NCBI RefSeq assembly: GCF_001864835.1
Contig: NZ_MJGI01000025.1
Location: forward strand, 435,184-499,183
Direction of reading: 5' to 3'
From: Curtobacterium sp. MCBA15_001
GTDB lineage: Bacteria; Actinomycetota; Actinomycetes; Actinomycetales; Microbacteriaceae
DNA length: 64,000 nucleotides
Every line of letters starts with the position of its first letter. Within the stretch, counting starts at the first letter, position 1. Position numbers and translations under genes: made by a program. A model generated the notes under the pieces. The model saw nothing but the letters and a program-made list of their open reading frames with translations. It was not told the origin of the DNA and ran no database searches. This document shows positions 1 through 64,000 of the stretch, piece by piece.

Positions 1-30
1 CCGGGCCTCCTGTCCGTCTGCGTGCGGTGC

Positions 31-70
31 GGTCAGCTCCGCGACGTGGAGGTGGGTCAGCTACGCGACG
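31..70. repeat. Imperfect duplication of the trpD 3' end
   Basis: A 16-bp stretch at 31-46 is repeated at 55-70 with one mismatch. The second copy contains the trpD stop codon (minus strand, 61-63); the mismatch removes the stop from the outer copy. The first 60 bases hold no recognisable gene. Confidence 0.6.
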
Positions 71-1119
71 GCGGGTGCGGCGCCGACCCAGTCGGCGAGC
101 TTGCGCTCGGCGGCACCGGAGTCGATCGCGTCCGCGGCGACCACGAGCTGCTCGCGGAAGCGCTGCAGGATCGGTCGGTCCCACTCGGACGGGTCCTGCG
201 CGAGCCGGAAGGACACCAGACCAGCGGCGGCGTTCAGCAGCACGATGTCGCGGACCGGGCCGGTCTCCCCCGCCAGCACCCGACGGACGATGGCGGCGTT
301 GTCGGCGGGTTCGCCGCCGAGCAGGTCCTCGGTCCGGGCGCGGGCGATGCCGAGGTCGCGGGGGTCGAGGTCGTGCTCGGTGACCCGTCCGCCGGTGACC
401 TCCCAGATGTGGCTGTGGCCGGTGGTGGTCAGTTCGTCCAGCCCGTCGTCGCCGCGGAACACCAGCGCCGTCGCTCCGCGGGTCTGGAAGACGCCGGTGA
501 TGATCGGCACGAGCTCGAGCTGGGCGACACCGACGGCGTTGGCCTCGCAGCGGGCCGGGTTCACCAGCGGGCCGAGGAAGTTGAAGACGGTCGGGACGCC
601 GATCTCACGACGCACCGGAGCGGCATGCGCGAAGCCCGGGTGGAAGGCGCTCGCGAAGGCGAAGGTCAGGCCGACGCGGTGGAAGGTGTCCGCAACACGC
701 ATTGCGTCCATCGACAGGTCGAGGCCGAGGGCGGCGAGCACGTCGCTCGAGCCGGACTTCGACGAGCTCGCGCGGTTGCCGTGCTTGACGACCGGCACCC
801 CGGCGGCGGCGATCACGATCGCCGCCATCGTCGAGACGTTGACCGTGCCCACGACGTCGCCGCCGGTGCCCACGATGTCGAGCGCCATCGGGTCGACGTC
901 CAGTGGGACGGCGGCATCGAGGATCGCATCGCGGAAGCCGACCACCTCGTCCACGGTCTCGCCCTTCGCCCGGAGCGCCACCGCGAAGGCCGCGATCTGC
1001 GCGGGCGTCGCCTGTCCGCGGACGATCTCCTCCATGGCCCATGTGGACTGCCTGATGGAGAGGTCCTCGCGCGCCATGAGGGCGCTGATGACGGCGGGCC
1101 AGGTCAGGAGGTCGGACAT
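61..1119 (-). CDS. trpD: Anthranilate phosphoribosyltransferase TrpD
   Basis: This 352-residue protein transfers the phosphoribosyl group of PRPP to anthranilate, the second step of tryptophan synthesis from chorismate, in the cytoplasm. The GTGGD PRPP loop lies at about residues 84-88, followed by the NVST and KHGNRASSS segments that bind PRPP and anthranilate; length fits the family. I start at MSDLLTW: the frame stays open upstream to 1206, but that part runs across the divergent promoter region. A TACGAT box at 1127-1132 (minus) leaves the ATG nearly leaderless. It sits alone, away from other trp genes, diverging from ctaE as in mycobacteria and corynebacteria. Identity is sure; the exact start is likely. 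Confidence 0.96.
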   Translation of the reverse strand: MSDLLTWPAVISALMAREDLSIRQSTWAMEEIVRGQATPAQIAAFAVALRAKGETVDEVVGFRDAILDAAVPLDVDPMALDIVGTGGDVVGTVNVSTMAAIVIAAAGVPVVKHGNRASSSKSGSSDVLAALGLDLSMDAMRVADTFHRVGLTFAFASAFHPGFAHAAPVRREIGVPTVFNFLGPLVNPARCEANAVGVAQLELVPIITGVFQTRGATALVFRGDDGLDELTTTGHSHIWEVTGGRVTEHDLDPRDLGIARARTEDLLGGEPADNAAIVRRVLAGETGPVRDIVLLNAAAGLVSFRLAQDPSEWDRPILQRFREQLVVAADAIDSGAAERKLADWVGAAPAVA

Positions 1120-1149
1120 ACCGACGATCGTAGTGTTTTCGAGCGACCC

Positions 1150-1163
1150 GCCAGTTGACTGGC
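1150..1163. promoter_or_regulatory. Inverted repeat in the trpD-ctaE divergent promoter region
   Basis: GCCAGT and ACTGGC arms are separated by TG. They lie inside a wider GTGTTTT/AAAACAC inverted repeat (1133-1139 and 1164-1170). The position between divergent promoters suits an operator; the regulator is unknown. Confidence 0.35.
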
Positions 1164-1186
1164 AAAACACTGTCGGTGGTTTCGGC

Positions 1187-1192
1187 CATAAT
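1187..1192 (+). promoter_or_regulatory. -10 box of the ctaE-qcrCAB promoter
   Basis: CATAAT ends 7 nt before the GTG at 1200, so transcription should begin at or next to the start codon (leaderless mRNA). A TTGACT at 1155-1160 is too far away (26-nt spacer) to serve as the usual -35. Confidence 0.45.
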
Positions 1193-1199
1193 GGAACCT

Positions 1200-1829
1200 G
1201 TGACAAGCACCCCTCTCTCCAGACCAGCCAGCGGTACGGTCCTGAACAGGCCGAACCCCGTTGCCGTGGGGACGATCGTGTGGCTGGGCAGCGAAGTCAT
1301 GTTCTTCGCCGGCCTGTTCGCGATCTACTTCACGCTGCGGAGCACTTCCCCCCAGCTGTGGGCGACCGAGACCGCCCACCTCGAAGTGCCGTTCGCCTCG
1401 GTCAACACCATCGTCCTGGTGCTGTCCAGCTTCGCCTGCCAGTTCGCCGTCTTCGCCGCCGAGCGGTTCCAGGTGCACCGCACCAGCTGGAAGCCGACCG
1501 ACTGGGGCATGACGGAGTGGTTCTTCGTCACCTACTGCATGGGCGCACTGTTCGTCTGCGGCCAGATCTTCGAGTACGCCAACCTCTGGCACGAGGGCAT
1601 CACGCTCCAGTCGAGTGCCTACGGCTCCGCGTTCTACTTCACCACCGGCTTCCACGGCCTGCACGTGACCGGCGGTCTGATCGCGTTCCTCCTCACCCTG
1701 GGCCGTGGCTTCGCCGCCAAGAACTTCGGTCACAAGGAAGCCACCACCGCCATCGTCGTGTCCTACTACTGGCACTTCGTCGACGTCGTGTGGATCGGCC
1801 TCTTCGCCGTCATTTACCTCGTCAAGTAG
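1200..1829 (+). CDS. ctaE: Cytochrome c oxidase subunit III CtaE
   Basis: This 209-residue membrane protein is subunit III of the aa3-type cytochrome c oxidase. In actinobacteria that oxidase forms a supercomplex with the cytochrome bc complex encoded next door. Five hydrophobic segments are visible, with the family signatures around [19 protein letters not shown] and the final [16 protein letters not shown] choose GTG 1200 (VTSTPLSRP): the ATG at 1191 overlaps a good -10 box, and the longer frame from 1155 lies in the promoter. It leads the operon ctaE-qcrC-qcrA-qcrB, 21 nt before qcrC. The catalytic subunits I and II are not in this window. Confidence 0.95.
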
Positions 1830-1850
1830 AGATCGGGCAGCACGCACAGC

Positions 1851-2660
1851 ATGTTCACCAGGACCAAGAACAAGAAGGGCCGTCGCTCGCCGATGGCCAC
1901 CGTGTCGCTCATCGTCGTCGGACTGATGACGACCGGCGGTGCCTACGCGCTCTTCAGCTCCTCGGCCAACGCCGACGACAGCGTCAGCACCGTCGCGGCC
2001 TCCAGCCAGTCGCAGGTCAACGAAGGCCAGAAGCTCTTCGCCTCGAACTGCGCCACCTGCCACGGCCTGTCCGCACAGGGCACCGGCGAGGGTCCGTCGC
2101 TCATCGGCGTCGGCGCTGCCTCGGTCGACTTCCAGGTGGGCACCGGCCGCATGCCGATGGCCGCCTCGGGCCCGCAGGCCGAAGAGAAGCCCTCGCAGTT
2201 CACGAACGACCAGGTCGACGCCCTCGCGGCGTACGTCGCCTCGCTCGGCCCCGGCCCGGCCGTGCCGTCCTCGTCCCTGACGAACGGGTCCGACGGTGAC
2301 GCCGCCGAAGGTGCCGAGCTGTTCCGGATCAACTGCGCGATGTGCCACAACGTCGCCGGTGCGGGTGGCGCCCTGACCGAGGGCAAGTACGCGCCGAACC
2401 TGAAGAGCGTCTCCGGCAAGCACATCTACGAAGCGATGCTCACCGGCCCGCAGAACATGCCGGTGTTCAACGACCTGAACATCACGCCGCAGCAGAAGGC
2501 CGACATCATCACGTACCTCAAGTACGTGCAGGACAACGCCTCGCCCGGTGGCTTCGGCCTCGGTGCCATCGGTCCGGTGGCCGAGGGTCTGTTCATCTGG
2601 ATCTTCGGGCTGGGCGCGGTCGTCGCGATGACCGTGTGGCTGACCGCGAAGCAGAACTGA
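1851..2660 (+). CDS. qcrC: Cytochrome bc complex dihaem cytochrome c subunit QcrC
   Basis: This 269-residue membrane-anchored dihaem cytochrome c passes electrons from the Rieske/cyt b core to the oxidase without a soluble cytochrome c, as is typical of actinobacteria. A hydrophobic segment at about residues 15-35 is the N-terminal anchor. The two haem-binding sites are CATCH (67-71) and CAMCH (162-166), in tandem cytochrome c domains. A second hydrophobic helix near the C-terminus (about 240-262) holds it beside the complex. Both CxxCH sites are intact. The gene is second in the ctaE-qcrCAB operon. Confidence 0.96.
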   Translation: MFTRTKNKKGRRSPMATVSLIVVGLMTTGGAYALFSSSANADDSVSTVAASSQSQVNEGQKLFASNCATCHGLSAQGTGEGPSLIGVGAASVDFQVGTGRMPMAASGPQAEEKPSQFTNDQVDALAAYVASLGPGPAVPSSSLTNGSDGDAAEGAELFRINCAMCHNVAGAGGALTEGKYAPNLKSVSGKHIYEAMLTGPQNMPVFNDLNITPQQKADIITYLKYVQDNASPGGFGLGAIGPVAEGLFIWIFGLGAVVAMTVWLTAKQN

Positions 2661-2693
2661 TCGTCCGTGTCGCACGACACTGAAGGGAACACC

Positions 2694-3758
2694 ATGGCAG
2701 AGCACGACGACGAGGCAGTGACCTCGTCCTCGGCTGTCGAGAAGCACGACTCGACGGTGCCGGTCGGCATCGCGGTCCTGCCCGCGGAACCGTTCGAGAA
2801 CCCGGGCGAGCCGCCGCACCGCGCACGTCGCACCGACGTCGACCCGAAGAAGCAGCGTCTGGCCGAGCGCCAGGTCGCCACGTTCTTCTACCTGTCGATC
2901 GTCGGCAGCGTCCTGTCGATCGCGGCGTACATCGCCTTCCCGATCCGCTCCGACGACTTCGGCACGGTCCGCAGCGCCAACCTCTGGCTCGGCCTGTCCA
3001 TCTCGCTCGCGCTGCTCGCGCTCGGCCTCGGTGCCGTCTACTGGTCGAAGACCCTGGTCAGTGACCGTGAGATCACCGAGATGCGGCACCCGACCCGTGG
3101 GTCCGAGGCGACCCGTGCCAAGGCGGTCGAGGCCTTCCAGCTCGCCGACAAGGAGTCCGGCTTCAGCCGTCGCAAGCTGATCCGCAACTCGATGATCGGC
3201 GCGCTCGTCGCCTTCCCGCTGCCCGGCATCGTGCTGGTGCGCGACCTGGCACCGGCTGCCGACCCGAACGAGCTGCTCCGCCACACCATGTGGGCCAAGG
3301 GCACGCGGCTCACCAAGGACCCGACGGGCCTGCCGATCAAGGCGTCTGACGTCACGATCGGGTCTGTCTTCCACGTCATCCCCGACGGGCTCCTGGACAA
3401 GGAGCACATGCTCGAGGAGAAGGCGAAGGCCGCGGTGCTGCTGATGCGCCTCGACCCGAAGGACCTCAACCCCTCGAAGGGTCGTGAGAACTGGGGGTAC
3501 GACGGCATCGTCGCCTACTCCAAGATCTGCACCCACGTCGGTTGCCCGGTCGCGCTCTACGAGCAGCAGACGCACCACCTGCTGTGCCCCTGCCACCAGT
3601 CCACCTTCGACGTCTCGCACAACTGTGACGTCATCTTCGGCCCGGCGGCACGCCCCCTCCCCCAACTTCCGATCGCGATCGACGACGACGGCTACCTGGT
3701 TGCGCAGAGCGACTTCCACGAGCCGGTCGGGCCGTCCTTCTGGGAGCGTGAACGCTGA
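2694..3758 (+). CDS. qcrA: Cytochrome bc complex Rieske iron-sulfur subunit QcrA
   Basis: This protein carries the [2Fe-2S] cluster that takes electrons from menaquinol at the cytochrome b subunit. The cluster ligands are CTHVGC (about 279-284) and CPCHQS (298-303) in the C-terminal Rieske fold. An acidic N-terminus and three hydrophobic segments (the actinobacterial three-helix arrangement) come first. I start at ATG 2694 because AAGGGA sits just upstream; a GTG at 2667 in the same frame has no such site and would add nine residues. The stop overlaps the qcrB ATG (ATGA), which couples their translation. Confidence 0.94.
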   Translation: MAEHDDEAVTSSSAVEKHDSTVPVGIAVLPAEPFENPGEPPHRARRTDVDPKKQRLAERQVATFFYLSIVGSVLSIAAYIAFPIRSDDFGTVRSANLWLGLSISLALLALGLGAVYWSKTLVSDREITEMRHPTRGSEATRAKAVEAFQLADKESGFSRRKLIRNSMIGALVAFPLPGIVLVRDLAPAADPNELLRHTMWAKGTRLTKDPTGLPIKASDVTIGSVFHVIPDGLLDKEHMLEEKAKAAVLLMRLDPKDLNPSKGRENWGYDGIVAYSKICTHVGCPVALYEQQTHHLLCPCHQSTFDVSHNCDVIFGPAARPLPQLPIAIDDDGYLVAQSDFHEPVGPSFWERER

Positions 3759-5446
3759 TGACCAGCACCACCACCACGAACGCACCGACGACCAGCACCA
3801 AGCCGGCACCGGAGCGTGGATCCCGCATCATCGGCGGGGTCGCCAACTACATCGACGAGCGCACGAGCATCTCCGGCCTGGTGAAGGAGGTCGGTCGCAA
3901 GATCTTCCCCGACCACTGGAGCTTCATGCTCGGTGAGGTCGCGCTCTACTCCTTCGTCGTGATCCTGCTCTCGGGCACGTTCCTGACGTTCTTCTTCGGT
4001 GCCTCGATGACCGAGGTCGTCTACAACGGCTCGTACGTCCCGCTCAAGGGCGTCGAGATGTCGACGGCCCTGCAGTCGACGCTGAACATCTCGTTCGACA
4101 TCCGTGGCGGGCTCTTCGTCCGGCAGATCCACCACTGGGCAGCCCTGCTGTTCGTGGCCTCGGTGATGCTGCACATGGCCCGCGTGTTCTTCACCGGCGC
4201 GTTCCGCAAGCCGCGTGAGCTCAACTGGGTCTTCGGCTTCGTGCTGTGGGTCCTGGCCATGGCCGAGGGCTTCACGGGCTACTCGCTCCCCGACGACCTG
4301 CTCTCCGGCAACGGTCTGCGCATCATCGTCGGCATGATCGAGGGCGTCCCGGTGATCGGCGTCTGGATCGGTTACATCCTGTTCGGCGGCGAGTTCCCCG
4401 GAACCGCCATCGTCGGCCGCCTCTACACGCTGCACATCCTGCTGCTGCCGGCGATCCTCGTCGCCGTGCTCGGTGTCCACCTCGTGCTCGTCGTGATCAA
4501 CAAGCACACGCAGTACGCGGGTCCCGGCAAGACCAACGACAACGTCGTGGGCGTCCCGATCCTCCCGGCGTTCGCCGCGAAGGCCGGTGGCTTCTTCTTC
4601 ATCGTCGCGGGCATCCTGGCCCTCATCGCGTCGCTGTTCACGATCAACCCGATCTGGAACTACGGCCCGTACGACCCCTCCCCGGTGTCCGCCGGTACGC
4701 AGCCCGACTGGTACATCGGCTTCGCTGACGGCGCGCTGCGTCTGGTGCCGCCGCACTGGGAGGTCGTCTGGTTCGGCTACACGGTGTCGTTCAACATCCT
4801 CGTGCCGATCGCGGTCCTCATGGGCCTCATCCTGGCGATGTTCGTCTACCCGTTCATCGAGGCCTGGGTCACCGGTGACAAGCGCGAGCACCACATCGCG
4901 GACCGTCCCCGCAACGCCCCGACCCGCACGGCGTTCGGCGCGGCCGGTGTCACGCTCTACGCCAGCCTCTGGGCAGCGGCGAGCTCGGACATCATCGCGA
5001 CGCACTTCATGGTGTCGATCGACCACGTGATCCACGTCATCCAGGCCACGACCGTGCTCGGCCCGTTCGTCGCCTTCTGGATCGCGAAGCGTGTCTGCCT
5101 CGCGCTGCAGAAGAAGGACCGCGAGATCGTCCTGCACGGCTACGAGTCGGGCCGAATCGTGCGCCTGCCGCACGGTGAGTACATCGAGGTCCACGAGCAG
5201 CTCGACGAGTACGAGCGCTGGAAGCTCCTGCAGTTCGAGGAGTACAAGCCGCTCATGGTCCGCCCGAACGCCAAGGGGCAGATCACCTCGGTACAGAAGG
5301 TCCGCGCCGGCATGTCGCGCTTCTTCTTCGAGGACCGCATCGCGCCGGTCTCGAAGACCGAACTCGAGGCCGCGCACGCCGCGCACCACGGTCCGGACCT
5401 CGAGGGCAGCCACCAGGCCCCGCAGGTCGGAGCCGGGGGTAAGTAG
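3758..5446 (+). CDS. qcrB: Cytochrome bc complex cytochrome b subunit QcrB
   Basis: This 562-residue integral membrane protein holds the two b haems and the quinol sites of the bc complex. Paired haem histidines are visible in the HHWAALLF...LHMAR helix and in the HILLLPAIL...GVHLV helix. The quinol-site loop reads PDWY instead of PEWY, as is usual in actinobacteria. The C-terminal extension after the last helices is long and hydrophilic, another lineage trait. It is the last gene of the operon, starting inside the qcrA stop and followed by a strong terminator at 5488-5522. In mycobacteria this subunit is the target of bc1 inhibitors. Confidence 0.97.
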   Translation: MTSTTTTNAPTTSTKPAPERGSRIIGGVANYIDERTSISGLVKEVGRKIFPDHWSFMLGEVALYSFVVILLSGTFLTFFFGASMTEVVYNGSYVPLKGVEMSTALQSTLNISFDIRGGLFVRQIHHWAALLFVASVMLHMARVFFTGAFRKPRELNWVFGFVLWVLAMAEGFTGYSLPDDLLSGNGLRIIVGMIEGVPVIGVWIGYILFGGEFPGTAIVGRLYTLHILLLPAILVAVLGVHLVLVVINKHTQYAGPGKTNDNVVGVPILPAFAAKAGGFFFIVAGILALIASLFTINPIWNYGPYDPSPVSAGTQPDWYIGFADGALRLVPPHWEVVWFGYTVSFNILVPIAVLMGLILAMFVYPFIEAWVTGDKREHHIADRPRNAPTRTAFGAAGVTLYASLWAAASSDIIATHFMVSIDHVIHVIQATTVLGPFVAFWIAKRVCLALQKKDREIVLHGYESGRIVRLPHGEYIEVHEQLDEYERWKLLQFEEYKPLMVRPNAKGQITSVQKVRAGMSRFFFEDRIAPVSKTELEAAHAAHHGPDLEGSHQAPQVGAGGK

Positions 5447-5450
5447 CCCC

Positions 5451-5483
5451 TCTCGGCAAGAAGGTCACACTTCTCGGCAAGAA
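5451..5483. repeat. 12-bp direct repeat before the qcr terminator
   Basis: TCTCGGCAAGAA occurs at 5451-5462 and again at 5472-5483, just after the qcrB stop and before the terminator hairpin. No function is evident. Confidence 0.6.
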
Positions 5484-5487
5484 CGAC

Positions 5488-5522
5488 ACAACCCCTCGTC
5501 CACTTCGTGGTCGGGGGGTTGT
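5488..5522 (+). terminator. Rho-independent terminator of ctaE-qcrCAB
   Basis: ACAACCCC pairs with GGGGTTGT around an inner TCCAC/GTGG stem, and the hairpin runs into TTTCGTTC. It lies 41 nt after qcrB on the coding strand. Confidence 0.8.
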
Positions 5523-5556
5523 TTCGTTCGCCTCATTCTCAGAAATGCCGCTTCCG

Positions 5557-5574
5557 GTTCACCGTGGATTCACG
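5557..5574 (+). promoter_or_regulatory. Possible PhoP-box (two 11-nt direct repeat units)
   Basis: GTTCACC (5557-5563) is followed exactly 11 nt later by ATTCACG (5568-5574), matching the 11-nt direct-repeat layout of actinobacterial PHO boxes. It sits just before a plausible promoter of the metallophosphoesterase gene. The second unit is imperfect, so this is tentative. Confidence 0.35.
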
Positions 5575-5582
5575 AACACGTG

Positions 5583-5612
5583 TTGGACTGTCGGTGGACG
5601 GTGTGGCATCGT
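5583..5612 (+). promoter_or_regulatory. Candidate promoter of the metallophosphoesterase gene
   Basis: TTGGAC (5583-5588) and CATCGT (5607-5612) are spaced 18 nt apart, giving a leader of about 60 nt before the ATG at 5679. Confidence 0.35.
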
Positions 5613-5678
5613 GTTGCACCGTGCACTCCCCCAGCGGGAGGTCCTCTGCCGAGGAACCACCAACGGAATGAGAACCCG

Positions 5679-6638
5679 ATGGACGCCCGGACGGCCGAAC
5701 ACCCCAGGCCGAACCACTTCCTGCTCCACCTCAGCGACACCCACCTCATCGCGGGTGACGGCGAACTGTACGGAGCAGTCGACTCCGCTGCGCGTCTGAC
5801 GCAGATCATCGCCGACATCGAGGCATCCGGGGCCCGCCCCGAGGCCATCGTCGTCACGGGCGACGTCGCGGACAAGGGCGAGCCCGGAGCGTACGCCCGC
5901 GTGCGGCAGATCATCGAGCCGGCTGCCCAGCGCATCGGCGCGCAGGTGATCTGGGCGATGGGCAACCACGACGAGCGCGGCGCCTTCCGCCAGGAGCTCT
6001 TCGGCCTGCAGCCCACCGACCGCCCGGTGGACTTCGTCTACGACGTGAACGGCCTTCGCGTCATCACCCTCGACACGAGCGTCCCCGGCGAGCACTACGG
6101 GGTGGTCTCCCCCGAGCAGCTCGACTGGCTCGCCGAGGTCCTGTCCGAGGCCGCGCCGCACGGTACCGTCCTCGCGATGCACCACCCGCCGGTGCCGAGC
6201 GTGCAGGACCTCACCGTCCTCGTGGAGCTCCGCGAGCAACAAGCCCTCGCCGAGGTCGTCGAGGGCTCGGACGTCCTGACGATCATCGCGGGACACCTGC
6301 ACTACTCGACCAGCGCCGTGTTCGCGGGCGTGCCGGTGTCCGTCGCCAGCGCCACGTGCTACACGCAGGACCTCAACGAGTTCCAGCGCGGGACCCGCGG
6401 CCGCGACGGAGCCCAGTCGTTCAACCTGGTGCACGTGTACGGCCACAACGTGGTGCACTCCGTGGTGCCGATCGGCCAGTACAGCACCGTGGGCGAGCCG
6501 GTCTCCGCCGAGGAGACCGAAGCCCGTCTGGCCGCGGCCGGCGTCGTGATCCCGCCCGCGGTGGAGCCAGCCCCGGTCACGTCGAGCATCCCGGTGTTCA
6601 CGCTGGACTCCGTCCCGGTCTCCCCCATCCACCGCTGA
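5679..6638 (+). CDS. CpdA-like metallophosphoesterase (class III cyclic nucleotide phosphodiesterase type)
   Basis: This 319-residue cytoplasmic enzyme has the complete calcineurin-like dimetal motif set: D20-x-H22 in LSDTH, GD in TGDVADKG, GNHD, a lone H in AMHHPP, and GHLH. The order and spacing match CpdA-type 3',5'-cyclic-nucleotide phosphodiesterases, but related enzymes hydrolyse glycerophosphodiesters, so the substrate is not proven. I start at MDARTAEHP; the frame is open far upstream, but that part overlaps qcrB and its terminator. No signal peptide is seen. The PHO-box-like repeat upstream would fit a phosphate-scavenging role. It converges on the Stealth-family gene across a very large palindrome. 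Confidence 0.88.
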   Translation: MDARTAEHPRPNHFLLHLSDTHLIAGDGELYGAVDSAARLTQIIADIEASGARPEAIVVTGDVADKGEPGAYARVRQIIEPAAQRIGAQVIWAMGNHDERGAFRQELFGLQPTDRPVDFVYDVNGLRVITLDTSVPGEHYGVVSPEQLDWLAEVLSEAAPHGTVLAMHHPPVPSVQDLTVLVELREQQALAEVVEGSDVLTIIAGHLHYSTSAVFAGVPVSVASATCYTQDLNEFQRGTRGRDGAQSFNLVHVYGHNVVHSVVPIGQYSTVGEPVSAEETEARLAAAGVVIPPAVEPAPVTSSIPVFTLDSVPVSPIHR

Positions 6639-6694
6639 GCTGCCGCGTCGTCATCGCGAGAGCGACAGATCGCGGCCAGCGGGCGGCGTCTCCG

Positions 6695-6749
6695 TCGTGA
6701 AAGCGACACTTCCCCGCCGAAGTTCGGCGGGGAAGTGTCGCTTTCACGA
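6695..6749. terminator. Perfect 27-bp inverted repeat with a 1-nt centre, bidirectional terminator
   Basis: The arms at 6695-6721 and 6723-6749 are exact reverse complements around one G. The element lies between two convergent genes, ending 57 nt after one stop and 52 nt before the other, so it can terminate both. The outer arm sequence CTTTCA supplies part of a U-rich tail in the plus direction. Confidence 0.8.
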
Positions 6750-6800
6750 ACAGGAGGAACAGGAGCGCCAGCAGCGCGTCCGCGGCCAGCCGTCAGCGGG

Positions 6801-8354
6801 CTACGCCTCCGGGCGCTCCCACGGCGCGGGGAACGGGAAGTACCGGTCCAGGAAGCTCGTGACCGTCGTCGTGCGCTCGTCGTCGCTGACCTCGGGGAAG
6901 CTGCCGTCGTTCAGGCAGAAGAAGTCGGCGTTCCGCTTCTTGAGCAGGTCCTCGAGTTCGCGCAGCCCGCGGACCATCGTCGTGTCGATGTACCGCACCG
7001 GGGCGTTCTCCTGCACGATCGCCCGCCCGGTGAGCAGCGCGTAGTAGTGGTACAGCGAGTTCGTCACCGAGATGTTCTCGGCAGCCCGGAAGCGGGACGC
7101 CGCGGTGGCGCGGAACTCATCGGCGAACTCGTGCTCCATCTCGGTCATGATGCTCGAACGGAGCGGTGTCGGCGCGTGCTCCAGGTGCCGCGTGGTGACG
7201 GCACCGAAGCGCTGCTGCAGCAGGCGACGGTTCACCCGCGCCGAGTTCTCGAACCCGCTCCGGCGCGGGTTGTTCGAGCCGAGCCCGATCCGGGTCGTCG
7301 CGACGATGAACTTCGTCACCGAGCCCGGGCTGAAGAACACCGACGGGTCGACCTGGCGCCCGAAGAACATGTCGTCGTTCGAGTAGATGAAGTGCTCGCT
7401 GATACCGGGGATGTGGTGCAGCTGCGACTCGACGGCCTGCGAGTTGTGCGTGGGGAGCACCGACGGGTCGGCGAAGAACTCCTCGCTCCGGACGATGCGC
7501 ACGCGCGGGTGCTCGGCGAGCCACTCCGGTGCGGGCGAGTCGGTGGCGATGTAGATCGTGCGGATCCACGGTGCGTACATGTGGACGGAGCGCAGCGCGT
7601 ACTTGAGCTCGTTGATCTGCCGGAAGCGGGCCGGGGCGTCGTCACCCTCACCGAGCACGGCCGAGGACTGCGCTGCCTGACGGGCGCGCTGGTACTCGAC
7701 CGCGTTGCCGTCGACCCACGAGAACACGATGTCGATCGGGAACCGGATGTCGGAGACGTGGTCGTCGAACATGTGCTCGACGGTCTGCCAGGTGCGGCCG
7801 TAGCGCTCGATGTCGACGAGCTCGAACTCCTCGATGGGCAGGCTGCGCCGCATCAGGGCGTTCTCGACGGGCGCCAGGACCTCGGTCTCGGTGACGCGCC
7901 AGAACTCGAGCTGCACGCTGGTCTCAGCGCCGTACCGCAGCCGCCCGAGGGGCTCGAGGCGCGGGCGGAAGACGCGGAGCACGGGCTGGTCCACGGAACC
8001 GAGACCGTCGTCGACGACGAGCACGGCGGGCTCCCCCGGCGGCTTGGCGTAGAAGGGCTCACCCACGGCGGCGTCCATCACGGCCGCCTCGGCACGCTGT
8101 CGGTCACGCTCGTCGAGCGCGATGACCGGACGCTGGTCGTTGCCGCGGATCAGCAGGTGGTCGACGTCACCGGCGGTGAGCGCGTCGTCGAGGAACAGCA
8201 GGTCCTCGATCATCGACTGCTGCGGCGTGAGGTGGCCGTTCAGCAGCGTGAGACGCCCCTTGCGGAGCACGACGTCGGAACGTTCGAGACCGCCGGAGGA
8301 CGGTCGAGGGTTCAGCAGAGGACTCTCGGTCTCCGGCTCGGTCTCGTTGCTCAT
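6801..8354 (-). CDS. Stealth-family sugar-phosphate transferase
   Basis: This 517-residue protein matches the Stealth family, which transfers hexose-1-phosphate units from nucleotide sugars to build phosphate-linked surface polymers (for example CpsY, SacB and the GlcNAc-1-phosphotransferase catalytic chain). The four conserved regions appear in order: DIVFSWVDG at 208-216 (CR1); NELKYALRSV through IYSNDDMFFG (CR2, the acidic catalytic core); a histidine-rich CR3 around EHAPTPLRSS; and FFCLNDGSF (CR4). The first 200 residues are poorly conserved. No membrane helix is obvious. It stands alone, so the polymer it makes is unknown; the glycan locus at 41460-53805 is a possible partner. Confidence 0.9.
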   Translation of the reverse strand: MSNETEPETESPLLNPRPSSGGLERSDVVLRKGRLTLLNGHLTPQQSMIEDLLFLDDALTAGDVDHLLIRGNDQRPVIALDERDRQRAEAAVMDAAVGEPFYAKPPGEPAVLVVDDGLGSVDQPVLRVFRPRLEPLGRLRYGAETSVQLEFWRVTETEVLAPVENALMRRSLPIEEFELVDIERYGRTWQTVEHMFDDHVSDIRFPIDIVFSWVDGNAVEYQRARQAAQSSAVLGEGDDAPARFRQINELKYALRSVHMYAPWIRTIYIATDSPAPEWLAEHPRVRIVRSEEFFADPSVLPTHNSQAVESQLHHIPGISEHFIYSNDDMFFGRQVDPSVFFSPGSVTKFIVATTRIGLGSNNPRRSGFENSARVNRRLLQQRFGAVTTRHLEHAPTPLRSSIMTEMEHEFADEFRATAASRFRAAENISVTNSLYHYYALLTGRAIVQENAPVRYIDTTMVRGLRELEDLLKKRNADFFCLNDGSFPEVSDDERTTTVTSFLDRYFPFPAPWERPEA

Positions 8355-8374
8355 CCATGCCCGTCTGATCGTGT

Positions 8375-8395
8375 GGTCGGACCCTGCGTCCGACC
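8375..8395. repeat. 8-bp inverted repeat GGTCGGAC/GTCCGACC
   Basis: The arms are spaced by CCTGC, between the end of the minus-strand SDR operon (8404) and the start of the Stealth gene (8354). It could be an operator or weak terminator; there is no T-run. Confidence 0.4.
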
Positions 8396-8403
8396 CTGCG
8401 ATC

Positions 8404-8859
8404 CTACCGGGAAGGGTCGCCCTCTGCCGATCGGGGCACCTTGACCGCGATCCCGATGACCACGAAGACCGCGGCCGCGATGATCTGCAGCGCCGCCCAG
8501 ACCTGTCCGGGGATCGGCACGGTCACCAGCGGGTTCCAGCAGACGGCGATGGCGGCCGTCACGATCAGCGCCCACCACGTCCGGCCGCGCAGCGCGAAGA
8601 CGAGCACGATGAGCGCGAGGACGGTGACACCCCAGCGGACCGCGACGAACGCAGGGTCGTCGAGCAGCGCGACGCAGGCCAGCAGGACGACGGCAGCCAG
8701 GAGCCCCGGCGCGAGCGCCGGACGGGTGAACGCCGGCGGCTGCTCGGCTCCCCCGGCCGGACGGGAGGCCCGGCGCGGTTCCGCCGCGCCGGTCCGGCCC
8801 GAGCCCGCACCGGACCGCAGGGACGACCCGACCTGGGGCCGTCCCTTCCGGCCGGCCAT
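8404..8859 (-). CDS. Small membrane protein (DUF6804-like)
   Basis: This 151-residue protein has a hydrophilic N-terminus (about 1-50) and then four hydrophobic segments, with the pair ICWNPL-type turn and a closing AALQIIAAAVFVVIGI helix. That pattern resembles the DUF6804 family of unknown function; the match is by eye only. Its ATG overlaps the stop of the SGNH gene by one base, so it is the last member of a three-gene operon. Residues 31-34 (ASRP) are encoded by the dispersed GGACGGGAGGC motif and are followed by an inverted repeat in the DNA, which marks the hydrophilic part as a variable insert. Confidence 0.7.
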   Translation of the reverse strand: MAGRKGRPQVGSSLRSGAGSGRTGAAEPRRASRPAGGAEQPPAFTRPALAPGLLAAVVLLACVALLDDPAFVAVRWGVTVLALIVLVFALRGRTWWALIVTAAIAVCWNPLVTVPIPGQVWAALQIIAAAVFVVIGIAVKVPRSAEGDPSR

Positions 8860-9446
8860 CAGGCCGAGGCCTCGTCCAGCTCGATCGCGGTGATGGGTCG
8901 GGACATCGGCGGCAGGCCGCGCAGGCGTTCGAGCGCCGGGACGAGCTCGTCGGTGTACGCGCGGTAGCCCGCGTCGGTGAGGTGCAACCCGTCCTCGGTG
9001 TACTGCTCGGCGAGGTGGTCGCCGTCGGCCAGTGCCGGCCAGACGTCGAGGTACTGGGCGTGGCACGTGGCCACGAACTGCCGCAGGTGGCGGTTCGCCT
9101 CCTCGATGCGCGGGGTGTACTCGGCCTGCCGCGGGAGGATCGACACGAGCAGCAGGCGCACGCCCGGCAGTTCGCGTCGGAGCGTGACGAGGATGGTCTC
9201 GACGTTCCGCACGACGTGCTCGGCGCTCTTGCGGTGGTTGCCGAAGTCGTTCGTGCCGACGAGCAGCACGATGACGTCGGGCGACTGCGCCACGACGGCG
9301 TCGAGCCGCTCGAGGACGCCGTCGGTCGTGTCGCCGCCGATCCCCTGGTTCACGGTGCGCTCCTCGGGGAGCCGCTCGTCCCAGGCTCCGCCTGCGGTGA
9401 TGCTGTCCCCCAGGAACAGGACCAGTCCGCGTCCGTCGTCGCTCAT
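8859..9446 (-). CDS. SGNH/GDSL-type esterase
   Basis: This 195-residue protein is a compact SGNH hydrolase of the lysophospholipase L1/TesA type. The nucleophile is in FLGDSIT near the N-terminus, the oxyanion residues are in NQGIGGDTT and GTNDFGNH, and the catalytic DxxH is DGLHLTDAGY near the C-terminus. No signal peptide is present, so it acts in the cytoplasm. Its start overlaps the upstream SDR gene by 4 nt (ATGA) and its stop overlaps the next ATG. The natural ester substrate is not predictable. Confidence 0.9.
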   Translation of the reverse strand: MSDDGRGLVLFLGDSITAGGAWDERLPEERTVNQGIGGDTTDGVLERLDAVVAQSPDVIVLLVGTNDFGNHRKSAEHVVRNVETILVTLRRELPGVRLLLVSILPRQAEYTPRIEEANRHLRQFVATCHAQYLDVWPALADGDHLAEQYTEDGLHLTDAGYRAYTDELVPALERLRGLPPMSRPITAIELDEASA

Positions 9447-10975
9447 GCTGCCTCCTCGTGCGCCGGTGCGCGGGACCCATTCTGCTGCGTGCTGTTGGCC
9501 TGCGTCGAGCCGGTCCGGTGTGCCTCGCGCTCGGCACGGGCCGTGATCCGTTCGACCATGCCGGGGAAGATCACCCCGTGGAAGGGCAGGATCCCGTACC
9601 AGTACAGGCGTCCGGCGAGCCCTTGCGGGAAGTAGATCGCCCGCTGGTGGTAGTCGCAGCCGCCGTCGTCGGACGGGGTCACGGTCATCTCGAGCCAGGC
9701 GCGTCCGGGTGACTTGAACTCAGCACGGAGGCGCAGGTAGTGGCCGCGGTCGAGTCGCTCGACGCGCCACCAGTCGAGGGCGTCCCCCTGCTCCAGGCGC
9801 TTCGGGTCGCGGCGTCCGCGGTTCAGCCCGACACCGCCGAGCACCTTGTCCATCCACCCGCGAGCGACCCAGGCGAGCGGGAACGAGTACCACCCGTTCT
9901 CGCCGCCGATGGACTCGACGACGCTCCACACGGCCTCGGGCGGCGCGGCACTGTGCCGGAGCCGGTCGTCGACGTAGACGGTGTGACCGGCCCAGTCCGG
10001 GTCGCTCGGCAGCGGGTCGGCCGGGGTCGTCGCGAGCGTCGCGCTCCGCCAGCTCGTGGTGACCTCGCCCTTGCGCATCTTCGTCAGCGCGAGGCGGACC
10101 GCACGGCGGTACCCGGTCAGCCCGCCCTCTGGCCGCGGCACGACGTCGTCGATGTCGTGCTCGCGCTGGACGCACTCGAACTGCAGCGACTCGATGATCG
10201 GCGTCGCCAGCTTGCGCGGGATCGGGGTGACCATGTTGAACCAGTGCGCGGCGAGCCCCGGGGTCATCACGGGCAGTGGTGAGATGGCCCGCTGCGGGAG
10301 CTTGGCCTCCACCGCGTAGCCGTTGAGCATCTGGCCGTACCGCAGCACGTCGGGCCCGCCGATGTCGAAGGTGCGGTTGACGTCCGCCGGGATGTCGAGC
10401 GCAGCGACCAGGTAGTACAGGACGTCCCGCACCGCGATCGGCTGGATGTGGTTCCGCACCCACCGCGGCGTGGGCATCCACGGCAGCACGTCGGTGACGT
10501 GGCGGATCATCTCGAACGAGGTGCTGCCGGAGCCGATCACCACGCCGGCCTGGTAGGCGATCGTCGGCACGCCGGAGGCCAGCAGGACGTCGCCCACCTC
10601 CTTCCGGCTGCGCAGGTGCTTCGACAGTTCGCCGTCGGGGTGCAGTCCGCCCAGGTAGACGAACCGTCGCACGCCGGCCGTCGTCGCCGCTGCGGACATC
10701 GTCTCGACGGCGTTCCGCTCGGCGGTCTCGAAGTCGCCGTCGGCACCCATCGCGTGCGCCAGGTAGTACACCGCCTCGATGCCGTCGACGGCACGGGCCA
10801 CCGCCTCGGCGTCCTGGAGGTCGCCCTGGACCACGTCGACCTGGTCACGCCAGGGGACGTCGTCGAGCTTGGTGGGCGTGCGGACGAGCACCCGGACGGT
10901 GTGCCCGGCGTCGAGCAGCAGGGGGACGAGGCGACCGCCGATGTAGCCGGTGGCCCCGGTGACGAGGACGCGCAT
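9443..10975 (-). CDS. NAD(P)-dependent epimerase-like SDR with C-terminal DUF2867
   Basis: This 510-residue protein begins with an atypical/extended SDR domain whose dinucleotide-binding site is GATGYIGG at residues 7-14 (related to NmrA-like and complex I assembly SDRs). The C-terminal third (from about PEAVWSVVESIGG) is a DUF2867/SRPBCC-like domain. The two-domain arrangement is common in actinobacteria but its reaction is not known. I start at MRVLVTGATG: the frame is open for 254 residues more on the minus strand, but that stretch overlaps deoC on the other strand. A TACCGT box 7 nt before the ATG suggests a leaderless transcript. First gene of the operon with the SGNH esterase. Confidence 0.88.
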   Translation of the reverse strand: MRVLVTGATGYIGGRLVPLLLDAGHTVRVLVRTPTKLDDVPWRDQVDVVQGDLQDAEAVARAVDGIEAVYYLAHAMGADGDFETAERNAVETMSAAATTAGVRRFVYLGGLHPDGELSKHLRSRKEVGDVLLASGVPTIAYQAGVVIGSGSTSFEMIRHVTDVLPWMPTPRWVRNHIQPIAVRDVLYYLVAALDIPADVNRTFDIGGPDVLRYGQMLNGYAVEAKLPQRAISPLPVMTPGLAAHWFNMVTPIPRKLATPIIESLQFECVQREHDIDDVVPRPEGGLTGYRRAVRLALTKMRKGEVTTSWRSATLATTPADPLPSDPDWAGHTVYVDDRLRHSAAPPEAVWSVVESIGGENGWYSFPLAWVARGWMDKVLGGVGLNRGRRDPKRLEQGDALDWWRVERLDRGHYLRLRAEFKSPGRAWLEMTVTPSDDGGCDYHQRAIYFPQGLAGRLYWYGILPFHGVIFPGMVERITARAEREAHRTGSTQANSTQQNGSRAPAHEEAA

Positions 10976-10982
10976 GCAGGGC

Positions 10983-10988
10983 ACGGTA
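10983..10988 (-). promoter_or_regulatory. -10 box of the SDR-SGNH operon
   Basis: TACCGT on the minus strand ends 7 nt before the ATG at 10975, the spacing of a leaderless transcript. Confidence 0.45.
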
Positions 10989-11006
10989 CGCCGCACGGCT
11001 TGAGGG

Positions 11007-11012
11007 TAGGCT
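11007..11012 (+). promoter_or_regulatory. -10 box of deoC
   Basis: TAGGCT ends 6 nt before the GTG at 11019, indicating a leaderless deoC mRNA. It faces the opposite box of the SDR operon 18 bp away. Confidence 0.5.
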
Positions 11013-11018
11013 CGCCGG

Positions 11019-11750
11019 GTGGACAACGCAGCTCTCCCCGTCACCGCCGACGACGTCCGTCGGCTCATCGACCACGCGATCCTGAAGCCGGAGCTCACGC
11101 GCGCCGACGTCGACGCCCAGCTCGACGAAGCCGCCGCGCACCGCGTGTTCAGCGTGTGCGTCCGACCGAGCGACGTCGCGCACGCCGTCGAGCGCCTGCA
11201 GGGCACGGGCGTCGGGGTCGGGACGGTCATCGGCTTCCCGCACGGCACCACCTCGACCGCCGCCAAGGTCGCGGAGTCGCTGCAGGCCCTGGCCGACGGC
11301 GCGTTCGAGCTCGACATGGTCCAGAACATCGGCGCCGCCCGCTCCGGCGACTGGGAGCGCGTCGAGCAGGACGTCCGCGCGGTCGTCGACGCCGCGGGTG
11401 ACACCGTCGTCAAGGTCATCCTCGAGACCGCGTTCCTGACCGACGACGAGATCGTCGCCGCCAGCCGTGCCGCGCAGTCCGCCGGCGCCGCGTTCGTCAA
11501 GACGTCGACCGGGTTCGCCGGCGGCGGTGCGACCGCCGAGCACATCGCCCTGATGCGCCGCACGGTCGGTGCCGACACCGGCGTGAAGGCCTCCGGCGGG
11601 GTCCGCGGCCTCGACACCCTGCTCGAGATGGTGCAGGCCGGCGCCGACCGCATCGGGACGAGTGCCTCCGCGCGGATCCTCGACGAGGTCGCACACCGCG
11701 CACGGACCGGGGCCGCCTCCGGCACCGGCGACGACACCTCGTCCTACTGA
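11019..11750 (+). CDS. deoC: Deoxyribose-phosphate aldolase DeoC
   Basis: This 243-residue cytoplasmic enzyme cleaves 2-deoxyribose 5-phosphate to glyceraldehyde 3-phosphate and acetaldehyde, letting the cell use deoxynucleosides. The Schiff-base lysine is in FVKTSTGF, and the proton-relay lysine in VKASGGVR; an earlier conserved lysine is in VVKVILET. The whole (beta/alpha)8 fold is present at the usual length. Translation probably starts directly at GTG 11019 because a TAGGCT box ends 6 nt upstream. It diverges from the SDR operon and precedes a ROK kinase by 110 nt; no other deo genes are near. Confidence 0.96.
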   Translation: MDNAALPVTADDVRRLIDHAILKPELTRADVDAQLDEAAAHRVFSVCVRPSDVAHAVERLQGTGVGVGTVIGFPHGTTSTAAKVAESLQALADGAFELDMVQNIGAARSGDWERVEQDVRAVVDAAGDTVVKVILETAFLTDDEIVAASRAAQSAGAAFVKTSTGFAGGGATAEHIALMRRTVGADTGVKASGGVRGLDTLLEMVQAGADRIGTSASARILDEVAHRARTGAASGTGDDTSSY

Positions 11751-11860
11751 CCTGACCCGGCCGGCCCCGGCCGTCCACCGCACCGAGCCGGTGCGCGCCT
11801 GACGCGACGTCCGCGTCCGGGACGCGCCCCGAGCCTCCAGACCGCCGCATCGGAGCGCGC

Positions 11861-12808
11861 ATGTCGAACACCGGATCATCCTCCCTGGCCCTCGCCGTCG
11901 ACCTCGGCGGCACGAAGGTCGAAGCCGCGCTGGTCACGGACCAGGGCGTGGTGCTGCCGGGCACGCGCTTCCGCAGCCCCACGGGACCGCAGCGCACGTC
12001 GGACGAGCTGCAGGCCGCCGTGGACCAGGCGGTGACCAGCGCGCTCGGCGCGATGCCCGAGGATGCCACGCTCGTCGGTGTGGGCATCGGGTCGGCCGGC
12101 CCCGTGGACGAGGAGCACGGGCTCGTCTCGCCCCTGAACATGCCGGTGTGGCGTGGGTACCCGCTCCGGGACCGCGTGGCCGCCCACGTGCCTGCCGGCA
12201 CGCCCGTGACCCTACGCATGGACGGGTTGGCGATCACGCTCGCCGAGCACTGGCTCGGTGCCGCCCAGGGATCCGACCACGTGATGGGCATGATCGTCTC
12301 CACCGGCGTCGGCGGTGGCCTGATCCTGCACGGCCGGACCGTCAGCGGCCCGACCGGCAACGCCGGACACATCGGCCACGTCGAGTGCGGTGGGTTCGAC
12401 GACCGATGCGCGTGCGGCGGCATCGGCTGCCTGGAGGCCGTGGCCAGTGGCCCGAAGACCGTCGCCTGGGCGAAACGGCAGGGGTTCACCGGCGAGACCG
12501 GCGAGGACCTGTCGGCCGCCTACGCGGGCGGCGACCCGATCGCGGTCGCCGCGATCCAGCGGAGCGGTCGTGCGCTCGGTCAGGCGATCGCCGCAGCGAC
12601 CTCGCTGGTCGACCTCGAGGTCGTGGCGATCGGCGGCGGGTTCTCGCACGTCACGCCGGACCTGTTCGAGTACGCCCGCCAGGCCGTGGCCGAGCGCGCC
12701 GAGTTCGGCTTCGTGACGAAGGTGCGGATCGTCCCCACCGGCCTGTCCCAGGACGGACCACTGATCGGTGCCGCGGCGCTGGTGCACCGGGCACACGTCC
12801 TCCGCTGA
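11861..12808 (+). CDS. ROK-family sugar kinase (glucokinase-like)
   Basis: This 315-residue protein has the ROK kinase signs: the ATP-binding AVDLGGTK near residue 10, and the zinc-binding CACGGIGCLEA stretch with the preceding histidine in GHIGHVECGG. There is no N-terminal winged-helix domain, so it is a kinase and not a ROK repressor. Such proteins usually phosphorylate glucose, N-acetylglucosamine or N-acetylmannosamine; the substrate cannot be fixed here. GGAG lies 6-7 nt before the ATG. The gap to deoC holds a short GCACCG/CGGTGC hairpin and no clear promoter, so the two genes may be co-transcribed. Confidence 0.9.
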   Translation: MSNTGSSSLALAVDLGGTKVEAALVTDQGVVLPGTRFRSPTGPQRTSDELQAAVDQAVTSALGAMPEDATLVGVGIGSAGPVDEEHGLVSPLNMPVWRGYPLRDRVAAHVPAGTPVTLRMDGLAITLAEHWLGAAQGSDHVMGMIVSTGVGGGLILHGRTVSGPTGNAGHIGHVECGGFDDRCACGGIGCLEAVASGPKTVAWAKRQGFTGETGEDLSAAYAGGDPIAVAAIQRSGRALGQAIAAATSLVDLEVVAIGGGFSHVTPDLFEYARQAVAERAEFGFVTKVRIVPTGLSQDGPLIGAAALVHRAHVLR

Positions 12809-12814
12809 GGACCG

Positions 12815-12841
12815 GATCTCCACAGTGCCCGATCTCCACAG
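12815..12841. repeat. 11-bp direct repeat after the ROK gene
   Basis: GATCTCCACAG is repeated with a 16-bp period just after the ROK stop codon. Confidence 0.5.
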
Positions 12842-12869
12842 CGCGCGTGACGTCGTGGGTCGGGTACGG

Positions 12870-12875
12870 CAGGAT
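12870..12875 (+). promoter_or_regulatory. Possible -10 box for a leaderless gene
   Basis: CAGGAT ends 6 nt before the GTG at 12882. It is a weak match, supported mainly by the spacing. Confidence 0.3.
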
Positions 12876-12881
12876 GACGGG

Positions 12882-13427
12882 GTGCGTTCCTCCCGGCTGC
12901 TGACCACGGACGACTGGCCCGAGCCGGAGCTGCGCAGCGCCGTCCTCGCCGGCGAACTCGTGCAGGTCGGTGCGTGCTGGGCGTCCGTCGCCGAGCCGCA
13001 GGACCCCGCCCTGCGTGCCGCGTCCTTCGCATGGAGTGCCGACGACCCGCGCGTCATCGCCGCGGTGCGCAGCGCTGCCTGGATCTGGGGCGCGTGTTCC
13101 CGCCCGCCGCTCCCCCACGAGGCCTGTGTGCCTGCCGGAGCACGCATCCGGCAGGACGGAGACGTGCGCGTTCGCGAGGTGGCGATCACCCCGGACGAGG
13201 TGGACCACCTCGACGGTGTCGCCGTGACCTCGCCCCTGCGCACGACGCTCGACCTGCTGCGCGTGCCAGGGCCGGACGCGTGGGCGGCGTGTGCTGAGGC
13301 CGTGTCCGGGATGCTCGTGGTCGGCGGGGTCACCGAGGACGCGCTGCGTGCGCACCTGGACCGCCTGGGGACCGTCCCGATGGTGCGGCAGGCGGAACGG
13401 CGCCTGGCCGCGGTCAGCCCGCGCTGA
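12882..13427 (+). CDS. Conserved hypothetical protein (AbiEi-like layout)
   Basis: I do not recognise this 181-residue protein with certainty. Its layout - a short N-terminal segment, a central part around VAITPDEVDHLDGVAVTSPLRTTLDLLR, and a charged C-terminal tail - recalls the actinobacterial proteins often filed as type IV toxin-antitoxin AbiEi-like or as DUF559 relatives without the nuclease end. No toxin partner is adjacent, so a toxin-antitoxin role is not supported. I start at GTG 12882, where a CAGGAT box ends 6 nt upstream; the same frame is open back to 12768 inside the ROK gene. Its 3' end merges into a triplicated sequence shared with the convergent rel gene. Confidence 0.65.
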   Translation: MRSSRLLTTDDWPEPELRSAVLAGELVQVGACWASVAEPQDPALRAASFAWSADDPRVIAAVRSAAWIWGACSRPPLPHEACVPAGARIRQDGDVRVREVAITPDEVDHLDGVAVTSPLRTTLDLLRVPGPDAWAACAEAVSGMLVVGGVTEDALRAHLDRLGTVPMVRQAERRLAAVSPR

Positions 13428-13474
13428 CGCGGTCAGCCGGCGCTGACGCGGTCGGGGTCAGCCGGCGCTGACGC
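13412..13474. repeat. Triplicated 19-bp unit at the junction of two convergent genes
   Basis: A 19-bp unit containing GTCAGC...GCTGAC occurs at 13412-13430, 13431-13449 and 13456-13474. The first copy carries the stop of the upstream plus-strand gene and the third the stop of rel. Each unit is itself an inverted repeat. Confidence 0.75.
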
Positions 13475-15791
13475 GGTACACGTCGTACACCGCGTCGATG
13501 CGGCGGACGGCGTTCAGGACGCGGTCCAGGTGGGTCGTGTCGCCCATCTCGAACACGAAGCGGGACAGGGCCAGCCGGTCGGACGAGGTCGACACGGTCG
13601 CGGACAGGATGTTCACGTGGTGGTCGGTGAGGACCCGCGTGACGTCGCTGAGGAGCCCGGAGCGGTCGAGCGCCTCGATCTGGATCTGCACGAGGAAGAC
13701 CGACTTGGACGACGGTGCCCACTCGACCTCGATCATCCGGTCGGGCTCGTTCATCAGGGACTTGACGTTCGTGCACGAGGCCTGGTGCACGGAGACGCCC
13801 TGGCCGCGGGTGATGAACCCGACGATCTGGTCGCCGGGCACCGGCGTGCAGCACTTGGCGAGCTTGACCAGGATGTCCGGGGCGCCGCGCACGAGCACGC
13901 CGCTGTCGCTGTTCCGCAGCTGCCGACTCGTGACCTGTCGGGGGAACGCGAGCTCGGGTTCGTCGGTCTCGGTCTCGGTCTGGACGCCCGCCAGGACCTT
14001 CTCGATCACGGACTGGGTCGAGACGTGCCCCTCACCGATGGCGGCGTAGAGGGCGGAGACGTCCTCGTAGCGCATCGCCGACGCGACCTCGGAGATCGAG
14101 TCCTGGCTCATGATGCGCTGCAGCGGGAGGTTCTGCTTGCGCATGGCCCGGGCGATGGCGTCGCGGCCCTGCTCGATCGCCTCTTCGCGACGTTCCTTGG
14201 TGAACCACTGCTTGATCTTGTTGCGCGCACGCGGACTGCGGACGAAGGTCAGCCAGTCCTGGCTGGGTCCGGAGTCGGGGTTCTTCGACGTGAAGATCTC
14301 GACGACGTCACCGCTCGACAGCGCGCTCTCGAGGGGCACCAGGCGACCGTTCACCTTGGCGCCCATCGTGCGGTGCCCGATCTCGGTGTGCACGGCGTAG
14401 GCGAAGTCGACGGGCGTCGCACCCGCGGGCAGGCCGATGACCTTGCCCTGGGGCGTGAAGACGTAGGTCTCCTTCGCGCCGATCTCGTAGCGCAGCGAGT
14501 CGAGGAACTCCCCCGGGTCGCTGGTCTCCGCCTGCCAGTCGGTGATGTGGGCCAACCACGCCATGTCCTGGTCGGTCTGGCTCGACGAGTCGACGTCACG
14601 ACCGGCGGCACGCTGCTTGTACTTCCAGTGCGCGGCGACACCGAACTCGGCCCGCTGGTGCATCTCGTGCGTGCGGATCTGGATCTCGACCGGGCGACCC
14701 TGCGGCCCGAGGACCGTCGTGTGCAGCGACTGGTACAGGTTGAACTTCGGGGTGGCGATGTAGTCCTTGAACCGGCCGGGTAGCGGTGTCCACCGGGCGT
14801 GCACGGAACCGAGCATCGCGTAGCAGTCGCGGACCGTCGGCACGAGCACCCGGATGCCGACCAGGTCGTAGATCTCGTCGAACTCACGTCCGCGCACGAT
14901 CATCTTCTGGTAGATCGAGTAGTACTGCTTCGGGCGGCCCATGACGTCACCGCGGACCTTGGCGGCCTTGAGGTCCTTCTTCAGGGTGCCGATGACGTTC
15001 TGCACGAACTGCTCGCGCTTGGGCTGCCGTTCCTTGACGAGGCTGTCGATCTCGACGTAGAGCTTCGGGTGCAGGACCGCGAACGACAGGTCCTCGAGCT
15101 CGAGCTTGATCATCTGGATGCCGAGCCGGTGCGCGAGCGGCGCGTAGATCTCCAGCGTCTCCTTCGCCTTGCGCGTGGCGGAGGCCGACTCGACGAAGCC
15201 CCACGTCCGGGCGTTGTGCAGCCGGTCGGCGAGCTTGATGACCAGCACCCGGATGTCCTTCGACATCGCGATGACCATCTTGCGGACGGTCTCGGCCTGG
15301 GCACTGTCGCCGTACTTGACCTTGTCGAGCTTCGTCACACCGTCGACGAGCATCGCGATCTCGTCGCCGAAGTCCTGCCGGAGCTGGTCGAGCTGGTAGT
15401 CGGTGTCCTCGACCGTGTCGTGCAGCAACGCCGCAGCGATCGTGATCGTGCCGATCCCGAGGTCGGCGAGGATCTGCGCGACCGCGACCGGGTGCGTGAT
15501 GTACGGCTCGCCGGACTTGCGCTTCTGCCCGTCGTGCGCGCGTTCGGCGACGGAGTAGGCCCGCTCGATGAGCGTGACGTCGGCCTTCGGGTGGTGCGAG
15601 CGGACGGTGCGGATCAGGGTGTCGACGGCACCGGCCGGCTGGGCACGGGAGAAGAGCCGCGGGAGCAGGGAACGGAGCGAACCGAGGTTGCCCGTGGTGT
15701 TCGGACCGAGCGGACTCGTGGGCAGGGACGGCGAACCGGGGCGGCTCGGGACCGAGTCGTCCTGCTTCGCTGACTCACGGATGTCCGTCAT
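13458..15791 (-). CDS. rel: Bifunctional (p)ppGpp synthetase/hydrolase Rel
   Basis: This 777-residue RelA/SpoT homologue makes and degrades the alarmone (p)ppGpp. In order: an N-terminal HD hydrolase domain with the metal site HDTVEDT, showing that hydrolysis is retained; the synthetase domain (from about FDEIYDLVGIRV); a TGS domain (VFTPQGKVIGLPAG); and a C-terminal ACT domain that senses the ribosome and amino acids. This is the single long Rel of actinobacteria. GGAGG lies 6 nt before the ATG, and a TAGTGT -10 box is at 15820-15825. The usual neighbours apt and secDF are partly rearranged here: a rhodanese gene lies between secF and rel. Confidence 0.97.
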   Translation of the reverse strand: MTDIRESAKQDDSVPSRPGSPSLPTSPLGPNTTGNLGSLRSLLPRLFSRAQPAGAVDTLIRTVRSHHPKADVTLIERAYSVAERAHDGQKRKSGEPYITHPVAVAQILADLGIGTITIAAALLHDTVEDTDYQLDQLRQDFGDEIAMLVDGVTKLDKVKYGDSAQAETVRKMVIAMSKDIRVLVIKLADRLHNARTWGFVESASATRKAKETLEIYAPLAHRLGIQMIKLELEDLSFAVLHPKLYVEIDSLVKERQPKREQFVQNVIGTLKKDLKAAKVRGDVMGRPKQYYSIYQKMIVRGREFDEIYDLVGIRVLVPTVRDCYAMLGSVHARWTPLPGRFKDYIATPKFNLYQSLHTTVLGPQGRPVEIQIRTHEMHQRAEFGVAAHWKYKQRAAGRDVDSSSQTDQDMAWLAHITDWQAETSDPGEFLDSLRYEIGAKETYVFTPQGKVIGLPAGATPVDFAYAVHTEIGHRTMGAKVNGRLVPLESALSSGDVVEIFTSKNPDSGPSQDWLTFVRSPRARNKIKQWFTKERREEAIEQGRDAIARAMRKQNLPLQRIMSQDSISEVASAMRYEDVSALYAAIGEGHVSTQSVIEKVLAGVQTETETDEPELAFPRQVTSRQLRNSDSGVLVRGAPDILVKLAKCCTPVPGDQIVGFITRGQGVSVHQASCTNVKSLMNEPDRMIEVEWAPSSKSVFLVQIQIEALDRSGLLSDVTRVLTDHHVNILSATVSTSSDRLALSRFVFEMGDTTHLDRVLNAVRRIDAVYDVYRVSAG

Positions 15792-15860
15792 GCTGCGCCT
15801 CCAGGGACCTGATCCGACAACACTACGCGCGTCGGGTCAGTGCTCGTGACCGCGTTCGCC

Positions 15861-16184
15861 TTAGGCGTCGGGGCTGCCGGTGCGGACCACGGGACCGCCC
15901 TGGGCTTCCCAGGCGACCATACCGCCGGCGAGGCTGACCGCGGGGACGCCCTGCTGCTCGAGCGCCTGGACGGCACGTGCCGACCGCATCCCGGAGTGGC
16001 AGACCACGATCGCGGGCTGGTCGTCGGGTGCGATCTCCGTCCAGCGGTCCGCGAACTCGGACAGTGGTAGCAGGATGGCCTGGGGAGCGTGGACCTCGTC
16101 CCACTCCGTCTGCTCGCGGACGTCGTACAGCCGTGCGCCGGCAGCGATGCGGGCCAGGGCCTGGTCGGTCGTGATCTCCTCCAC
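15861..16184 (-). CDS. Single-domain rhodanese-like sulfurtransferase
   Basis: This 107-residue cytoplasmic protein is a single rhodanese domain, near the usual 100-110 residues. The active-site loop is CHSGMRS with the persulfide-forming cysteine, and the opening DVREQTEWDEVHAP is the CDC25/rhodanese signature. Such proteins carry sulfane sulfur or detoxify cyanide; the partner is unknown. The start is GTG 16184, only 5 nt after the secF stop, so it is the last gene of the yajC-secD-secF transcript by spacing. A link to protein export is not established. Confidence 0.88.
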   Translation of the reverse strand: MEEITTDQALARIAAGARLYDVREQTEWDEVHAPQAILLPLSEFADRWTEIAPDDQPAIVVCHSGMRSARAVQALEQQGVPAVSLAGGMVAWEAQGGPVVRTGSPDA

Positions 16185-16189
16185 GGTGA

Positions 16190-17188
16190 TCAGACCTCGG
16201 CCGGGGTCTCGACCGCGGCGCGCTTGGCCGCGGCGGCCTGCTTCTTGCTGTCCGCCTGCTTGATCTTCGGCTCGTTCTCCCGCAGGTGGGCGTACATCGG
16301 CGACGCGATGAAGATCGTCGAGTAGGTGCCGACGATGATGCCGATGAACAGCGCGAGCGAGATGTCGCGGAGCGTGCCGGCGCCGAGCACGTACGACCCG
16401 ATGAAGAGGATCGCCGCGACGGGCAGCAGGGCGACGACCGAGGTGTTGATCGACCGCACGAGGGTCTGGTTCACCGCGAGGTTGACCGACTGCACGAAGG
16501 TCCGGTGGGACTCCTGCGCCGTGTTCTCGCGCACCTTGTCGAACACCACGACGGTGTCGTACAGCGAGTACCCGAGGATCGTCAAGAAGCCGATGACCGC
16601 GGCCGGCGTGACCTCGAGCCCGACGATGCCGTAGACCCCGGCCGTGATGAGCAGGTCGTGGAGCAATGCGGCCATGGCGGACAGCGACATCTTCCAGGTG
16701 CGGAAGTAGAGCGCCATGAACACGGCGGCCAGCGCCAGGAAGATCACGAGCCCGCGCACCGCCTGGGCGAGCACGTCGGCACCCCAGGTCGCACCGATGA
16801 ACGTCGAGGCGACCTCGGAGTCGTTCACGTTGTAGGCGTCAGCGAGGGCGCCCTGCACCTTTGTGGTCTGGGCGTCGGTGAGCTGCCCGGTCTGCACGCG
16901 GATGCCGTGCTGGCCGAGCTGCGAGACACGCGGGATCTCGTCGGGGACGATCTTCTCGACGGTGTTCGTCGCGAGGTTCTGGTCGGTGTTCTTGACGTCC
17001 GAGATCGTGAACTCGGAGCCGCCCGTGAACTCGATGCCGAGCTGGTAGCCGCCACGGAGCCACGGCACCGCGAGCGAGATGACGATCGCCGCGAGGGCGA
17101 TGACGTACCACAGGCGGCGGCGTCCGACGATGTCGTACGACCGCTTGCCCGTGTAGAGGTCGTTCCCGAACTGGCTGAAGCTCGCCAT
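16190..17188 (-). CDS. secF: Protein translocase subunit SecF
   Basis: This 332-residue membrane protein works with SecD to use the proton gradient in late steps of Sec-dependent export. It has the first helix, a periplasm-side P4-like domain, and five further C-terminal helices, with the family motifs FTGGSEF near the N-terminus and the GYSLYDTVVVFDKVREN block. A basic C-terminal tail follows. The ATG overlaps the secD stop by one base (TGATG), which indicates translational coupling. Length and topology are normal for the family. Confidence 0.96.
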   Translation of the reverse strand: MASFSQFGNDLYTGKRSYDIVGRRRLWYVIALAAIVISLAVPWLRGGYQLGIEFTGGSEFTISDVKNTDQNLATNTVEKIVPDEIPRVSQLGQHGIRVQTGQLTDAQTTKVQGALADAYNVNDSEVASTFIGATWGADVLAQAVRGLVIFLALAAVFMALYFRTWKMSLSAMAALLHDLLITAGVYGIVGLEVTPAAVIGFLTILGYSLYDTVVVFDKVRENTAQESHRTFVQSVNLAVNQTLVRSINTSVVALLPVAAILFIGSYVLGAGTLRDISLALFIGIIVGTYSTIFIASPMYAHLRENEPKIKQADSKKQAAAAKRAAVETPAEV

Positions 17189-18924
17189 CAGCTGTCCTTC
17201 CCGTTCGGCGTCTCGCCGTTGCCGGCCTTGCGCTCGGCGATGGTCTGTCGACGCTGTGCCTCACCGGCACTGCGCTGGCGCTTGCCGTCCACCACGGGGG
17301 CGCGGAACTGCGCCCGTCCGCGGTAGACCGCGCCGAGGGCGGTCGGGTCGAGCCCGGAGAAGTGGTGCCCCTCGTTGAAGAAGCGACGGCGCGAGATGAG
17401 CTGCAGCATCGGGTGGGTGAAGAGGATCACGACCACGATGTCGATGAGCGTCGTGAGCAACAGCGTGAACGCGAAGCCCTTCACGTCGCTGACCGCGAGG
17501 ATGTACAGCACGATCGCCGCGAGGAAGTTGATCGAGTCGGACGCGATGATCGTGCGGAACGCGCGACGCCACCCGGACTCGACGGCACCCTCGAGGGCCC
17601 GCCCGTCGCGGAGTTCGTCGCGGATGCGTTCGAAGTACACGATGAACGAGTCCGCTGTGATGCCGATCGCGACGATCAACCCCGCCACACCGGCCAACGA
17701 CAGGCGGTAGTCGACGCGCCACGACATGATCGCGATCACCAGGTAGGTCAGCGCCGCGGCGACGCCGAGCGAGAGCACCGTGACGAAGGCCAGGGCGCGG
17801 TACTGGACGATCGAGTAGATGATCACCAGGATCAGGCCGATCAGACCAGCGACGAGACCGCCGACGAGCTGCGCGGTGCCGAGCGTGGCGGAGATGTTCT
17901 CGTTCGACTGCACCTTGAAGTTGATCGGCAGCGCGCCGTACTTCAGCTGGTCGGCCAGGGTCTTGGCGGACTCGGCGGTGAACGACCCGCTGATCTGGGC
18001 CTTGCCGTTCGTGATGGCACTGTTCGTCGTCGGCGCCGTGATCACGTTGCCGTCGAGCACGATCGCGAACTGGTTCTGCGGCTGCTGCAGCTTGACCAGA
18101 CGGTTCGTCACCGTGCTGAAGTCCTTGGTGCCCGCGCCGTTGAACGTCAGGTTGACGGCCCACTCGCCGGTCGTGGTGCCCTGCGACGAGGTCGCGAGGC
18201 CCGAGGTGGCGTTGCTGATGTCCGCGCCCGAGACCTCGACGGGACCGAGGATGAACTTCGAGGTGCCGTCCTGGTCACAGGTGACCAGGGGCTGGTCGTC
18301 GGGCGCGGCCGTGACGTCGTCCGGCGCCTTGCAGTTGTAGTTCGTGTACAGGTCCTGCAACCGGGGCGACGCCCAGTTGAGGTCGCTCGCGTTCGTCGGC
18401 TTCGCGGTCGGGGATGCCGGCAGCGACGCGGGAGGCGAGTACGGCGTCGGGGACGCGGTGGAGCCCGACTTCCCGCCGACGGCCGTGTCGGTGGCGGCTT
18501 CCGTGTAGAGCACGGGGCGGAACGTGAGCTTCGCCGCGGCTTCGATCCGGGAGATCGTCTGCTGGTCGGGCTTGCCCGGGATCGACACCACGATGTTGTT
18601 CGCACCCTGGGTGTTGATCTCGGACTCCGAGACGCCGGTGGCGTCGATGCGCTGACGGATGATGTCCACCGCCTGCTTGAGCTGCTCCGAGGTGACGGAG
18701 TCACCACTCGTGCTCTGCGCGGCGAGCGTCAGCTGCGTGCCGCCCTGCAGGTCCAGCGCCAGTTCGGGGACCCAGCTGGCCCCGGCGAACCACTTGCCCG
18801 TGGTGTCCTTGGTGGTGCTGGCGAGGATCGAGGCCGCCGTGTTCAGGCCGGCCAGGATCGCCATGATGATCACCAACCAGGTGAGCGAGCGCAGCGCTTT
18901 CTTGACGGGGGTCGGTCGTGCCAC
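17188..18924 (-). CDS. secD: Protein translocase subunit SecD
   Basis: This roughly 578-residue protein is the larger partner of SecF. The N-terminal helix is followed by the extracellular P1 domain with LDLQGGTQLTL, a variable Pro/Ser/Thr-rich insert (about PTPYSPPASLPASPTAKPT), and the six-helix C-terminal part with AGVAGLIVAIGITADSFIVY and the R-D loop region. I choose GTG 18924 (VARPTPVKK), as is usual for this lineage; another GTG at 18963 adds 13 basic residues. A 95-nt gap separates it from yajC, which is transcribed in the same direction. Confidence 0.94.
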   Translation of the reverse strand: MARPTPVKKALRSLTWLVIIMAILAGLNTAASILASTTKDTTGKWFAGASWVPELALDLQGGTQLTLAAQSTSGDSVTSEQLKQAVDIIRQRIDATGVSESEINTQGANNIVVSIPGKPDQQTISRIEAAAKLTFRPVLYTEAATDTAVGGKSGSTASPTPYSPPASLPASPTAKPTNASDLNWASPRLQDLYTNYNCKAPDDVTAAPDDQPLVTCDQDGTSKFILGPVEVSGADISNATSGLATSSQGTTTGEWAVNLTFNGAGTKDFSTVTNRLVKLQQPQNQFAIVLDGNVITAPTTNSAITNGKAQISGSFTAESAKTLADQLKYGALPINFKVQSNENISATLGTAQLVGGLVAGLIGLILVIIYSIVQYRALAFVTVLSLGVAAALTYLVIAIMSWRVDYRLSLAGVAGLIVAIGITADSFIVYFERIRDELRDGRALEGAVESGWRRAFRTIIASDSINFLAAIVLYILAVSDVKGFAFTLLLTTLIDIVVVILFTHPMLQLISRRRFFNEGHHFSGLDPTALGAVYRGRAQFRAPVVDGKRQRSAGEAQRRQTIAERKAGNGETPNGKDS

Positions 18925-19019
18925 CGGTCGTCTCGTCTTTCTGTCAGATCTGTCGGCGCGCACGCCGGCGGAAGCGGTGTCACCGCCGGGTCACGGTCGT
19001 GTCCCGGCGGCCCGGTGGA

Positions 19020-19430
19020 TCAGTCTTCGGTCGTGCGCTTCCCGCGGTCGACGTCGTCGGTCCGCTCGCCGTAGATCGGCTCACCGTTGAGTTCGGTGAC
19101 CGGGGCGTCCTTGTGCAGGTCGAGCGGCTTGGACTCGTCCTCGGGCGTCGCGGTGGTCTCGATGTCCGATGCGGTCTCGTCCACGACGCGCGAGAGCGTC
19201 TGACGGTGCACGGTGACGACGGTGCCGGGAGCGATCTCGACGTCGGCGGTGACCTTCTCGTCGTCGACCGACAGGAGCGTGCCGTACAGACCGAACGACA
19301 GCATGACGCGGGCACCCGGCACCATCTTGGTGGCGAGCTCGCCCTGCTGCTTCTTGCGCTTGCGGCTGTTGTAGAACATGAAGGCCGCGAACGCCACGAC
19401 GATGACGATGAGGATGACTTCTTGACCCAT
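19020..19430 (-). CDS. yajC: Preprotein translocase accessory subunit YajC
   Basis: This 136-residue protein has one N-terminal helix (about 3-20), a basic stop-transfer stretch (NSRKRKKQQ), and the conserved YajC core with PGARVMLSFGLYGTL. An acidic, poorly conserved tail follows, longer than in the E. coli protein. YajC associates with SecDF at the membrane. A TAGACT -10 box (19473-19478) is 43 nt upstream and GAGAAGG precedes the ATG, so this gene probably begins the yajC-secD-secF-rhodanese unit. Confidence 0.93.
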   Translation of the reverse strand: MGQEVILIVIVVAFAAFMFYNSRKRKKQQGELATKMVPGARVMLSFGLYGTLLSVDDEKVTADVEIAPGTVVTVHRQTLSRVVDETASDIETTATPEDESKPLDLHKDAPVTELNGEPIYGERTDDVDRGKRTTED

Positions 19431-19472
19431 GATTGCGATGCCTTCTCTGGTATTTCGGTTTCGGGCCGTAGC

Positions 19473-19478
19473 AGTCTA
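19473..19478 (-). promoter_or_regulatory. -10 box of the yajC-secDF operon
   Basis: TAGACT on the minus strand matches the actinobacterial TANNNT consensus. No clear -35 is seen at 17-18 nt. Confidence 0.45.
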
Positions 19479-19524
19479 GGGCACGTGGCTGGGGCAGACG
19501 CTGCAGCCGGGGCAGGTGGTCAGG

Positions 19525-20565
19525 TCAGTCCGGTGCTTCGTCGTCGAAGAGCCCGGGTTGCGGGCCCGATCCGGCGCCCGGCGTGAGGCCGAGGTGTCGC
19601 CAGGCAGCCGGTGTGGCGATGCGCCCGCGCGGCGTCCGGGTGACCAGGCCGATCCGGACCAGGAAGGGTTCGACCACGGACTCGATGGTCTCGGCTTCTT
19701 CGCCGACCGAGACCGCGAGCGTGTTCAGCCCGACCGGTCCCCCGTCGAAGCGGGTCAGCATCGTCTCGAGCACCGCGCGGTCCAGGCGGTCGAGGCCGTA
19801 CTCGTCCACGTCGTACAGCTCGAGCGCGCCCTGCACCGCGGCCATGCCGTCCCGCGTGCCGTGCACGAGCGCGTAGTCACGGACGCGCCGCAGCAGGCGG
19901 TTGGCGATGCGGGGCGTGCCGCGGGAGCGTCCGGCGATCTCGCGGAGGGCGAAGCGGTCGAAGTCGAGGTCGAGCAGGTGCGCCGCGCGGATGAGGACCT
20001 GTTCGAGCTCGTCGCGCTCGTAGAACTCGAGGTGGGCCGTGAACCCGAAGCGGTCGCGCAGCGGGTTGGGCAGCAGCCCGGCGCGGGTCGTCGCGCCGAC
20101 GAGCGTGAACGGCGCCAGGTCGAGTGGGATGCTCGTCGCGCCGGCGCCCTTGCCGACCATGACGTCGATGCGGAAGTCCTCCATCGCCAGGTAGAGCATC
20201 TCTTCGGCCGAGCGCGCCATGCGGTGGATCTCGTCGATGAACAGGACCTCGCCCGGCATGAGCGACGACAGCACGGCGGCGAGGTCACCCGCGTGCTGGA
20301 TCGCCGGTCCGCTCGACATGCGCAGCGGTCGGCTCGACTCGTGCGCGACGATCATCGCCAGCGTGGTCTTGCCGAGCCCGGGCGGTCCGGCCATCAGGAT
20401 GTGGTCGGGCGTCCGGTCCTGCATCGCCGCCGCCTTGAGCAGCAGGTCGAGCTGGCCACGGACCTTGCGCTGCCCGACGAACTCGGCCAGGGACTTCGGA
20501 CGGAGGGCGCCCTCGAACGCGAGTTCCTCGGACGACTGCGCGTCGGCAGCGGTGATGCCGCTCAC
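19525..20565 (-). CDS. ruvB: Holliday junction branch-migration ATPase RuvB
   Basis: This 346-residue AAA+ motor forms hexamers that pull DNA through the RuvA-bound Holliday junction. Walker A is GPPGLGKT, Walker B is LFIDEIHR, sensor 1 is VGATTRAG, and the arginine-finger region is in the [12 protein letters not shown] stretch; the winged-helix DNA-binding domain closes the protein. It starts within the last codons of ruvA (4-nt overlap), giving the order ruvC-ruvA-ruvB on the minus strand. Confidence 0.98.
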
Positions 20566-21182
20566 CGGCCGGCTCCGGTCGGACGCAGCGCGCCGAGCGC
20601 GGCACGGAGCAACGCCTGCGTCCCCATGGCCGCGACACCGGGCTCGTTCGCGATGGTGTCGTCGACGGCACTGCGAGCCGCTTCCTCACGCCAGCCGAGG
20701 CCGATGAGCGCGGTGACCACGTCTTCGGAGGCCGGGTGCGCGGTGGTGGCGCGGGCGCCCGGGACCGTGGTCGGCGTCTCGAACGCGGCGAGCTTGCCGG
20801 ACAGCGCGACGATGATGAGCTTGGCGGTCTTCGGCCCGATGCCGGACACCTTGCGGAAGGCGGCGTCGTCGTCGTGCGCGACGGCGTTCGCGATCTGCGC
20901 GGGGTCCATCGCGCCGAGCACCCCGAGCGCGGACTTCGGGCCGACGCCGGAGACGCTGCGCAGCAGGTCGAACACGCGCAGCGCGTCGGTGGACTCGAAG
21001 CCGAAGAGCAGGTGCTCGTCTTCGCGCACGATCATCGCCGTGCGGACGAACACCTCGGTTCCGTGGCGCATGGTCAGGGCGTGCGCGGGTGTGACCGTCA
21101 CCAGGTAGCCGACGCCACCGACCTCGATCACGACGGACGAGCCCGCGATGTCGATGCAGGTGCCCCGGAGACTCGCGATCAT
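20562..21182 (-). CDS. ruvA: Holliday junction binding protein RuvA
   Basis: This 206-residue protein tetramerises on Holliday junctions and loads RuvB. The OB-fold domain I (MIASLRGTC...) is followed by the tandem helix-hairpin-helix region ([11 protein letters not shown] and [12 protein letters not shown]) and a domain III that contacts RuvB ([12 protein letters not shown]). The linker before domain III is short. It overlaps ruvC by 4 nt and ruvB by 4 nt, so the three genes are translated together. Confidence 0.97.
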
Positions 21183-21847
21183 GCTCCGAGCCTACGGGCA
21201 CCCGCCGACGGGCCGGACGCGCCGCGCTGGGCTCGGGGGGCGTGTGCTGCGGCCGCGGCCGCGCGTGCCAGCGGCGACGCTGCGCTGCGTCCACCGGTGC
21301 CGGCCTGCGCGTCCCGCCACGCGCGTTGCGCCGGCGTCAGCACCGCGGAGCTCACGCCGACCGCGTCGGGTGCACCGAGCCTCCAGGCGTGGCACACGGC
21401 CAGCGCGAGGGCGTCGGCGGCGTCGGCCGGCTTCGGGGCCTCGGCCAGGCCGAGCACCCGAGCGATCATCGCCTGGACCTGCTTCTTGTCCGCGTTGCCG
21501 TACCCGGTCACCGCGGCCTTGACCTCGGACGGGGTGTGCAGCCCGACCGGGATCCCGCGCGACGCTGCTGCGTGCAACGCGAGTCCCGCTGCCTGCGCGG
21601 TGCCCATCACGGTGCGGACGTTCGCCTGCGCGAAGACCCGCTCGACCGCGACGGCGTCCGGCCGGTGTTCCTCGATCTGCTCGCCGATGCCGCTGGCGAT
21701 GAGGACCAGACGCTGTTCGAGCGGCATCTCCGCCGGGGTCCGGACGACCGTGACGTGCACCAGCCGGGCGCGGCGGTCCGGCGTGACCTCGACCACGCCG
21801 ACACCGCACCGGGTCAGCCCGGGGTCGACCCCGAGCACACGGAGCAC
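21179..21847 (-). CDS. ruvC: Crossover junction endodeoxyribonuclease RuvC
   Basis: This 222-residue RNase H-fold nuclease resolves Holliday junctions. The first catalytic Asp is in [11 protein letters not shown], the glutamate in AVERVFAQ, and the last acidic pair in [12 protein letters not shown]. The core ends by about residue 180; the remaining Ala/Arg-rich tail of about 40 residues is an unconserved extension. The start is GTG 21847, only 4 nt after the yebC stop, so yebC and ruvCAB are one transcription unit. Confidence 0.96.
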
Positions 21848-21851
21848 CTGC

Positions 21852-22616
21852 CTAGTCCTCGTCCTCGTCGAGCTCGGCCTGGACGTCGGCGGGGATGTCG
21901 AAGTTCGCGTAGATGTTCTGCACGTCGTCCGAGTCTTCGAGCGCGTCGATCAGCTTGAACACCTTGCGCGCGGTCTCGGCGTCGACCGGGACCTTGAGGC
22001 CGGGCACGAACTCGGCGTCCGCGGAGTCGTAGTCGATGCCGGCTTCCTGCAGGGCGACACGCGCTGCGACCAGGTCGGACGCGTCGGTGATGATCTCGAA
22101 GCCGCCGCCCTGGTCGATGACGTCTTCGACACCGGCGTCGAGGACCGCGGTCATGACGTCGTCCTCGGACAGGCCGTCGACCTTGGTCACCGAGATGACG
22201 CCCTTGCGCGCGAAGTTGTAGGCGACGCTGCCCGGGTCGGCCATCGTGCCGCCGTTCCGCGACATCAGGGTGCGGACCTCGGCAGCAGCGCGGTTCTTGT
22301 TGTCGGTGAGGCACTCGATGAGCATCGCCACGCCGTTGGCCGCGTAGCCCTCGTACATGATCGTCGTGTACTCGATCGACTCACCGGTCAGGCCGGCACC
22401 GCGCTTGACGGCACGGTCGATGTTGTCGTTCGGCACCGAGGTCTTCTTGGCCTTCTGGATGGCGTCGACCAGGGTCGGGTTGCCCGACAGGTCGGCGCCG
22501 CCCATCTTGGCGGCGACCTCGATGTTCTTGATGAGCTTGGCGAACGACTTGGCACGGCGGCCGTCGATGACGGCCTTCTTGTGCTTGGTCGTCGCCCACT
22601 TGGAATGCCCGGACAC
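21852..22616 (-). CDS. yebC: YebC/PmpR-family protein (TACO1-type)
   Basis: This 254-residue protein has the three-domain YebC fold beginning with the hallmark [12 protein letters not shown] and the later [14 protein letters not shown] motif. Family members bind DNA as regulators, and some help translation of proline-rich stretches; which applies here is unknown. The start is GTG 22616 with AAGGAG 5 nt upstream, and a TAAACT -10 box lies at 22650-22655. It leads the yebC-ruvC-ruvA-ruvB unit and is followed by it almost without a gap. The very acidic C-terminus (DEDED) is normal. Confidence 0.95.
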
Positions 22617-22649
22617 GGTTCTCCTTGCGTCTTGCGGAAAGTCGGCCTC

Positions 22650-22655
22650 AGTTTA
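22650..22655 (-). promoter_or_regulatory. -10 box of yebC-ruvCAB
   Basis: TAAACT on the minus strand, 34 nt before the GTG start of yebC, matches the TANNNT consensus well. Confidence 0.5.
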
Positions 22656-22698
22656 CCGACCGGATGGCTCGGTGCGCGCTCGGCACGCAGGGCCTGTG

Positions 22699-22716
22699 GA
22701 CGGACGGTGGTCCGTC
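22699..22716 (-). terminator. Small hairpin overlapping the pdxT stop
   Basis: GACGGAC and GTCCGTC pair around GGTG. It overlaps the pdxT stop codon and could mark the end of pdxST; no T-run follows. Confidence 0.35.
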
Positions 22717-23326
22717 AGGCGCTGTGGACGAGTTCGAGGAACCGGCGGTGGAAGCGGTCCTCGCCCGCGACCTCGGGGTGGAAGGCGCTGGCGATGACGT
22801 TCCCCTGCTGCACCGCGACCACCTGCCCGTCACCCAGAGCGCCGAGCACGTGCACACCGGGACCGTGCTGCTCGACCACGGGGGCCCGGATGAACACGGC
22901 GTGCACCGGGGCCTCGCCCAGGTCGGGCATCGGGATGTCCACCTCGAACGAGTCGTTCTGGTTGCCGAAGGCGTTCCGGCGGACCGTGGTGTCGAGGATC
23001 CCCAGCGTCTGCTGTCCGGCGATGGCGCTGGTGAGGCGTTGGCTCAGCATGATCATCCCGGCGCAGGTGCCGTACGTGGGCAGTCCCCCGCGGATCGCCT
23101 CGGCCAGTGGCTCGGCGACACCGAACGCCCGCGACAGCTTGTCCATCACGCTGGACTCACCGCCCGGGACGACGACGCCGTGCAGCGCGTCGATCTCCTC
23201 CGGACGGCGGAGCGGCACGACGTCGGCCCCGAGCGCCGTCAGCGAAGCGATGTGTTCCCGGAAGTCCCCCTGCAGCGCGAGCACCCCGATGCGGGGTACC
23301 GCGCCGCCGGTCGGACTACCAGCCAC
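22715..23326 (-). CDS. pdxT: PLP synthase glutaminase subunit PdxT
   Basis: This 203-residue class I glutaminase frees ammonia from glutamine and passes it to PdxS. The nucleophile cysteine is in [10 protein letters not shown], the PGGESS loop is the oxyanion/regulatory motif, and the His-Glu pair is in [10 protein letters not shown] near the C-terminus. I start at GTG 23326, which overlaps the pdxS 3' end by 11 nt and gives the standard family length; an upstream open stretch lies inside pdxS. The overlap fits the 12:12 complex the two proteins form. Confidence 0.95.
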
Positions 23327-24242
23327 GCTCGGCGAGGCGGTGCGGTGCGGGGACGTCGGCGACGTTGATGCCGACCATGGCCTCGCCGAGTCCGCGGGAG
23401 ACCTCGGCGATGACCTTGGGGTCGTCGTGGAAGGTCGTGGCCTTGACGATCGCAGCGGCACGCTTGGCGGGGTCGCCCGACTTGAAGATGCCGGAGCCGA
23501 CGAAGACACCGTCGGCGCCGAGCTGCATCATCATCGCGGCGTCGGCAGGGGTGGCCACGCCGCCCGCGGTGAAGAGCACGACGGGGAGCTTGCCGGTCGC
23601 GGCGACTTCCTTGACCACGTCGTACGGCGCCTGCAGTTCCTTGGCGGCGACGTAGAGCTCGTCTTCCTTCAGGTGGCGCAGCGCCGCGATCTCCTTCGAG
23701 ATGGTGCGGATGTGCTTGGTCGCCTCGGACACGTCACCGGTGCCGGCTTCGCCCTTGGAGCGGATCATCGCCGCGCCCTCGGTGATGCGGCGGAGGGCTT
23801 CGCCGAGGTTGGTCGCACCACACACGAACGGCGTGGTGAAGTTCCACTTGTCGATGTGGTTGACGTAGTCGGCGGGCGAGAGGACTTCTGACTCGTCGAT
23901 GTAGTCGACGCCGAGCTCCTGCAGGACCTGGGCCTCGACGAAGTGGCCGATGCGGGCCTTCGCCATGACGGGGATCGACACGCTCGCGATGATCTCCTCG
24001 ATCATCGAGGGGTCGGACATGCGGGCGACGCCGCCCTGGGCGCGGATGTCGGCGGGGACGCGCTCGAGGGCCATGACCGCGGTCGCGCCGGCTTCCTCCG
24101 CGATGCGGGCCTGCTCGGCGTCGACGACGTCCATGATCACGCCGCCCTTGAGCATCTCCGCCAGGCCGCGCTTGACCCGGGAGGAACCGGTGATCGAGGT
24201 GCCGTGGGTGCTGGGGTCGGGGGTGCTGGTGCTGTCGCTCAT
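23316..24242 (-). CDS. pdxS: Pyridoxal 5'-phosphate synthase subunit PdxS
   Basis: This 308-residue (beta/alpha)8 enzyme builds PLP from ribose 5-phosphate, glyceraldehyde 3-phosphate and ammonia (DXP-independent route). Conserved blocks are [24 protein letters not shown], the lysine loop [13 protein letters not shown], and [13 protein letters not shown] non-conserved Ser/Thr-rich head of about 25 residues comes first. I start at ATG 24242 since the in-frame ATG at 24254 overlaps a TAGGAT promoter box. With pdxT it supplies vitamin B6. Confidence 0.97.
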
Positions 24243-24252
24243 GATGCCGTCC

Positions 24253-24258
24253 ATCCTA
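24253..24258 (-). promoter_or_regulatory. -10 box of pdxST
   Basis: TAGGAT on the minus strand lies 11 nt before the chosen pdxS ATG, leaving a very short leader. Confidence 0.4.
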
Positions 24259-24286
24259 GTGCTCGGCTGCGACAGGCGCCGCGGCG

Positions 24287-24933
24287 TCAGGCGCCGGTCG
24301 GCCAGCCCTCGGCGACGAGTCGGCGCGTGTCACCGAGCAGCTGCGACATCGACTTGGTGCGCGCGATGACCGGGAAGAAGTTCGAGTCCGACTCCCAGCG
24401 CGGCACGACGTGCTGGTGCAGGTGGCCGGCCACGCCGGCGCCGGCGACCTCGCCCTGGTTCATGCCGATGTTGAAGCCGTCGCAGTGCGCGACCTGCCGC
24501 AGCACCCGCATCGCGGTCTGGGTCAGCTCCCCCATCTCGCGGAGCTCGTCCGGCGTGGCCTCGTCGTAGAGCGGGACGTGCCGGTACGGGCAGACGAGCA
24601 GGTGGCCGTTGTTGTACGGGAACAGGTTGAGCAGGACGTAGGCGTGGTCCCCGCGGACCACGATGAGGGCGTCCTCGTCGGACTTGTGCGGCGCCTCGCA
24701 GAACGGGCAGTCGTCCTTGTGGCCGCGCCCCTCCCCCTGTCGCCCGGCGTCGATGTAGGCCATCCGGTGCGGGTTCCAGAGGCGCTGGAAGGCGTCCGGC
24801 ACCGCCGCGCCGGTGGCGGCGTCGCGGATCACCAGCGGGTCCGGACGGGAGGCCGTGGTCGCCGGGTCGAGACCGGCCACGTCGTCGACGTGGCCGGTCT
24901 CCGGAACCTGCTCCGGCCCTCCTGGACGAGTCA

Positions 24934-24934
<1 letters not shown>
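24287..24934 (-). CDS. HIT-family protein, Ap4A phosphorylase-like
   Basis: This 215-residue protein has the histidine-triad active site [10 protein letters not shown] at 171-180 and a CPFC pair (76-79) with a histidine that can bind zinc. Its place directly after thrS matches the mycobacterial HIT protein shown to be a diadenosine tetraphosphate phosphorylase, so a role in removing Ap4A made by aminoacyl-tRNA synthetases is likely. The ATG overlaps the thrS stop by one base. The first 45 residues are a variable extension built on an embedded DNA palindrome (residues 12-22) and an ASRP motif (28-31). Confidence 0.9.
24869..24901. repeat. 15-bp-arm palindrome inside the HIT coding region
   Basis: The arms at 24869-24883 and 24887-24901 are exact reverse complements around GTC. 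They lie in the poorly conserved N-terminal extension of the HIT gene, 16 bp from a GGACGGGAGGC motif. Confidence 0.75.
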
Positions 24935-26955
<2,021 letters not shown>

Positions 26956-26989
26956 GATGATGGGACTCCTCGATCGAATGGGTGCGTCA

Positions 26990-26995
26990 AGACTA
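26990..26995 (-). promoter_or_regulatory. -10 box of thrS
   Basis: TAGTCT on the minus strand, 34 nt before the GTG start, matches TANNNT. Confidence 0.4.
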
Positions 26996-27020
26996 GTGCG
27001 GCTCGGGCAGCGCAGGTCGC

Positions 27021-27070
27021 GGTCGACCGCGGTCGACCGCGGTCTGCTGCGGTCGCTTGCGGTCGGCTCA
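27021..27070. repeat. Decamer tandem repeat at the apt 3' end
   Basis: Five consecutive 10-nt units begin with GGTC and end mostly in GC. The last unit contains the apt stop codon (27068-27070). Confidence 0.7.
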
Positions 27071-27610
27071 GGCCGGAACGCGGCCGAGCGTCGTGACGGG
27101 CAGGCGCGGCTCGAGGCGCTCCCGACCGGCGAGTCCGTCGAGCTCGAGCAGGGAGGCGAACCCGATCGCCTGGTACCCGGCGCGCTCGAGCAGCGTCACC
27201 GTCGCGGCAGCGGTCCCACCCGTGGCGAGGACGTCGTCGACGACGAGCACCCGGGTGCCCGCGGGCAGCTGCCCCGGGCGGAGCTCCAGCTCGGCCTCGC
27301 CGTACTCGAGCGCGTACTGCTCGCTGAGCACCTCGCCCGGGAGCTTGCCGGCCTTGCGCACGGTGAGCACGCCGACCTGGTGCTGGGCCGCGATGCCCCC
27401 GGCCAGGGCGAAGCCGCGCGCCTCGATGCCGGCGACGGCCTGGAACCCACCGCCGACGGCGAACGGGGCAGCGAGGGCCTCGCACACTCGGCCGAAGGCG
27501 ACGGGGTCGGAGAAGACCGGCGTCACGTCGCGGAACAGGATGCCGGGCTTGGGGAAGTCCGGCACGATCGCGGTGAGGCGTTCGACGAGGGCAGCAGCGG
27601 TTTCGGTCAC
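27068..27610 (-). CDS. apt: Adenine phosphoribosyltransferase
   Basis: This 180-residue enzyme salvages adenine to AMP using PRPP. The PRPP-binding motif is [14 protein letters not shown], and the family signatures [13 protein letters not shown] and [12 protein letters not shown] come earlier. The start is GTG 27610; a TACCGT box ends 6 nt upstream, so the mRNA is probably leaderless. The frame stays open upstream to 28102 but crosses an intergenic hairpin. In mycobacteria apt lies between secF and rel; here it is upstream of thrS. Confidence 0.96.
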
Positions 27611-27616
27611 CGCACA

Positions 27617-27622
27617 ACGGTA
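27617..27622 (-). promoter_or_regulatory. -10 box of apt
   Basis: TACCGT on the minus strand ends 6 nt before the GTG start, the same box and spacing as at the SDR and GT9 starts. Confidence 0.5.
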
Positions 27623-27647
27623 GTCGACCGCGCGGACGCCGCCGCGC

Positions 27648-27709
27648 GGTGCGAGGTTGCGGACACCGTGCGAGGTTGCAACGTCGCACGGTGTCCAGAA
27701 CCTCGCACC
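27648..27709. repeat. 62-nt long hairpin upstream of apt
   Basis: The arms at 27648-27673 and 27684-27709 match except for a 2-nt internal bulge, around a loop that is itself palindromic (GTTGCAAC). It lies between the 3' end of a small membrane-protein gene (27751) and the apt promoter, so it may terminate the former. Confidence 0.75.
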
Positions 27710-27750
27710 ATGGGCTCGGCGCGGGCACGCCGCACGCGGCACGGCCCGGG

Positions 27751-27978
27751 TCAGCGCCAGGCGCGCATGAGCGCGAGCGCCGCGGCCTCGCGCTGCTCCC
27801 GCTCGCGCTCGAGCTGCACCCGCAGCGCGGGATCGACCCGCGGTCGCGGGGTGCGCCGGGTGCGGCGGCTCCAGAGGATGAGCCAGAGCCCGAGGCGCAG
27901 TGCGACCCGGTCGGTCAGGGACACCCGGCGACGTGCAGCGCGGGTGTCGGGTGGACGGAGATGGACGTGGTTCGACAC
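27751..27978 (-). CDS. Small hypothetical membrane protein
   Basis: I do not recognise this 75-residue protein. It has a basic, arginine-rich start (RPPDTRAARRR), one hydrophobic segment of about 12-14 residues (RVALRLGLWLILWS), then an Arg/Pro stretch and a charged helix-forming C-terminus rich in Glu and Arg (LEREREQREAAALALM). A short membrane or peripheral protein is likely. I start at GTG 27978 because AAAGG lies at good spacing; a short hairpin and two hairpin-bearing direct repeats precede it. The open frame continues upstream without a better start. Confidence 0.6.
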   Translation of the reverse strand: MSNHVHLRPPDTRAARRRVSLTDRVALRLGLWLILWSRRTRRTPRPRVDPALRVQLEREREQREAAALALMRAWR

Positions 27979-28356
27979 GATCGTGCCTTTCCCGCGTGCC
28001 TCGAGGGCACGACGAACGACCCGCGGACGCGGGCAGGATGAATGACCCGAGGAAACGGGCAGGAATGTCGGCAGCGTGCGCGATGAATGCGCACGACTGC
28101 ATTTCCGCGCGACCGAGGCTGTGGATGCTCGGGCGCGGTCGTGGAGGCGTCGCGGGGACGTCGCTCGCTCAGGTCGATCGGCGCGACACCGCTGGCACGG
28201 GCACGACACGGATCAGCGGTGCTGGTCAGTGGCGTGCCCGGCGCAGTGGAGCGGCGTCAGGATGTCGGTGCGCGGCGCCGAGTCAGCGGCGCGTGCGCAG
28301 CGACTGCGTGCACGGAGTGCGCACGCGATCGAGGCTGGAGCGGGACGGTCCCCGCG
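27979..28356. other. 378-nt gene-free, hairpin-rich spacer
   Basis: I see no convincing protein gene here. On the minus strand it is the leader of the 75-residue membrane-protein gene. It contains a GTGCC/GGCAC hairpin (27996-28010), the direct repeat at 28014-28066, and a GTGCGC/GCGCAC hairpin (28077-28095). It could hold a structured 5' UTR or small RNA. Confidence 0.5.
28014..28066. repeat. 26/27-bp tandem repeat, each copy a hairpin
   Basis: Copies at 28014-28039 and 28040-28066 share the pattern GAAYGACCCG-N-CGGGCAGGA; in each, CCCG and CGGG pair. They differ mainly in the loop, which suggests that the stems are conserved. Confidence 0.6.
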
Positions 28357-28428
28357 TCAGTGGCGACCGAACGGGGAACCGCCGATCCCACGGATTCCAC
28401 GGAACGGGTTCATCGCGGTGATCATCAT
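28357..28428 (-). CDS. Possible 23-residue small protein
   Basis: This very short frame starts MMITAMNPF and ends GGSPFGRH. It is supported by AAAGGGGG placed 8-9 nt before the first ATG and by a good promoter (TTGCGC-N18-TAGTGT) 44-73 nt upstream. The peptide is glycine- and arginine-rich with a hydrophobic head. It could be a small protein or a regulatory leader peptide; no family is known to me. Confidence 0.4.
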   Translation of the reverse strand: MMITAMNPFRGIRGIGGSPFGRH

Positions 28429-28471
28429 TGTCGGCCCCCTTTCGTCGTCGTACAGCCGGTGATGCTCGTGA

Positions 28472-28501
28472 ACACTATCCGCACCGGGAATGCGAGCGCA
28501 A
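28472..28501 (-). promoter_or_regulatory. Promoter upstream of the 23-residue ORF
   Basis: On the minus strand TTGCGC (28496-28501) and TAGTGT (28472-28477) are spaced 18 nt. It is one of the few places in the window with a recognisable -35 and -10 pair. Confidence 0.5.
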
Positions 28502-28542
28502 CCCTTTTCCAGGAGATCACCCGAGACAGCATTCTGCACACG

Positions 28543-28579
28543 ACGACGGCCCGGTACCGAAGGGGTACCGGGCCGTCGT
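28543..28579 (-). terminator. Terminator hairpin after the Clp ATPase gene
   Basis: A perfect 16-bp stem (28543-28558 with 28564-28579) closes over GAAGG, 14 nt after the end of the minus-strand clp gene. The U-tract is poor, as is common in high-GC genomes. Confidence 0.75.
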
Positions 28580-28592
28580 GTGGTCGAGCGGA

Positions 28593-31190
28593 TCAGACCG
28601 TCGCGGGAGCCGTCACATGGGCGACGAGCCCGCCGTCGCCGACCGTGATCCGGACGGTGTCACCGGCGTGCGCGGCACCGTCGACCACCAGGGTCGCGAT
28701 GCGGTCGTCGACCTCGCGCTGGATCAGGCGCCGCAGCGGACGGGCGCCGTACTCGGGCTCGGAGCCGTGCGACCCGAGCCAGGTGACTGCCTCGTCGGAC
28801 ACCGACAGGACCATGTCCTGCGCGAGCAGCCGCATCGAGGTCTCGGCGAGCAGCAGCGACACGATGGCCTGCAGCTGCGGCGCCTCGAGCTTGCGGAACA
28901 GCACGATGTCGTCGATGCGGTTGATGAACTCCGGCCGCATCGCCTCGCGGAGCTTGCCCATCACGCGCTGCCGCAGGTCGTCCTCCGAGAACCCGCCGTC
29001 CGCCGACGCCGAGAACCCGAGGGCGCCGGACCGTGAGGCCAGGAACTCCGAGCCGATGTTCGACGTCATGATGACGACCGTGTTCCGGAAGTCGACCGTC
29101 CGGCCCTGCCCGTCGGTCAGTCGTCCGTCGTCGAGCACCTGCAGCAGCAGGTTGAACACGTCCGGGTGCGCCTTCTCGACCTCGTCGAGCAGCACGACCG
29201 AGTACGGGTTGCGACGGACGCGCTCGGTGAGCTGTCCGGCCTCGTCGTAGCCGACGTACCCGGGAGGGGCACCGACCAGCCGCGACACGGTGTGGCGCTC
29301 GCCGAACTCGCTCATGTCGAAGCGGAGCATCGCCGACTCGTCACCGAACAGCGACGCCGCGAGCGACTTCGCCAGTTCGGTCTTGCCGACACCGGTCGGG
29401 CCGAGGAACAGGAAGCTGCCCACCGGACGGTCCGGGTCGCCCATGCCGGTCCGGCTGCGCCGCACCGCCGTGGCGATCGCCCGCACCGCGTCGTCCTGGC
29501 CGACGACACGCTCGTGGAGCTCGTCCTCGAGCGCGGCGAGCCGCGTGCGGTCGCCCTGGCTCAGGCGGGTCGCGGGGATGCCGGTGGCACGCGCCACCAC
29601 CGCGGCGATGTCGGCTTCGGTGATCTCGCTGGTCGAGCCGTCCGGATCAGCAGCTGTCGGACGGGAGGCCCCGCCAGTGTCCGCCAGCGAGGCGGCGGTG
29701 ATCCGGGCCTCCAGGTCGGCCGCCTGGTCGCGCAGGCGCGACGCTTCTTCGTACAGCTCCGCAGCCACGGCGCGGTCCTTGTCGGCGTGCAGCTCCGCGA
29801 CCTGGTCGCGGAGCGCCTCGAGGTCGACCTCGCCCGACCGGGCCAGGCGCCGACGTGCGCCGGCCTGGTCGATCAGGTCGATGGCCTTGTCGGGCAGGTG
29901 CCGGTCGGTGACGTAGCGGTGCGAGAGCTCGACGGCGGCGCGCAGGGCGTCGTCGGTGTACGCCACGCCGTGGTGCTCGGCGTAGCGGGGAGCGAGGCCG
30001 GTGAGGATCGCGACGGCGTCCTCGACGCTCGGCTCCCCCACCGTGACGGGCTGGAACCGACGCTCGAGCGCGGCGTCCTTCTCGATCCGGCGGTACTCCT
30101 TGAGCGTCGTCGCGCCGACCATGTGCAGGTCGCCTCGGGCCAGACGCGGCTTGAGGATGTTGCCGGCGTCCATCGAGCCGCTCTCGCCACCACCACCGGC
30201 GCCGACGACCGTGTGCAGTTCGTCGACGAAGACGATGAGCTCGTCGGCGTGTGCGGCGATCTCGTCCATCGCGTTCGTGAGGCGTTCCTCGAAGTCGCCG
30301 CGGTAGCGGGTGCCGGAGAGCATCCCGGGCAGGTCGAGGGCGACGACGCGCTTGCCCTGCAACAGGCTGGGCACGTCGCCGTCGGCGATGCGCTGCGCGA
30401 GGCCCTCGACGATCGCGGTCTTGCCGACGCCGGGCTCACCGATCAGCACGGGGTTGTTCTTGGAGCGGCGCAGCAGGATCTCGACGGTCTGCTCGATCTC
30501 GTCCGTGCGACCGATCACCGGGTCGATGCCGCCCTGGCGGGCGCGCTCGGTGAGGTCGGTGCCGAACTGGTCGAGCGTCGGCGTGTCGGACTGCTGCTGG
30601 TCCGCTTGGGTGGTGCCGGGCATCGGGCGCCCCTCTCGAGCCGCCTCGGCGGCCTGCTGTGCGTACGACTGCATGACCTGGGGCGTGACGCCGGCGCTCG
30701 CGAGGAGCTGACCGGTGACGGTCTCCTGGTCCATGACGAGCGCGAAGAAGACGTGCTCGGGGTCGGTGTAGGTGCTGCCGAACGCCCGTGCCGCCTGGGT
30801 GGCCTCGACGAGGATGCGCTGCGCGCTCGGGGTGAGCGCGGGGCGGTCGTCGACGGGCTCGTCGGACGGTGCCGGCAGCCGCTGCTCGACCTCGTCGGCC
30901 AGGTGCTCGGGGTCGACGCCCGCGGACCGGACGACCGCGTCGAACGGTTCGGTGGCGACGAGCTCGTGCAGGACGTGCAGGGCGTCGACCTCACGCTGTC
31001 CCTGGGACACCGCGTAGGCGGCGGTGCGCTGGAGCAGGTCGTGGGTGCGGCGGCTGAGCATCCGCGTGATGTCGACGGGGCGTCCCAGCGGTGCGGATCG
31101 CTGGGCGCCGGTGTTCTGGGCCGCGAGGAGTCGGGCGAGGAACGCGTCGAACGCGTCACTGCCGTTGGTCGGACCGGACGTTGCTGGCAA
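28593..31190 (-). CDS. HspR-regulated Clp/Hsp100 ATPase (ClpB/ClpC-type)
   Basis: This 865-residue AAA+ unfoldase has a diverged Clp N domain (about 35-170), a first ATPase with Walker A GEPGVGKT, a short middle domain (ClpC-like, too short for the ClpB coiled coil), and a second ATPase with GPTGVGKT and arginine finger in the FINRIDDIV region. The start is TTG 31190: AGGAGG (31196-31201) sits 5 nt upstream, while the longer frame runs into the HAIR operator. The operator predicts heat-shock control by HspR, like clpB and dnaK in other actinobacteria. Residues 508-511 (ASRP) in the variable middle segment come from the dispersed motif. It is a second Clp ATPase, distinct from housekeeping ClpC. 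Confidence 0.9.
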
Positions 31191-31206
31191 CGGGACCTCC
31201 TGGGAA

Positions 31207-31227
31207 CTTGAGTGCCTTCGACTCAAT
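31207..31227. promoter_or_regulatory. HAIR element (HspR operator)
   Basis: CTTGAGT-N7-ACTCAAT differs from the HAIR consensus CTTGAGT-N7-ACTCAAG at only the last base. It lies 17 nt before the TTG start of the Clp ATPase gene, overlapping its promoter region. Confidence 0.85.
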
Positions 31228-31285
31228 GCAACGCAGGAGGAGCCGGGTCATTCCCGGTCCGACGAAGAACTTGCGGCGACGCGAC

Positions 31286-31771
31286 TCAGGTCCGTGCGAT
31301 CGCGGCGGTGGTGCCCTCGGTCACGGCGAGCAGGTCGGCCGGGGCGATCTCGATGTCGAAGCCCCGTCGTCCGCCGGACACGAAGATCGTCGCGTAGGTC
31401 GTCGCCGACTCGTCGAGCACCGTGGGGATGTGCGAGCGCTGTCCGACGGGGCTGATGCCCCCCACGACGTACCCGGTCCGTCGCTCGGCGAGGGCCGGGT
31501 CGGCGAGCGTGGCCTTCTTGCCGCCGACCGCAGCGGCGATGGCCTTGAGGTCGAGCCGGTTCGCGACCGGGACGATCGCCACCGCCAGGGTGCCGTCGAC
31601 GGACACCACCAGCGTCTTGAAGACCTGCTCCTCGCGGAGGCCCAGCGCGGCCGCGGCTTCCTCGCCGAAGTTCGTCGCGGTCTCGTGGTGCTCGTAGACG
31701 TGCGGCGTGAACGGCACTCCGGCGCGCTCCAACGCGAGGGTCGCGGGGGTGCTCGGGGAACCAGCGGTCAT
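31286..31771 (-). CDS. ybaK: Cys-tRNA(Pro) deacylase YbaK
   Basis: This 161-residue enzyme clears cysteine wrongly attached to tRNA-Pro. The YbaK/EbsC fold is recognised from EQVFKTLVV, the KKATLADPA lysine region, the GYVVGGISPVG loop and the closing GRRGFDIEIAPADL. Length is standard. It starts at ATG 31771, divergent from the DUF6412-like gene across 66 nt. The spacer on its other side, before the HAIR element, holds only a 5-bp hairpin (31246-31260). Confidence 0.94.
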   Translation of the reverse strand: MTAGSPSTPATLALERAGVPFTPHVYEHHETATNFGEEAAAALGLREEQVFKTLVVSVDGTLAVAIVPVANRLDLKAIAAAVGGKKATLADPALAERRTGYVVGGISPVGQRSHIPTVLDESATTYATIFVSGGRRGFDIEIAPADLLAVTEGTTAAIART

Positions 31772-31822
31772 GCGGCGATCATCTCCCGCCCGGGCCGCCG
31801 GTCGGCAGCGGCACGCGGGCGT

Positions 31823-31828
31823 TACGCT
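31823..31828 (+). promoter_or_regulatory. -10 box of the DUF6412-yidC2 pair
   Basis: TACGCT ends 9 nt before the ATG at 31838, giving a leader of only a few bases. Confidence 0.4.
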
Positions 31829-31837
31829 GATCAGACC

Positions 31838-32122
31838 ATGGCCGTCATCGAGGTGTTCCTGCGCGCAGTCGCCGCGCTGCTCCTCGTCGACCCGGCCTCG
31901 GGGGCGCTGCCGCTGCTGGCCCTTGCCGGGTTCGGGATCGCCGCCGTCGCCGCGGCGGTGCTCGTCGCGCAGGTGCTCGCGCTCGTGCTCGGCGCCCCGT
32001 CGACACCCGGGCTCCGCAGTCGCGAGACCGGTCAGGACCTGGTCGTGCGGATCGCGTGGAGCCACCCCGACGCCGACGGGCACGCCCGACCGCGGGCTCC
32101 GGGGGCGACGCCCACGGCCTGA
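31838..32122 (+). CDS. Small membrane protein (DUF6412-like)
   Basis: This 94-residue protein has two hydrophobic stretches (about 6-22 and 26-50) and then a hydrophilic tail containing VVRIAWSHPDADGHARPRAPGA. The tail motif and its position just before a YidC-like gene match the uncharacterised DUF6412 family; this is recognition by eye. It may assist the downstream membrane insertase, which is inference from gene order only. The gap of 60 nt to that gene suggests one transcript. Confidence 0.75.
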   Translation: MAVIEVFLRAVAALLLVDPASGALPLLALAGFGIAAVAAAVLVAQVLALVLGAPSTPGLRSRETGQDLVVRIAWSHPDADGHARPRAPGATPTA

Positions 32123-32182
32123 CACCGATCCGGTGCGCAGGTCGTTCGTCGACCCCGCCCACCACCACCGATCGGAACCGTC

Positions 32183-32932
32183 ATGGACCTCTCCACCCTG
32201 CCACTCGTCGGGCCCTTCGTCGCCGCCGCGCTGCACGCCGGCGCCGACCTGCTCGCCGCACTGACCGCGGGCCTGACCCCCGTCGCCGGCCCGCTCGCCG
32301 CGGCCCTCGCCGTCGTCGTCGCGACCCTCGCCGTCCGCGCCCTGCTCGTCCCCCTCGCCGTCCTGCAGGTCCGCGCCGAACGCGACCGACGTCGGCTCGC
32401 GCCGCAGCTCGCCGCGCTCCGGAAGCGCCACGGTCGCGACACGGCGCGCCTGCAGCAGGCGGTCCAGGAGCTGTACACCTCGGAGCACGTGTCACCGCTC
32501 GCCGGGTGCCTGCCCGTGCTGGCGCAGGCGCCCGTGGTGTCGCTCGTCTACGCCCTGTTCACGCACGCGAGCATCGCGGGTGCGGCGAACACGCTGCTCG
32601 ACGCCACGCTGGTCGGCATCCCGCTCGGGCACTCGTTCGTCGCCGTCGTGACGTCGCCGCTGTGGGTGCACGGGTGGGTCGTCCTGCTCGTGCTCGTCGC
32701 CCTGGCGGTCGTGGTGGAGCTCACGCGGCGGGCGAACCTGCGGTGGAACCCGCCGACGCCGGTCGACACGGCGGTGCCCGGGGCTGCGGTGACGACGGCC
32801 GTGACCCGGTGGGTGCCGTTCGTGACCGTCGTCTTCGCGGCGATCGCTCCGCTGGCCGCGGCACTGTACGTGCTCACGAGTGCTGGTTGGACCGCCGGCG
32901 AGCGGGCCGTGCTGCGTCGCGCGCTGCGCTGA
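32183..32932 (+). CDS. YidC/Oxa1-family membrane insertase (paralogue)
   Basis: This 249-residue protein has the 60KD_IMP/YidC core: a first helix, a basic cytoplasmic hairpin (RAERDRRRLAPQLAALRKRHG), and helices with VSPLAGCLPVLAQAPV and the PFVTVVFAAIAPLAAALYVLT end. It lacks a long C-terminal basic tail and is shorter than the housekeeping YidC usually found near rpmH and dnaA, so it is probably an additional copy with narrower clients. The conserved arginine expected in the groove could be R56 (AVRALLVPL). It is paired with the DUF6412-like gene. Confidence 0.88.
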   Translation: MDLSTLPLVGPFVAAALHAGADLLAALTAGLTPVAGPLAAALAVVVATLAVRALLVPLAVLQVRAERDRRRLAPQLAALRKRHGRDTARLQQAVQELYTSEHVSPLAGCLPVLAQAPVVSLVYALFTHASIAGAANTLLDATLVGIPLGHSFVAVVTSPLWVHGWVVLLVLVALAVVVELTRRANLRWNPPTPVDTAVPGAAVTTAVTRWVPFVTVVFAAIAPLAAALYVLTSAGWTAGERAVLRRALR

Positions 32933-32955
32933 GCGGCGGGCGCGCTCCGCTGCGG

Positions 32956-33150
32956 TCAGCCCTCGTGTTCCGGGCCCTGGTCGACGGGGTCGTACTCGGT
33001 GCCCCGACCCTGTTCCTCGTCCGGCAGCGGGTTGCGGCGCTCGACACCGCTGCCGCCGGGGTTCGTCGCGACGTAGTCGGCCTCCCCCGAGGTGACGTCG
33101 TGGCTGACCGGCTCGATGACCTCGGGATCGGGTTCGCGTGCGTCTGTCAT
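32956..33150 (-). CDS. Small acidic hydrophilic protein
   Basis: This 64-residue protein is acidic throughout, without hydrophobic segments or cysteines, and probably disordered. I know no function. Codon use is typical of the window, and it fills the gap between two plus-strand genes on the opposite strand. The start is ATG 33150 with no strong ribosome site. A coding call is reasonable because its composition (VSHDVTSGEADYVATNPGG) looks like a real protein and not a frame shadow. Confidence 0.6.
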   Translation of the reverse strand: MTDAREPDPEVIEPVSHDVTSGEADYVATNPGGSGVERRNPLPDEEQGRGTEYDPVDQGPEHEG

Positions 33151-33264
33151 GCACCAGGCCTACACCCACCGGATCCGGACAGGGCCCCCGGACTGGGTGC
33201 GCACCGCTGTCCGCGGAGTGCCACGATGAAGGCGAGACAGCATCGACCCGACCCGGGAGTGCGC

Positions 33265-34164
33265 ATGGCCGACGGCGACCGCGACACGGACCGCGAACGC
33301 GCGCGCCTCGAAGGCATCGCGTGGGGTGCGGGATCGTCCCCCGCCGAGGCGGCACGGGCCCGGATCGCACTGGCCGACCTCGGTCGGCGCGCGTCGACGC
33401 AGTCCCGGAAGACGGCCGCACCCGCGGCCCCGCAGTCGGCTGCTTCGGGACCAGCGACCGTGGCGTCCTCGACCGAGCAGCCGTCGCTCGCGGCGGCGCA
33501 GCCCGCAGTGCCGGACCGGACCGCAGTGCCAGACCGGTCCGTGGGTCCGGACCACGGCCAGGAGGCGCGCCCCGCGTCCGGCGGACAGCCGACCGTCGGT
33601 GGTGACCAGGGCCTCCCGTCCGGTGCCCCACCCGTGTCGACCGGCGCGCGGATCCGCGACCGTGTGCTGCGGATCATGCGGAGCGCTCGGGCGCGCCCGT
33701 GGCTCGCCGGCGGTGCGGCGGCCGCGATCGTGATCGCGTTCGGCGCCGGGGTGGCGGTCCGGACCGTGTACCCGGCGGTGCCGGCGTCGCCCTCGGTCAC
33801 GCCGACGCCCGGGACCATCACGCTCGAGCAGTTGCTCGACGCGCCGCAGACCTACGCTGACCAGATCCCCGGGTCGGTCGAGGCGCCGGTGAAGCTGCAC
33901 AGCACCCGGCTGGTGTTCACGAACCGGTCGCTGAGCGGCGACGACGCCGCGACGCCCTGGAACGTCTGGGCCGGGGTGGGGAACGAGCCGTCGACGATCT
34001 GCCTCGTGGCGACGGCGAACCGGATCGAGGCCACCTCGGCCTGCTACCCGCGTGCGGACGCGCTGCACGGGAAGGTGTCGCTGACGGCGCAGTCGCTCAG
34101 TGGGACGCTCGTCGTCGAGCTCAACGGCGGCGGGGTCGACGGGCGCGTGGCGAAGGCGTTCTGA
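33265..34164 (+). CDS. Membrane-anchored protein of unknown function
   Basis: This 299-residue protein has a charged cytoplasmic head (RERARLEGIAWG), a long Ala/Pro/Gln-rich linker (about 45-135), one membrane helix (WLAGGAAAAIVIAFGAGVAV, about 152-171), and an extracellular globular domain with a possible disulfide (the cysteines in TICLVA and SACYPR). I do not recognise the domain. I choose ATG 33265 after GGGAG; ATG 33226 is an alternative adding 13 residues. It stands alone on the plus strand; a sensor or cell-envelope role would be guesswork. Confidence 0.75.
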   Translation: MADGDRDTDRERARLEGIAWGAGSSPAEAARARIALADLGRRASTQSRKTAAPAAPQSAASGPATVASSTEQPSLAAAQPAVPDRTAVPDRSVGPDHGQEARPASGGQPTVGGDQGLPSGAPPVSTGARIRDRVLRIMRSARARPWLAGGAAAAIVIAFGAGVAVRTVYPAVPASPSVTPTPGTITLEQLLDAPQTYADQIPGSVEAPVKLHSTRLVFTNRSLSGDDAATPWNVWAGVGNEPSTICLVATANRIEATSACYPRADALHGKVSLTAQSLSGTLVVELNGGGVDGRVAKAF

Positions 34165-34193
34165 CACGCCCGCTGTGGGTGTTGGAGCGCTCC

Positions 34194-34222
34194 TTCACAT
34201 CGCGGCGGCATCGTGCAACACT
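34194..34222 (+). promoter_or_regulatory. Weak candidate promoter of the MFS gene
   Basis: TTCACA and AACACT are spaced 17 nt, 134 nt before the MFS start. The -10 match is poor. The rest of the 192-nt spacer shows only a GGAGCGCTCC palindrome (34184-34193). Confidence 0.2.
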
Positions 34223-34356
34223 GGATGGATCGCACTCGCCGTGGAGTGACCAACCACACATCCCGCCCGAGCGCGCGCTGCCCGACCTGATCCGTCGTGG
34301 TGCCGTCGACGTGACGATCCGTCGCGCGCTCCGCCACGTCCCGAGGAGGTCAGCCC

Positions 34357-35712
34357 ATGCCGCGCACCACCGCGTCCGCTCCCACAGCATCACCCGTCAC
34401 GATGTCGGTCCGCGCCCCGTCGGTCCTGACCTCGAAGTCGATCGTCGGCATCGCGGTCCTCGGACTCGCCACGTTCTTCGCCATCACGACCGAGCTCATG
34501 CCGGTCGGCCTGCTCGGGACGATGAGCACCGACCTCGGGGTGACCGAGTCCACGATGGGCGTCGTCATCACCGTGTACGCCGCGGCGGTCGCGCTGCTGG
34601 CACTGCCGCTGACGTCACTGACGGCCCGGTTGCCGCGCAAGGGCGTCCTCGTCGCGACGCTCGTCGGGTACACCATGTCGAACCTCATGGTCGCGCTGGC
34701 GCCCTCGTTCGCCGTCGTCTGCGCCGGTCGGGTCGTCGGCGGTGTCGCCCACGCGCTGTTCTTCTCGGTCGCGTCGGCGTACGCCACGCGCATCGTCCCG
34801 CCGCGACTCGCCGGTCGTGCCATCGCCTTCGTCTACTCCGGCAGCTCGCTCGGGTTCGTCCTCGGGGTGCCGATCGCGACCGGCGTCGGGCAGTCGATCG
34901 GCTGGCGACCGGCTGTCGGCGCCGTGGCCGTCTGCGCCGCCGTGCTCGCCGTGGTCGCCGCCGCGTTCCTGCCGGCCGTGAACGGCACGTCCTCGCCGCA
35001 CATCGGGTCGCCCACGGCCTGGGCGCGCACCGGACTGCTGGCCGTGGTCGTGGCGGACCTGCTGCTGTTCGCCGGACACTACGTCGTCTACACCTACATC
35101 GGGCCGTACGCGATCGACGCCGGGCTCGACTCGGGGCTGGTCAGCGGTGCGCTGCTCGTGCTCGGTGCGACCGGGGTGATCGGGCTGTGGCTCGCTGGCA
35201 TGTTCGTCGACAAGGCCCCCCGCCAGACGCTCATCATCGCCGTGGCCACGATGGCGGCGGCGTTCATCGCGCTGCCGTTCGTCCACGGGTCGCTCATCGG
35301 CACCATGGTCGTCGCGGGCGTGTGGATGGCCGCGAACGGCACGACGGGCACGCTCTTCATGGCCGCGGCGATCCGCACCGGGGGTGTCTCCCCCGACATC
35401 GCCGGAGCACTCGTCAACGGCGCGTCGAACATCGGCATCGCGGGCGGTGCGGCGATCGGCGGGCAGGTGCTCGGGCTGACCGGCATGCAGACGCTGCCGA
35501 TCGCGGGCGCCGTCGTACTGCTCGGGTCGCTCGGGGTCGTCGTCGCCGCACGTCGGGGCTTCCCCGTGCACTCGACGCACCAGGAGCACCTGTCGACGTC
35601 GTCCGTCGAGGCGATCACGGCCTCGCTCGGGGTCGTCACCACGTCCATCCCCACGATCAGCCGCGCGATCCAGACGGTCACGGGCTCGGTCGCCACCCAC
35701 CGCTCCCGCTGA
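34357..35712 (+). CDS. MFS transporter (DHA1/AraJ-type exporter)
   Basis: This 451-residue protein has about twelve membrane helices and MFS motif A-like loops (TARLPRKGVL after helix 2). The FFAITTELMPVGLLGTMSTDLG opening is typical of the AraJ/NepI/SotB drug-sugar exporter branch (DHA1). The C-terminal tail of about 60 residues (from RRGFPVHSTHQEH) is longer than usual and hydrophilic. AGGAGG lies 8 nt before the ATG. Substrate unknown; export of sugars, nucleosides or drugs is the family range. It converges on the surface-protein gene across a strong terminator. Confidence 0.92.
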   Translation: MPRTTASAPTASPVTMSVRAPSVLTSKSIVGIAVLGLATFFAITTELMPVGLLGTMSTDLGVTESTMGVVITVYAAAVALLALPLTSLTARLPRKGVLVATLVGYTMSNLMVALAPSFAVVCAGRVVGGVAHALFFSVASAYATRIVPPRLAGRAIAFVYSGSSLGFVLGVPIATGVGQSIGWRPAVGAVAVCAAVLAVVAAAFLPAVNGTSSPHIGSPTAWARTGLLAVVVADLLLFAGHYVVYTYIGPYAIDAGLDSGLVSGALLVLGATGVIGLWLAGMFVDKAPRQTLIIAVATMAAAFIALPFVHGSLIGTMVVAGVWMAANGTTGTLFMAAAIRTGGVSPDIAGALVNGASNIGIAGGAAIGGQVLGLTGMQTLPIAGAVVLLGSLGVVVAARRGFPVHSTHQEHLSTSSVEAITASLGVVTTSIPTISRAIQTVTGSVATHRSR

Positions 35713-35723
35713 GGCGCGGGCCG

Positions 35724-35753
35724 GGGGGTCCGCGGTCCGGGGGTCCGCGGTCC
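35724..35753. repeat. Perfect 15-bp tandem duplication after the MFS stop
   Basis: GGGGGTCCGCGGTCC occurs twice with no spacer, 11 nt after the stop codon. Confidence 0.7.
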
Positions 35754-35787
35754 GATCGGGTGGTTCGGTTCGCGTTCGCACAACGAG

Positions 35788-35827
35788 AAGCACCCGACAC
35801 CACGGGAATCCGTGGTGTCGGGTGCTT
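35788..35827. terminator. Bidirectional terminator between MFS and surface-protein genes
   Basis: A perfect 18-bp stem (35788-35805 with 35810-35827) closes over GAAT, with flanking CTTTCTGTT on the plus side. An outer CAAC/GTTG pair extends it. Confidence 0.85.
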
Positions 35828-35880
35828 TCTGTTGTCCGAACGAGTGAGCCGGGCGACGGCCCGGCCCGCCCGGCCTCGGC

Positions 35881-38190
35881 CTAGTCCTGCAGGTGCTCGG
35901 TGCGGCGGCGGTTGCGAGCGGCCCGGAAGGTGAGCAGCCCGCCGCCGAGCAGCACGAGGATGCCGGCCGCGATCGCCGCGGGGGTGAGCTCAGCGCCCGT
36001 GAAGGCGAGCGGACCCGAGGGCGAGTCGCCGTCGCCACCGGCCACGGGCACCGGCCCGGGCGTCGGCCCCGTGGTCGGACCGGGCGTCGGGCTCGGCGAC
36101 ACCACCGCTGCGGTCAGGGCGAACGTCAGCGGAGCCGGAGTCGCTCCGACGGCCGCTGTCGTGACGACCTGTGGCGCGCTGGCCGTCGCGCCGGACCCGG
36201 CGACGATCGAGTACTGCGTCGACGGAGCCAGTCCGACCAGGTCGAACGCGCCGTCAGCATCGGTCGACGTGGTCACGGCCGTACCGGTCGTCGGGTCCGT
36301 CGGGGTCGCGACCACCTCGACGTCCGCGGCAGGTGCACCAGCGGCATCGATCACGGTGCCGGGCTGTTCGACGGTCGGCGCCGCCTGCAGGGTCACCGCG
36401 AGGGGCGTCGGGGCCTCTCCCACGTCGACGGTCGTGAGGACCACCGGCTCGCTGGCCGTGTCACCCGTCCCGGCGACGATCGAGTACTCCGTCGTCGGCT
36501 GCAGTCCATCGAGGGTGAAGGCGCCGTCGGCGTCGGTCGTGGTGGTGACCGCGTCCCCGGAGTCGGGTCCGGTCGGGGTCGCCACGACCGTGACCCCCGC
36601 GGCAGGGGCTCCGTCCGCGTCGGTCACGGTGCCCGGCTGGGCGACGACCTCCGGCACGGCAGGCGAGGGCGTCGTGAAGCGGAAGTCGGCCGACGCGTCA
36701 CCGGCAGTGGTGTCGACCGCTTGTGTGGCCGTTCCCTGCGCACCGTCGGCCGGGAGCGCCGACCGCACGGTGTAGGCACCGGGGAGGGCCGAGAACGCAT
36801 AGGCGCCCGCGGCGGTGGTCGTGGCCGTGGCGACGACCGTGCCCGACCTGTCGACGAGCTCCACCACGACGTCGGCGGCAGGAGCACCGTCGAGCGTCAC
36901 GGAGCCCGAGACGGTGGACACGGAGTCCGCCGGAGCCTGGATCGGCGCGACCTGGACAGGCTCCTGACCGGCGGCGCCGGTCGTGATCGGAGTCGGGGTG
37001 CCACCGTCGACGGCGACCTGCAGATCCGTCTCGGGCGGCAGGCCCGAGGCGATGTAGACGCCGACGCTGTTCGTCGAGGTCTCGAGCGGCGGGGCCCCGG
37101 GCGACGCCGGGTCGGTGATCACCACGGGGACGTCGGCGACCGGAGCGCCGGTCTCGTCGGTGACGGTGCCGATCACGGAGGTCGAGCCCTGCGGGGCGGT
37201 GAAGGCGAAGTCGACGGTCTGGTCGCTCGGAGCGCCGTTCACCAGGAGGGGCACGCCGGTCCTCGTCGCGTCCCCGTTCGCTCCCGACGGCGGGGTGATC
37301 GCGACCTGGTAGCCGCCGATCACCGGCAGGTCCGGGAACGCGTAGGTGCCGTCGGCAGCCGTCGTCGTCGTGTAGACGGTGCCTCGTGGGGCGGTGACCG
37401 TGACCGTCGAGCCCGGGATCGGCGTGCCGTCCAGGGTGGCGGTCCCGGCGATGGCGGCGGTCCGCGACGCGAACCACGTCTGGTACACGGGGAACCCGCT
37501 GCGCCACTGGTAGCTGATGGTCAGCGACTCGAGCGCGACCGTCGGGGTGAACCACGCGGTCGCTCCGGCGGTGTCCGCGGCGGCGGCGTTGCCGGTGAGG
37601 GTGCCCTGAAGGTCCCCGGGACTCCACGTCGGTACGTCCCGCCCGGTCATGCCGTCGGGGTCCGGCGTGCAGGACCAGCCGCCGGCGACGGCGGCCGAGC
37701 ACGAGTTGTAGGACGACTGGAAGCCGAGCTGATCGGCGGTCGCCGGTGCGCCGCCCTGCACCGTGGCGGAGATCGTCGCCTGGTCGGCGTCGATGTCACC
37801 CAGGACGAACGACCAGCTGCCCGCGGGCGTCGGCCCGTCGAAGGTGTACGTCGTCACCGAGGGGCTGCCGGCGTTGTTCGCGTTCGGGCGCTGGTTGATG
37901 TACGTGTTGCCCTTGCTGGTGCCGTACCGCTGGCCCGGCCCGGTCGCTGCTGACTGCCACGTCGAGGCGCCGCTGATCACGGTCGCCTGCGAGGCGTTCG
38001 ACCTGAAGGTGGTCACGGGGAACCCGGGCATGGACATCGTGCCGGTGTAGGCCTTGCCCGTCCCACTGACGGTGAAGTCACCCCAGTGGCCGGTGGGGAT
38101 CGCCGAAGCGCCCGTCGCTCCGGCCAGGGCGAGCCCGACTCCGAGTGCCACACCGGTCAACCCGGCTGTGATCGTCCGCCAACGGCGCAT
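35881..38190 (-). CDS. Cell-wall-anchored repeat protein with LAFTG sorting signal
   Basis: This 769-residue secreted protein starts with a signal peptide (basic RRWR, hydrophobic core, cleavage near GASAI at about 32). Residues 33-245 form an N-terminal domain with four cysteines. Then come about five carboxypeptidase-regulatory/CnaB-like repeats (about 246-695), the last two nearly identical (each about 90 residues, PGT-V-D-A-GAPAA...). A Pro/Thr-rich spacer leads to LAFTG (728-732), a hydrophobic helix and a basic tail. LAxTG fits class E sortases of actinobacteria. Role: probably adhesion or wall structure. RBS GGGGAG and a TAACCT box precede it. Confidence 0.88.
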   Translation of the reverse strand: MRRWRTITAGLTGVALGVGLALAGATGASAIPTGHWGDFTVSGTGKAYTGTMSMPGFPVTTFRSNASQATVISGASTWQSAATGPGQRYGTSKGNTYINQRPNANNAGSPSVTTYTFDGPTPAGSWSFVLGDIDADQATISATVQGGAPATADQLGFQSSYNSCSAAVAGGWSCTPDPDGMTGRDVPTWSPGDLQGTLTGNAAAADTAGATAWFTPTVALESLTISYQWRSGFPVYQTWFASRTAAIAGTATLDGTPIPGSTVTVTAPRGTVYTTTTAADGTYAFPDLPVIGGYQVAITPPSGANGDATRTGVPLLVNGAPSDQTVDFAFTAPQGSTSVIGTVTDETGAPVADVPVVITDPASPGAPPLETSTNSVGVYIASGLPPETDLQVAVDGGTPTPITTGAAGQEPVQVAPIQAPADSVSTVSGSVTLDGAPAADVVVELVDRSGTVVATATTTAAGAYAFSALPGAYTVRSALPADGAQGTATQAVDTTAGDASADFRFTTPSPAVPEVVAQPGTVTDADGAPAAGVTVVATPTGPDSGDAVTTTTDADGAFTLDGLQPTTEYSIVAGTGDTASEPVVLTTVDVGEAPTPLAVTLQAAPTVEQPGTVIDAAGAPAADVEVVATPTDPTTGTAVTTSTDADGAFDLVGLAPSTQYSIVAGSGATASAPQVVTTAAVGATPAPLTFALTAAVVSPSPTPGPTTGPTPGPVPVAGGDGDSPSGPLAFTGAELTPAAIAAGILVLLGGGLLTFRAARNRRRTEHLQD

Positions 38191-38234
38191 GTCGTCTCCC
38201 CTGTCCCTGCGCCGACCTGCCTCGACACACGCTC

Positions 38235-38264
38235 AGGTTAGCGACCGGCGACGACGGCTGTCCG
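38235..38264 (-). promoter_or_regulatory. Candidate promoter of the surface-protein gene
   Basis: On the minus strand CGGACA (38259-38264) and TAACCT (38235-38240) are spaced 18 nt, with the start codon 45 nt after the -10. Confidence 0.4.
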
Positions 38265-38285
38265 GTTCGCGTCGCGCCGCGTCGT

Positions 38286-38768
38286 TCACGTGAGGTCGAT
38301 CGACGGAGCGCGCACGACGGACAGCAGGGCGTCCAGCGCGGGGACCTGTCCGGCGACGAGTAGCTCGCGCGCCTGGTCGACGGGCACCCACTGGGCCTGG
38401 TCGACCTCCGGCACGTCGACGAACCGGCCCGAACCGCGTGGGAGCTCGAGCCGGACGGTGTTGCTCCGGACCTCGGCGACGTCGAAGTCCTGCGCATGCC
38501 CTGCGAACACCGTGACGCGCTTGCCCGAGGCCTGTCGGAAGGTCCCGAGCAGCACCAGCGGCACGTCGGGCACCGGGACGCCGATCTCCTCGGCGAACTC
38601 CCGTACCGCCGCGTCGAGCGGGGACTCGTCGGCGGCGTGTTCGCCCTTGGGGACCGACCACGCACGGGGACGGTGCTGCCAGAACGGCCCGCCCATGTGC
38701 GCGACGAAGACCTCGACCCCCTCGTCGGGACCGGTCCGCCACAGCAGGACCCCAGCGCTCTGCACCAT
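38286..38768 (-). CDS. NUDIX hydrolase
   Basis: This protein of about 160 residues has a full NUDIX box, G-x5-E-x7-REFAEEIG, beginning at GEHAADESPLDAAVREF. It should hydrolyse a nucleoside diphosphate linked to another group. The lead-in WSVPKGE is typical of small Ap4A/NDP-sugar type members. I start at ATG 38768 (MVQSAGVLLW), the usual family start; ATG 38834 would add 22 residues with a CEDC motif. It diverges from the universal stress gene by about 150 nt. Confidence 0.88.
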   Translation of the reverse strand: MVQSAGVLLWRTGPDEGVEVFVAHMGGPFWQHRPRAWSVPKGEHAADESPLDAAVREFAEEIGVPVPDVPLVLLGTFRQASGKRVTVFAGHAQDFDVAEVRSNTVRLELPRGSGRFVDVPEVDQAQWVPVDQARELLVAGQVPALDALLSVVRAPSIDLT

Positions 38769-38858
38769 GCCTGCACTCTGCTCCGCGGCACGGTCTCGCT
38801 CGCAGTCCTCGCAGGCGTCCCACAGCGGATCCATGGCCGGGCCCGCCCGCCGCGGGGG

Positions 38859-38864
38859 TAGCTT
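38859..38864 (+). promoter_or_regulatory. Candidate -10 box of the universal stress gene
   Basis: TAGCTT lies 56 nt before the ATG at 38921; a GAGGAGG ribosome site intervenes. Confidence 0.3.
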
Positions 38865-38920
38865 CGCGTGCAGGAGCGCCAGCAGACGCCCCGTCGGATC
38901 TCACGAGGAGGTCGATCGGG

Positions 38921-39859
38921 ATGGACGAGCACTGGACCGACGAGCACCGGCCCGATGGGCCCTGGACCACGGTCACGATCGCAGCGGACGCCGCACGGCC
39001 CCACGACGCAGCCCTGCAGTGGGTCGTCGCCCATGCCGACCGCGGCGTCGAACGTCTGCGAGTGGTCGGTGTCGATCCCGCGCTCGAGGGCCGCGTCGGA
39101 GCGGACGGCAAGCGGGTCGCCGAGCACGTCGCCGATGCTGCCCGAGCGGCGATGCCGGACGTCGAGGTGCGCATCGTGCGACACGCCGGCCCCCTGGCCG
39201 CTGCACTCGTCACCGAGTCCGAGGTGGGTGACCTGCTGGTCGTCGGCGCCTTCCGGAACCGTCGCGGGTCGACCATCGGCTCCGCACCCGCCCGGGCCGC
39301 CGAACGTGCTGCCGTGCCCACCGTCATCGTGCCGGACGGCCCGCACCCGATCGACGGCGACGTCGTCCTGGCCGTGGACGAACCCCTCGACGAGCGGGCG
39401 GTCGCCATCGCGGTGGCCGAGGCGCGGCGACGACACCGTCGACTGACCCTGCTGCGGGCGTGGGAGATGCCGGTCCTCACCCGGACCGGGCTGACCGACT
39501 TCGCCGAGGACCCGCTGCGGTGGCGGCAGGAGAACGCCGCCCTGCTGCAGCGCGTGACCGACCGCCTGGTGGACCGGTTCCCCGACCTCCGGCTCCGACC
39601 GCTGCTGGTCGAGGGGCACCCCGGACGCGCGATCGCGGCGCACACCAGGACGGCGTCGCTCGTGGTGCTCGGACAGGGGCACGTCCACGTGCTGTCGGGG
39701 TCGGTGCTGCACGACGTGCTGCGCGAGAGCGTCGCGCCGGTGTGCGTCATCCCCGGCACTGGTCGTGCACCACGAGCAGCCGGGCGCCGGACGGCCCGGA
39801 CGACCGCGGAGCGTCGGACCGAACCGGCGCCGAGCGAACCGGACCCCGTCGAGGCCTGA
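38921..39859 (+). CDS. Tandem-domain universal stress protein
   Basis: This 312-residue protein has two UspA-type domains, about 16-145 and 150-285. The second ends in the usual LVVLGQGHVHVLSGSVLHDVL and CVIP pattern; the first has LLVVGAFRNRRGSTIGS, close to the G-x2-G-x9-GS ATP-binding motif. Actinobacteria often use such double proteins under hypoxia or stationary phase, possibly as ATP or cAMP binders. The last 35 residues are a charged, disordered tail. GAGGAGG is well placed before the ATG. Confidence 0.92.
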   Translation: MDEHWTDEHRPDGPWTTVTIAADAARPHDAALQWVVAHADRGVERLRVVGVDPALEGRVGADGKRVAEHVADAARAAMPDVEVRIVRHAGPLAAALVTESEVGDLLVVGAFRNRRGSTIGSAPARAAERAAVPTVIVPDGPHPIDGDVVLAVDEPLDERAVAIAVAEARRRHRRLTLLRAWEMPVLTRTGLTDFAEDPLRWRQENAALLQRVTDRLVDRFPDLRLRPLLVEGHPGRAIAAHTRTASLVVLGQGHVHVLSGSVLHDVLRESVAPVCVIPGTGRAPRAAGRRTARTTAERRTEPAPSEPDPVEA

Positions 39860-39904
39860 CCGGGCCCGGGCCTGACCGGGCCCGGGTCCGGGCCTGACCG
39901 GGCC
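39853..39904. repeat. Three copies of a stop-containing GGCCTGACCGGGCC unit
   Basis: Copies begin at 39853, 39869 and 39891. The first holds the TGA of the universal stress gene; the array ends where the convergent SGNH gene ends. Confidence 0.75.
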
Positions 39905-40921
39905 TCAGCCGGCGACGGTCCGGACCGCTGCCTCGACCTGCCGCGCCAGGTACGCGACGCCCTTCGTGTTCGGGTGCAGCGCTCCGGGCTCCAGGTCGAT
40001 CCGGCGCAGGCCGTTGGTCGAGTCGAGGGTGACCCCGGACACCAGGGCCCCGGACCGGGCGCAGGCAGAGCGGGTCTGTGTCCGGTCGAAGACGTCGACG
40101 AAGCGGACCCCGGCGGCCGCAGCGGCCGCTGCCTGCACGGCGTCCAGGTCCTGCTGCACCCCGTGCAGGTAGCGGACGTCGGTGTCGGTGAAGGGGAACG
40201 CGTTCGCCGGGAACGCGCCCGTCAGGGTCCCGAGGTCGAGTGCCGACCGGAAGCAGCCCTGCTTCGGCGTGCGTTCGAGGTCGGGGAAGATCGCCGGGTA
40301 GCCGAGGAAGACCACCTCGGCGTTCGGCGCCGCGGTCTTGATCGCCGCCAGGGTGGTGGCGACCCCGAGAGCGACCCGCGACCGGATCGCCGCACCGAGC
40401 TGGTCGACACCGTCCTGCACCAGGGTGCTGCGGCAGGACGGGGCGTCACGGCCGGAGAACACGGGGCCAGCGGGCGAGAGCGCCAGGCAGGACGCGGCCG
40501 TCCCGAACAGGTCGGCGTCGTTGCCGCCGATCGTCAGGGTGACCAGCCGGGTGCGCTCGGACAGGGCGTCGATCTGCGGCTCGACACCGTGGAACTGGTG
40601 TCCACCGAGGACGTCGGCACTCGTCGCCCCGCCACACGTGACGTCGTGCAGGTCCAGCCCGAACCGGGCGGCGATGCGGTGCGGGTAGTCCGCGGCCGAC
40701 TGTCCGCAGGCGGCGACGGGCAGCCCGGTCGGGTCGCCGAGCCCGTACCCGGCCGAGTACGAGTCGCCCAGGGCCACGTACTCGCTGCCAGGCGGCAGCC
40801 CCGGGAGCACCTCGGGCGGGTCCGCCGTCACGCGGTAGGGCTGCGGGACCGGCCAGAGCGGCGCTGCCGACGCCGACGACGCCGGCACGACCCCGGCGGC
40901 GAGCACGCCGAGCACCACCAC
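39905..40921 (-). CDS. Secreted SGNH hydrolase (SEST-like esterase/lipase)
   Basis: This 338-residue protein is a secreted SGNH hydrolase related to Streptomyces SEST/lipase. The nucleophile is in GDSYSAGYG, the oxyanion Gly and Asn in the CGGATSAD and GGNDAD blocks, and the catalytic His in ALHPNTKG; six cysteines can form three disulfides. The coordinates use GTG 40921, the first canonical start, but this lacks the basic n-region of a signal peptide. The open frame continues upstream and adds LLRSVRSTLLTA, with GAAGG ahead of CTG 40957; that CTG may be the true start. Confidence 0.88.
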   Translation of the reverse strand: MVVLGVLAAGVVPASSASAAPLWPVPQPYRVTADPPEVLPGLPPGSEYVALGDSYSAGYGLGDPTGLPVAACGQSAADYPHRIAARFGLDLHDVTCGGATSADVLGGHQFHGVEPQIDALSERTRLVTLTIGGNDADLFGTAASCLALSPAGPVFSGRDAPSCRSTLVQDGVDQLGAAIRSRVALGVATTLAAIKTAAPNAEVVFLGYPAIFPDLERTPKQGCFRSALDLGTLTGAFPANAFPFTDTDVRYLHGVQQDLDAVQAAAAAAAGVRFVDVFDRTQTRSACARSGALVSGVTLDSTNGLRRIDLEPGALHPNTKGVAYLARQVEAAVRTVAG

Positions 40922-41014
40922 TGCGGTGAGCAGGGTCGAGCGGACGGACCGGAGCAGGACGACACCTTCGGGCGGGGGCGGCAGACGGAAGCGATCAGGC
41001 TACCGCCCCCGTGC

Positions 41015-41371
41015 TCAGCGTCGGCCGAGTCGCCGCTCGCCGCCGCTGCCCGTGCGGTACTCCAGACCGAAGTGCTGGTACAGCACCGGCTCGGAGTCGG
41101 CCTCGAGCTCGCCGTCGGTCGGGATCGACGGCGCGTCCTTGATGGTCTTCTTCGGGAAGGTCACGCGCAGGTGCTTCGGCGTGACGGTGGCCCCGACGAG
41201 CGGGACGAACACGAGCTTCTGGAACCCGACCATGCCGGTCTGGACGGAACCGAAGGCCGGCTCCGAGGTAGCGGTGTCGTAGTAGATGCTCTCCAGGGTG
41301 CCGACCTTGTCGTCGGTCTCGTCGACGACCGGCAGGCCGATCCAGTCCCGGATGTTGGCCGCTTCGAACAC
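41015..41371 (-). CDS. PRC-barrel domain protein
   Basis: This 118-residue protein is one PRC-barrel domain (IRDWIGLPVVDETDDKVGTLESIYYD near the start) with a short C-terminal extension. PRC barrels bind RNA or protein partners in RimM, photosynthetic reaction centres and sporulation proteins; stand-alone actinobacterial copies are uncharacterised. I start at GTG 41371 because GGAGGGAG lies 5 nt upstream, although the frame is open further. The C-terminus is arginine-rich. Confidence 0.85.
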   Translation of the reverse strand: MFEAANIRDWIGLPVVDETDDKVGTLESIYYDTATSEPAFGSVQTGMVGFQKLVFVPLVGATVTPKHLRVTFPKKTIKDAPSIPTDGELEADSEPVLYQHFGLEYRTGSGGERRLGRR

Positions 41372-41459
41372 GTCTGCTCCCTCCACGGCCCCGGGCGATC
41401 CGGTCCGCCTGCCCGACGCTACTGGTGGACCGGCGCCGACGCCCAGGACAGCGCAGTGC

Positions 41460-42422
41460 TCATCGGGCGTGGACGTCGAGGCCGTCCACCGCGGCGAGGA
41501 CGTCTGCGGGGTGCACGGCGAGGATCGCGGGGTCGGGTTCCTCGGAGAACACGTCGCCACGGCGGACCGAGGCGTCGGTGAGGACGACGTGCGGTCCCGA
41601 CGCCGGCGGGCCCCACGACTCCGGCGGTGCCGGGCCGAAGAGCACGACCGAGGGGATGCCGTACGCGGACGCCAGGTGCGCAGCGCCGGTGTCGACCGTG
41701 ACCACGAGCCGCGCAGCGGCGACGACCGCGGCGAACGGCTGCAGGTCGAGCACCCCGGCCAGGACCGCCGACGGCGCCAGCCCGGCCGTCTCGGCGACTG
41801 CGGCGGCGCGCTCGACGTCCTCCGAGCCTCCCGTCAGGACCACCTGGTGGCCGCGCTCCTGGAGCCCGCGCACCACGGCGGCGAAGCGGTCGACGGGCCA
41901 GTGCCGCGCACCGTGGAAGGCCCCCACGTGCACGACGGCCGCGTCGGCGACGACCGGCGGCTCGACCGGGCGGTCGATCGCGACGTCGTCAGCGTCGCCC
42001 GGGATGCCGTGGGCCGCGAGCAACCGGACCCAGCGCTCGCGTTCGTTCACCGGTCCCTCGATCCAGGTCGGGCCGTCGGCGCCGCCGTGCCCGATCACCC
42101 GGCGGGCACCGAGTGCCGCGACGAGCCCCTCGGACTCCGGCCCGGCGCCGTGCAGGTTGACCGCGACGTCGGTCACCCCGGCCGGCACCGGGATCGGGTG
42201 GTCGAAACCCTGTTGCGCCAGGTGCACGTCCACGGCGGGCAGCAGCTCGACCACGGGGGCGAGCCACGCGGTGGTCGCGAGGCTGATGCGGTGGTCCGGG
42301 AAGGCCCGGCGCAGGGCACGCAGCGCCGGGACGGCCACCAGCAGGTCGCCGAGCTTGATGGCACGGAGCACCACGAGCTCGGGGCGGCCGTCGGACGGGG
42401 GCAGGGAGTCGAGGGCGGTCAC
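41460..42422 (-). CDS. Glycosyltransferase family 9 (heptosyltransferase-type) 1
   Basis: This 320-residue GT-B enzyme resembles ADP-heptose:LPS heptosyltransferases. The N-terminal acceptor domain starts LVVLRAIKLGDLLVAVPAL, and the donor domain has VDTGAAHLASAYGIPSVVLFGP, the GT9 nucleotide-heptose signature. The donor is probably an NDP-heptose given the heptose genes alongside; the acceptor is unknown. The start is GTG 42422, 7 nt after a TACCGT box, so leaderless translation is likely; the frame is open well upstream over gmhB. It is transcribed away from the main cluster. Confidence 0.92.
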   Translation of the reverse strand: MTALDSLPPSDGRPELVVLRAIKLGDLLVAVPALRALRRAFPDHRISLATTAWLAPVVELLPAVDVHLAQQGFDHPIPVPAGVTDVAVNLHGAGPESEGLVAALGARRVIGHGGADGPTWIEGPVNERERWVRLLAAHGIPGDADDVAIDRPVEPPVVADAAVVHVGAFHGARHWPVDRFAAVVRGLQERGHQVVLTGGSEDVERAAAVAETAGLAPSAVLAGVLDLQPFAAVVAAARLVVTVDTGAAHLASAYGIPSVVLFGPAPPESWGPPASGPHVVLTDASVRRGDVFSEEPDPAILAVHPADVLAAVDGLDVHAR

Positions 42423-42429
42423 GGACCCG

Positions 42430-42435
42430 ACGGTA
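42430..42435 (-). promoter_or_regulatory. -10 box of the first GT9 gene
   Basis: TACCGT on the minus strand ends 7 nt before the GTG start at 42422. Confidence 0.5.
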
Positions 42436-42482
42436 GCCGCGTCGCCCCGGCGCGCGACCAGCACCGCGTTCGCCGACCTTCC

Positions 42483-42494
42483 TGGACCGGTCCA
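42483..42494. promoter_or_regulatory. 12-bp palindrome between divergent glycan genes
   Basis: TGGACCGGTCCA is a perfect palindrome in the 98-nt spacer between the GT9 gene and gmhB. It is a candidate operator for the glycan locus. Confidence 0.35.
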
Positions 42495-42520
42495 CGGTCG
42501 GGCACCGGTATGCCGAGCAC

Positions 42521-43072
42521 ATGGCCCTCTCCGCGGACCGCCCCGTCGGCGGTCTCCTCTTCGACCGCGACGACACCCTCGTGATCGACGTCCCGTACAA
42601 CGCCGACCCGCACCGGGTCGTCCCCGTGCCCGGCGCACGTCGGGCGGTGCAGGCAGCCCGGGAGGCCGGGCTGCCGGTCGGGGTCGTGACGAACCAGTCC
42701 GTGATCGCCCGGGGCGGCGCGACGCGCGAGCAGGTCGACGCGACGAACGCGCGGGTCGACGAACTCGTCGGACCCTTCGCGGTGTGGTGCGTCTGCCCGC
42801 ACGGACCCGAGGACGACTGCCCCTGCCGGAAGCCCCGCCCGGGACTGGTGCTGCAGGCGGCCGAGCGGCTCGGCGTGCCGGCGAGCGACCTCGTCGTGAT
42901 CGGCGACATCGGGGCGGACGTCGGCGCTGCGCTCGCGGCCGGCGCGCAGGCGATCCTGGTGCCGACCCCACGGACCAGGCCGGAGGAGGTCGATGCAGCC
43001 CAGACGGTGGCGGCGACGATCGAGGAGGCCGTGGCCCTGGCGCTGCAGCACGTCCCCGCGGCCACGCCGTGA
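42521..43072 (+). CDS. gmhB: D-glycero-D-manno-heptose 1,7-bisphosphate phosphatase GmhB
   Basis: This 183-residue HAD-IIIA phosphatase removes the C7 phosphate of heptose 1,7-bisphosphate. The HAD nucleophile motif is FDRDDTL at about 14-20, motif II is the VVTNQS stretch, and the zinc loop [17 protein letters not shown] is the GmhB/histidinol-phosphatase hallmark; motif III-IV is [13 protein letters not shown]. Histidinol-phosphate phosphatase is the main alternative, but gmhA and hldE in the same locus settle the role. The stop overlaps the next GTG by 4 nt. First plus-strand gene of the heptose cluster. Confidence 0.9.
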
Positions 43073-44175
43073 CCCGGGTGCTCGTCGCCCGCCTCGACTC
43101 GTTCGGCGACGTCCTGGTGTGCGGCCCGGCGATCCGCGCGGTGGCAGCGGGAGCGGCACACGTGACGCTGCTCTGTGGACCGCAGGGCGCCCCGGCGGCC
43201 GACCTGCTGCCCGGGGTCGACCGGGTGCGGGTGTGGGGAGCGCCCTGGGTCACGGAGTCCGCGCGGCCGCTCGACGACGACGCGCTGCAGGCGTTCCGGG
43301 CGCTGGTCGCCGAGGAGCAGGTGGACGAGGCCGTCGTGCTCACCTCGTTCCACCAGTCGCCGCTCCCCCTGGCGGTGCTGTTGCGGCTGGCCGGGGTCGC
43401 CCGGGTCAGCGGAGCGTCCGTCGACCACCCCGGATCGCTGCTCGACGTCCGGCTCCGGCCCGGCGAGGACCTGCCCGAGGACCTGCCCGAACCCGAGCGG
43501 GCACTGCGGATCGCGCAGGCCGCGGGATTCGCGCTGCCGGCGGGCGACGACGGGAGGCTCGTCGTGCGTCACAACGCCGTCGCGCCACCCGAGGTGCGTG
43601 CGCTGGAACGGTACGTGGTCGTCCACCCGGGCGCGAGCGTCCCGGCGCGCTCGTGGCCGCCCGAGCACCACCGCGCACTCGTCGCCCGGTACCGCGAGCT
43701 CGGCATCCCGGTGGTCGTCACCGGCTCCCCCGGCGAACGCGCGCTGACGGCGCACGTCGCTGGGACCGCGTCCGGCACGGGAGCCGACACGGAGGGCGGC
43801 ACGCCGGTGCTCGACCTCGGCGGACGCACCAGTCCGGCCGAACTCGCCGCGGTGCTCGCCGGCGCCGAGGTCGTCGTCGTCGGCAACACCGGTCCCGCGC
43901 ACCTGGCCGCCGCCGTCGGGGCGCCGATCGTCAGCCTGTTCTCCCCGGTGGTGCCCGCCGTGAAGTGGGCGCCGTACACCGACCGGGTGGAACTGCTCGG
44001 CGACCAGGGTGCCGCGTGCCGGCTCAGTCGCGCCCGCGAGTGCCCGGTCGCCGGCCACCCGTGCCTGTCCTCGGTGACCCCCGACGACGTGCTCGCCGCG
44101 CACGCGCGGCTCGTCCGTCGCGCACAGTGGATGAAGCCGAGCAGTCTGCGAACTGCTCCAGAAGCTCCTCGGTAG
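43069..44175 (+). CDS. Glycosyltransferase family 9 (heptosyltransferase-type) 2
   Basis: This 368-residue GT-B protein is a second GT9 enzyme. It begins [20 protein letters not shown], the usual GT9 opening, and the donor-binding block is [21 protein letters not shown] short variable insert rich in Thr and Gly (about 238-252) precedes it. GTG 43069 overlaps the gmhB stop, so the two are translationally coupled; the open frame upstream is antisense to other genes. A heptose donor is likely, by context. Confidence 0.92.
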
Positions 44176-44247
44176 CGTGCGGCACTGCTTCTCCTGCTCC
44201 CGCTGCTGACCGCCCGGTCCGCGGGGAACCCGACCGAAAGGGACCGC

Positions 44248-45246
44248 ATGCGGATCCTCGTCTGGCACGTCCACGGCGGCTGGATGGACGCCTTCGTCCG
44301 CGGCCAGCACGAGTACCTCGTCCCCACCACCGCGGCTCGCGACGGATGGGGCCTCGGCACCGGCGGCCGCGACTGGCCGAACGTCGTCGAGATCGCCCCC
44401 GAGGACGTCGCCGACGCCGGGGTCGACCTGGTCGTCCTGCAGCGCACCGACGAGGCCGAGGCCGCCGCCACCCTGCTCGGCGGACGACAGGTGCCCACCG
44501 TGTTCGTCGAGCACAACGCCCCCCGCATCGACGTCCCGGACAGCCAGCACCCGTTCCGCGACCACCCGGACATGGTGATCGCGCACGTGACGCACTGGAA
44601 CGCGCTGATGTGGGACTGCGGCACCGCGCGGACCACGGTCGTCGAACACGGCGTCGTGGACCCCGGCCCGCTCTACACCGGCCGGCTCGAGCGCTTCGCC
44701 GCCGTCATCAACGAACCGGTCCGCCGCAACCGCGTCGTCGGCACCGACCTGCTCCCCCGCTTCGCCGAGGTCGCCCCGGTCGACGTGTTCGGCATGGGCA
44801 CCGAGCGGCTCGCCGACCTCGGGCACGGCGACCGCCTGGTCGGGCTCGGCGACGTCGCGCCGGACCCCATGCACGCCGCGCTCGCCGAACGCCGCGCCTA
44901 CCTGCACCCGAACCGGTGGACCTCGCTCGGGCTCTCGCTCATCGAGGCGATGCACCTGGCGATGCCCGTCCTGGTCCTGGCGACGACCGACGCGGCGCGC
45001 ACCGTGCCCGCCGAGGCCGGCGCGATCGCGACCGACGTGGCGGAGCTGACCCGAACCTCCCGGCTGCTGCTCGACGACCCGGACGAAGCGCGCCGTCGTG
45101 GTGCCGTCGCCCGGGAGGCCGCGCTCGCACGGCACTCGCTCGCCCGGTTCCTCGGCGACTGGGACGCGCTGCTCGACGACGTCGTGACGCGCCACCGGCG
45201 CGGACGGCACAACCCGAGTCCCGCTCTCGAAGGGAGCACCCGATGA
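44248..45246 (+). CDS. GT4-type glycosyltransferase
   Basis: This 332-residue protein has the GT-B arrangement of family 4 enzymes. It starts [16 protein letters not shown]; the donor domain shows [24 protein letters not shown], the place of the E-x7-E nucleotide-sugar motif. The N-terminal domain is shorter than usual. AAAGGGA lies before the ATG. Its stop overlaps the next ATG by 4 nt (ATGA). It probably adds a sugar to the same glycan as its neighbours; donor and acceptor are unknown. Confidence 0.87.
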
Positions 45247-46544
45247 AGATCGCGATGGTCTCCGAACACGCCAGTCCGCTCGCCGCGCTCGGCGGCGTCG
45301 ACGCCGGCGGTCAGAACGTACACGTCGCCGCGCTGTCCGCCGCGCTCGCCGACCGCGGGCACCGGGTGACGGTGTACACCCGCCGAGACGACGCCGACCT
45401 GCCCACCCGGGTGTCGCTCCGACCGGGTGTCGAGGTCGTGCACGTCGACGCCGGACCGGCACGCACGGTGTCGAAGGACGAGCTCTTCCCGTACATGGCC
45501 ACGTTCGCGCAGGTCCTGGCGGCCGAGTGGTTCGTCGACCGGCCGGACGTCGTGCACGGGCACTTCTGGATGTCCGGGCACGCCGCGCTCGAAGCCGTCG
45601 GGCACGTCCAGGCCCGGACCGGTGGCGTCCGGATCCCGGTCGTGCAGACCTTCCACGCGCTCGGCGTGGTGAAGCGCCGCCACCAGGGATCCGCCGACAC
45701 CAGCCCCGAGGAGCGCACCTGGGTGGAACCCGCGGTCGGTCGCGGCGTGGACCAGGTCGTCGCGACGTGCTCCGACGAGGCGTTCGAGCTCAAGGCGCTC
45801 GGCGTCCCGCTCCACGCCATCTCCGTCGTGCCGTGCGGCGTCGACGTCGACCGGTTCCTGCCGACCGGCCCCGTCGAGGAGCGCACCCGGACGCACCGGG
45901 TGCTCACCGCGTCGCGCCTGGTGCGCCGCAAGGGGGTCGGCACGACGATCGCCGCCCTCGCCCGACTCGTCGAGGCCGGACGCGACGTCGAACTCGTCGT
46001 GGTCGGCGGTGCCGGGACCGCCGGTGCCGACCTGGCCGACGACCCCGAGTACCAGCGGCTCGACGCCCTGGCGCGCTCGCTCGGCGTCCGCGACCACGTG
46101 TCCTTCCGCGGCCAGCTCGGCCAGGACGCGATGCCCGCCGTGTACCGGAGTGCCGACGTCGTCGTCTGCGCGCCGTGGTACGAGCCGTTCGGGATCGTGC
46201 CACTCGAGGCGATGGCCTGCGGACGGCCGGTCGTCGCCTCGCAGGTCGGCGGTCTGATCGACACGGTCGTCGAGGACGCCACCGGGCTGCACGTCCCGCC
46301 GCGCGACGAGGACGCGGTCGCCGCTGCCGTCGCCGGCCTGCTCGACGACCCGGCGCGGGCCCGCGCCTACGGTACCGCCGGCCGCGAGCGGGTCGAGGCC
46401 CGCTACGCGTGGACCCGCGTCGCCGCCGACACCGAGCGCGTCTACGAGCGCCTGGTCGCCGCCTCCAGCACGTTCCCCACGATGACCACGACGTCGAGCG
46501 GTGCCGCACGCCCCGCCCGCGCCACCGAGAGGACCGCACGATGA
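45243..46544 (+). CDS. GT4 glycosyltransferase (sucrose synthase/MshA-like fold)
   Basis: This 433-residue enzyme opens [28 protein letters not shown], the glycine-rich loop of GT4 enzymes such as MshA and sucrose-phosphate synthase. The donor motif E-x7-E is in [20 protein letters not shown]. Mycothiol synthesis (MshA) is an alternative, but the surroundings are all heptose genes. The C-terminal 20 residues are a Thr/Ala/Arg tail. It overlaps both neighbours by 4 nt, so it is in the core operon running from 44248 to 48615. Confidence 0.88.
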
Positions 46545-47203
46545 CCATCGACCAGAGCACACTCGGCACCACCGGGGACACGCTCGGCACCACCGAGCAG
46601 CGGCGCTCCACCGAGCAGCGGCGCGACAGCACCCGGGCCGTGCTCGACCACGTCGCCGCATCGGTGCCGGTCGTGGCCTCGCTCGTCGACCACGGTGAGC
46701 ACATCGCAGCATGGGCGGACGACATCGCCGCGCGGCTCGTCGCCGGACGCCGCCTGCTCGCGGCGGGCAACGGCGGCTCGGCGGCCGAGGCGCAGCACCT
46801 CACCTCCGAGCTGACCGGCCGCTTCGACGGTGACCGTCCGGCGTACTCGGCGATCTCGTTGCACGCCGAGACCTCCGCCGTCACCGCGATCGGCAACGAC
46901 TACGGCTTCGACGAGGTGTTCGCCCGCCAGGTCCGCGCACACGCCCGTGCCGGGGACGTCGTCGTGCTCCTGAGCACGAGCGGCCGGAGCCCGAACCTGC
47001 TGCGCGCCGCGGAGGCTGCCCGCACGGCCGGGGCCCGCACCATCGCGATGACGGGGGCGCGGCCGAACCCGCTCGCCGACGCCGTGGACGACGCGATCTG
47101 CATCGACGGACCGTCCGCGAACGTGCAGGAGGCGCAGCTCGTCCTGGTGCACGCGCTCTGCCGGGCGATGGAACCAGCACTCCGACGCGGGGGCCGCCGA
47201 TGA
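46541..47203 (+). CDS. gmhA: Sedoheptulose 7-phosphate isomerase GmhA
   Basis: This 220-residue SIS-domain protein converts sedoheptulose 7-phosphate to D-glycero-D-manno-heptose 7-phosphate, the first heptose step. The SIS phosphosugar site reads [22 protein letters not shown] and [10 protein letters not shown]; the catalytic Glu and His (E and H in AEAQH and in the C-terminal [13 protein letters not shown]) are present. The first 35 residues are a repetitive extension formed by two in-frame duplications. It overlaps both neighbours by 4 nt, upstream of hldE. Confidence 0.93.
46562..46623. repeat. Two nested in-frame duplications at the gmhA 5' end
   Basis: CTCGGCACCACCG recurs with a 21-bp period (46562, 46583) and ACCGAGCAGCGGCG with an 18-bp period (46592, 46610). 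Both periods are multiples of three, so the reading frame is kept. Confidence 0.7.
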
Positions 47204-48615
47204 GCGCCGGGGCGGCTGCACCCGAGTCGGGCTCGCGACTCCGGATCGCCGTCGTCGGCGACACCCTGCTCGACGTCGACGTCAGCGGCACCAGCGAACG
47301 CCTCAGCCCGGACGCCCCGGTGCCGGTGGTCGACGTCCGCACCGACGAGCGTCGAGCGGGCGGGGCCGGACTCGTCGCGACGATGCTCGCGAAGGACGGC
47401 CACGACGTCACCCTCGTCACCGTGCTGAGCGAGGACGTCCACGCCGCCGAGCTCCGCGCCCTCCTGCCCGACGTCCACATCGTCGCGGGTCCGTCCGGCG
47501 TCGCGACGCCCGTCAAGACCCGGGTCCGCGTCGGCGAGCACGCCCTCGTCCGGATCGACGAAGGCTGCGACACCCCGCCGGTGCCCGACGTCACGGCCGA
47601 GATGACCGCGGTCCTGTCCCAGGTCGACGCCGTCGTGGTGGCCGACTACGGTCGCGGGGTCGCCGCCGCCCCCGACCTGCGCGCGGCCCTGGGTGCCGTC
47701 AGCGAGCACACCCCGGTCGTCTGGGACCCGCACCCGAAGGGCGCCTCCCCCGTGCCCGGCACCACCGTCGCGACGCCGAACGCCGCCGAGGCCCGACGCT
47801 TCACCGGCCTGCCCGGCACCGGCGTCCCGTTCGCCACCGACGCCGCCGCCGCACTGGTCGACACCTGGGACGTCGGCGCGGTCGCCGTCACGCTCGGTGA
47901 CCGTGGTGCACTGGTCGGCCGACGCACCGCACGCGGGATGGACGCGCGGTTCCTGCCGGCACCCTCCGTCACCGCAGGTGACCCCTGCGGTGCCGGCGAC
48001 CGTCTGGCTGCCGGTGTCGCCGTCGCACTGGCCCGGGGCGCCGACGTGCCCGACGCCGTCGCCGCCGGTGTCGCGGACGCCTCGGCGTACCTGGCAGCCG
48101 GCGGCGTCGCCTCCCTGCTCGCCGACGCAGCGCCTGCCGTGGTCGCCGTACCGGGAGCCGACCGCGACGCCCTGCGGGTCGTGCACCGGGTCCGGGCGGA
48201 CGGCGGCACCGTCGTCGCGACCGGCGGGTGCTTCGACCTGCTGCACGCCGGACACGCCCGCACCCTGTCGGCAGCGCGGGCCCTCGGCGACTGCCTGGTC
48301 GTGTGCCTGAACTCGGACGACTCGGTCCGGACCCTCAAGGGCCCCGAGCGGCCGATCATGACCCAGGACGACCGCGTCGAGCTGCTGTTGGCGCTGGACT
48401 GCGTCGACGCCGTCGTGGTGTTCGACGAGACCACGCCGGACGAGGCCCTGCGCCGCTTCCGTCCCGACGTCTGGGCGAAGGGCGGCGACTACACCGCCGA
48501 CGAACTGCCCGAGTCGCGCACGATCGCCGAGTGGGGCGGCCGTGTCGTCACGGTGCCGTTCCACCCCGGACGCTCGACCACCCGACTGGCGTCCGCCCTC
48601 GCCGCCGTCGGCTGA
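47200..48615 (+). CDS. hldE: Bifunctional heptose 7-phosphate kinase/heptose 1-phosphate nucleotidyltransferase HldE 1
   Basis: This 471-residue fusion has an N-terminal PfkB/ribokinase kinase (GDTLLDVD at about 19-26; catalytic GAGD in GDPCGAGDR) and a C-terminal nucleotidyltransferase with FDLLHAGHA and the RPIMTQDDR and KGGDY motifs. It should phosphorylate C1 of heptose 7-phosphate and, after GmhB, add a nucleotide (ADP in known pathways). The kinase domain is diverged: GGAGLVATML stands where canonical HldE has GGAANVA. It overlaps gmhA by 4 nt. A second, more canonical HldE is at 52324. Confidence 0.9.
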   Translation: MSAGAAAPESGSRLRIAVVGDTLLDVDVSGTSERLSPDAPVPVVDVRTDERRAGGAGLVATMLAKDGHDVTLVTVLSEDVHAAELRALLPDVHIVAGPSGVATPVKTRVRVGEHALVRIDEGCDTPPVPDVTAEMTAVLSQVDAVVVADYGRGVAAAPDLRAALGAVSEHTPVVWDPHPKGASPVPGTTVATPNAAEARRFTGLPGTGVPFATDAAAALVDTWDVGAVAVTLGDRGALVGRRTARGMDARFLPAPSVTAGDPCGAGDRLAAGVAVALARGADVPDAVAAGVADASAYLAAGGVASLLADAAPAVVAVPGADRDALRVVHRVRADGGTVVATGGCFDLLHAGHARTLSAARALGDCLVVCLNSDDSVRTLKGPERPIMTQDDRVELLLALDCVDAVVVFDETTPDEALRRFRPDVWAKGGDYTADELPESRTIAEWGGRVVTVPFHPGRSTTRLASALAAVG

Positions 48616-48656
48616 GCACGCGCCCCACACACCTGATCCACCTCGAAAGGAACTCC

Positions 48657-49361
48657 ATGCCCGTCCCCACCACCCCCATCGGCCGCGTCCTCGTCACCGG
48701 CGGCGCCAGCGGACTCGGAGCGGCCGTCGTCGACGCCGTGCTCGAGGCCGGCGGCACCCCCATCGTCCTCGACCTCCGGGTCGAGGGCGTCGCCGACGGG
48801 GTCGACGCGGTCGCGGTCGACGTGACGGACACCGCAGCGACGGAACAGGCCGTCCGCGACGCCGCCGAGCGGCACGGCGGCCTCGACGCGGTCGTCACCG
48901 CCGCCGGCATCGACAAGCCCGCCCCGATCGGCGGCCTCTCCGCCACCGACTGGGAGCAGATCGTCGGCGTCAACCTGCTCGGGACTGCAGCCGTCGTGCG
49001 CGCGGCGCTGCCGACGCTCACGGAGAACCGTGGCCGCGTCGTCACGATCGCGTCCTCGCTGGCGCTCCGCGGTGTCGGCGACGGCACCGCGTACTCGGCG
49101 TCGAAGTTCGGCGTCCGCGGGTTCTCGCAGGCGCTCGCCGCCGAGACCGCCGGGTCCGTCGGCGTCACGAACGTGATCCCGGCCGGGATGCGGACGAACT
49201 TCTTCGCCGACCGCACCGAGCAGTACAAGCCCGGTCCGGACGCGCTGCTGATCGAGCCGTCGTACGTCGCGAACGCGATCCTGTTCGCGCTGGCGCAGCC
49301 GGCCGGCTGCGAGATCCGCGAGATGTCGATCATGCCCGCCACGGAGCCCAGCTGGCCCTGA
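48657..49361 (+). CDS. Short-chain dehydrogenase/reductase
   Basis: This 234-residue classical SDR has the cofactor loop TGGASGLG (about 15-22), the catalytic Ser in IASSLAL, and Tyr-x3-Lys in YSASK. It is too short and of the wrong subclass to be the HldD epimerase, which is an extended SDR of about 310 residues. It may reduce or oxidise a sugar nucleotide or its lipid carrier intermediate. GAAAGGA is well placed before the ATG, 41 nt after hldE. It is followed by a 54-bp perfect palindrome. Confidence 0.88.
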   Translation: MPVPTTPIGRVLVTGGASGLGAAVVDAVLEAGGTPIVLDLRVEGVADGVDAVAVDVTDTAATEQAVRDAAERHGGLDAVVTAAGIDKPAPIGGLSATDWEQIVGVNLLGTAAVVRAALPTLTENRGRVVTIASSLALRGVGDGTAYSASKFGVRGFSQALAAETAGSVGVTNVIPAGMRTNFFADRTEQYKPGPDALLIEPSYVANAILFALAQPAGCEIREMSIMPATEPSWP

Positions 49362-49370
49362 ACGCAGGCC

Positions 49371-49424
49371 CGTGACGGACGGGAGGCTCGGTGCCAGCTG
49401 GCACCGAGCCTCCCGTCCGTCACG
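49371..49424. repeat. Perfect 54-bp palindrome (family copy 1)
   Basis: The two 27-bp halves (49371-49397, 49398-49424) are exact reverse complements with no spacer. The core GGTGCCAGCTGGCACC and the flanks CGGGAGG/CCTCCCG recur at 53827-53864. It lies after the SDR stop and before the convergent GT9 gene, and can act as terminator for the SDR transcript. Confidence 0.85.
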
Positions 49425-49566
49425 CGCCCGCCCGCCCGCGCGCCCTCTCGAGGTTCCAGAATTCTGGAACCCGCGGGCGGCGCACCGGCCGTCTGTGACA
49501 CCGCAGCGATGCTCCCGCGGCGCGTCGTGGAACCTCACGACGGGCGCGCCCGACCCGCACCGCCGC

Positions 49567-50667
49567 TCAGCGGGTACGGAGCAGGTCCTCGACGTCGGCG
49601 AGCACGGCCTCGGGCGCGACCTCGTCGACGTAGGACGGGTCGTGCTCGCACCGCTCGGCGGTCCACCCGACCTGGGTGACGTCGACGCCGCACACCGGGC
49701 ACCGCGTCACGAAGGACATGTGCACCCGGTGCCGGCCGCGGTCGAGCGGCCCGGCGTTGACGACGTTGCCGAACCAGAACACCCCGACCGTCATCGTGCC
49801 GACCGCCACGGCCAGGTGTCGCGGACCGGAGTCGTCGCCGACCATGACGTCCGCTGCCCCGAGGACTGCGGGCAGCTCGCGCAGCGGCAGGGTCCCGACC
49901 ACGTCGTGGAGACGAGCCACCTGGTCGGCGTCGAGCTGGTCGCGGACCTCGCTCACGATGGCGTCGGCGGCCGGTCGGTCGGAGTCGTCCCCGACGAGCA
50001 CCACGTCGTCGCCAGCAGCCAACCGTGCCAGTGCTACGGCGGCGAACCGCTCCGGGCTCCACCGGCGCCGGGGATCGGTGGCGCCGGGGTGCATCGCGAC
50101 GAGCGTGCGGGCGACGCCGAGGCGGGTGCGGACGGCGGTGCGCTCCTCGTGGGACACCGTGACGCGGGGGTCGAGCGTGACCGGTGCGGCACCGGCCAGC
50201 GCTGCGACCTCGAGCCCGCGCAGCACCTCGTGCTGGTAGTAGACGTAGCGGACCCACCGTTCCAGCACCTCGGCGTCCTCGGTCGCGGTGCCGATCGTGT
50301 GCCGTGCGCCCAGCCGGAGCAGGAACGGGTTCGAGTTCCGGCCGCCGCCGTGCAGTTGCACCGCGAGGTCGAACCGTCCGTCGAGCCGTCGTACGAAGTC
50401 GTCCAGGGTCGGCGCGTCGGATCCGGAGTCGCGGACCCCGGGGTGCACGGGCAACTCCTCGAAGGCGTGCACGGCGTCGGTCCGGCCGGCGAGCAGGGCC
50501 TCGGCGGCGGGAGTCCCGAGCAGCGTGATCCGGGCGTCGGGGTAGGCGGCTGCCAGCGCCTCGATCGCGGGCACGGCGAACATCAGGTCCCCCAGCCCGC
50601 CGCCCCGGAGCACCGCGATCTCGCGGACCCCCTCGAACCGGTCGCCGCCCTTGCCGATGAGATGCAC
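49567..50667 (-). CDS. Glycosyltransferase family 9 (heptosyltransferase-type) 3
   Basis: This 366-residue GT9 protein has the opening EIAVLRGGGLGDLMFAVPAIEAL and the donor-side VGDDSGPRHLAVAVGTMTV block. The C-terminal 60 residues carry a four-cysteine cluster (RCPVC...AERCEHD) that may bind zinc, absent from the other two GT9 proteins. I start at GTG 50667 (VHLIGKGGD) with AGGAG upstream; the frame is open further over the ALDH gene. It is divergent from ALDH-hldE2 across 157 nt. Confidence 0.9.
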   Translation of the reverse strand: MHLIGKGGDRFEGVREIAVLRGGGLGDLMFAVPAIEALAAAYPDARITLLGTPAAEALLAGRTDAVHAFEELPVHPGVRDSGSDAPTLDDFVRRLDGRFDLAVQLHGGGRNSNPFLLRLGARHTIGTATEDAEVLERWVRYVYYQHEVLRGLEVAALAGAAPVTLDPRVTVSHEERTAVRTRLGVARTLVAMHPGATDPRRRWSPERFAAVALARLAAGDDVVLVGDDSDRPAADAIVSEVRDQLDADQVARLHDVVGTLPLRELPAVLGAADVMVGDDSGPRHLAVAVGTMTVGVFWFGNVVNAGPLDRGRHRVHMSFVTRCPVCGVDVTQVGWTAERCEHDPSYVDEVAPEAVLADVEDLLRTR

Positions 50668-50824
50668 GGTGCCTGTCTCCTGTCGTCTCGAGTTCCCCCT
50701 GTGTACCGGCGACCACCCGTGAACGCACTCGTCAGCCGCGGAGCGCGGACCTCGTGACCGCGCCCAGGCGTCGAGGAGCAGCGTCGGCACCCACCCCTCG
50801 GACCGATGTCCCGGAAGGACGCGC

Positions 50825-52327
50825 ATGACGCTCGAAGCCCCCACCACGACCACCGAGATCGTCGTCCTGGACCCGGTCACCGGGTCGGTCGCATCGACCA
50901 CGACGGTCGCGACACCCGAGCAGGTCCACGACGCCGTGACCCGCGCCCGCACGGCCTTCGGCACCTGGTCACGCACGGCACCCGCGGACCGTGGCGCCCT
51001 GCTCCGCACGGCCGCCGAGCACCTGCGCGCCCACGCCGACGAACTCGCGGAGCTCAACACGCGCGAGACCGGCAAGGTCCCGGGCGACGCACTCGGTGGG
51101 GTCGAGGCCGGCATCGGGACGCTGCTGCAGTACGCCGAACTCGGTCCGCTCCACCGCGGCGAGGCCCTGCGCGGACAGCACGGCGCCGCCGACTGGACGA
51201 TCCCGCACCCGCGCGGCGTGGTGCTCGCCCTGACGCCGTGGAACGACCCGGTGGCGGTCGCACTCGGCATCCTCGGCGCCGCGATCGTCACGGGCAACAC
51301 CGTCGTGCACAAGGGCAGCGAGCGGTGCCCGGCCACGATCGCCCGGCTCAACGCGCTGCTCGCCGAGGTCCTGCCCGACGGCGTGCTCGTCGGGGTCGAC
51401 GGCGACGCCAGCACGGGCGAGGCGCTGCTCGCCCAGGACGGCATCGCGGTCTACGCCCACGTCGGGTCCACGGCCACCGGCGACCGGCTGTCGACCGTCG
51501 CTGCGACGACCCGTGCGCACGTGGTCCGCGAGAACGGCGGGAACGACGCGATCGTCGTCGACGCCGACGTCGATCCGGTGTGGGCCGCCGGTCAGGCCGC
51601 CCTGGGGGCCTTCGCCAACACCGGGCAGATCTGCACGAGCGTCGAGCGGGTGTACGTGCACCGCGCGGTCGCCGACGCCTTCGTCGAGGCACTCGTCGCC
51701 GAGGCCGACCGTCGGACCGCGCTGCCCGCGGCCGAGTACGGACCCCTGGTCGACGAGCGGCTCCGGTCCCTCGTGCAGGACCACGTCGACGACGCCGTCG
51801 CCCGCGGTGCCCGCGTCCGGACCGGCGGCTCGGTGCCCCAGGGCCCCGGCACCGCGTACCCGGCCACCGTGCTCACCGACGTGCCGGACGACGCCCTGAC
51901 GATGGTCGAGGAGACCTTCGGCCCGATCGCACCGGTCCGCGTGGTCGACTCCTTCGACGAGGGGCTCCGGCTCGCCGCCGGGGACCGCTACGGACTCGCC
52001 GCGACCGTGCTGACCAACGACACCGGTGCCGCGCTCCGGGCCGCTGCGGAGCTGCCGGTCGGGACGGTGAAGGTGAACGCCGTGTTCGGCGGGGCTCCCG
52101 GTGGCAGCGCCGAGCCGCGCGGCGCCTCGGGCTCGGGCTTCGGCTACGGTCCGCACCTGCTGGACGAGATGACCACGACGACGGTCGTCCACCTCGAAGC
52201 GGCACCGACACCGCGGGTGACACCGGACACCGGCACCGGCACCGGCACCGCCGTTGCCGACGCAGGCACGGCCGCCGGCACCACCGCCGCGACCGGAACC
52301 GCCGCCGCCGAGGGCTTCGACCGATGA
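50825..52327 (+). CDS. Aldehyde dehydrogenase with low-complexity tail
   Basis: This 500-residue NAD(P)-dependent enzyme oxidises an aldehyde to an acid. The catalytic cysteine is in NTGQICTS, the general-base glutamate in RENGGND, and the cofactor-site TPWNDPVAVAL is present. ENGG instead of the usual ELGG and KGSE in place of KPSE make it a diverged member, near semialdehyde/benzaldehyde dehydrogenases. The last 50 residues are a Thr/Gly/Ala repeat tail with no fold. GGAAGGA precedes the ATG. It overlaps hldE2 by 4 nt, so a sugar-derived substrate is possible. Confidence 0.88.
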   Translation: MTLEAPTTTTEIVVLDPVTGSVASTTTVATPEQVHDAVTRARTAFGTWSRTAPADRGALLRTAAEHLRAHADELAELNTRETGKVPGDALGGVEAGIGTLLQYAELGPLHRGEALRGQHGAADWTIPHPRGVVLALTPWNDPVAVALGILGAAIVTGNTVVHKGSERCPATIARLNALLAEVLPDGVLVGVDGDASTGEALLAQDGIAVYAHVGSTATGDRLSTVAATTRAHVVRENGGNDAIVVDADVDPVWAAGQAALGAFANTGQICTSVERVYVHRAVADAFVEALVAEADRRTALPAAEYGPLVDERLRSLVQDHVDDAVARGARVRTGGSVPQGPGTAYPATVLTDVPDDALTMVEETFGPIAPVRVVDSFDEGLRLAAGDRYGLAATVLTNDTGAALRAAAELPVGTVKVNAVFGGAPGGSAEPRGASGSGFGYGPHLLDEMTTTTVVHLEAAPTPRVTPDTGTGTGTAVADAGTAAGTTAATGTAAAEGFDR

Positions 52328-53805
52328 CCGCCGACGTGCGCCTGGTCCGTGACGTGGTCGCCCGCATCGACGACCGCGAGCCCCTGCTCGTCGTCATCGG
52401 CGACCCGATCCTGGACCGCTGGACCATCGGCGAGGCCGAACGGGTCTCGCGGGAGGCCCCCGCGCCGGTCGTCCGCGTCACCGAGACCATCGCCGTCCCC
52501 GGCGGAGCCGCCAACACCGCGGTGAACGCTCGCGCGCTCGGCGCCCGGGTCCGGATGGTCGGCCTGGTCGGCGACGACGAGGCCGGCGCGGTCCTGCGCG
52601 ACCGTCTGGCGGCAGCGGGGGTCGACACGACCTTCCTGGTGGCCGTCCCCGGTGCGACGACGACCACCAAGTCGCGCATCGTCGGCGGCGACCGGGTCGT
52701 GGTCCGCGTGGACGACCTCGCCGGGACCCCGACCGAGGACCACACCGACCAGCTCGCAGCGGCCGTCGCACGGGCCCTGCACGGTGCCGATGCCGCGGTC
52801 GTCTGCGACTACGGCCTCGGCGTGACGCCGGCCTCGGTGCTGCCCGTGCTCGACCGGGAGCGGCCCGACGTGGTGGTCGTCGACGCGCACGACCTGCGTG
52901 GCTGGCGCGAGCTGCACCCGGACCTCGTCACGCCGAACGCCGGCGAAGCCACGGCGCTGCTCGGCGTCGACCTCGGCACCGGAGCCGACCGGGCTGCCGC
53001 CGTCGTCGCCCAGCGGGAGGCGGTCCTGCGGGAGACCGGGGCCCGAGCCGCCGTCGTCACGCTCGACCGGAACGGCACCGTCCTGCTCGAACCGGGTGAC
53101 GACCAGGCCTTCCGCACCCGCGCGACCCCGGCCTCCGAGCAGCAGGCCTCCGGCGCCGGCGACACGTTCTGCGCCGCGGCGAGCGTCGCCCTGGCGGTCG
53201 GGACGAGTGCCCGCGCGGCCGTGCAGTTCGCCCAGGCCGCCGCCGACGTCGTCGTCCGCGAGGCCGGCACGTCGACGTGCGACACGGCCAGCCTGCTGCG
53301 CTCGGTCGAGGCCCCCGCCGAGACTGTGGTCGACCACGACGACCTGGCCGCCGCCGTCGAGGCCGCGCGCCACCAGGGCCGACGCATCGTCTTCACGAAC
53401 GGGTGCTTCGACGTGGTCCACCGCGGGCACACGTCCTACCTGCGCCAGGCGAAGGAGCTCGGCGACCTGCTGGTCGTCGCGCTGAACGACGACGACTCGG
53501 TCACCCGGCTCAAGGGCCCGGAGCGGCCGATCAACACCGCCGAGGACCGCGCCGGGGTCCTGGCTGCCCTGGCATGCGTCGACCTGGTGACGGTCTTCGC
53601 GACGGACACCCCGATCCCGCTGCTCGAGCGGATCCGCCCGGACGTCTACGTCAAGGGCGGCGACTACTCCCCCGAGATGCTCAGCGAGACCGCGGTCGTC
53701 AGGGCCTACGGCGGCGAGGTCGTCATGGTCGACTACGTCGCCGAGCACTCGACCAGCGCGGTCGTCCGGCGGATCCGCGAGACGTCGGGCGGCGACACCG
53801 GCTGA
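52324..53805 (+). CDS. hldE: Bifunctional heptose kinase/nucleotidyltransferase HldE 2
   Basis: This 493-residue protein is the more canonical HldE: kinase domain with GDPILDRW, PGGAANTAVN and SGAGDTF, then the nucleotidyltransferase domain with TNGCFDVVHRGHTSYL, RLKGPERPIN, VKGGDYSPE and a closing STSAVVRRI. It would phosphorylate heptose 7-phosphate and make NDP-heptose together with gmhA and gmhB upstream. It is only distantly similar to HldE 1, so it is not a recent duplicate. It is coupled to ALDH by ATGA and followed by the second giant palindrome. Confidence 0.93.
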   Translation: MTADVRLVRDVVARIDDREPLLVVIGDPILDRWTIGEAERVSREAPAPVVRVTETIAVPGGAANTAVNARALGARVRMVGLVGDDEAGAVLRDRLAAAGVDTTFLVAVPGATTTTKSRIVGGDRVVVRVDDLAGTPTEDHTDQLAAAVARALHGADAAVVCDYGLGVTPASVLPVLDRERPDVVVVDAHDLRGWRELHPDLVTPNAGEATALLGVDLGTGADRAAAVVAQREAVLRETGARAAVVTLDRNGTVLLEPGDDQAFRTRATPASEQQASGAGDTFCAAASVALAVGTSARAAVQFAQAAADVVVREAGTSTCDTASLLRSVEAPAETVVDHDDLAAAVEAARHQGRRIVFTNGCFDVVHRGHTSYLRQAKELGDLLVVALNDDDSVTRLKGPERPINTAEDRAGVLAALACVDLVTVFATDTPIPLLERIRPDVYVKGGDYSPEMLSETAVVRAYGGEVVMVDYVAEHSTSAVVRRIRETSGGDTG

Positions 53806-53826
53806 CGGCGCGCGACCACAGGACGG

Positions 53827-53864
53827 ACGGGAGGCCCGGTGCCAGCTGGCACCGGTCCTCCCGT
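53827..53864. repeat. 38-bp palindrome (family copy 2)
   Basis: Two 19-bp halves around position 53845 differ at one base pair and share the core of the 49371 palindrome. GGACGG just before it looks like a small duplication that interrupts further CCAC/GTGG pairing. It lies between hldE2 and the convergent phoA gene and can act as a terminator. Confidence 0.8.
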
Positions 53865-53880
53865 GTGGAGACGGTTGCGC

Positions 53881-55569
53881 TCAGCGCACGCGGACCTGCG
53901 TGGCCGCCTGCTTGCCGGACTGCACGCCGGTGAACGTGACCGTCGCGGAACCGGTCTCGGCCTTCCACTGCACCGAGGCGGTGCCGTCGATGACGTCGAC
54001 CGTGCCGAGGTCGGTCGACCCGACCTGCACCCGCACCTGGCGGTCGCCGGCGAAGCGGCTGCCGGTCAGCGTCACCCGCTGCCCGGGCCGGGGCGCGCCG
54101 ACCGACAGGTCGATGCGGGCACCGCGGCTGAGGGCTGCGAGGTCGTCGGTGAGCCGGAGGGAGTCCGACACGGTGAAGAACGTGTCGGTCTGGTCGGTCA
54201 GCCCGACGACGTTCGCCGCGCCGGGGCCGTACGCGGCGATCCGGACCTGGGTACCCGTGTGCTGCTGCGATGCGCCGGCGCCGGAAGTGCCGTACGAGAC
54301 CTTCATCGTGGTGCCGTCAGCGGTCACGAGCGCCGTCGAGAGCGAGGTCGGCGGGGTGTTGTCGACGATCTGGCTCGAGTGGGCGTGGTCCGCCGTCGCG
54401 ATGACGAGCGTGTTGCCGTCCTTCTGGGCGAAGGCCAGCGCTGCCTGCACGGCCTCGTCGAAGTCGATCGTCTCGCCGATCTGTCCGCAGGCGTCGGCCG
54501 CGTGGTCCTGCTTGTCGATGCTCGCGCCCTCGACCTGCAGGAAGAAGCCCTTGCCGTTCGTCTGCGGACGGTTCAGCAGCGAGATCGACTTGTTCGTCAG
54601 GGACGCCAGCGAGAGGCCGGTGTCCAGCCGCGCGGGGTTCGCCGTGCAGCGCACGGCTGCCTTGTCCGCCCCGCCGACCGTCGCGGTGGTGGGCGCGTAG
54701 CGGGTCGGGAAGTTGCCCGGCGTGAACAGCCCCAGGAGCGGCTGCCGCTGGTCGGCGCGGCGGACCGCCGCGAGCTCGGCGGCGTCGTCGACGAGCTGGT
54801 AGCCGCGGGCGGCCGCCTGGTCGAAGAGCGTCTCGCCGGCGTACTGGCCGGCCTTGGCGGTCTGGGTGAAGCTGGTCGAGCCGCCGCCCAGGGTCAGGTC
54901 GGGGCGGGCGTTCAGCAGCTGCTCGCTGATCGAGCCGAGGCCACCGGCCTGCAGCGCGTCGGTGCCGCACGCCGCGGTGTCGGGGCCGTAGCAGCCGCGG
55001 GCGCCGACGTGGGCGACCTGGACGGCCGGGGTGGCGTCCTGGATCTCGGCGGTCGACACGTTGCCGGTGCGCAGGCCGTTCGCCTTCGCCAGCTCGACGA
55101 GGGTCTTCTGCGGGGTGCCGTCGATGTCGACCGAGATGGCCCCGTCGTACGTCTTCGTGCCGGTCGCCCACGCGCTGCCCGACGCTGCCGAGTCCGTGAC
55201 GTAGTCCGGCTTGCCCTTGTCCGCGCCGTCCTTGACGAGCGAGTACGTCGTGTACGACCCGGTGAGCGGCAGGGCGTCCAGGCCCGGCAGCCGACCGGCG
55301 GCGCCGTACTCGTAGTTGCGCGCCACGGTGATCTCGGAGTCACCCATCCCGTCGCCGATGAGCAGGATGACGTTCTCGGCGTTCGCGTTCTTGATCGCCT
55401 GCCGGACGGCCTGCGTCTGGTCACCGACCGCGCGCTGTGCGCCACCGTGCTGGTTGAGCGCCAGCTGGCCGACGGCCTCGGCGGTGCCGGGCAGCGCGAT
55501 CGCGCCGGCGATGAGCAGGGCGCCCAGCGTCATCGCTGTGCGCCGCCGCTTCGGGTGGTGCTGGTCCAT
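53881..55569 (-). CDS. phoA: Secreted alkaline phosphatase (PhoA family)
   Basis: This 562-residue enzyme releases phosphate from organic esters outside the cell. A basic start (HHPKRRR) and hydrophobic core form a signal peptide. Metal and active sites: GDGMGDSE, the Ser nucleophile in [30 protein letters not shown] and QHTGTQ. A C-terminal beta-sandwich-like domain (about 470-562) is extra. I start at ATG 55569 after GAGGGG; an upstream in-frame start at 55608 would spoil the signal peptide. A PHO-box-like repeat lies about 70-97 nt before the ATG, predicting induction by phosphate starvation. Confidence 0.94.
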
Positions 55570-55637
55570 GTCGGTTCCCCTCGTCAGGTGCCCCCGTTCG
55601 GGTGCCATCCGAGGATGGCTGTGTGGGGGTACAGGCA

Positions 55638-55666
55638 GGTGAACCGCGGTCGTCGGCTGGGTGAAC
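55638..55666 (-). promoter_or_regulatory. PhoP-box-like direct repeat upstream of phoA
   Basis: On the minus strand GTTCACC occurs at 55660-55666 and again at 55638-55644, exactly 22 nt (two 11-nt units) apart, the register of PHO boxes bound by PhoP in streptomycetes. Its placement before a phosphatase gene makes the call plausible. Confidence 0.6.
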
Positions 55667-55680
55667 GACTCCTCGGGCGA

Positions 55681-56097
55681 CTACTCGCCGGACTCGACCT
55701 GGACCTGCTGCCCAGCGTCCGACAGCTCGAGCTGCACCGCGGCGCGGGCCTGGTCGATCCAGACGCTGTCCGAGCAGCCGATCCAGATGGTCGTGTGCGG
55801 TTCGCTGTCGGGACGGCACCACTCGGTCGCCCAGCCGATGACCGCAGCGGCGAGGGCTTCTCCGTGGTCGGCGAAGCAGAGCGGCGGGACGGCCGACGGG
55901 CGCTCGGTGCGGACCAGCCACGTCACGGTCACCCGCGGGGGTGCCGGCAGGATGCGGACCTGCTCGGCGAGGGCGACCTCGACGAACACCTGCCCGTACG
56001 CGGCGTCCGACAGACCGACGAGTCGGCGGTGGATCTCGGCGAGGTCCTCGACGGCACCGGCGAGCATCACGCGCTCACCAGGTCGTGCGTCCGACAT
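55681..56097 (-). CDS. Stand-alone SIP-domain protein
   Basis: This 138-residue protein matches the C-terminal half of siderophore-interacting (SIP) flavoreductases: RPGERVMLAGAVEDLAEI at the start, GQVFVEVA and VTVTWLVRTE later, with a C-terminal alpha/beta part. The FAD-binding half is missing, which is normal for a small actinobacterial group of single-domain SIP proteins of unknown role. GGAGG precedes the ATG and TAGCGT lies upstream. It is between phoA and the TetR gene on the minus strand. Confidence 0.75.
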   Translation of the reverse strand: MSDARPGERVMLAGAVEDLAEIHRRLVGLSDAAYGQVFVEVALAEQVRILPAPPRVTVTWLVRTERPSAVPPLCFADHGEALAAAVIGWATEWCRPDSEPHTTIWIGCSDSVWIDQARAAVQLELSDAGQQVQVESGE

Positions 56098-56129
56098 CGC
56101 GATCCTCCACGGTTGACCCCGCTCCAACG

Positions 56130-56828
56130 CTAGGCCTGCACCGACGCGGGGACAAGTCCGAGTTGGTGCGCCAAGAACTCCCACATCCACGTGAGCGCGA
56201 CCGTGTTCGTCAGCCCGGGGGCGTTCTGGGCGAGCTGCGTCGCGATGCCGTCGCTGTACGCGGCGGTCTTGAGCGCCACGGCGGACGGGTCGATGCCGTC
56301 CGACCCGCGGTCGAACGTGCCGTCCTCGACCCCGCGCCGGACCACGCGCACCAGGCACGCCTCCCACACCCGGATCCGTTCCGCGTACTCCTCGGCGACC
56401 TCCGGCCGACGGGCGACGGCGGTCCAGTAGTCCGACCAGATCCGCCAGTGCTGCCGGACCTGTTCGCTGTCGTCGAAGAGCGGCTCGACGAGCATCCGGA
56501 GCGCCTGCACCGGGTCGGGTTCGGCGTCGACGGCGACCACGATCGCCCCGTAGAAGCGCTCGGTCTCGAGCACGACGACCTCGTTGAGGATCTCCGCGAC
56601 GCTGCCGAAGTGGTAGGTCACCGTCCCCACGGACACCCCGGCCTCGGCGGCGATGTCGCGCAGACCGGTCGCACCGAGCCCGTTCCGGACGATCACCACA
56701 CGGGCGGCGCGGACGATCATGGCGCGACGGACCTCGGGGCGCTGGCGGGTGCGCGTCGGTCGCGCAGGAGCATCGTCCGCCGGGCCGCGCTCGTCACCGT
56801 CGCCGCGCCTCGCGTCGGGCCCGCTCAC
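56130..56828 (-). CDS. TetR-family transcriptional regulator
   Basis: This 232-residue protein has an N-terminal helix-turn-helix (GLRDIAAEAGVSVGTVTYHFGSVAEIL, about 55-80) after a 35-residue hydrophilic head, and an all-helical ligand domain with WRIWSDYW. GTG 56828 overlaps the CocE-like gene stop by 4 nt (GTGA), so it is the last gene of the transporter operon and probably controls it. Ligand is likely the substrate of that system or its product, by context only. Confidence 0.92.
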   Translation of the reverse strand: MSGPDARRGDGDERGPADDAPARPTRTRQRPEVRRAMIVRAARVVIVRNGLGATGLRDIAAEAGVSVGTVTYHFGSVAEILNEVVVLETERFYGAIVVAVDAEPDPVQALRMLVEPLFDDSEQVRQHWRIWSDYWTAVARRPEVAEEYAERIRVWEACLVRVVRRGVEDGTFDRGSDGIDPSAVALKTAAYSDGIATQLAQNAPGLTNTVALTWMWEFLAHQLGLVPASVQA

Positions 56829-58861
56829 GCCGACGTCCTCGGCACGTCGTCGCGGAAGGTGTGTTCGGCGACCAGCTCCTCGGCGGCGTCGACCCCGTCG
56901 CGCGCCCAGGCACGCACGGTGTTCTCGACGTGGAACGTCTCCGCGGTGGCCGTGACCGTCGAGACGGTCTCCAGCCGTGCGGCCCACGAGTCGTGCGTCA
57001 ACCCGATCGCCCAGCGGGAGTCCGCCCGCGCCGAGGTCGGGTCACCGGACCGGATCCGGTAGGTCTCGCGGGCGTCCTCGTCGAAGACCAGGCCGTCCGG
57101 GTAGACCCGGCCGCCGCCGTACCCCGGGTCGACGTCGAGGGTCCACTCCCCCGTCTCCACGTCGTGCGTGACCGTGCGTTGCGGCAGCGGCTCGGCAGGC
57201 TCGACGCGGGAGATCGCGAGCGGGGTCGACCGTTCCGGAGCGTCGAACGTGATCCCGTCGTCGGGGCCGCCCGTCCACACCGGCAGGGTGAGGGTGCTCG
57301 CGACGGGGTCCAGCACGATCGCGGTGGCCGTGCCGTGCGGCCACACCCACGGCCAGTACGCCGTCGACACCGCGAGCCGCAGCCGGTGCCCGGCCACGAA
57401 CCGGTGCCCGGTCGCGACGAGTCGCACCGGCAGCACGGTCGACACCCCGGGCTCGAGCGGGTCGTCGTGGTCCATGCCGTTCCGTCGCGCGGCGTTCAGC
57501 ACGCCCCGGGTGACGAGCGTGGAGCTCCCGTCCGGTGCCACGTCGCAGAGCCGGACCGTGACCGTCGCGCGGGGTGCGTCGGCGGTGACCGTCAGGTCGA
57601 CCAGCACGTTCCCCAGCAGGTCGAACGCCGAGTCGACGGGCAGGTCGAAGCACACCGACCGACCGTCCTCGGCACGCTGGTCCGGGGGCAGGTCGGTCGC
57701 GTTGCCGAAGGGGAAGAAGCGTCCGGCGTCGGCGCCGGTCTCCTGGGGCGAGTCGACGACCACGGGACCGTCGCCACCGCCGCGCAGCACGTCCAGCCCG
57801 ATCGTCCGGGGCGCGGTCTCCGCCGCGGGCCAGGTCGTCGCACCCACCCATCGTCCGGTCCGCTCGGCGTAGTACGTCGCGGGTGGCTCCGGGTCGTTGA
57901 TCCAGGCGCGGAGGGCCGGGTCCTGTTCGACGCCGGTGTCGGTCCCCCGCAGCCACCGGTCCCACCAGCGCAGCGACTCCTGCAGGAAGCCGATGGACGG
58001 GCCCGGGGCGAGCCCGCGGTCCGGGTACTGGTGCGACCAGGGGCCGATGATGCCCCGGACGGGCGCGTCCACGTCACGGACCAGGCGCAGCACCGCGTCG
58101 CGGTAGGGGTCCGCCCAGCCGCCGACGGCGAGCACCGCGGCACGCACACGGCCGATGTCCTCGGTCGCGCTGCCGTGGCGCCAGTAGTCGTCGCGGGTCT
58201 GGTGCGCCAACCACACCGGCGTCATCGGCCGGGTCGCGGCGAGCCGTCCCCGCCAGGCAGCCACCCAGCCGTCGCCGACCACCTCGGGCCGTGGCGGGCG
58301 GGAGTTGAACGCGAACATCGTCGCGCCCCATGCGGCCATGTCGATGCCGAGCACCGCGCCACCGACGTAGTGCACGTCGTTGTCGTAGCGGTCGTCCGTC
58401 GAACACACGGTCACGATCGCGCGGAGGGCCTCGGGCGCTCGGGCGGCGAGCTGCAGCGCGTTGAACCCGCCCCACGAGATGCCGAACATCCCGACCGCGC
58501 CCGTCGACCACGGCTGCGCAGCCAGCCAGGCGATCACGGCCTCGCCGTCGCGGAGCTCCTGCTCGCTGTACTCGTCGTCGAACACCCCGTCGGACGAACC
58601 GGTGCCGCGGATGTCGACGCGGACCGAGGCGTAGCCGTGTGCGGCGTACCAGGGGTGGCGCTCGGAGTCGCGCGGCGCGGTCCAGTCGTCGAGCCGGTAC
58701 GGCAGGTACTCCAGCAGCACGGGGACCGGGTCGTCCGACGTCGGTGCCCAGATCCGGGTGTGCAGGCGCACGCCGTCCGGCATCGGGATCCAGGTGTCGC
58801 GGACGGTCACCCCGTCCGGCAGGCCGTCCGGCAGCCCGATCGCGGTCAACCCCTCGTTCAC
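56825..58861 (-). CDS. CocE/NonD-family hydrolase (X-prolyl dipeptidyl peptidase-like)
   Basis: This 678-residue serine hydrolase is of the CocE/peptidase S15 type. The nucleophile elbow is GISWGGFNALQ, the preceding RGTGSSDGVFDDEYSEQELRDG block is the family signature, the acid is in VGGWADPYR and the His in GPWSHQYPD. The C-terminal jelly-roll domain (from about NATDLPPDQ) is typical. Substrates in the family are X-Pro peptides, cocaine-like esters or glutaryl amides. No signal peptide is seen. GTG 58861 overlaps the ATPase stop by 4 nt; coupling to a peptide-type ABC importer suggests it acts on imported material. Confidence 0.9.
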   Translation of the reverse strand: MNEGLTAIGLPDGLPDGVTVRDTWIPMPDGVRLHTRIWAPTSDDPVPVLLEYLPYRLDDWTAPRDSERHPWYAAHGYASVRVDIRGTGSSDGVFDDEYSEQELRDGEAVIAWLAAQPWSTGAVGMFGISWGGFNALQLAARAPEALRAIVTVCSTDDRYDNDVHYVGGAVLGIDMAAWGATMFAFNSRPPRPEVVGDGWVAAWRGRLAATRPMTPVWLAHQTRDDYWRHGSATEDIGRVRAAVLAVGGWADPYRDAVLRLVRDVDAPVRGIIGPWSHQYPDRGLAPGPSIGFLQESLRWWDRWLRGTDTGVEQDPALRAWINDPEPPATYYAERTGRWVGATTWPAAETAPRTIGLDVLRGGGDGPVVVDSPQETGADAGRFFPFGNATDLPPDQRAEDGRSVCFDLPVDSAFDLLGNVLVDLTVTADAPRATVTVRLCDVAPDGSSTLVTRGVLNAARRNGMDHDDPLEPGVSTVLPVRLVATGHRFVAGHRLRLAVSTAYWPWVWPHGTATAIVLDPVASTLTLPVWTGGPDDGITFDAPERSTPLAISRVEPAEPLPQRTVTHDVETGEWTLDVDPGYGGGRVYPDGLVFDEDARETYRIRSGDPTSARADSRWAIGLTHDSWAARLETVSTVTATAETFHVENTVRAWARDGVDAAEELVAEHTFRDDVPRTSA

Positions 58862-60642
58862 GCGTCCTCCCAGTTCCTGATGTGGTGGCCGTCGCCGTGG
58901 TCGGTCCAGCCGGTCGTGTGACGCCAGTGCTGCACCCCGTCGTCGACGTCGGGCAGCTCGGTCGCCCCGGGCTCGAGCGTCGCCGCCAGCAGCGTCCGCG
59001 TGTAGGGGTGGTTCGGGCCGCGGAACACGCGCTCGGTCGGTCCGACCTCGACCATGCGGCCGCCGGTCATCACCGCCACCCGGTCGGCGACCCCGCGCAC
59101 CACGGCGAGGTCGTGGCTGATGAACAGGCAGCTGAGGCCCTCGTCGCGCTGCAGGTCGGCCAGGAGCGCGAGGATCCCGGCCTGCACCTGCACGTCGAGC
59201 GCCGTGGTGATCTCGTCCGCGATCACCAGGCGCGGTCCGGCAGCCAGCGCGCGAGCGATCCCGACGCGCTGCCGCTGTCCGCCGGAGAGCTGCGCCGGCA
59301 GCCGGTCCGCGAACTCCGGTCCGAGGCCCACCTTCGTCAGCAGCTCCCCGACCCGGGCCGTCGAGGACGAGCCGGTGAACAGGCGGAGCGGCCGCGCCAC
59401 GGCGGCACCCACCGTGCGACGCGGGTTCAGTGAGGTGTCGGCGTTCTGGAACACCAGTTGCACGGCCCGGCGCAGCTCGGGGCGCCGGCCGGCGACGGCG
59501 TCGCGCAGGTCGCCGCTGGTCCTGCCGTCGTCGTAGGTGAAGGTGCCCGACTCCGCGGGGACCAGGCCGGCCAGTGCGGTGGCCAGGGTCGACTTGCCGC
59601 TGCCGGACTCGCCGACCACGGCGAGGGTCTCGCGGGCACCGATCGTGAAGGAGACCCCGTCGACGGCGGCCGGCAGTCCGTGGGCGTACCGGACGACCAG
59701 GTCGCGCGCGTCGACGACGGGGCGGCCGTGACCGACGGGAGGCCCGGCTGTGGCGGGTACAGCGGTGACCGTCCCGCGGACGGTCGCGTCGGGACGGGGA
59801 CGAGCCGCTCCTCCCGTCCGCGTCCCGTCCGGCACGGCGGCCAGCAGCCCTCGCGTGTACGGGTGCTGCGGGTCCGCGAACAGCGCCGCCGTCGGCCGGT
59901 GCTCGACGACCTCGCCGTTCCGCATCACCGCGATCTCGTCCGCCATCGCCGACACGACGCCGAGGTCGTGGCTGACCAGCAGGACGGCCATGCCGAGCTC
60001 GCGCCCGAGTGCAGCGACGAGGTCGAGGACCGCCGCCTGGGTGACGACGTCGAGGGCGGTCGTCGGCTCGTCGAGCACCAGGACGCGGGGTCGGGCGGCG
60101 ACCGCCATCGCGATGGCGACGCGCTGCTGCTGCCCGCCGGAGAGCTGGTGCGGCCAGCGCCGGACGATGGTGTCCGGGTCGGGCAGCCGGACCAGGCGGA
60201 CGAGCTCGGCGACGTGCTCCGGTCCGTCGGGCTCCCCGTGCGCACGGAGGGCCTCGCGGATCTGTTCGCCGACCCGCATCGAGGGCGTCAGCGCCTGCCC
60301 GGCGTTCTGGGCGACGACCGACGCGGTGCCGCCGCGCAGGGCACGGGTGGCCGCCGGCGACAGGCGGAACACGTCCTGTCCGCCGACGGTGACGGTCCCG
60401 CCGACGACGCGCGAGCCGGTGCGCAGGTGCGCGAGCAGGGTGCGGGCGACGGTCGACTTCCCGCTGCCGGACTCGCCGACGAGTCCGAGGGTGCGACCGG
60501 CCGGGATCGCGAACGAGACCCCGCGGACGACCGACACCTCGGAGCGACCGGCTGCGTACGAGATCGACAGGTCCTCGACCCGGACCGGAGCGTCGTCCAC
60601 GGGGGTCGCGGTGGCGGTGTTCGTGCTGGTGGACGTCGTCAC
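58858..60642 (-). CDS. Dipeptide/oligopeptide ABC transporter, fused double ATPase (DppD-DppF type)
   Basis: This 594-residue protein joins two ATPase domains. The first has Walker A GESGSGKST, signature LSGGQQQR and Walker B VLVLDEPT; the second GESGSGKST, LSGGQRQR and LVIADEIT. Each ends with the oligopeptide/dipeptide-type HPYTR motif and region. The linker (about 285-330) holds inverted GACGGGAGG/CCTCCCGTC arms in the DNA. It energises import through the two permeases encoded upstream, with which it overlaps by 4 nt. Start is GTG 60642. Confidence 0.95.
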   Translation of the reverse strand: MTTSTSTNTATATPVDDAPVRVEDLSISYAAGRSEVSVVRGVSFAIPAGRTLGLVGESGSGKSTVARTLLAHLRTGSRVVGGTVTVGGQDVFRLSPAATRALRGGTASVVAQNAGQALTPSMRVGEQIREALRAHGEPDGPEHVAELVRLVRLPDPDTIVRRWPHQLSGGQQQRVAIAMAVAARPRVLVLDEPTTALDVVTQAAVLDLVAALGRELGMAVLLVSHDLGVVSAMADEIAVMRNGEVVEHRPTAALFADPQHPYTRGLLAAVPDGTRTGGAARPRPDATVRGTVTAVPATAGPPVGHGRPVVDARDLVVRYAHGLPAAVDGVSFTIGARETLAVVGESGSGKSTLATALAGLVPAESGTFTYDDGRTSGDLRDAVAGRRPELRRAVQLVFQNADTSLNPRRTVGAAVARPLRLFTGSSSTARVGELLTKVGLGPEFADRLPAQLSGGQRQRVGIARALAAGPRLVIADEITTALDVQVQAGILALLADLQRDEGLSCLFISHDLAVVRGVADRVAVMTGGRMVEVGPTERVFRGPNHPYTRTLLAATLEPGATELPDVDDGVQHWRHTTGWTDHGDGHHIRNWEDA

Positions 60643-61505
60643 GGGGTTGCTCCCTGCGTGGCACGGTCGACGCCGAGCGACTTGCTCAGCCCGTCCGCGG
60701 CCAGGTTGAGGCCGACCACGAGCGTCGCCAGTGCCACGATGGGCGCCAGCGTGCCGAGCGGCACGACGGTGAGGGCGGTGCGGTTCTCCTGCACCATGAG
60801 GCCCCAGTCGGGTGTCGGCGGGTTCGCACCGAAGCCGAGGAACGACAGCGAGGCGACCAGGAGCACGATCCAGGACGCGCGCATGGCGTACTCGACCAGG
60901 ACCACGTCGAGCACGTTCGGCAGGATCTCGCGGAACACGATCGACAGCGGCTTCTCACCCCGGGCACGTGCCGCGGTGACGTAGTCCTGCGTGATGACGG
61001 TCCGGGCGGCACCCCGCACGACGCGGGTCACGGCCGGGGCGTAGACGATCGTCACCGCGAGCACGATGACCCACAGCCCCGCGTCGAAGACCGTCACGAC
61101 GACCAGCAGCGCCAGGATCGACGGCACGCTGAGCAGGGCGTCGACGACGCGCATGACGACTTCGTCGAACCAGTTGTCCGCGTACGCGGTGACGGCGCCG
61201 AGGACGGTGCCGACCGCGACGGCGATCGTGGTCGCCAGGAACGTGACCAGCAGCGCGTAGCGACCGCCGTTCAGGGTGCGGGAGAGGATGTCCCGGCCGT
61301 ACTGGTCGGTGCCGAGCCAGTGGCTCCACTCGGGTCCGGCGAGGACGTTCCGCGCATCGGTCGCCACGGGGTCGTGTCCGGCGATCAGCGGTGCGGCGAT
61401 CGCGAGCACGAGGTGCAGCGCGATGAGCCCGAGCCCGACGGACAGGGCCGTCGAGGTGCGGAGGGGCGCGGCGACGGTGCGCACACGCAGGGCGATGGCC
61501 GTCAT
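60639..61505 (-). CDS. ABC transporter permease, DppC-type
   Basis: This 288-residue inner-membrane protein has six helices and the EAA loop for ATPase contact (about TAARARGEKPLSIVFREILPN). The opening HDPVATDARNVLAGPEWSHWLGTDQYGRDI is the DppC/OppC signature. It pairs with the DppB-type permease, whose stop overlaps its start by 4 nt. Confidence 0.95.
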   Translation of the reverse strand: MTAIALRVRTVAAPLRTSTALSVGLGLIALHLVLAIAAPLIAGHDPVATDARNVLAGPEWSHWLGTDQYGRDILSRTLNGGRYALLVTFLATTIAVAVGTVLGAVTAYADNWFDEVVMRVVDALLSVPSILALLVVVTVFDAGLWVIVLAVTIVYAPAVTRVVRGAARTVITQDYVTAARARGEKPLSIVFREILPNVLDVVLVEYAMRASWIVLLVASLSFLGFGANPPTPDWGLMVQENRTALTVVPLGTLAPIVALATLVVGLNLAADGLSKSLGVDRATQGATP

Positions 61506-62536
61506 GCGGCAGTCCTCTCAGGGGTGCGCCGGTCCGCGCGGGAGCCGGGTCGGCGGCCGCCCGGCGGGCGGACCCGTGTGCGTCGCTGCCGGGTGCGGAG
61601 CCGGGGGTCGAGCGCCAGGGCCACCAGGTCGGCGGCCAGGTTGCAGACGACGTAGACGACGGCGCTCAGCAGCGCGATCGCCTCGATGGTCGGCAGGTCG
61701 CGGTTGAAGACGGACTCGAGCATGAGCTTGCCCATGCCCGGGTAGTTGAAGACGTTCTCGACGACGACCACGCCGCCGAGCAGCCACGCGACGTTGAGCG
61801 CGACGACGTTGAGCGTCGGCAGGAGTGCGCTCGGCACGGCGTGCTTCCAGACCACGCGGCGCAGGGTCAGGCCCTTGAGCTCGGCCGTCGTGACGAACTC
61901 GGACGCCATCACGTCGATCGTCGACGACCGCGCGGTCCGCACGATGTACGCGGCCATCGCGAGGGTCAGGACGATGATCGGCAGCCAGATCGTCGGCAGG
62001 AGCTCACCGACCGTGGCGTCCGCACCCCGCAGCACGACGGCGGGGAACAGCGGGACACCGATCGCGAAGAGCAGCACCAGGACGGTCGCGACCATGAACT
62101 CCGGCACGCTCATCACGACCAGGCTGACGATCGAGATCACCCGGTCCGCCGGTCGGCCGCGCCGCACCCCGGCGACGACGCCGAGCGTCAGTGACGTCGT
62201 GACCCCGACGAGCATCGCGGGCACGGCGATCAGCATGCTGTTCCGGAAGGCCGTGAAGAGCGTCGGAGCGACCGGTTCCCCGCTGACGAGCGAGGTGCCG
62301 AAGTCACCGTGGGCAGCGCCGACCAGCCACTGGCCGTAGCGGACCCACACGTTCTGGTCGAGGCCGAGCGTCTTCCGGAGCTGCGCGACGGCGTCCGGCG
62401 TGGCGTTCTGCCCGAGCAGCTGCTGGGCGACGTCTCCGGGGAGCGCCTGCACGGCCAGGAAGACGAACAACGAGGCGAGCACCACCGTGAGCAGGGCGAT
62501 CCCCACGCGGCGCAGGACGGGCAGCAGGACGGTCAT
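61502..62536 (-). CDS. ABC transporter permease, DppB-type
   Basis: This 344-residue protein has the DppB/OppB pattern: first helix, a 70-residue loop with LPGDVAQQLLG, then five helices and the EAA loop FVTTAELKGLTLRRVVWKHA. The last 35 residues are an arginine-rich tail unusual for the family. ATG 62536 overlaps the stop of the solute-binding gene by 4 nt. Identity is clear; substrate is inferred only from the system type (peptide/nickel/opine class). Confidence 0.95.
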   Translation of the reverse strand: MTVLLPVLRRVGIALLTVVLASLFVFLAVQALPGDVAQQLLGQNATPDAVAQLRKTLGLDQNVWVRYGQWLVGAAHGDFGTSLVSGEPVAPTLFTAFRNSMLIAVPAMLVGVTTSLTLGVVAGVRRGRPADRVISIVSLVVMSVPEFMVATVLVLLFAIGVPLFPAVVLRGADATVGELLPTIWLPIIVLTLAMAAYIVRTARSSTIDVMASEFVTTAELKGLTLRRVVWKHAVPSALLPTLNVVALNVAWLLGGVVVVENVFNYPGMGKLMLESVFNRDLPTIEAIALLSAVVYVVCNLAADLVALALDPRLRTRQRRTRVRPPGGRRPGSRADRRTPERTAA

Positions 62537-64000
62537 CGGCGCAGTCCGATCTGCAGGTAGTCGAACTCGAACCCGAACTCGGCGTAGTTGACCACGTCGC
62601 GCGACAGCCCGACCAGGCGGTCGCCGAACATCGGGGTCATGTCGGCGCCGTCCTGCACCACGAGCCGCTGGGCGTCCTGGTAGAGCGTCAGCCGCTTGGC
62701 GTCGTCCATCTCGGCACGGGCCTGGTCGAGCAGCGTGTCGAACGCGGGGTTCGACCAGGCGCTCTCGTTGTACGACGAGCCGGTGCGGAAGATCTGGTTG
62801 AGCAGCTGGTCGATCGGCCGGCCGGTGAACCAGTAGCTCACCATGAGCGGCTTCTGCATCCAGATCTGCGTGTAGTAGGAGTCCGACGACGCGTTCTCGA
62901 TCCGCAGGTCGATGCCGGCCTCGGCGACCTGGTCGCGGTAGGCGACCGCCAGGGGCGTGAAGACCGACTCGTAGCTCGACGTGTAGATCGAGGTGGCGAG
63001 TCCGTCCCGTCCGGCCTGCTTGAGCAGGCTCCTGGCCTTGTCCGGGTCGTGCTCGCGCGGGACGTCGAGGAACGCCGCGAGCTGCGGCGGCACCGGGTTG
63101 TCCCAGCCGGGCGACCCGGTCCCCTGCAGCGCCGTCTGCACGATCGCCTTCGGGTCGTACGCCAGCTTCATGGCCTGTCGGACGCGGTTGTCCGAGAACT
63201 CGGCGCTCGTCGCGAGCATCGGGATCGTGTACCACTGGGCGTTCACCGAGCGGGCGACCGTGGCCCGGTCGGACGCGGCGACGACCCGGGCCGTGGCGAA
63301 GTCGAGGTTCGTCTGCGAGATCAGGTCGATCTGCCCGGCGAGCAGGGCGTTGACGCGGGCGGTGGTGTCCTGGATGGAGAAGAAGTCGATCCCGTCGAGC
63401 GCGGGGCGACCGGCGAAGTGGTCCTCGAAGGCCTCGACGCTGCCGGCGCCGGCCGGGGTGAACGACGACAGCCGGAACGGTCCCGTGCCGATCCCGGTCC
63501 GACCGATCGACCCGATCGCCGACGCGGGCACGATGTAGCACTGGTACGCGGTCAGCAGCGAGGGGAACTCGGCGTTCGGCTTCATCAGGTCGAAGCGCAG
63601 GGTGTGCTGGTCGAGTGCGCGCATCGAGTCCGCCGTCATCACCTCGCCGAGCACCCCGGCCTGGGGTGACCCCGTCGCCTCGTCGAGGATGTGCCGGATG
63701 CTGGCGATCGCGTCGTCGGCCCCGAAGCGGGAACCGTCGTGGAACCGGACGCCCGTGCGCAGGCGGAAGGTCCAGACGGTGCCGTCGGCGTTCGCGGACC
63801 ACTCCTCGGCCAGGTCGGGCACCGTCGTGCCGGACTCGTCCAGCCGGACGAGCCGGTTGTACAGCGCGCCGAGGTACTCGTACGCCGACAGGGAGCTGGC
63901 TGAGTCGAGCGTCTCGGCGGCGGAGGCGGCCGGCCGGGCGATGCGGAGCCGACCGCCGCGTCGGGCGGGCCCGGTCGCGGCCTGGTCGGGCAGGTCGGTG
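62533..64000 (-). CDS. ABC transporter substrate-binding protein, family 5 (5' end beyond window)
   Basis: At least 489 residues are visible of a peptide/opine/nickel-type solute-binding protein (SBP_bac_5). The conserved N-terminal block LVRLDESGTTVPDLAEEWSA and TFRLRTGVRFHDGSRFGADD are in place, and the C-terminus ends EFGFEFDYLQIGLRR. The frame runs to the window edge without a start; the signal peptide lies beyond. GTG 63822 is internal to the fold and is not the start. It leads the importer operon, with its stop overlapping dppB by 4 nt. Confidence 0.93.
   Translation of the reverse strand, partial: TDLPDQAATGPARRGGRLRIARPAASAAETLDSASSLSAYEYLGALYNRLVRLDESGTTVPDLAEEWSANADGTVWTFRLRTGVRFHDGSRFGADDAIASIRHILDEATGSPQAGVLGEVMTADSMRALDQHTLRFDLMKPNAEFPSLLTAYQCYIVPASAIGSIGRTGIGTGPFRLSSFTPAGAGSVEAFEDHFAGRPALDGIDFFSIQDTTARVNALLAGQIDLISQTNLDFATARVVAASDRATVARSVNAQWYTIPMLATSAEFSDNRVRQAMKLAYDPKAIVQTALQGTGSPGWDNPVPPQLAAFLDVPREHDPDKARSLLKQAGRDGLATSIYTSSYESVFTPLAVAYRDQVAEAGIDLRIENASSDSYYTQIWMQKPLMVSYWFTGRPIDQLLNQIFRTGSSYNESAWSNPAFDTLLDQARAEMDDAKRLTLYQDAQRLVVQDGADMTPMFGDRLVGLSRDVVNYAEFGFEFDYLQIGLRR

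What the first reader, a model, noticed from the sequence alone, without database searches (positions are those of the whole stretch)
41460..53805. Heptose-glycan locus in a Gram-positive actinobacterium
Directly visible: gmhB, gmhA, two hldE fusions, three GT9 enzymes, two GT4-type enzymes, an SDR and an ALDH in about 12 kb. GT9 is the LPS heptosyltransferase family, but a cell with this gene content makes no LPS. Known Gram-positive uses of the NDP-heptose route are a few streptomycete antibiotics (septacidin, hygromycin B) whose tailoring genes are absent here. The inferred product is a heptose-bearing surface glycan, glycolipid or glycoprotein modification not tied to a known pathway. NDP-heptoses are also strong ALPK1 ligands, so release could matter to eukaryotic hosts.
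Basis: partly seen in the sequence, partly recalled or inferred. Interest (0 to 1): 0.75.

Follow-up and report, generated by a model that had tools for sequence, protein, structure and literature searches.

The report
Stress-linked heptose sugar gene cluster
A plant- and soil-associated bacterium without an outer membrane carries a conserved gene cluster for making and attaching seven-carbon sugars normally known from Gram-negative cell surfaces, and in many of its relatives the cluster sits beside, and appears to be switched on by, its own stress-type regulator.

Summary
Eleven genes (41460-53805) encode GmhB, GmhA, two HldE fusions, three GT9s, two GT4s, an SDR and an ALDH, with conserved catalytic residues and purifying selection. 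The genome is a Curtobacterium; HldE1 occurs in 61 of 66 genomes of the genus. GT9 and HldE are almost perfectly co-inherited (family: 32 both, 1 GT9 only, 0 HldE only, 166 neither; phylum: 48/11/5/332), so NDP-heptose chemistry is very likely. The surface-glycan reading is only partly supported: a hydropathy scan shows no clear membrane segment in the 11 proteins, and no flippase or polymerase recurs among the flank genes scanned.

Two new points. The locus is composite: a core with HldE1 (STTR5-type nucleotide motif) and a separable module with an anciently distinct HldE2 and GT9c. And in many relatives it sits near a SigB/SigF-type sigma gene largely confined to locus-bearing genomes; a GTTT-N16-GGGAAC-type promoter precedes gmhB or GT9c in 20 of 20 family loci with that sigma and 0 of 10 without. 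Curtobacterium has neither.

Best reading: an NDP-heptose conjugate made at the cytosolic side, ancestrally in a stress regulon. Acceptor and product are unknown.

The parts
41460..42422 (-). GT9a, glycosyltransferase family 9 (core module)
   Evidence: PF01075 88.8 bits; D13 and D261 equivalents kept, K192 is R
42423..42520 (.). 98-bp divergent intergenic region GT9a/gmhB; site of the SigB/SigF-type promoter in many relatives, motif absent here
42521..43072 (+). GmhB-type HAD-IIIA phosphatase
   Evidence: TIGR01662 101.6 bits (cut-off 44.6), PRK08942 GmhB 98.4 bits (cut-off 178); D11, D13 and Zn ligands kept
43069..44175 (+). GT9b, GT9 subfamily with Asn at the WaaC D261 position
   Evidence: PF01075 76.6 bits; N in 54 of 54 rows
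44248..45246 (+). GT4a, divergent family 4 glycosyltransferase
   Evidence: PF13692 and PF13524 over cut-off
45243..46544 (+). GT4b, family 4 glycosyltransferase of the MshA/sucrose-phosphate-synthase type
   Evidence: PF00534 129 bits in the containing ORF; closest solved sequence 6kih Tll1590, 2.2e-66
46541..47203 (+). GmhA-type sedoheptulose-7-phosphate isomerase (SIS)
   Evidence: PF13580; 5i01 3.4e-38; E65 and H180 kept in 51 of 51
47200..48615 (+). HldE1, heptose-7-P kinase / heptose-1-P nucleotidyltransferase with FHPGRSTT (STTR5) motif
   Evidence: TIGR02199 182.7 bits (cut-off 181.5); motif
48657..49361 (+). classical short-chain dehydrogenase/reductase
   Evidence: PF00106 1.4e-38
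49567..50667 (-). GT9c, glycosyltransferase family 9 (module B)
   Evidence: PF01075 80.1 bits; 1psw 3.6e-9
50668..50824 (.). 157-bp divergent intergenic region GT9c/ALDH; second promoter site in relatives, motif absent here
50825..52327 (+). aldehyde dehydrogenase (module B)
   Evidence: PF00171 352.6 bits
52324..53805 (+). HldE2, second and anciently distinct heptose kinase/nucleotidyltransferase, YVAEHSTS in place of the STTR5 motif
   Evidence: TIGR02199 199.9 bits; tree; motif

Best explanation
The locus makes nucleotide-activated D-glycero-D-manno-heptose from sedoheptulose 7-phosphate (GmhA isomerase, HldE kinase, GmhB phosphatase, HldE nucleotidyltransferase) and passes it through GT9 enzymes, together with other sugars added by the two GT4s, onto an acceptor at the cytosolic side of the membrane. 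The SDR and ALDH probably modify the sugar or the acceptor. Because every enzyme looks soluble and no initiating, flipping or polymerising gene belongs to the set, I think the product is a small heptosyl oligosaccharide conjugate (a soluble glycoside or an inner-leaflet glycolipid) rather than a polymer. The locus is composite: a core module (gmhB-GT9b-GT4a-GT4b-gmhA-hldE1-SDR plus GT9a) shared widely in actinobacteria, and an added module (GT9c, ALDH, hldE2). In many relatives a SigB/SigF-type sigma factor, usually encoded beside GT9a, is predicted to switch on the gmhB operon and GT9c from GTTT-N16-GGGAAC-type promoters, so the product most likely belongs to a stress or stationary-phase response. 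Curtobacterium keeps the locus in nearly every species but lacks that sigma gene and its promoters, so here the control is rewired. Shown by computation: gene content, conserved residues, co-inheritance, synteny, sigma/promoter concordance. Inferred: enzyme activities, the sugar, the acceptor, the stress role, and that Curtobacterium lost rather than never had the sigma.
For: Gene content and residues. Co-inheritance of GT9 (E <= 0.001) and HldE: 32 both, 1 GT9 only (its match is below the family cut-off), 0 HldE only, 166 neither in 199 family genomes; 48/11/5/332 in 396 phylum genomes; within 10 kb in at least 43 of 48. Synteny: ten genes in order in 17 of 20 named Curtobacterium-type loci; all 11 genes inside the fetched 20 kb in 20 of 30 family loci; core module in other families. 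HldE1 in 61 of 66 genus genomes. No clear membrane segment by a hydropathy scan. Sigma: found in 23 of 199 family genomes, 21 of them among the 32 locus genomes, 17 of the 21 within 3 kb of GT9a; also beside GT9a in an Arthrobacter plasmid and in a genome of another family. Promoter motif: before gmhB in 19 of 53 loci and GT9c in 14 of 52, before the other nine core genes in 0 of 463; 20 of 20 sigma-bearing family loci against 0 of 10 without; 33 of 43 upstream regions in 22 sigma-bearing loci against about 0.3 expected from shuffles, spacer exactly 16 in 29 of 33.
Against: No chemistry: no heptose has been measured. GmhA, both kinase domains and the GT9s fall below NCBIfam equivalog cut-offs, and GmhB passes a histidinol-phosphatase-domain model (93.4 vs 84.15) but no GmhB model. 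GT9b has Asn where WaaC has D261, in 54 of 54, and HldE1 kinases have GGAGL in place of GGAAN in 46 of 49 rows (Leu for Asn in 49 of 49), so some steps may not be canonical. G008, G125 and G068 have no locus gmhA and only a 36-39% SIS relative elsewhere. In 396 phylum genomes 11 have GT9 without HldE and 5 HldE without GT9. Sigma and promoter are absent from the Curtobacterium genomes and loci examined, so the stress reading is about relatives. Two family genomes have the sigma without the locus, and 11 of 32 have the locus without the sigma. Only about four genera make up the sigma-less set, and three of those ten loci have no gmhB in the fetched stretch and one no GT9c, so the 20/20 against 0/10 contrast is far from 30 independent tests. 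The sigma gene has no such promoter of its own in 21 loci tested, and one of the three motif versions tried (ending GGGTAT) was not enriched. One relative has LytR-CpsA-Psr and sortase genes inserted in the locus, which would fit a wall product.
Confidence: 0.7

Rival explanations
1. One reading: the locus builds a heptose-bearing envelope glycan, lipoglycan or glycoprotein that is exported and displayed, using flippases and ligases encoded elsewhere.
For: GT9 and GT4 enzymes commonly act peripherally on lipid acceptors (known biology, recalled); LytR-CpsA-Psr and sortase genes sit inside one family locus; GT2 domains occur in 5 of 79 flank ORFs of loci outside the family.
Against: No export, polymerase or carrier-initiating gene in the window locus. 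Among 94 family flank ORFs Sigma70 (17) is the only common family, the next has 3, and the only transport family seen twice is an ABC-import-type permease (2 of 94); outside the family an ABC-transporter ATPase occurs in 2 of 79. No clear membrane segment in the 11 proteins.
Confidence: 0.35
2. The enzymes act on other sugars: the SIS, HAD, PfkB and nucleotidyltransferase proteins make a non-heptose nucleotide sugar, and the GT9s transfer that.
For: Most family scores are below equivalog cut-offs; unusual GT9b and HldE1 kinase motifs; a Clavibacter plasmid carries a GT9c-like and a GT4a-like gene with the sigma but no HldE in the 11 kb read.
Against: GmhA E65/H180 in 51 of 51 and GmhB catalytic and zinc residues in at least 49 of 50; both HldE nucleotidyltransferase domains pass the curated heptose cut-off; near-perfect co-inheritance with GT9.
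Confidence: 0.12
3. A secondary-metabolite sugar cassette, of the septacidin, hygromycin B or bleomycin kind.
For: Other families add an NAD epimerase and a carbamoyltransferase; S. fungicidicus has epimerase-carbamoyltransferase-GT-GT4b-SIS-HldE without GT9 nearby. The bleomycin genes blmC-G are described as sugar synthase, carbamoyltransferase, transferase, hydroxylase and epimerase in PMC7017467 (passages seen).
Against: No scaffold-building or nucleoside tailoring gene among the eleven or the flank genes scanned; HldE1 in 61 of 66 Curtobacterium genomes and the same core in several other families, unlike an accessory antibiotic cluster.
Confidence: 0.08
4. The sigma gene and motif are hitch-hiking synteny: they stay near the locus without controlling it.
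For: Where read, the sigma gene lies tail-to-tail with GT9a, not in its operon; linkage alone can persist by descent.
Against: The motif lies strand-specifically before gmhB and GT9c and never before the genes on the other side of the same intergenic DNA (0 of 44, 0 of 45); in the 30 family loci it is absent exactly where the sigma is absent, and present where the sigma is 20-25 kb away or on another contig (L052, L068, L055); 16-nt spacer in 29 of 33.
Confidence: 0.1

Closest known systems
ADP-heptose biosynthesis and LPS inner-core heptosyltransfer (E. coli GmhA, HldE, GmhB, WaaC, WaaF)
   Same: Same four activities by homology and the GT9 family: GmhA 37%, HldE1 33%, HldE2 38%, GmhB 30%, GT9s 23-26% identity to E. 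coli
   Different: No LpxC, no HldD above cut-off, two HldE types, a classical SDR and an ALDH, GT4 partners, all in one locus
[quoted passage not shown] seen only as a reference entry in PMC10948575, text not held)
   Same: NDP-heptose enzymes in actinobacteria; here gmhA and hldE1 are adjacent with a 4-nt overlap
   Different: Separate GmhA and HldE1 proteins here, plus HldE2; I could not read whether that paper describes this locus
NTP-promiscuous heptose nucleotidyltransferases with the STTR5 motif (Tang 2024, through the commentaries PMC11461863 and PMC11573728, main texts read)
   Same: HldE1 has FHPGRSTT, matching (F/L)XXGRSTT
   Different: HldE2 in the same locus has YVAEHSTS; nucleotide use is untested for either
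Septacidin and hygromycin B heptose pathways of Streptomyces (as cited in PMC10221265, passages seen)
   Same: Sedoheptulose 7-phosphate to NDP-heptose in a Gram-positive
   Different: Single-compound antibiotic clusters; no GT9 set or sigma linkage known to me (recalled)
GDP-D,D-heptose route of S-layer glycans and M. tuberculosis GmhA (PMC7705670, passages seen)
   Same: Gram-positive heptose activation starting with GmhA
   Different: Uses HddA and HddC to make GDP-alpha-heptose; the locus here encodes HldE fusions and neither HddA nor HddC
SigB/SigF general-stress sigma regulons of actinobacteria (consensus recalled)
   Same: A linked sigma protein matches SigB/SigF/SigG models (TIGR02980 221.7 bits, just under its cut-off 234.35); promoters GTTT-N16-GGGAAC
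   Different: This sigma type is largely confined to heptose-locus genomes within the family (21 of 23)

Membership tests
NDP-heptose (GmhA-HldE-GmhB) biosynthesis | All four activities encoded, with catalytic residues | tested here: met
   GmhA E65/H180 in 51 of 51; GmhB D11/D13 in 49 of 50 and Zn ligands in 50 of 50; HldE kinase GAGD Asp in 49 of 49 and 44 of 44, HxGH in 47 of 49 and 44 of 44 (gaps otherwise); residue roles recalled
NDP-heptose (GmhA-HldE-GmhB) biosynthesis | Scores above curated heptose-enzyme cut-offs | tested here: inconclusive
   Only the two HldE nucleotidyltransferase domains pass
NDP-heptose (GmhA-HldE-GmhB) biosynthesis | Conversion of sedoheptulose 7-phosphate to NDP-heptose | not testable with these tools
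   needs purified enzymes
GT9 glycosyltransferases | Family membership by sequence profile | tested here: met
   three PF01075 matches over cut-off
GT9 heptosyltransferases | WaaC-like set D13, K192, D261 | tested here: inconclusive
   D13 in 144 of 146 rows; K192 is R in 140 of 141 aligned rows; D261 kept in GT9a (34 of 34 aligned) and GT9c (52 of 52) but N in GT9b (54 of 54); residue roles recalled
LPS inner-core heptosyltransferases (WaaC/WaaF equivalogs) | NCBIfam equivalog score and a lipid A acceptor | tested here: not met
   best scores 61-87 bits against cut-offs 134.6-185.3; no LpxC in the genome
Septacidin/hygromycin-type antibiotic cluster | Scaffold and tailoring genes for the antibiotic next to heptose genes | tested here: not met
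   nearest flanks are USP, GDSL lipase, PRC-barrel and alkaline phosphatase; the rest of the window was not searched for such genes
GDP-D,D-heptose S-layer route | HddA kinase and HddC guanylyltransferase | tested here: not met
   the locus encodes HldE fusions instead; the rest of the genome was not searched for HddA/HddC
SigB/SigF-type regulon (relatives) | Linked sigma gene and matching promoters at the operon heads | tested here: met
   binding and transcription untested
SigB/SigF-type regulon (window genome) | Same sigma and promoters present | tested here: not met
   no match in G000, G031, G105, G163; no motif before gmhB or GT9c in the window or the 20 named loci where those starts could be read
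STTR5 promiscuous heptose nucleotidyltransferases | (F/L)XXGRSTT motif | tested here: met
   HldE1 FHPGRSTT; R at that position in 44 of 49 rows; HldE2 has H in 38 of 44

The most novel reading that the evidence does not exclude
Monoderm actinobacteria possess a dedicated stress-induced heptose system: a private SigB/SigF-type sigma factor drives an operon that makes two different nucleotide-heptose donors (HldE1 giving CDP/UDP/ADP-heptose, HldE2 another) for distinct GT9 enzymes, and the product is a protective heptosyl conjugate rather than a surface polymer. This would be a physiological role for the non-ADP heptoses, whose roles PMC11573728 calls elusive.
Probability: 0.3. Interest if true: 0.8.

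Novelty: new variant of a known kind. Interest (0 to 1): 0.62.

Why it matters
Heptose has been studied mostly as an LPS sugar and as the source of ALPK1 agonists. Here is a widely spread, co-inherited heptose-and-transferase locus in bacteria with no LPS, with a predicted private sigma factor and well-defined promoters in many relatives. That makes a long-standing question (what do bacteria without LPS use heptose for?) directly testable: induce the sigma, look for the heptose compound, delete the locus. It also means NDP-heptoses, which vertebrate ALPK1 senses, are probably made by common plant and soil actinobacteria. Two HldE types with different nucleotide-site motifs in one locus offer a natural comparison of ADP- against CDP/UDP-heptose use.

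Tried and rejected
Tried without gain: a sigma-70 and terminator scan of the locus found nothing. Closest solved sequences for the SDR and ALDH were not found at the strict limits I set; I did not repeat with looser limits. Paper searches. Their listings showed no paper on this locus, but none of them asked for a sigma factor together with heptose, so I make no claim that the sigma link is unpublished. Two key papers (Tang 2018, Tang 2022) were not held.

Considered and rejected: recent duplication of hldE (the two types are separate clades with 100/100 support, 20 rows each; E. coli sits on a long branch, so its placement is unsure). Chance co-occurrence of GT9 and HldE. LPS remnant (no LpxC). 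Strict two-donor separation as a general rule: in G053 and G179 HldE1 lacks its nucleotidyltransferase domain, so HldE2 must cover that step there.

Rows dropped or partial: in the HldE alignment rows of 560 aa or more were left out, in the GT9 alignment rows under 40% identity to the window or of 480 aa or more. In the sigma/promoter table 30 of the 32 locus-bearing family genomes were used (G000 and G109 were not among the fetched 20-kb stretches; the window was scanned separately and has no motif). Three of the ten sigma-less loci (L062, L072, L073) have no gmhB in the fetched stretch and L056 no GT9c; one search counts 0 of 7 and 0 of 9 upstream regions for them. The GT9-HldE distance count used positions copied from the printed tables; 43 genomes were shown within 10 kb, the other 5 of 48 were not shown to be. 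Flank family counts used 79 of 98 and 94 of 226 flank ORFs, called by a simple script. An earlier count said HldE1 in 62 of 66; on recount one of these (G651, 73% complete) shows only the HldE2-like match, so HldE1 is in 61 of 66, one of them in two contig-end pieces (G604) and one as a fragment (G635). The notebook entry counts 16 of 20 named loci; the recount gives 17 of 20. That same entry says HldE1 GGAGLVA in all 49; the output gives GGAGL in 46.

Full report
What is there. The window lies in a 3.78 Mb, 27-contig genome. The second HldE is 92% identical to Curtobacterium sp. Leaf183 and 73-92% to the other 19 records found, all named Curtobacterium or Microbacteriaceae, so the organism is a Curtobacterium (Microbacteriaceae). 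They run as a divergent pair GT9a(-)/gmhB(+), then gmhB-GT9b-GT4a-GT4b-gmhA-hldE1-SDR on the + strand, then a second divergent pair GT9c(-)/ALDH(+) followed by hldE2. Five neighbouring pairs overlap by 4 nt (gmhB-GT9b, GT4a-GT4b, GT4b-gmhA, gmhA-hldE1, ALDH-hldE2). The flanks (universal stress protein, GDSL lipase, PRC-barrel; alkaline phosphatase) are not part of the conserved set: in the loci compared from outside the genus they do not accompany it.

Are they heptose enzymes? By sequence, yes. GmhA matches solved phosphoheptose isomerases (5i01, 3.4e-38) and E65 and H180 are kept in 51 of 51 orthologues; GmhB keeps D11 and D13 in 49 of 50 and its zinc ligands in 50 of 50 (roles of these residues recalled). 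HldE2 matches a solved heptose-7-phosphate kinase (4e84, 9.8e-25) and a cytidylyltransferase (5x9q, 1e-38). Only the HldE nucleotidyltransferase domains pass NCBIfam heptose cut-offs. GmhA, the kinase domains and the GT9s score below theirs; GmhB passes the broad HAD-IIIA model and the histidinol-phosphatase-domain model (93.4 against 84.15 bits) but scores below cut-off with GmhB models (98.4 against 178), and much lower with HisB (24.0).

Genetic linkage of donor and transferase. In 199 genomes of the window's family, PF01075 was found in 33 (32 over cut-off) and TIGR02199 in 32; all 32 HldE genomes have GT9, one GT9 genome lacks HldE (its match is below cut-off), 166 have neither. In 396 genomes across the phylum: both 48, HldE only 5, GT9 only 11, neither 332; in at least 43 of the 48 the two lie within 10 kb. 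Genomes share ancestry, so the Fisher values (3e-36 and 3e-45) overstate independence. Within the genus 62 of 66 genomes have an HldE match, and HldE1 itself is in 61; three of the four genomes without any match are over 90% complete. The ten genes tested are under purifying selection (dN/dS 0.12-0.28 by NG86 against C. luteum and Curtobacterium sp. GC_Cur_3).

Two modules. In other families the core gmhB-GT9b-GT4a-GT4b-gmhA-hldE1(-SDR)-GT9a occurs without GT9c/ALDH/hldE2 nearby and in 8 loci with a carbamoyltransferase, in 7 with an NAD epimerase as clustered. The annotated Streptomyces sp. CA-256286 plasmid shows epimerase, carbamoyltransferase, GT, HAD, GT9, GT, GT, SIS, rfaE2, GT9, GT, GT in a row. 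Nonomuraea gerenzanensis has the core at one place and a divergent HldE2/GT9c pair (48% and 47%) about 7.9 Mb away in the coordinates of its circular 11.85 Mb record. In the 20 kb read of G068, GT9a, GT9c and hldE2 occur without the core genes. The HldE1 and HldE2 proteins form separate clades with 100/100 support (20 rows each). HldE1 typically ends in (F/Y)HPGRSTT, with Arg at the fifth position in 44 of 49 rows; HldE2 typically has YVxEHST(S/T), with His there in 38 of 44 and Arg in 3. The commentaries PMC11461863 and PMC11573728 (main texts read) report that Arg in (F/L)XXGRSTT marks nucleotidyltransferases that also make CDP- and UDP-heptose, and that the motif is not strictly needed; so HldE1 is predicted promiscuous, and HldE2 not on this criterion. 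Against a strict two-donor rule, in G053 and G179 HldE1 lacks its nucleotidyltransferase domain.

The transferases. GT9a and GT9c keep the WaaC D13 and D261 positions (two GT9c rows differ at D13; six GT9a rows have gaps at D261); GT9b keeps D13 but has Asn at D261 in 54 of 54; K192 is Arg in 140 of 141 aligned rows. GT4b is nearest, among solved sequences, to Tll1590 (6kih, 2.2e-66), which I recall as a sucrose-phosphate synthase, and then to 3c4q and 3c48, named only 'predicted glycosyltransferases' there, while by NCBIfam it is nearest MshA (231.5 bits, cut-off 462.5). Both enzyme kinds use small phosphorylated acceptors (recalled). A hydropathy scan shows no clear membrane segment in the eleven; one ALDH window slightly exceeds the threshold.

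A sigma factor that travels with the locus. Clustering of ORFs in 40 fetched loci showed one unlabelled gene family near GT9a in 18 of them; the members scanned are SigB/SigF-type sigma factors. Among 94 family flank ORFs, Sigma70 domains occur in 17 and the next family in 3. Searching 199 family genomes with one of these sigma proteins gave 23 genomes, 21 of them among the 32 locus-bearing ones (Fisher 2e-18); G003 and G123 have it without the locus, and 11 locus genomes lack it. In 17 of the 21 it lies within 3 kb of GT9a (tail-to-tail where the loci were read), in 3 it lies 20-25 kb away, in 1 on another contig. The same arrangement exists in an Arthrobacter plasmid and in a genome of another family of the order; a genome of another family in the class has an RsbW-like gene plus sigma gene about 2.5 kb from GT9a.

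Matching promoters. I scanned for the SigB/SigF consensus as I recalled it, in three versions. The strict version gave 15 hits against 2-7 in shuffles, the loose version GTT(T/A)-N13-18-GGG(T/A)A 56 against 11-21, and the GGGTAT version 1 against 1-7. The loose version was then used for the placement test: it lies before gmhB (19 of 53 loci) and GT9c (14 of 52) and before none of the other nine genes (0 of 463), including GT9a (0 of 44) and ALDH (0 of 45), which share the same intergenic DNA on the other strand. Of 30 family loci, 20 of 20 with the sigma have the motif and 0 of 10 without it do (Fisher 3e-8); the ten are four genera, and four of them could be tested at one gene only. In 22 sigma-bearing loci (20 of the family plus L074 and L087) 33 of 43 upstream regions have it against about 0.3 expected, with a 16-nt spacer in 29 of 33 and consensus GTTT-N16-GGGAAC; in sigma-less loci 0 of 7 and 0 of 9. 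Where the sigma gene is 20-25 kb away or on another contig the motif is still there (L052, L068, L055), so it is not mere adjacency. The sigma gene itself has no such site upstream in the 21 loci tested; a site lies before the RsbW-like gene in L078 and before the sigma gene of a Clavibacter plasmid.

Curtobacterium is the exception. The sigma was not found in the four Curtobacterium genomes searched or near the locus in the 20 named loci, and the motif is absent from the window and the named loci, although the locus is kept in nearly all species. The stress reading is therefore inferred from relatives; how the window's locus is controlled is not known.

Interpretation. I take it as likely that the locus makes and transfers NDP-heptose, and as likely that in many relatives this is under a linked stress-type sigma factor. 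What carries the heptose is open. The absence of membrane, export and polymer genes favours a small conjugate, but glycolipids modified at the inner leaflet, with unlinked flippases, remain possible, and one locus has LytR-CpsA-Psr and sortase genes inserted.

Novelty. [quoted passage not shown] The composite two-HldE arrangement and the sigma/promoter linkage did not appear in the listings of my paper searches, but those did not ask for the sigma link. I rate it a new variant of a known kind.

Noticed in passing
L094 (Clavibacter californiensis plasmid pCCa) 107-8633: A plasmid-borne variant: a GT9c-like gene (36%), a GT4a-like gene (50%), an epimerase and a related sigma gene with a GTTT-N16-GGGTA site just upstream of it, but no HldE in the 11 kb read.
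   Followed up: partly
L090 7090-11050: Burkholderia multivorans plasmid carries GT9, a DUF4254 protein and a second GT9 (40% to GT9c), near CBS-domain, DUF2934 and flavohemoprotein genes.
   Followed up: no
L053 4387-8635: LytR-CpsA-Psr and sortase genes inserted between GT9c and SDR in one family member.
   Followed up: no
L033 866-8600: In Curtobacterium sp. MCBD17_013 extra genes, including an aldo/keto reductase, separate SDR, GT9c and ALDH.
   Followed up: partly
L055, L070: HldE1 reduced to its kinase domain in G053 and G179 while HldE2 is intact.
   Followed up: partly
L088 7219-14407: Streptomyces fungicidicus plasmid: epimerase, carbamoyltransferase, two GTs, SIS and HldE with no GT9 or GmhB relative in the 27 kb read; a possible GT9-independent variant.
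   Followed up: no
L087 (Arthrobacter sp. StoSoilB13 plasmid) 7363-18983: The sigma gene plus ten of the eleven genes (no ALDH relative found) on a 1.0 Mb plasmid, so nearly the whole set can sit on a plasmid.
   Followed up: yes
L091 (Streptomyces sp. CA-256286 plasmid) 618-23612: The annotated locus is surrounded by STAS, GAF-ANTAR, PP2C-type phosphatase, CBS and CsbD genes, which look like general-stress genes.
   Followed up: no
window 53881-55608: Alkaline phosphatase (677.6 bits against NF007810 cut-off 540) directly after the locus in the window, near it in 4 of 20 named loci, and in none of the 40 loci.
   Followed up: no
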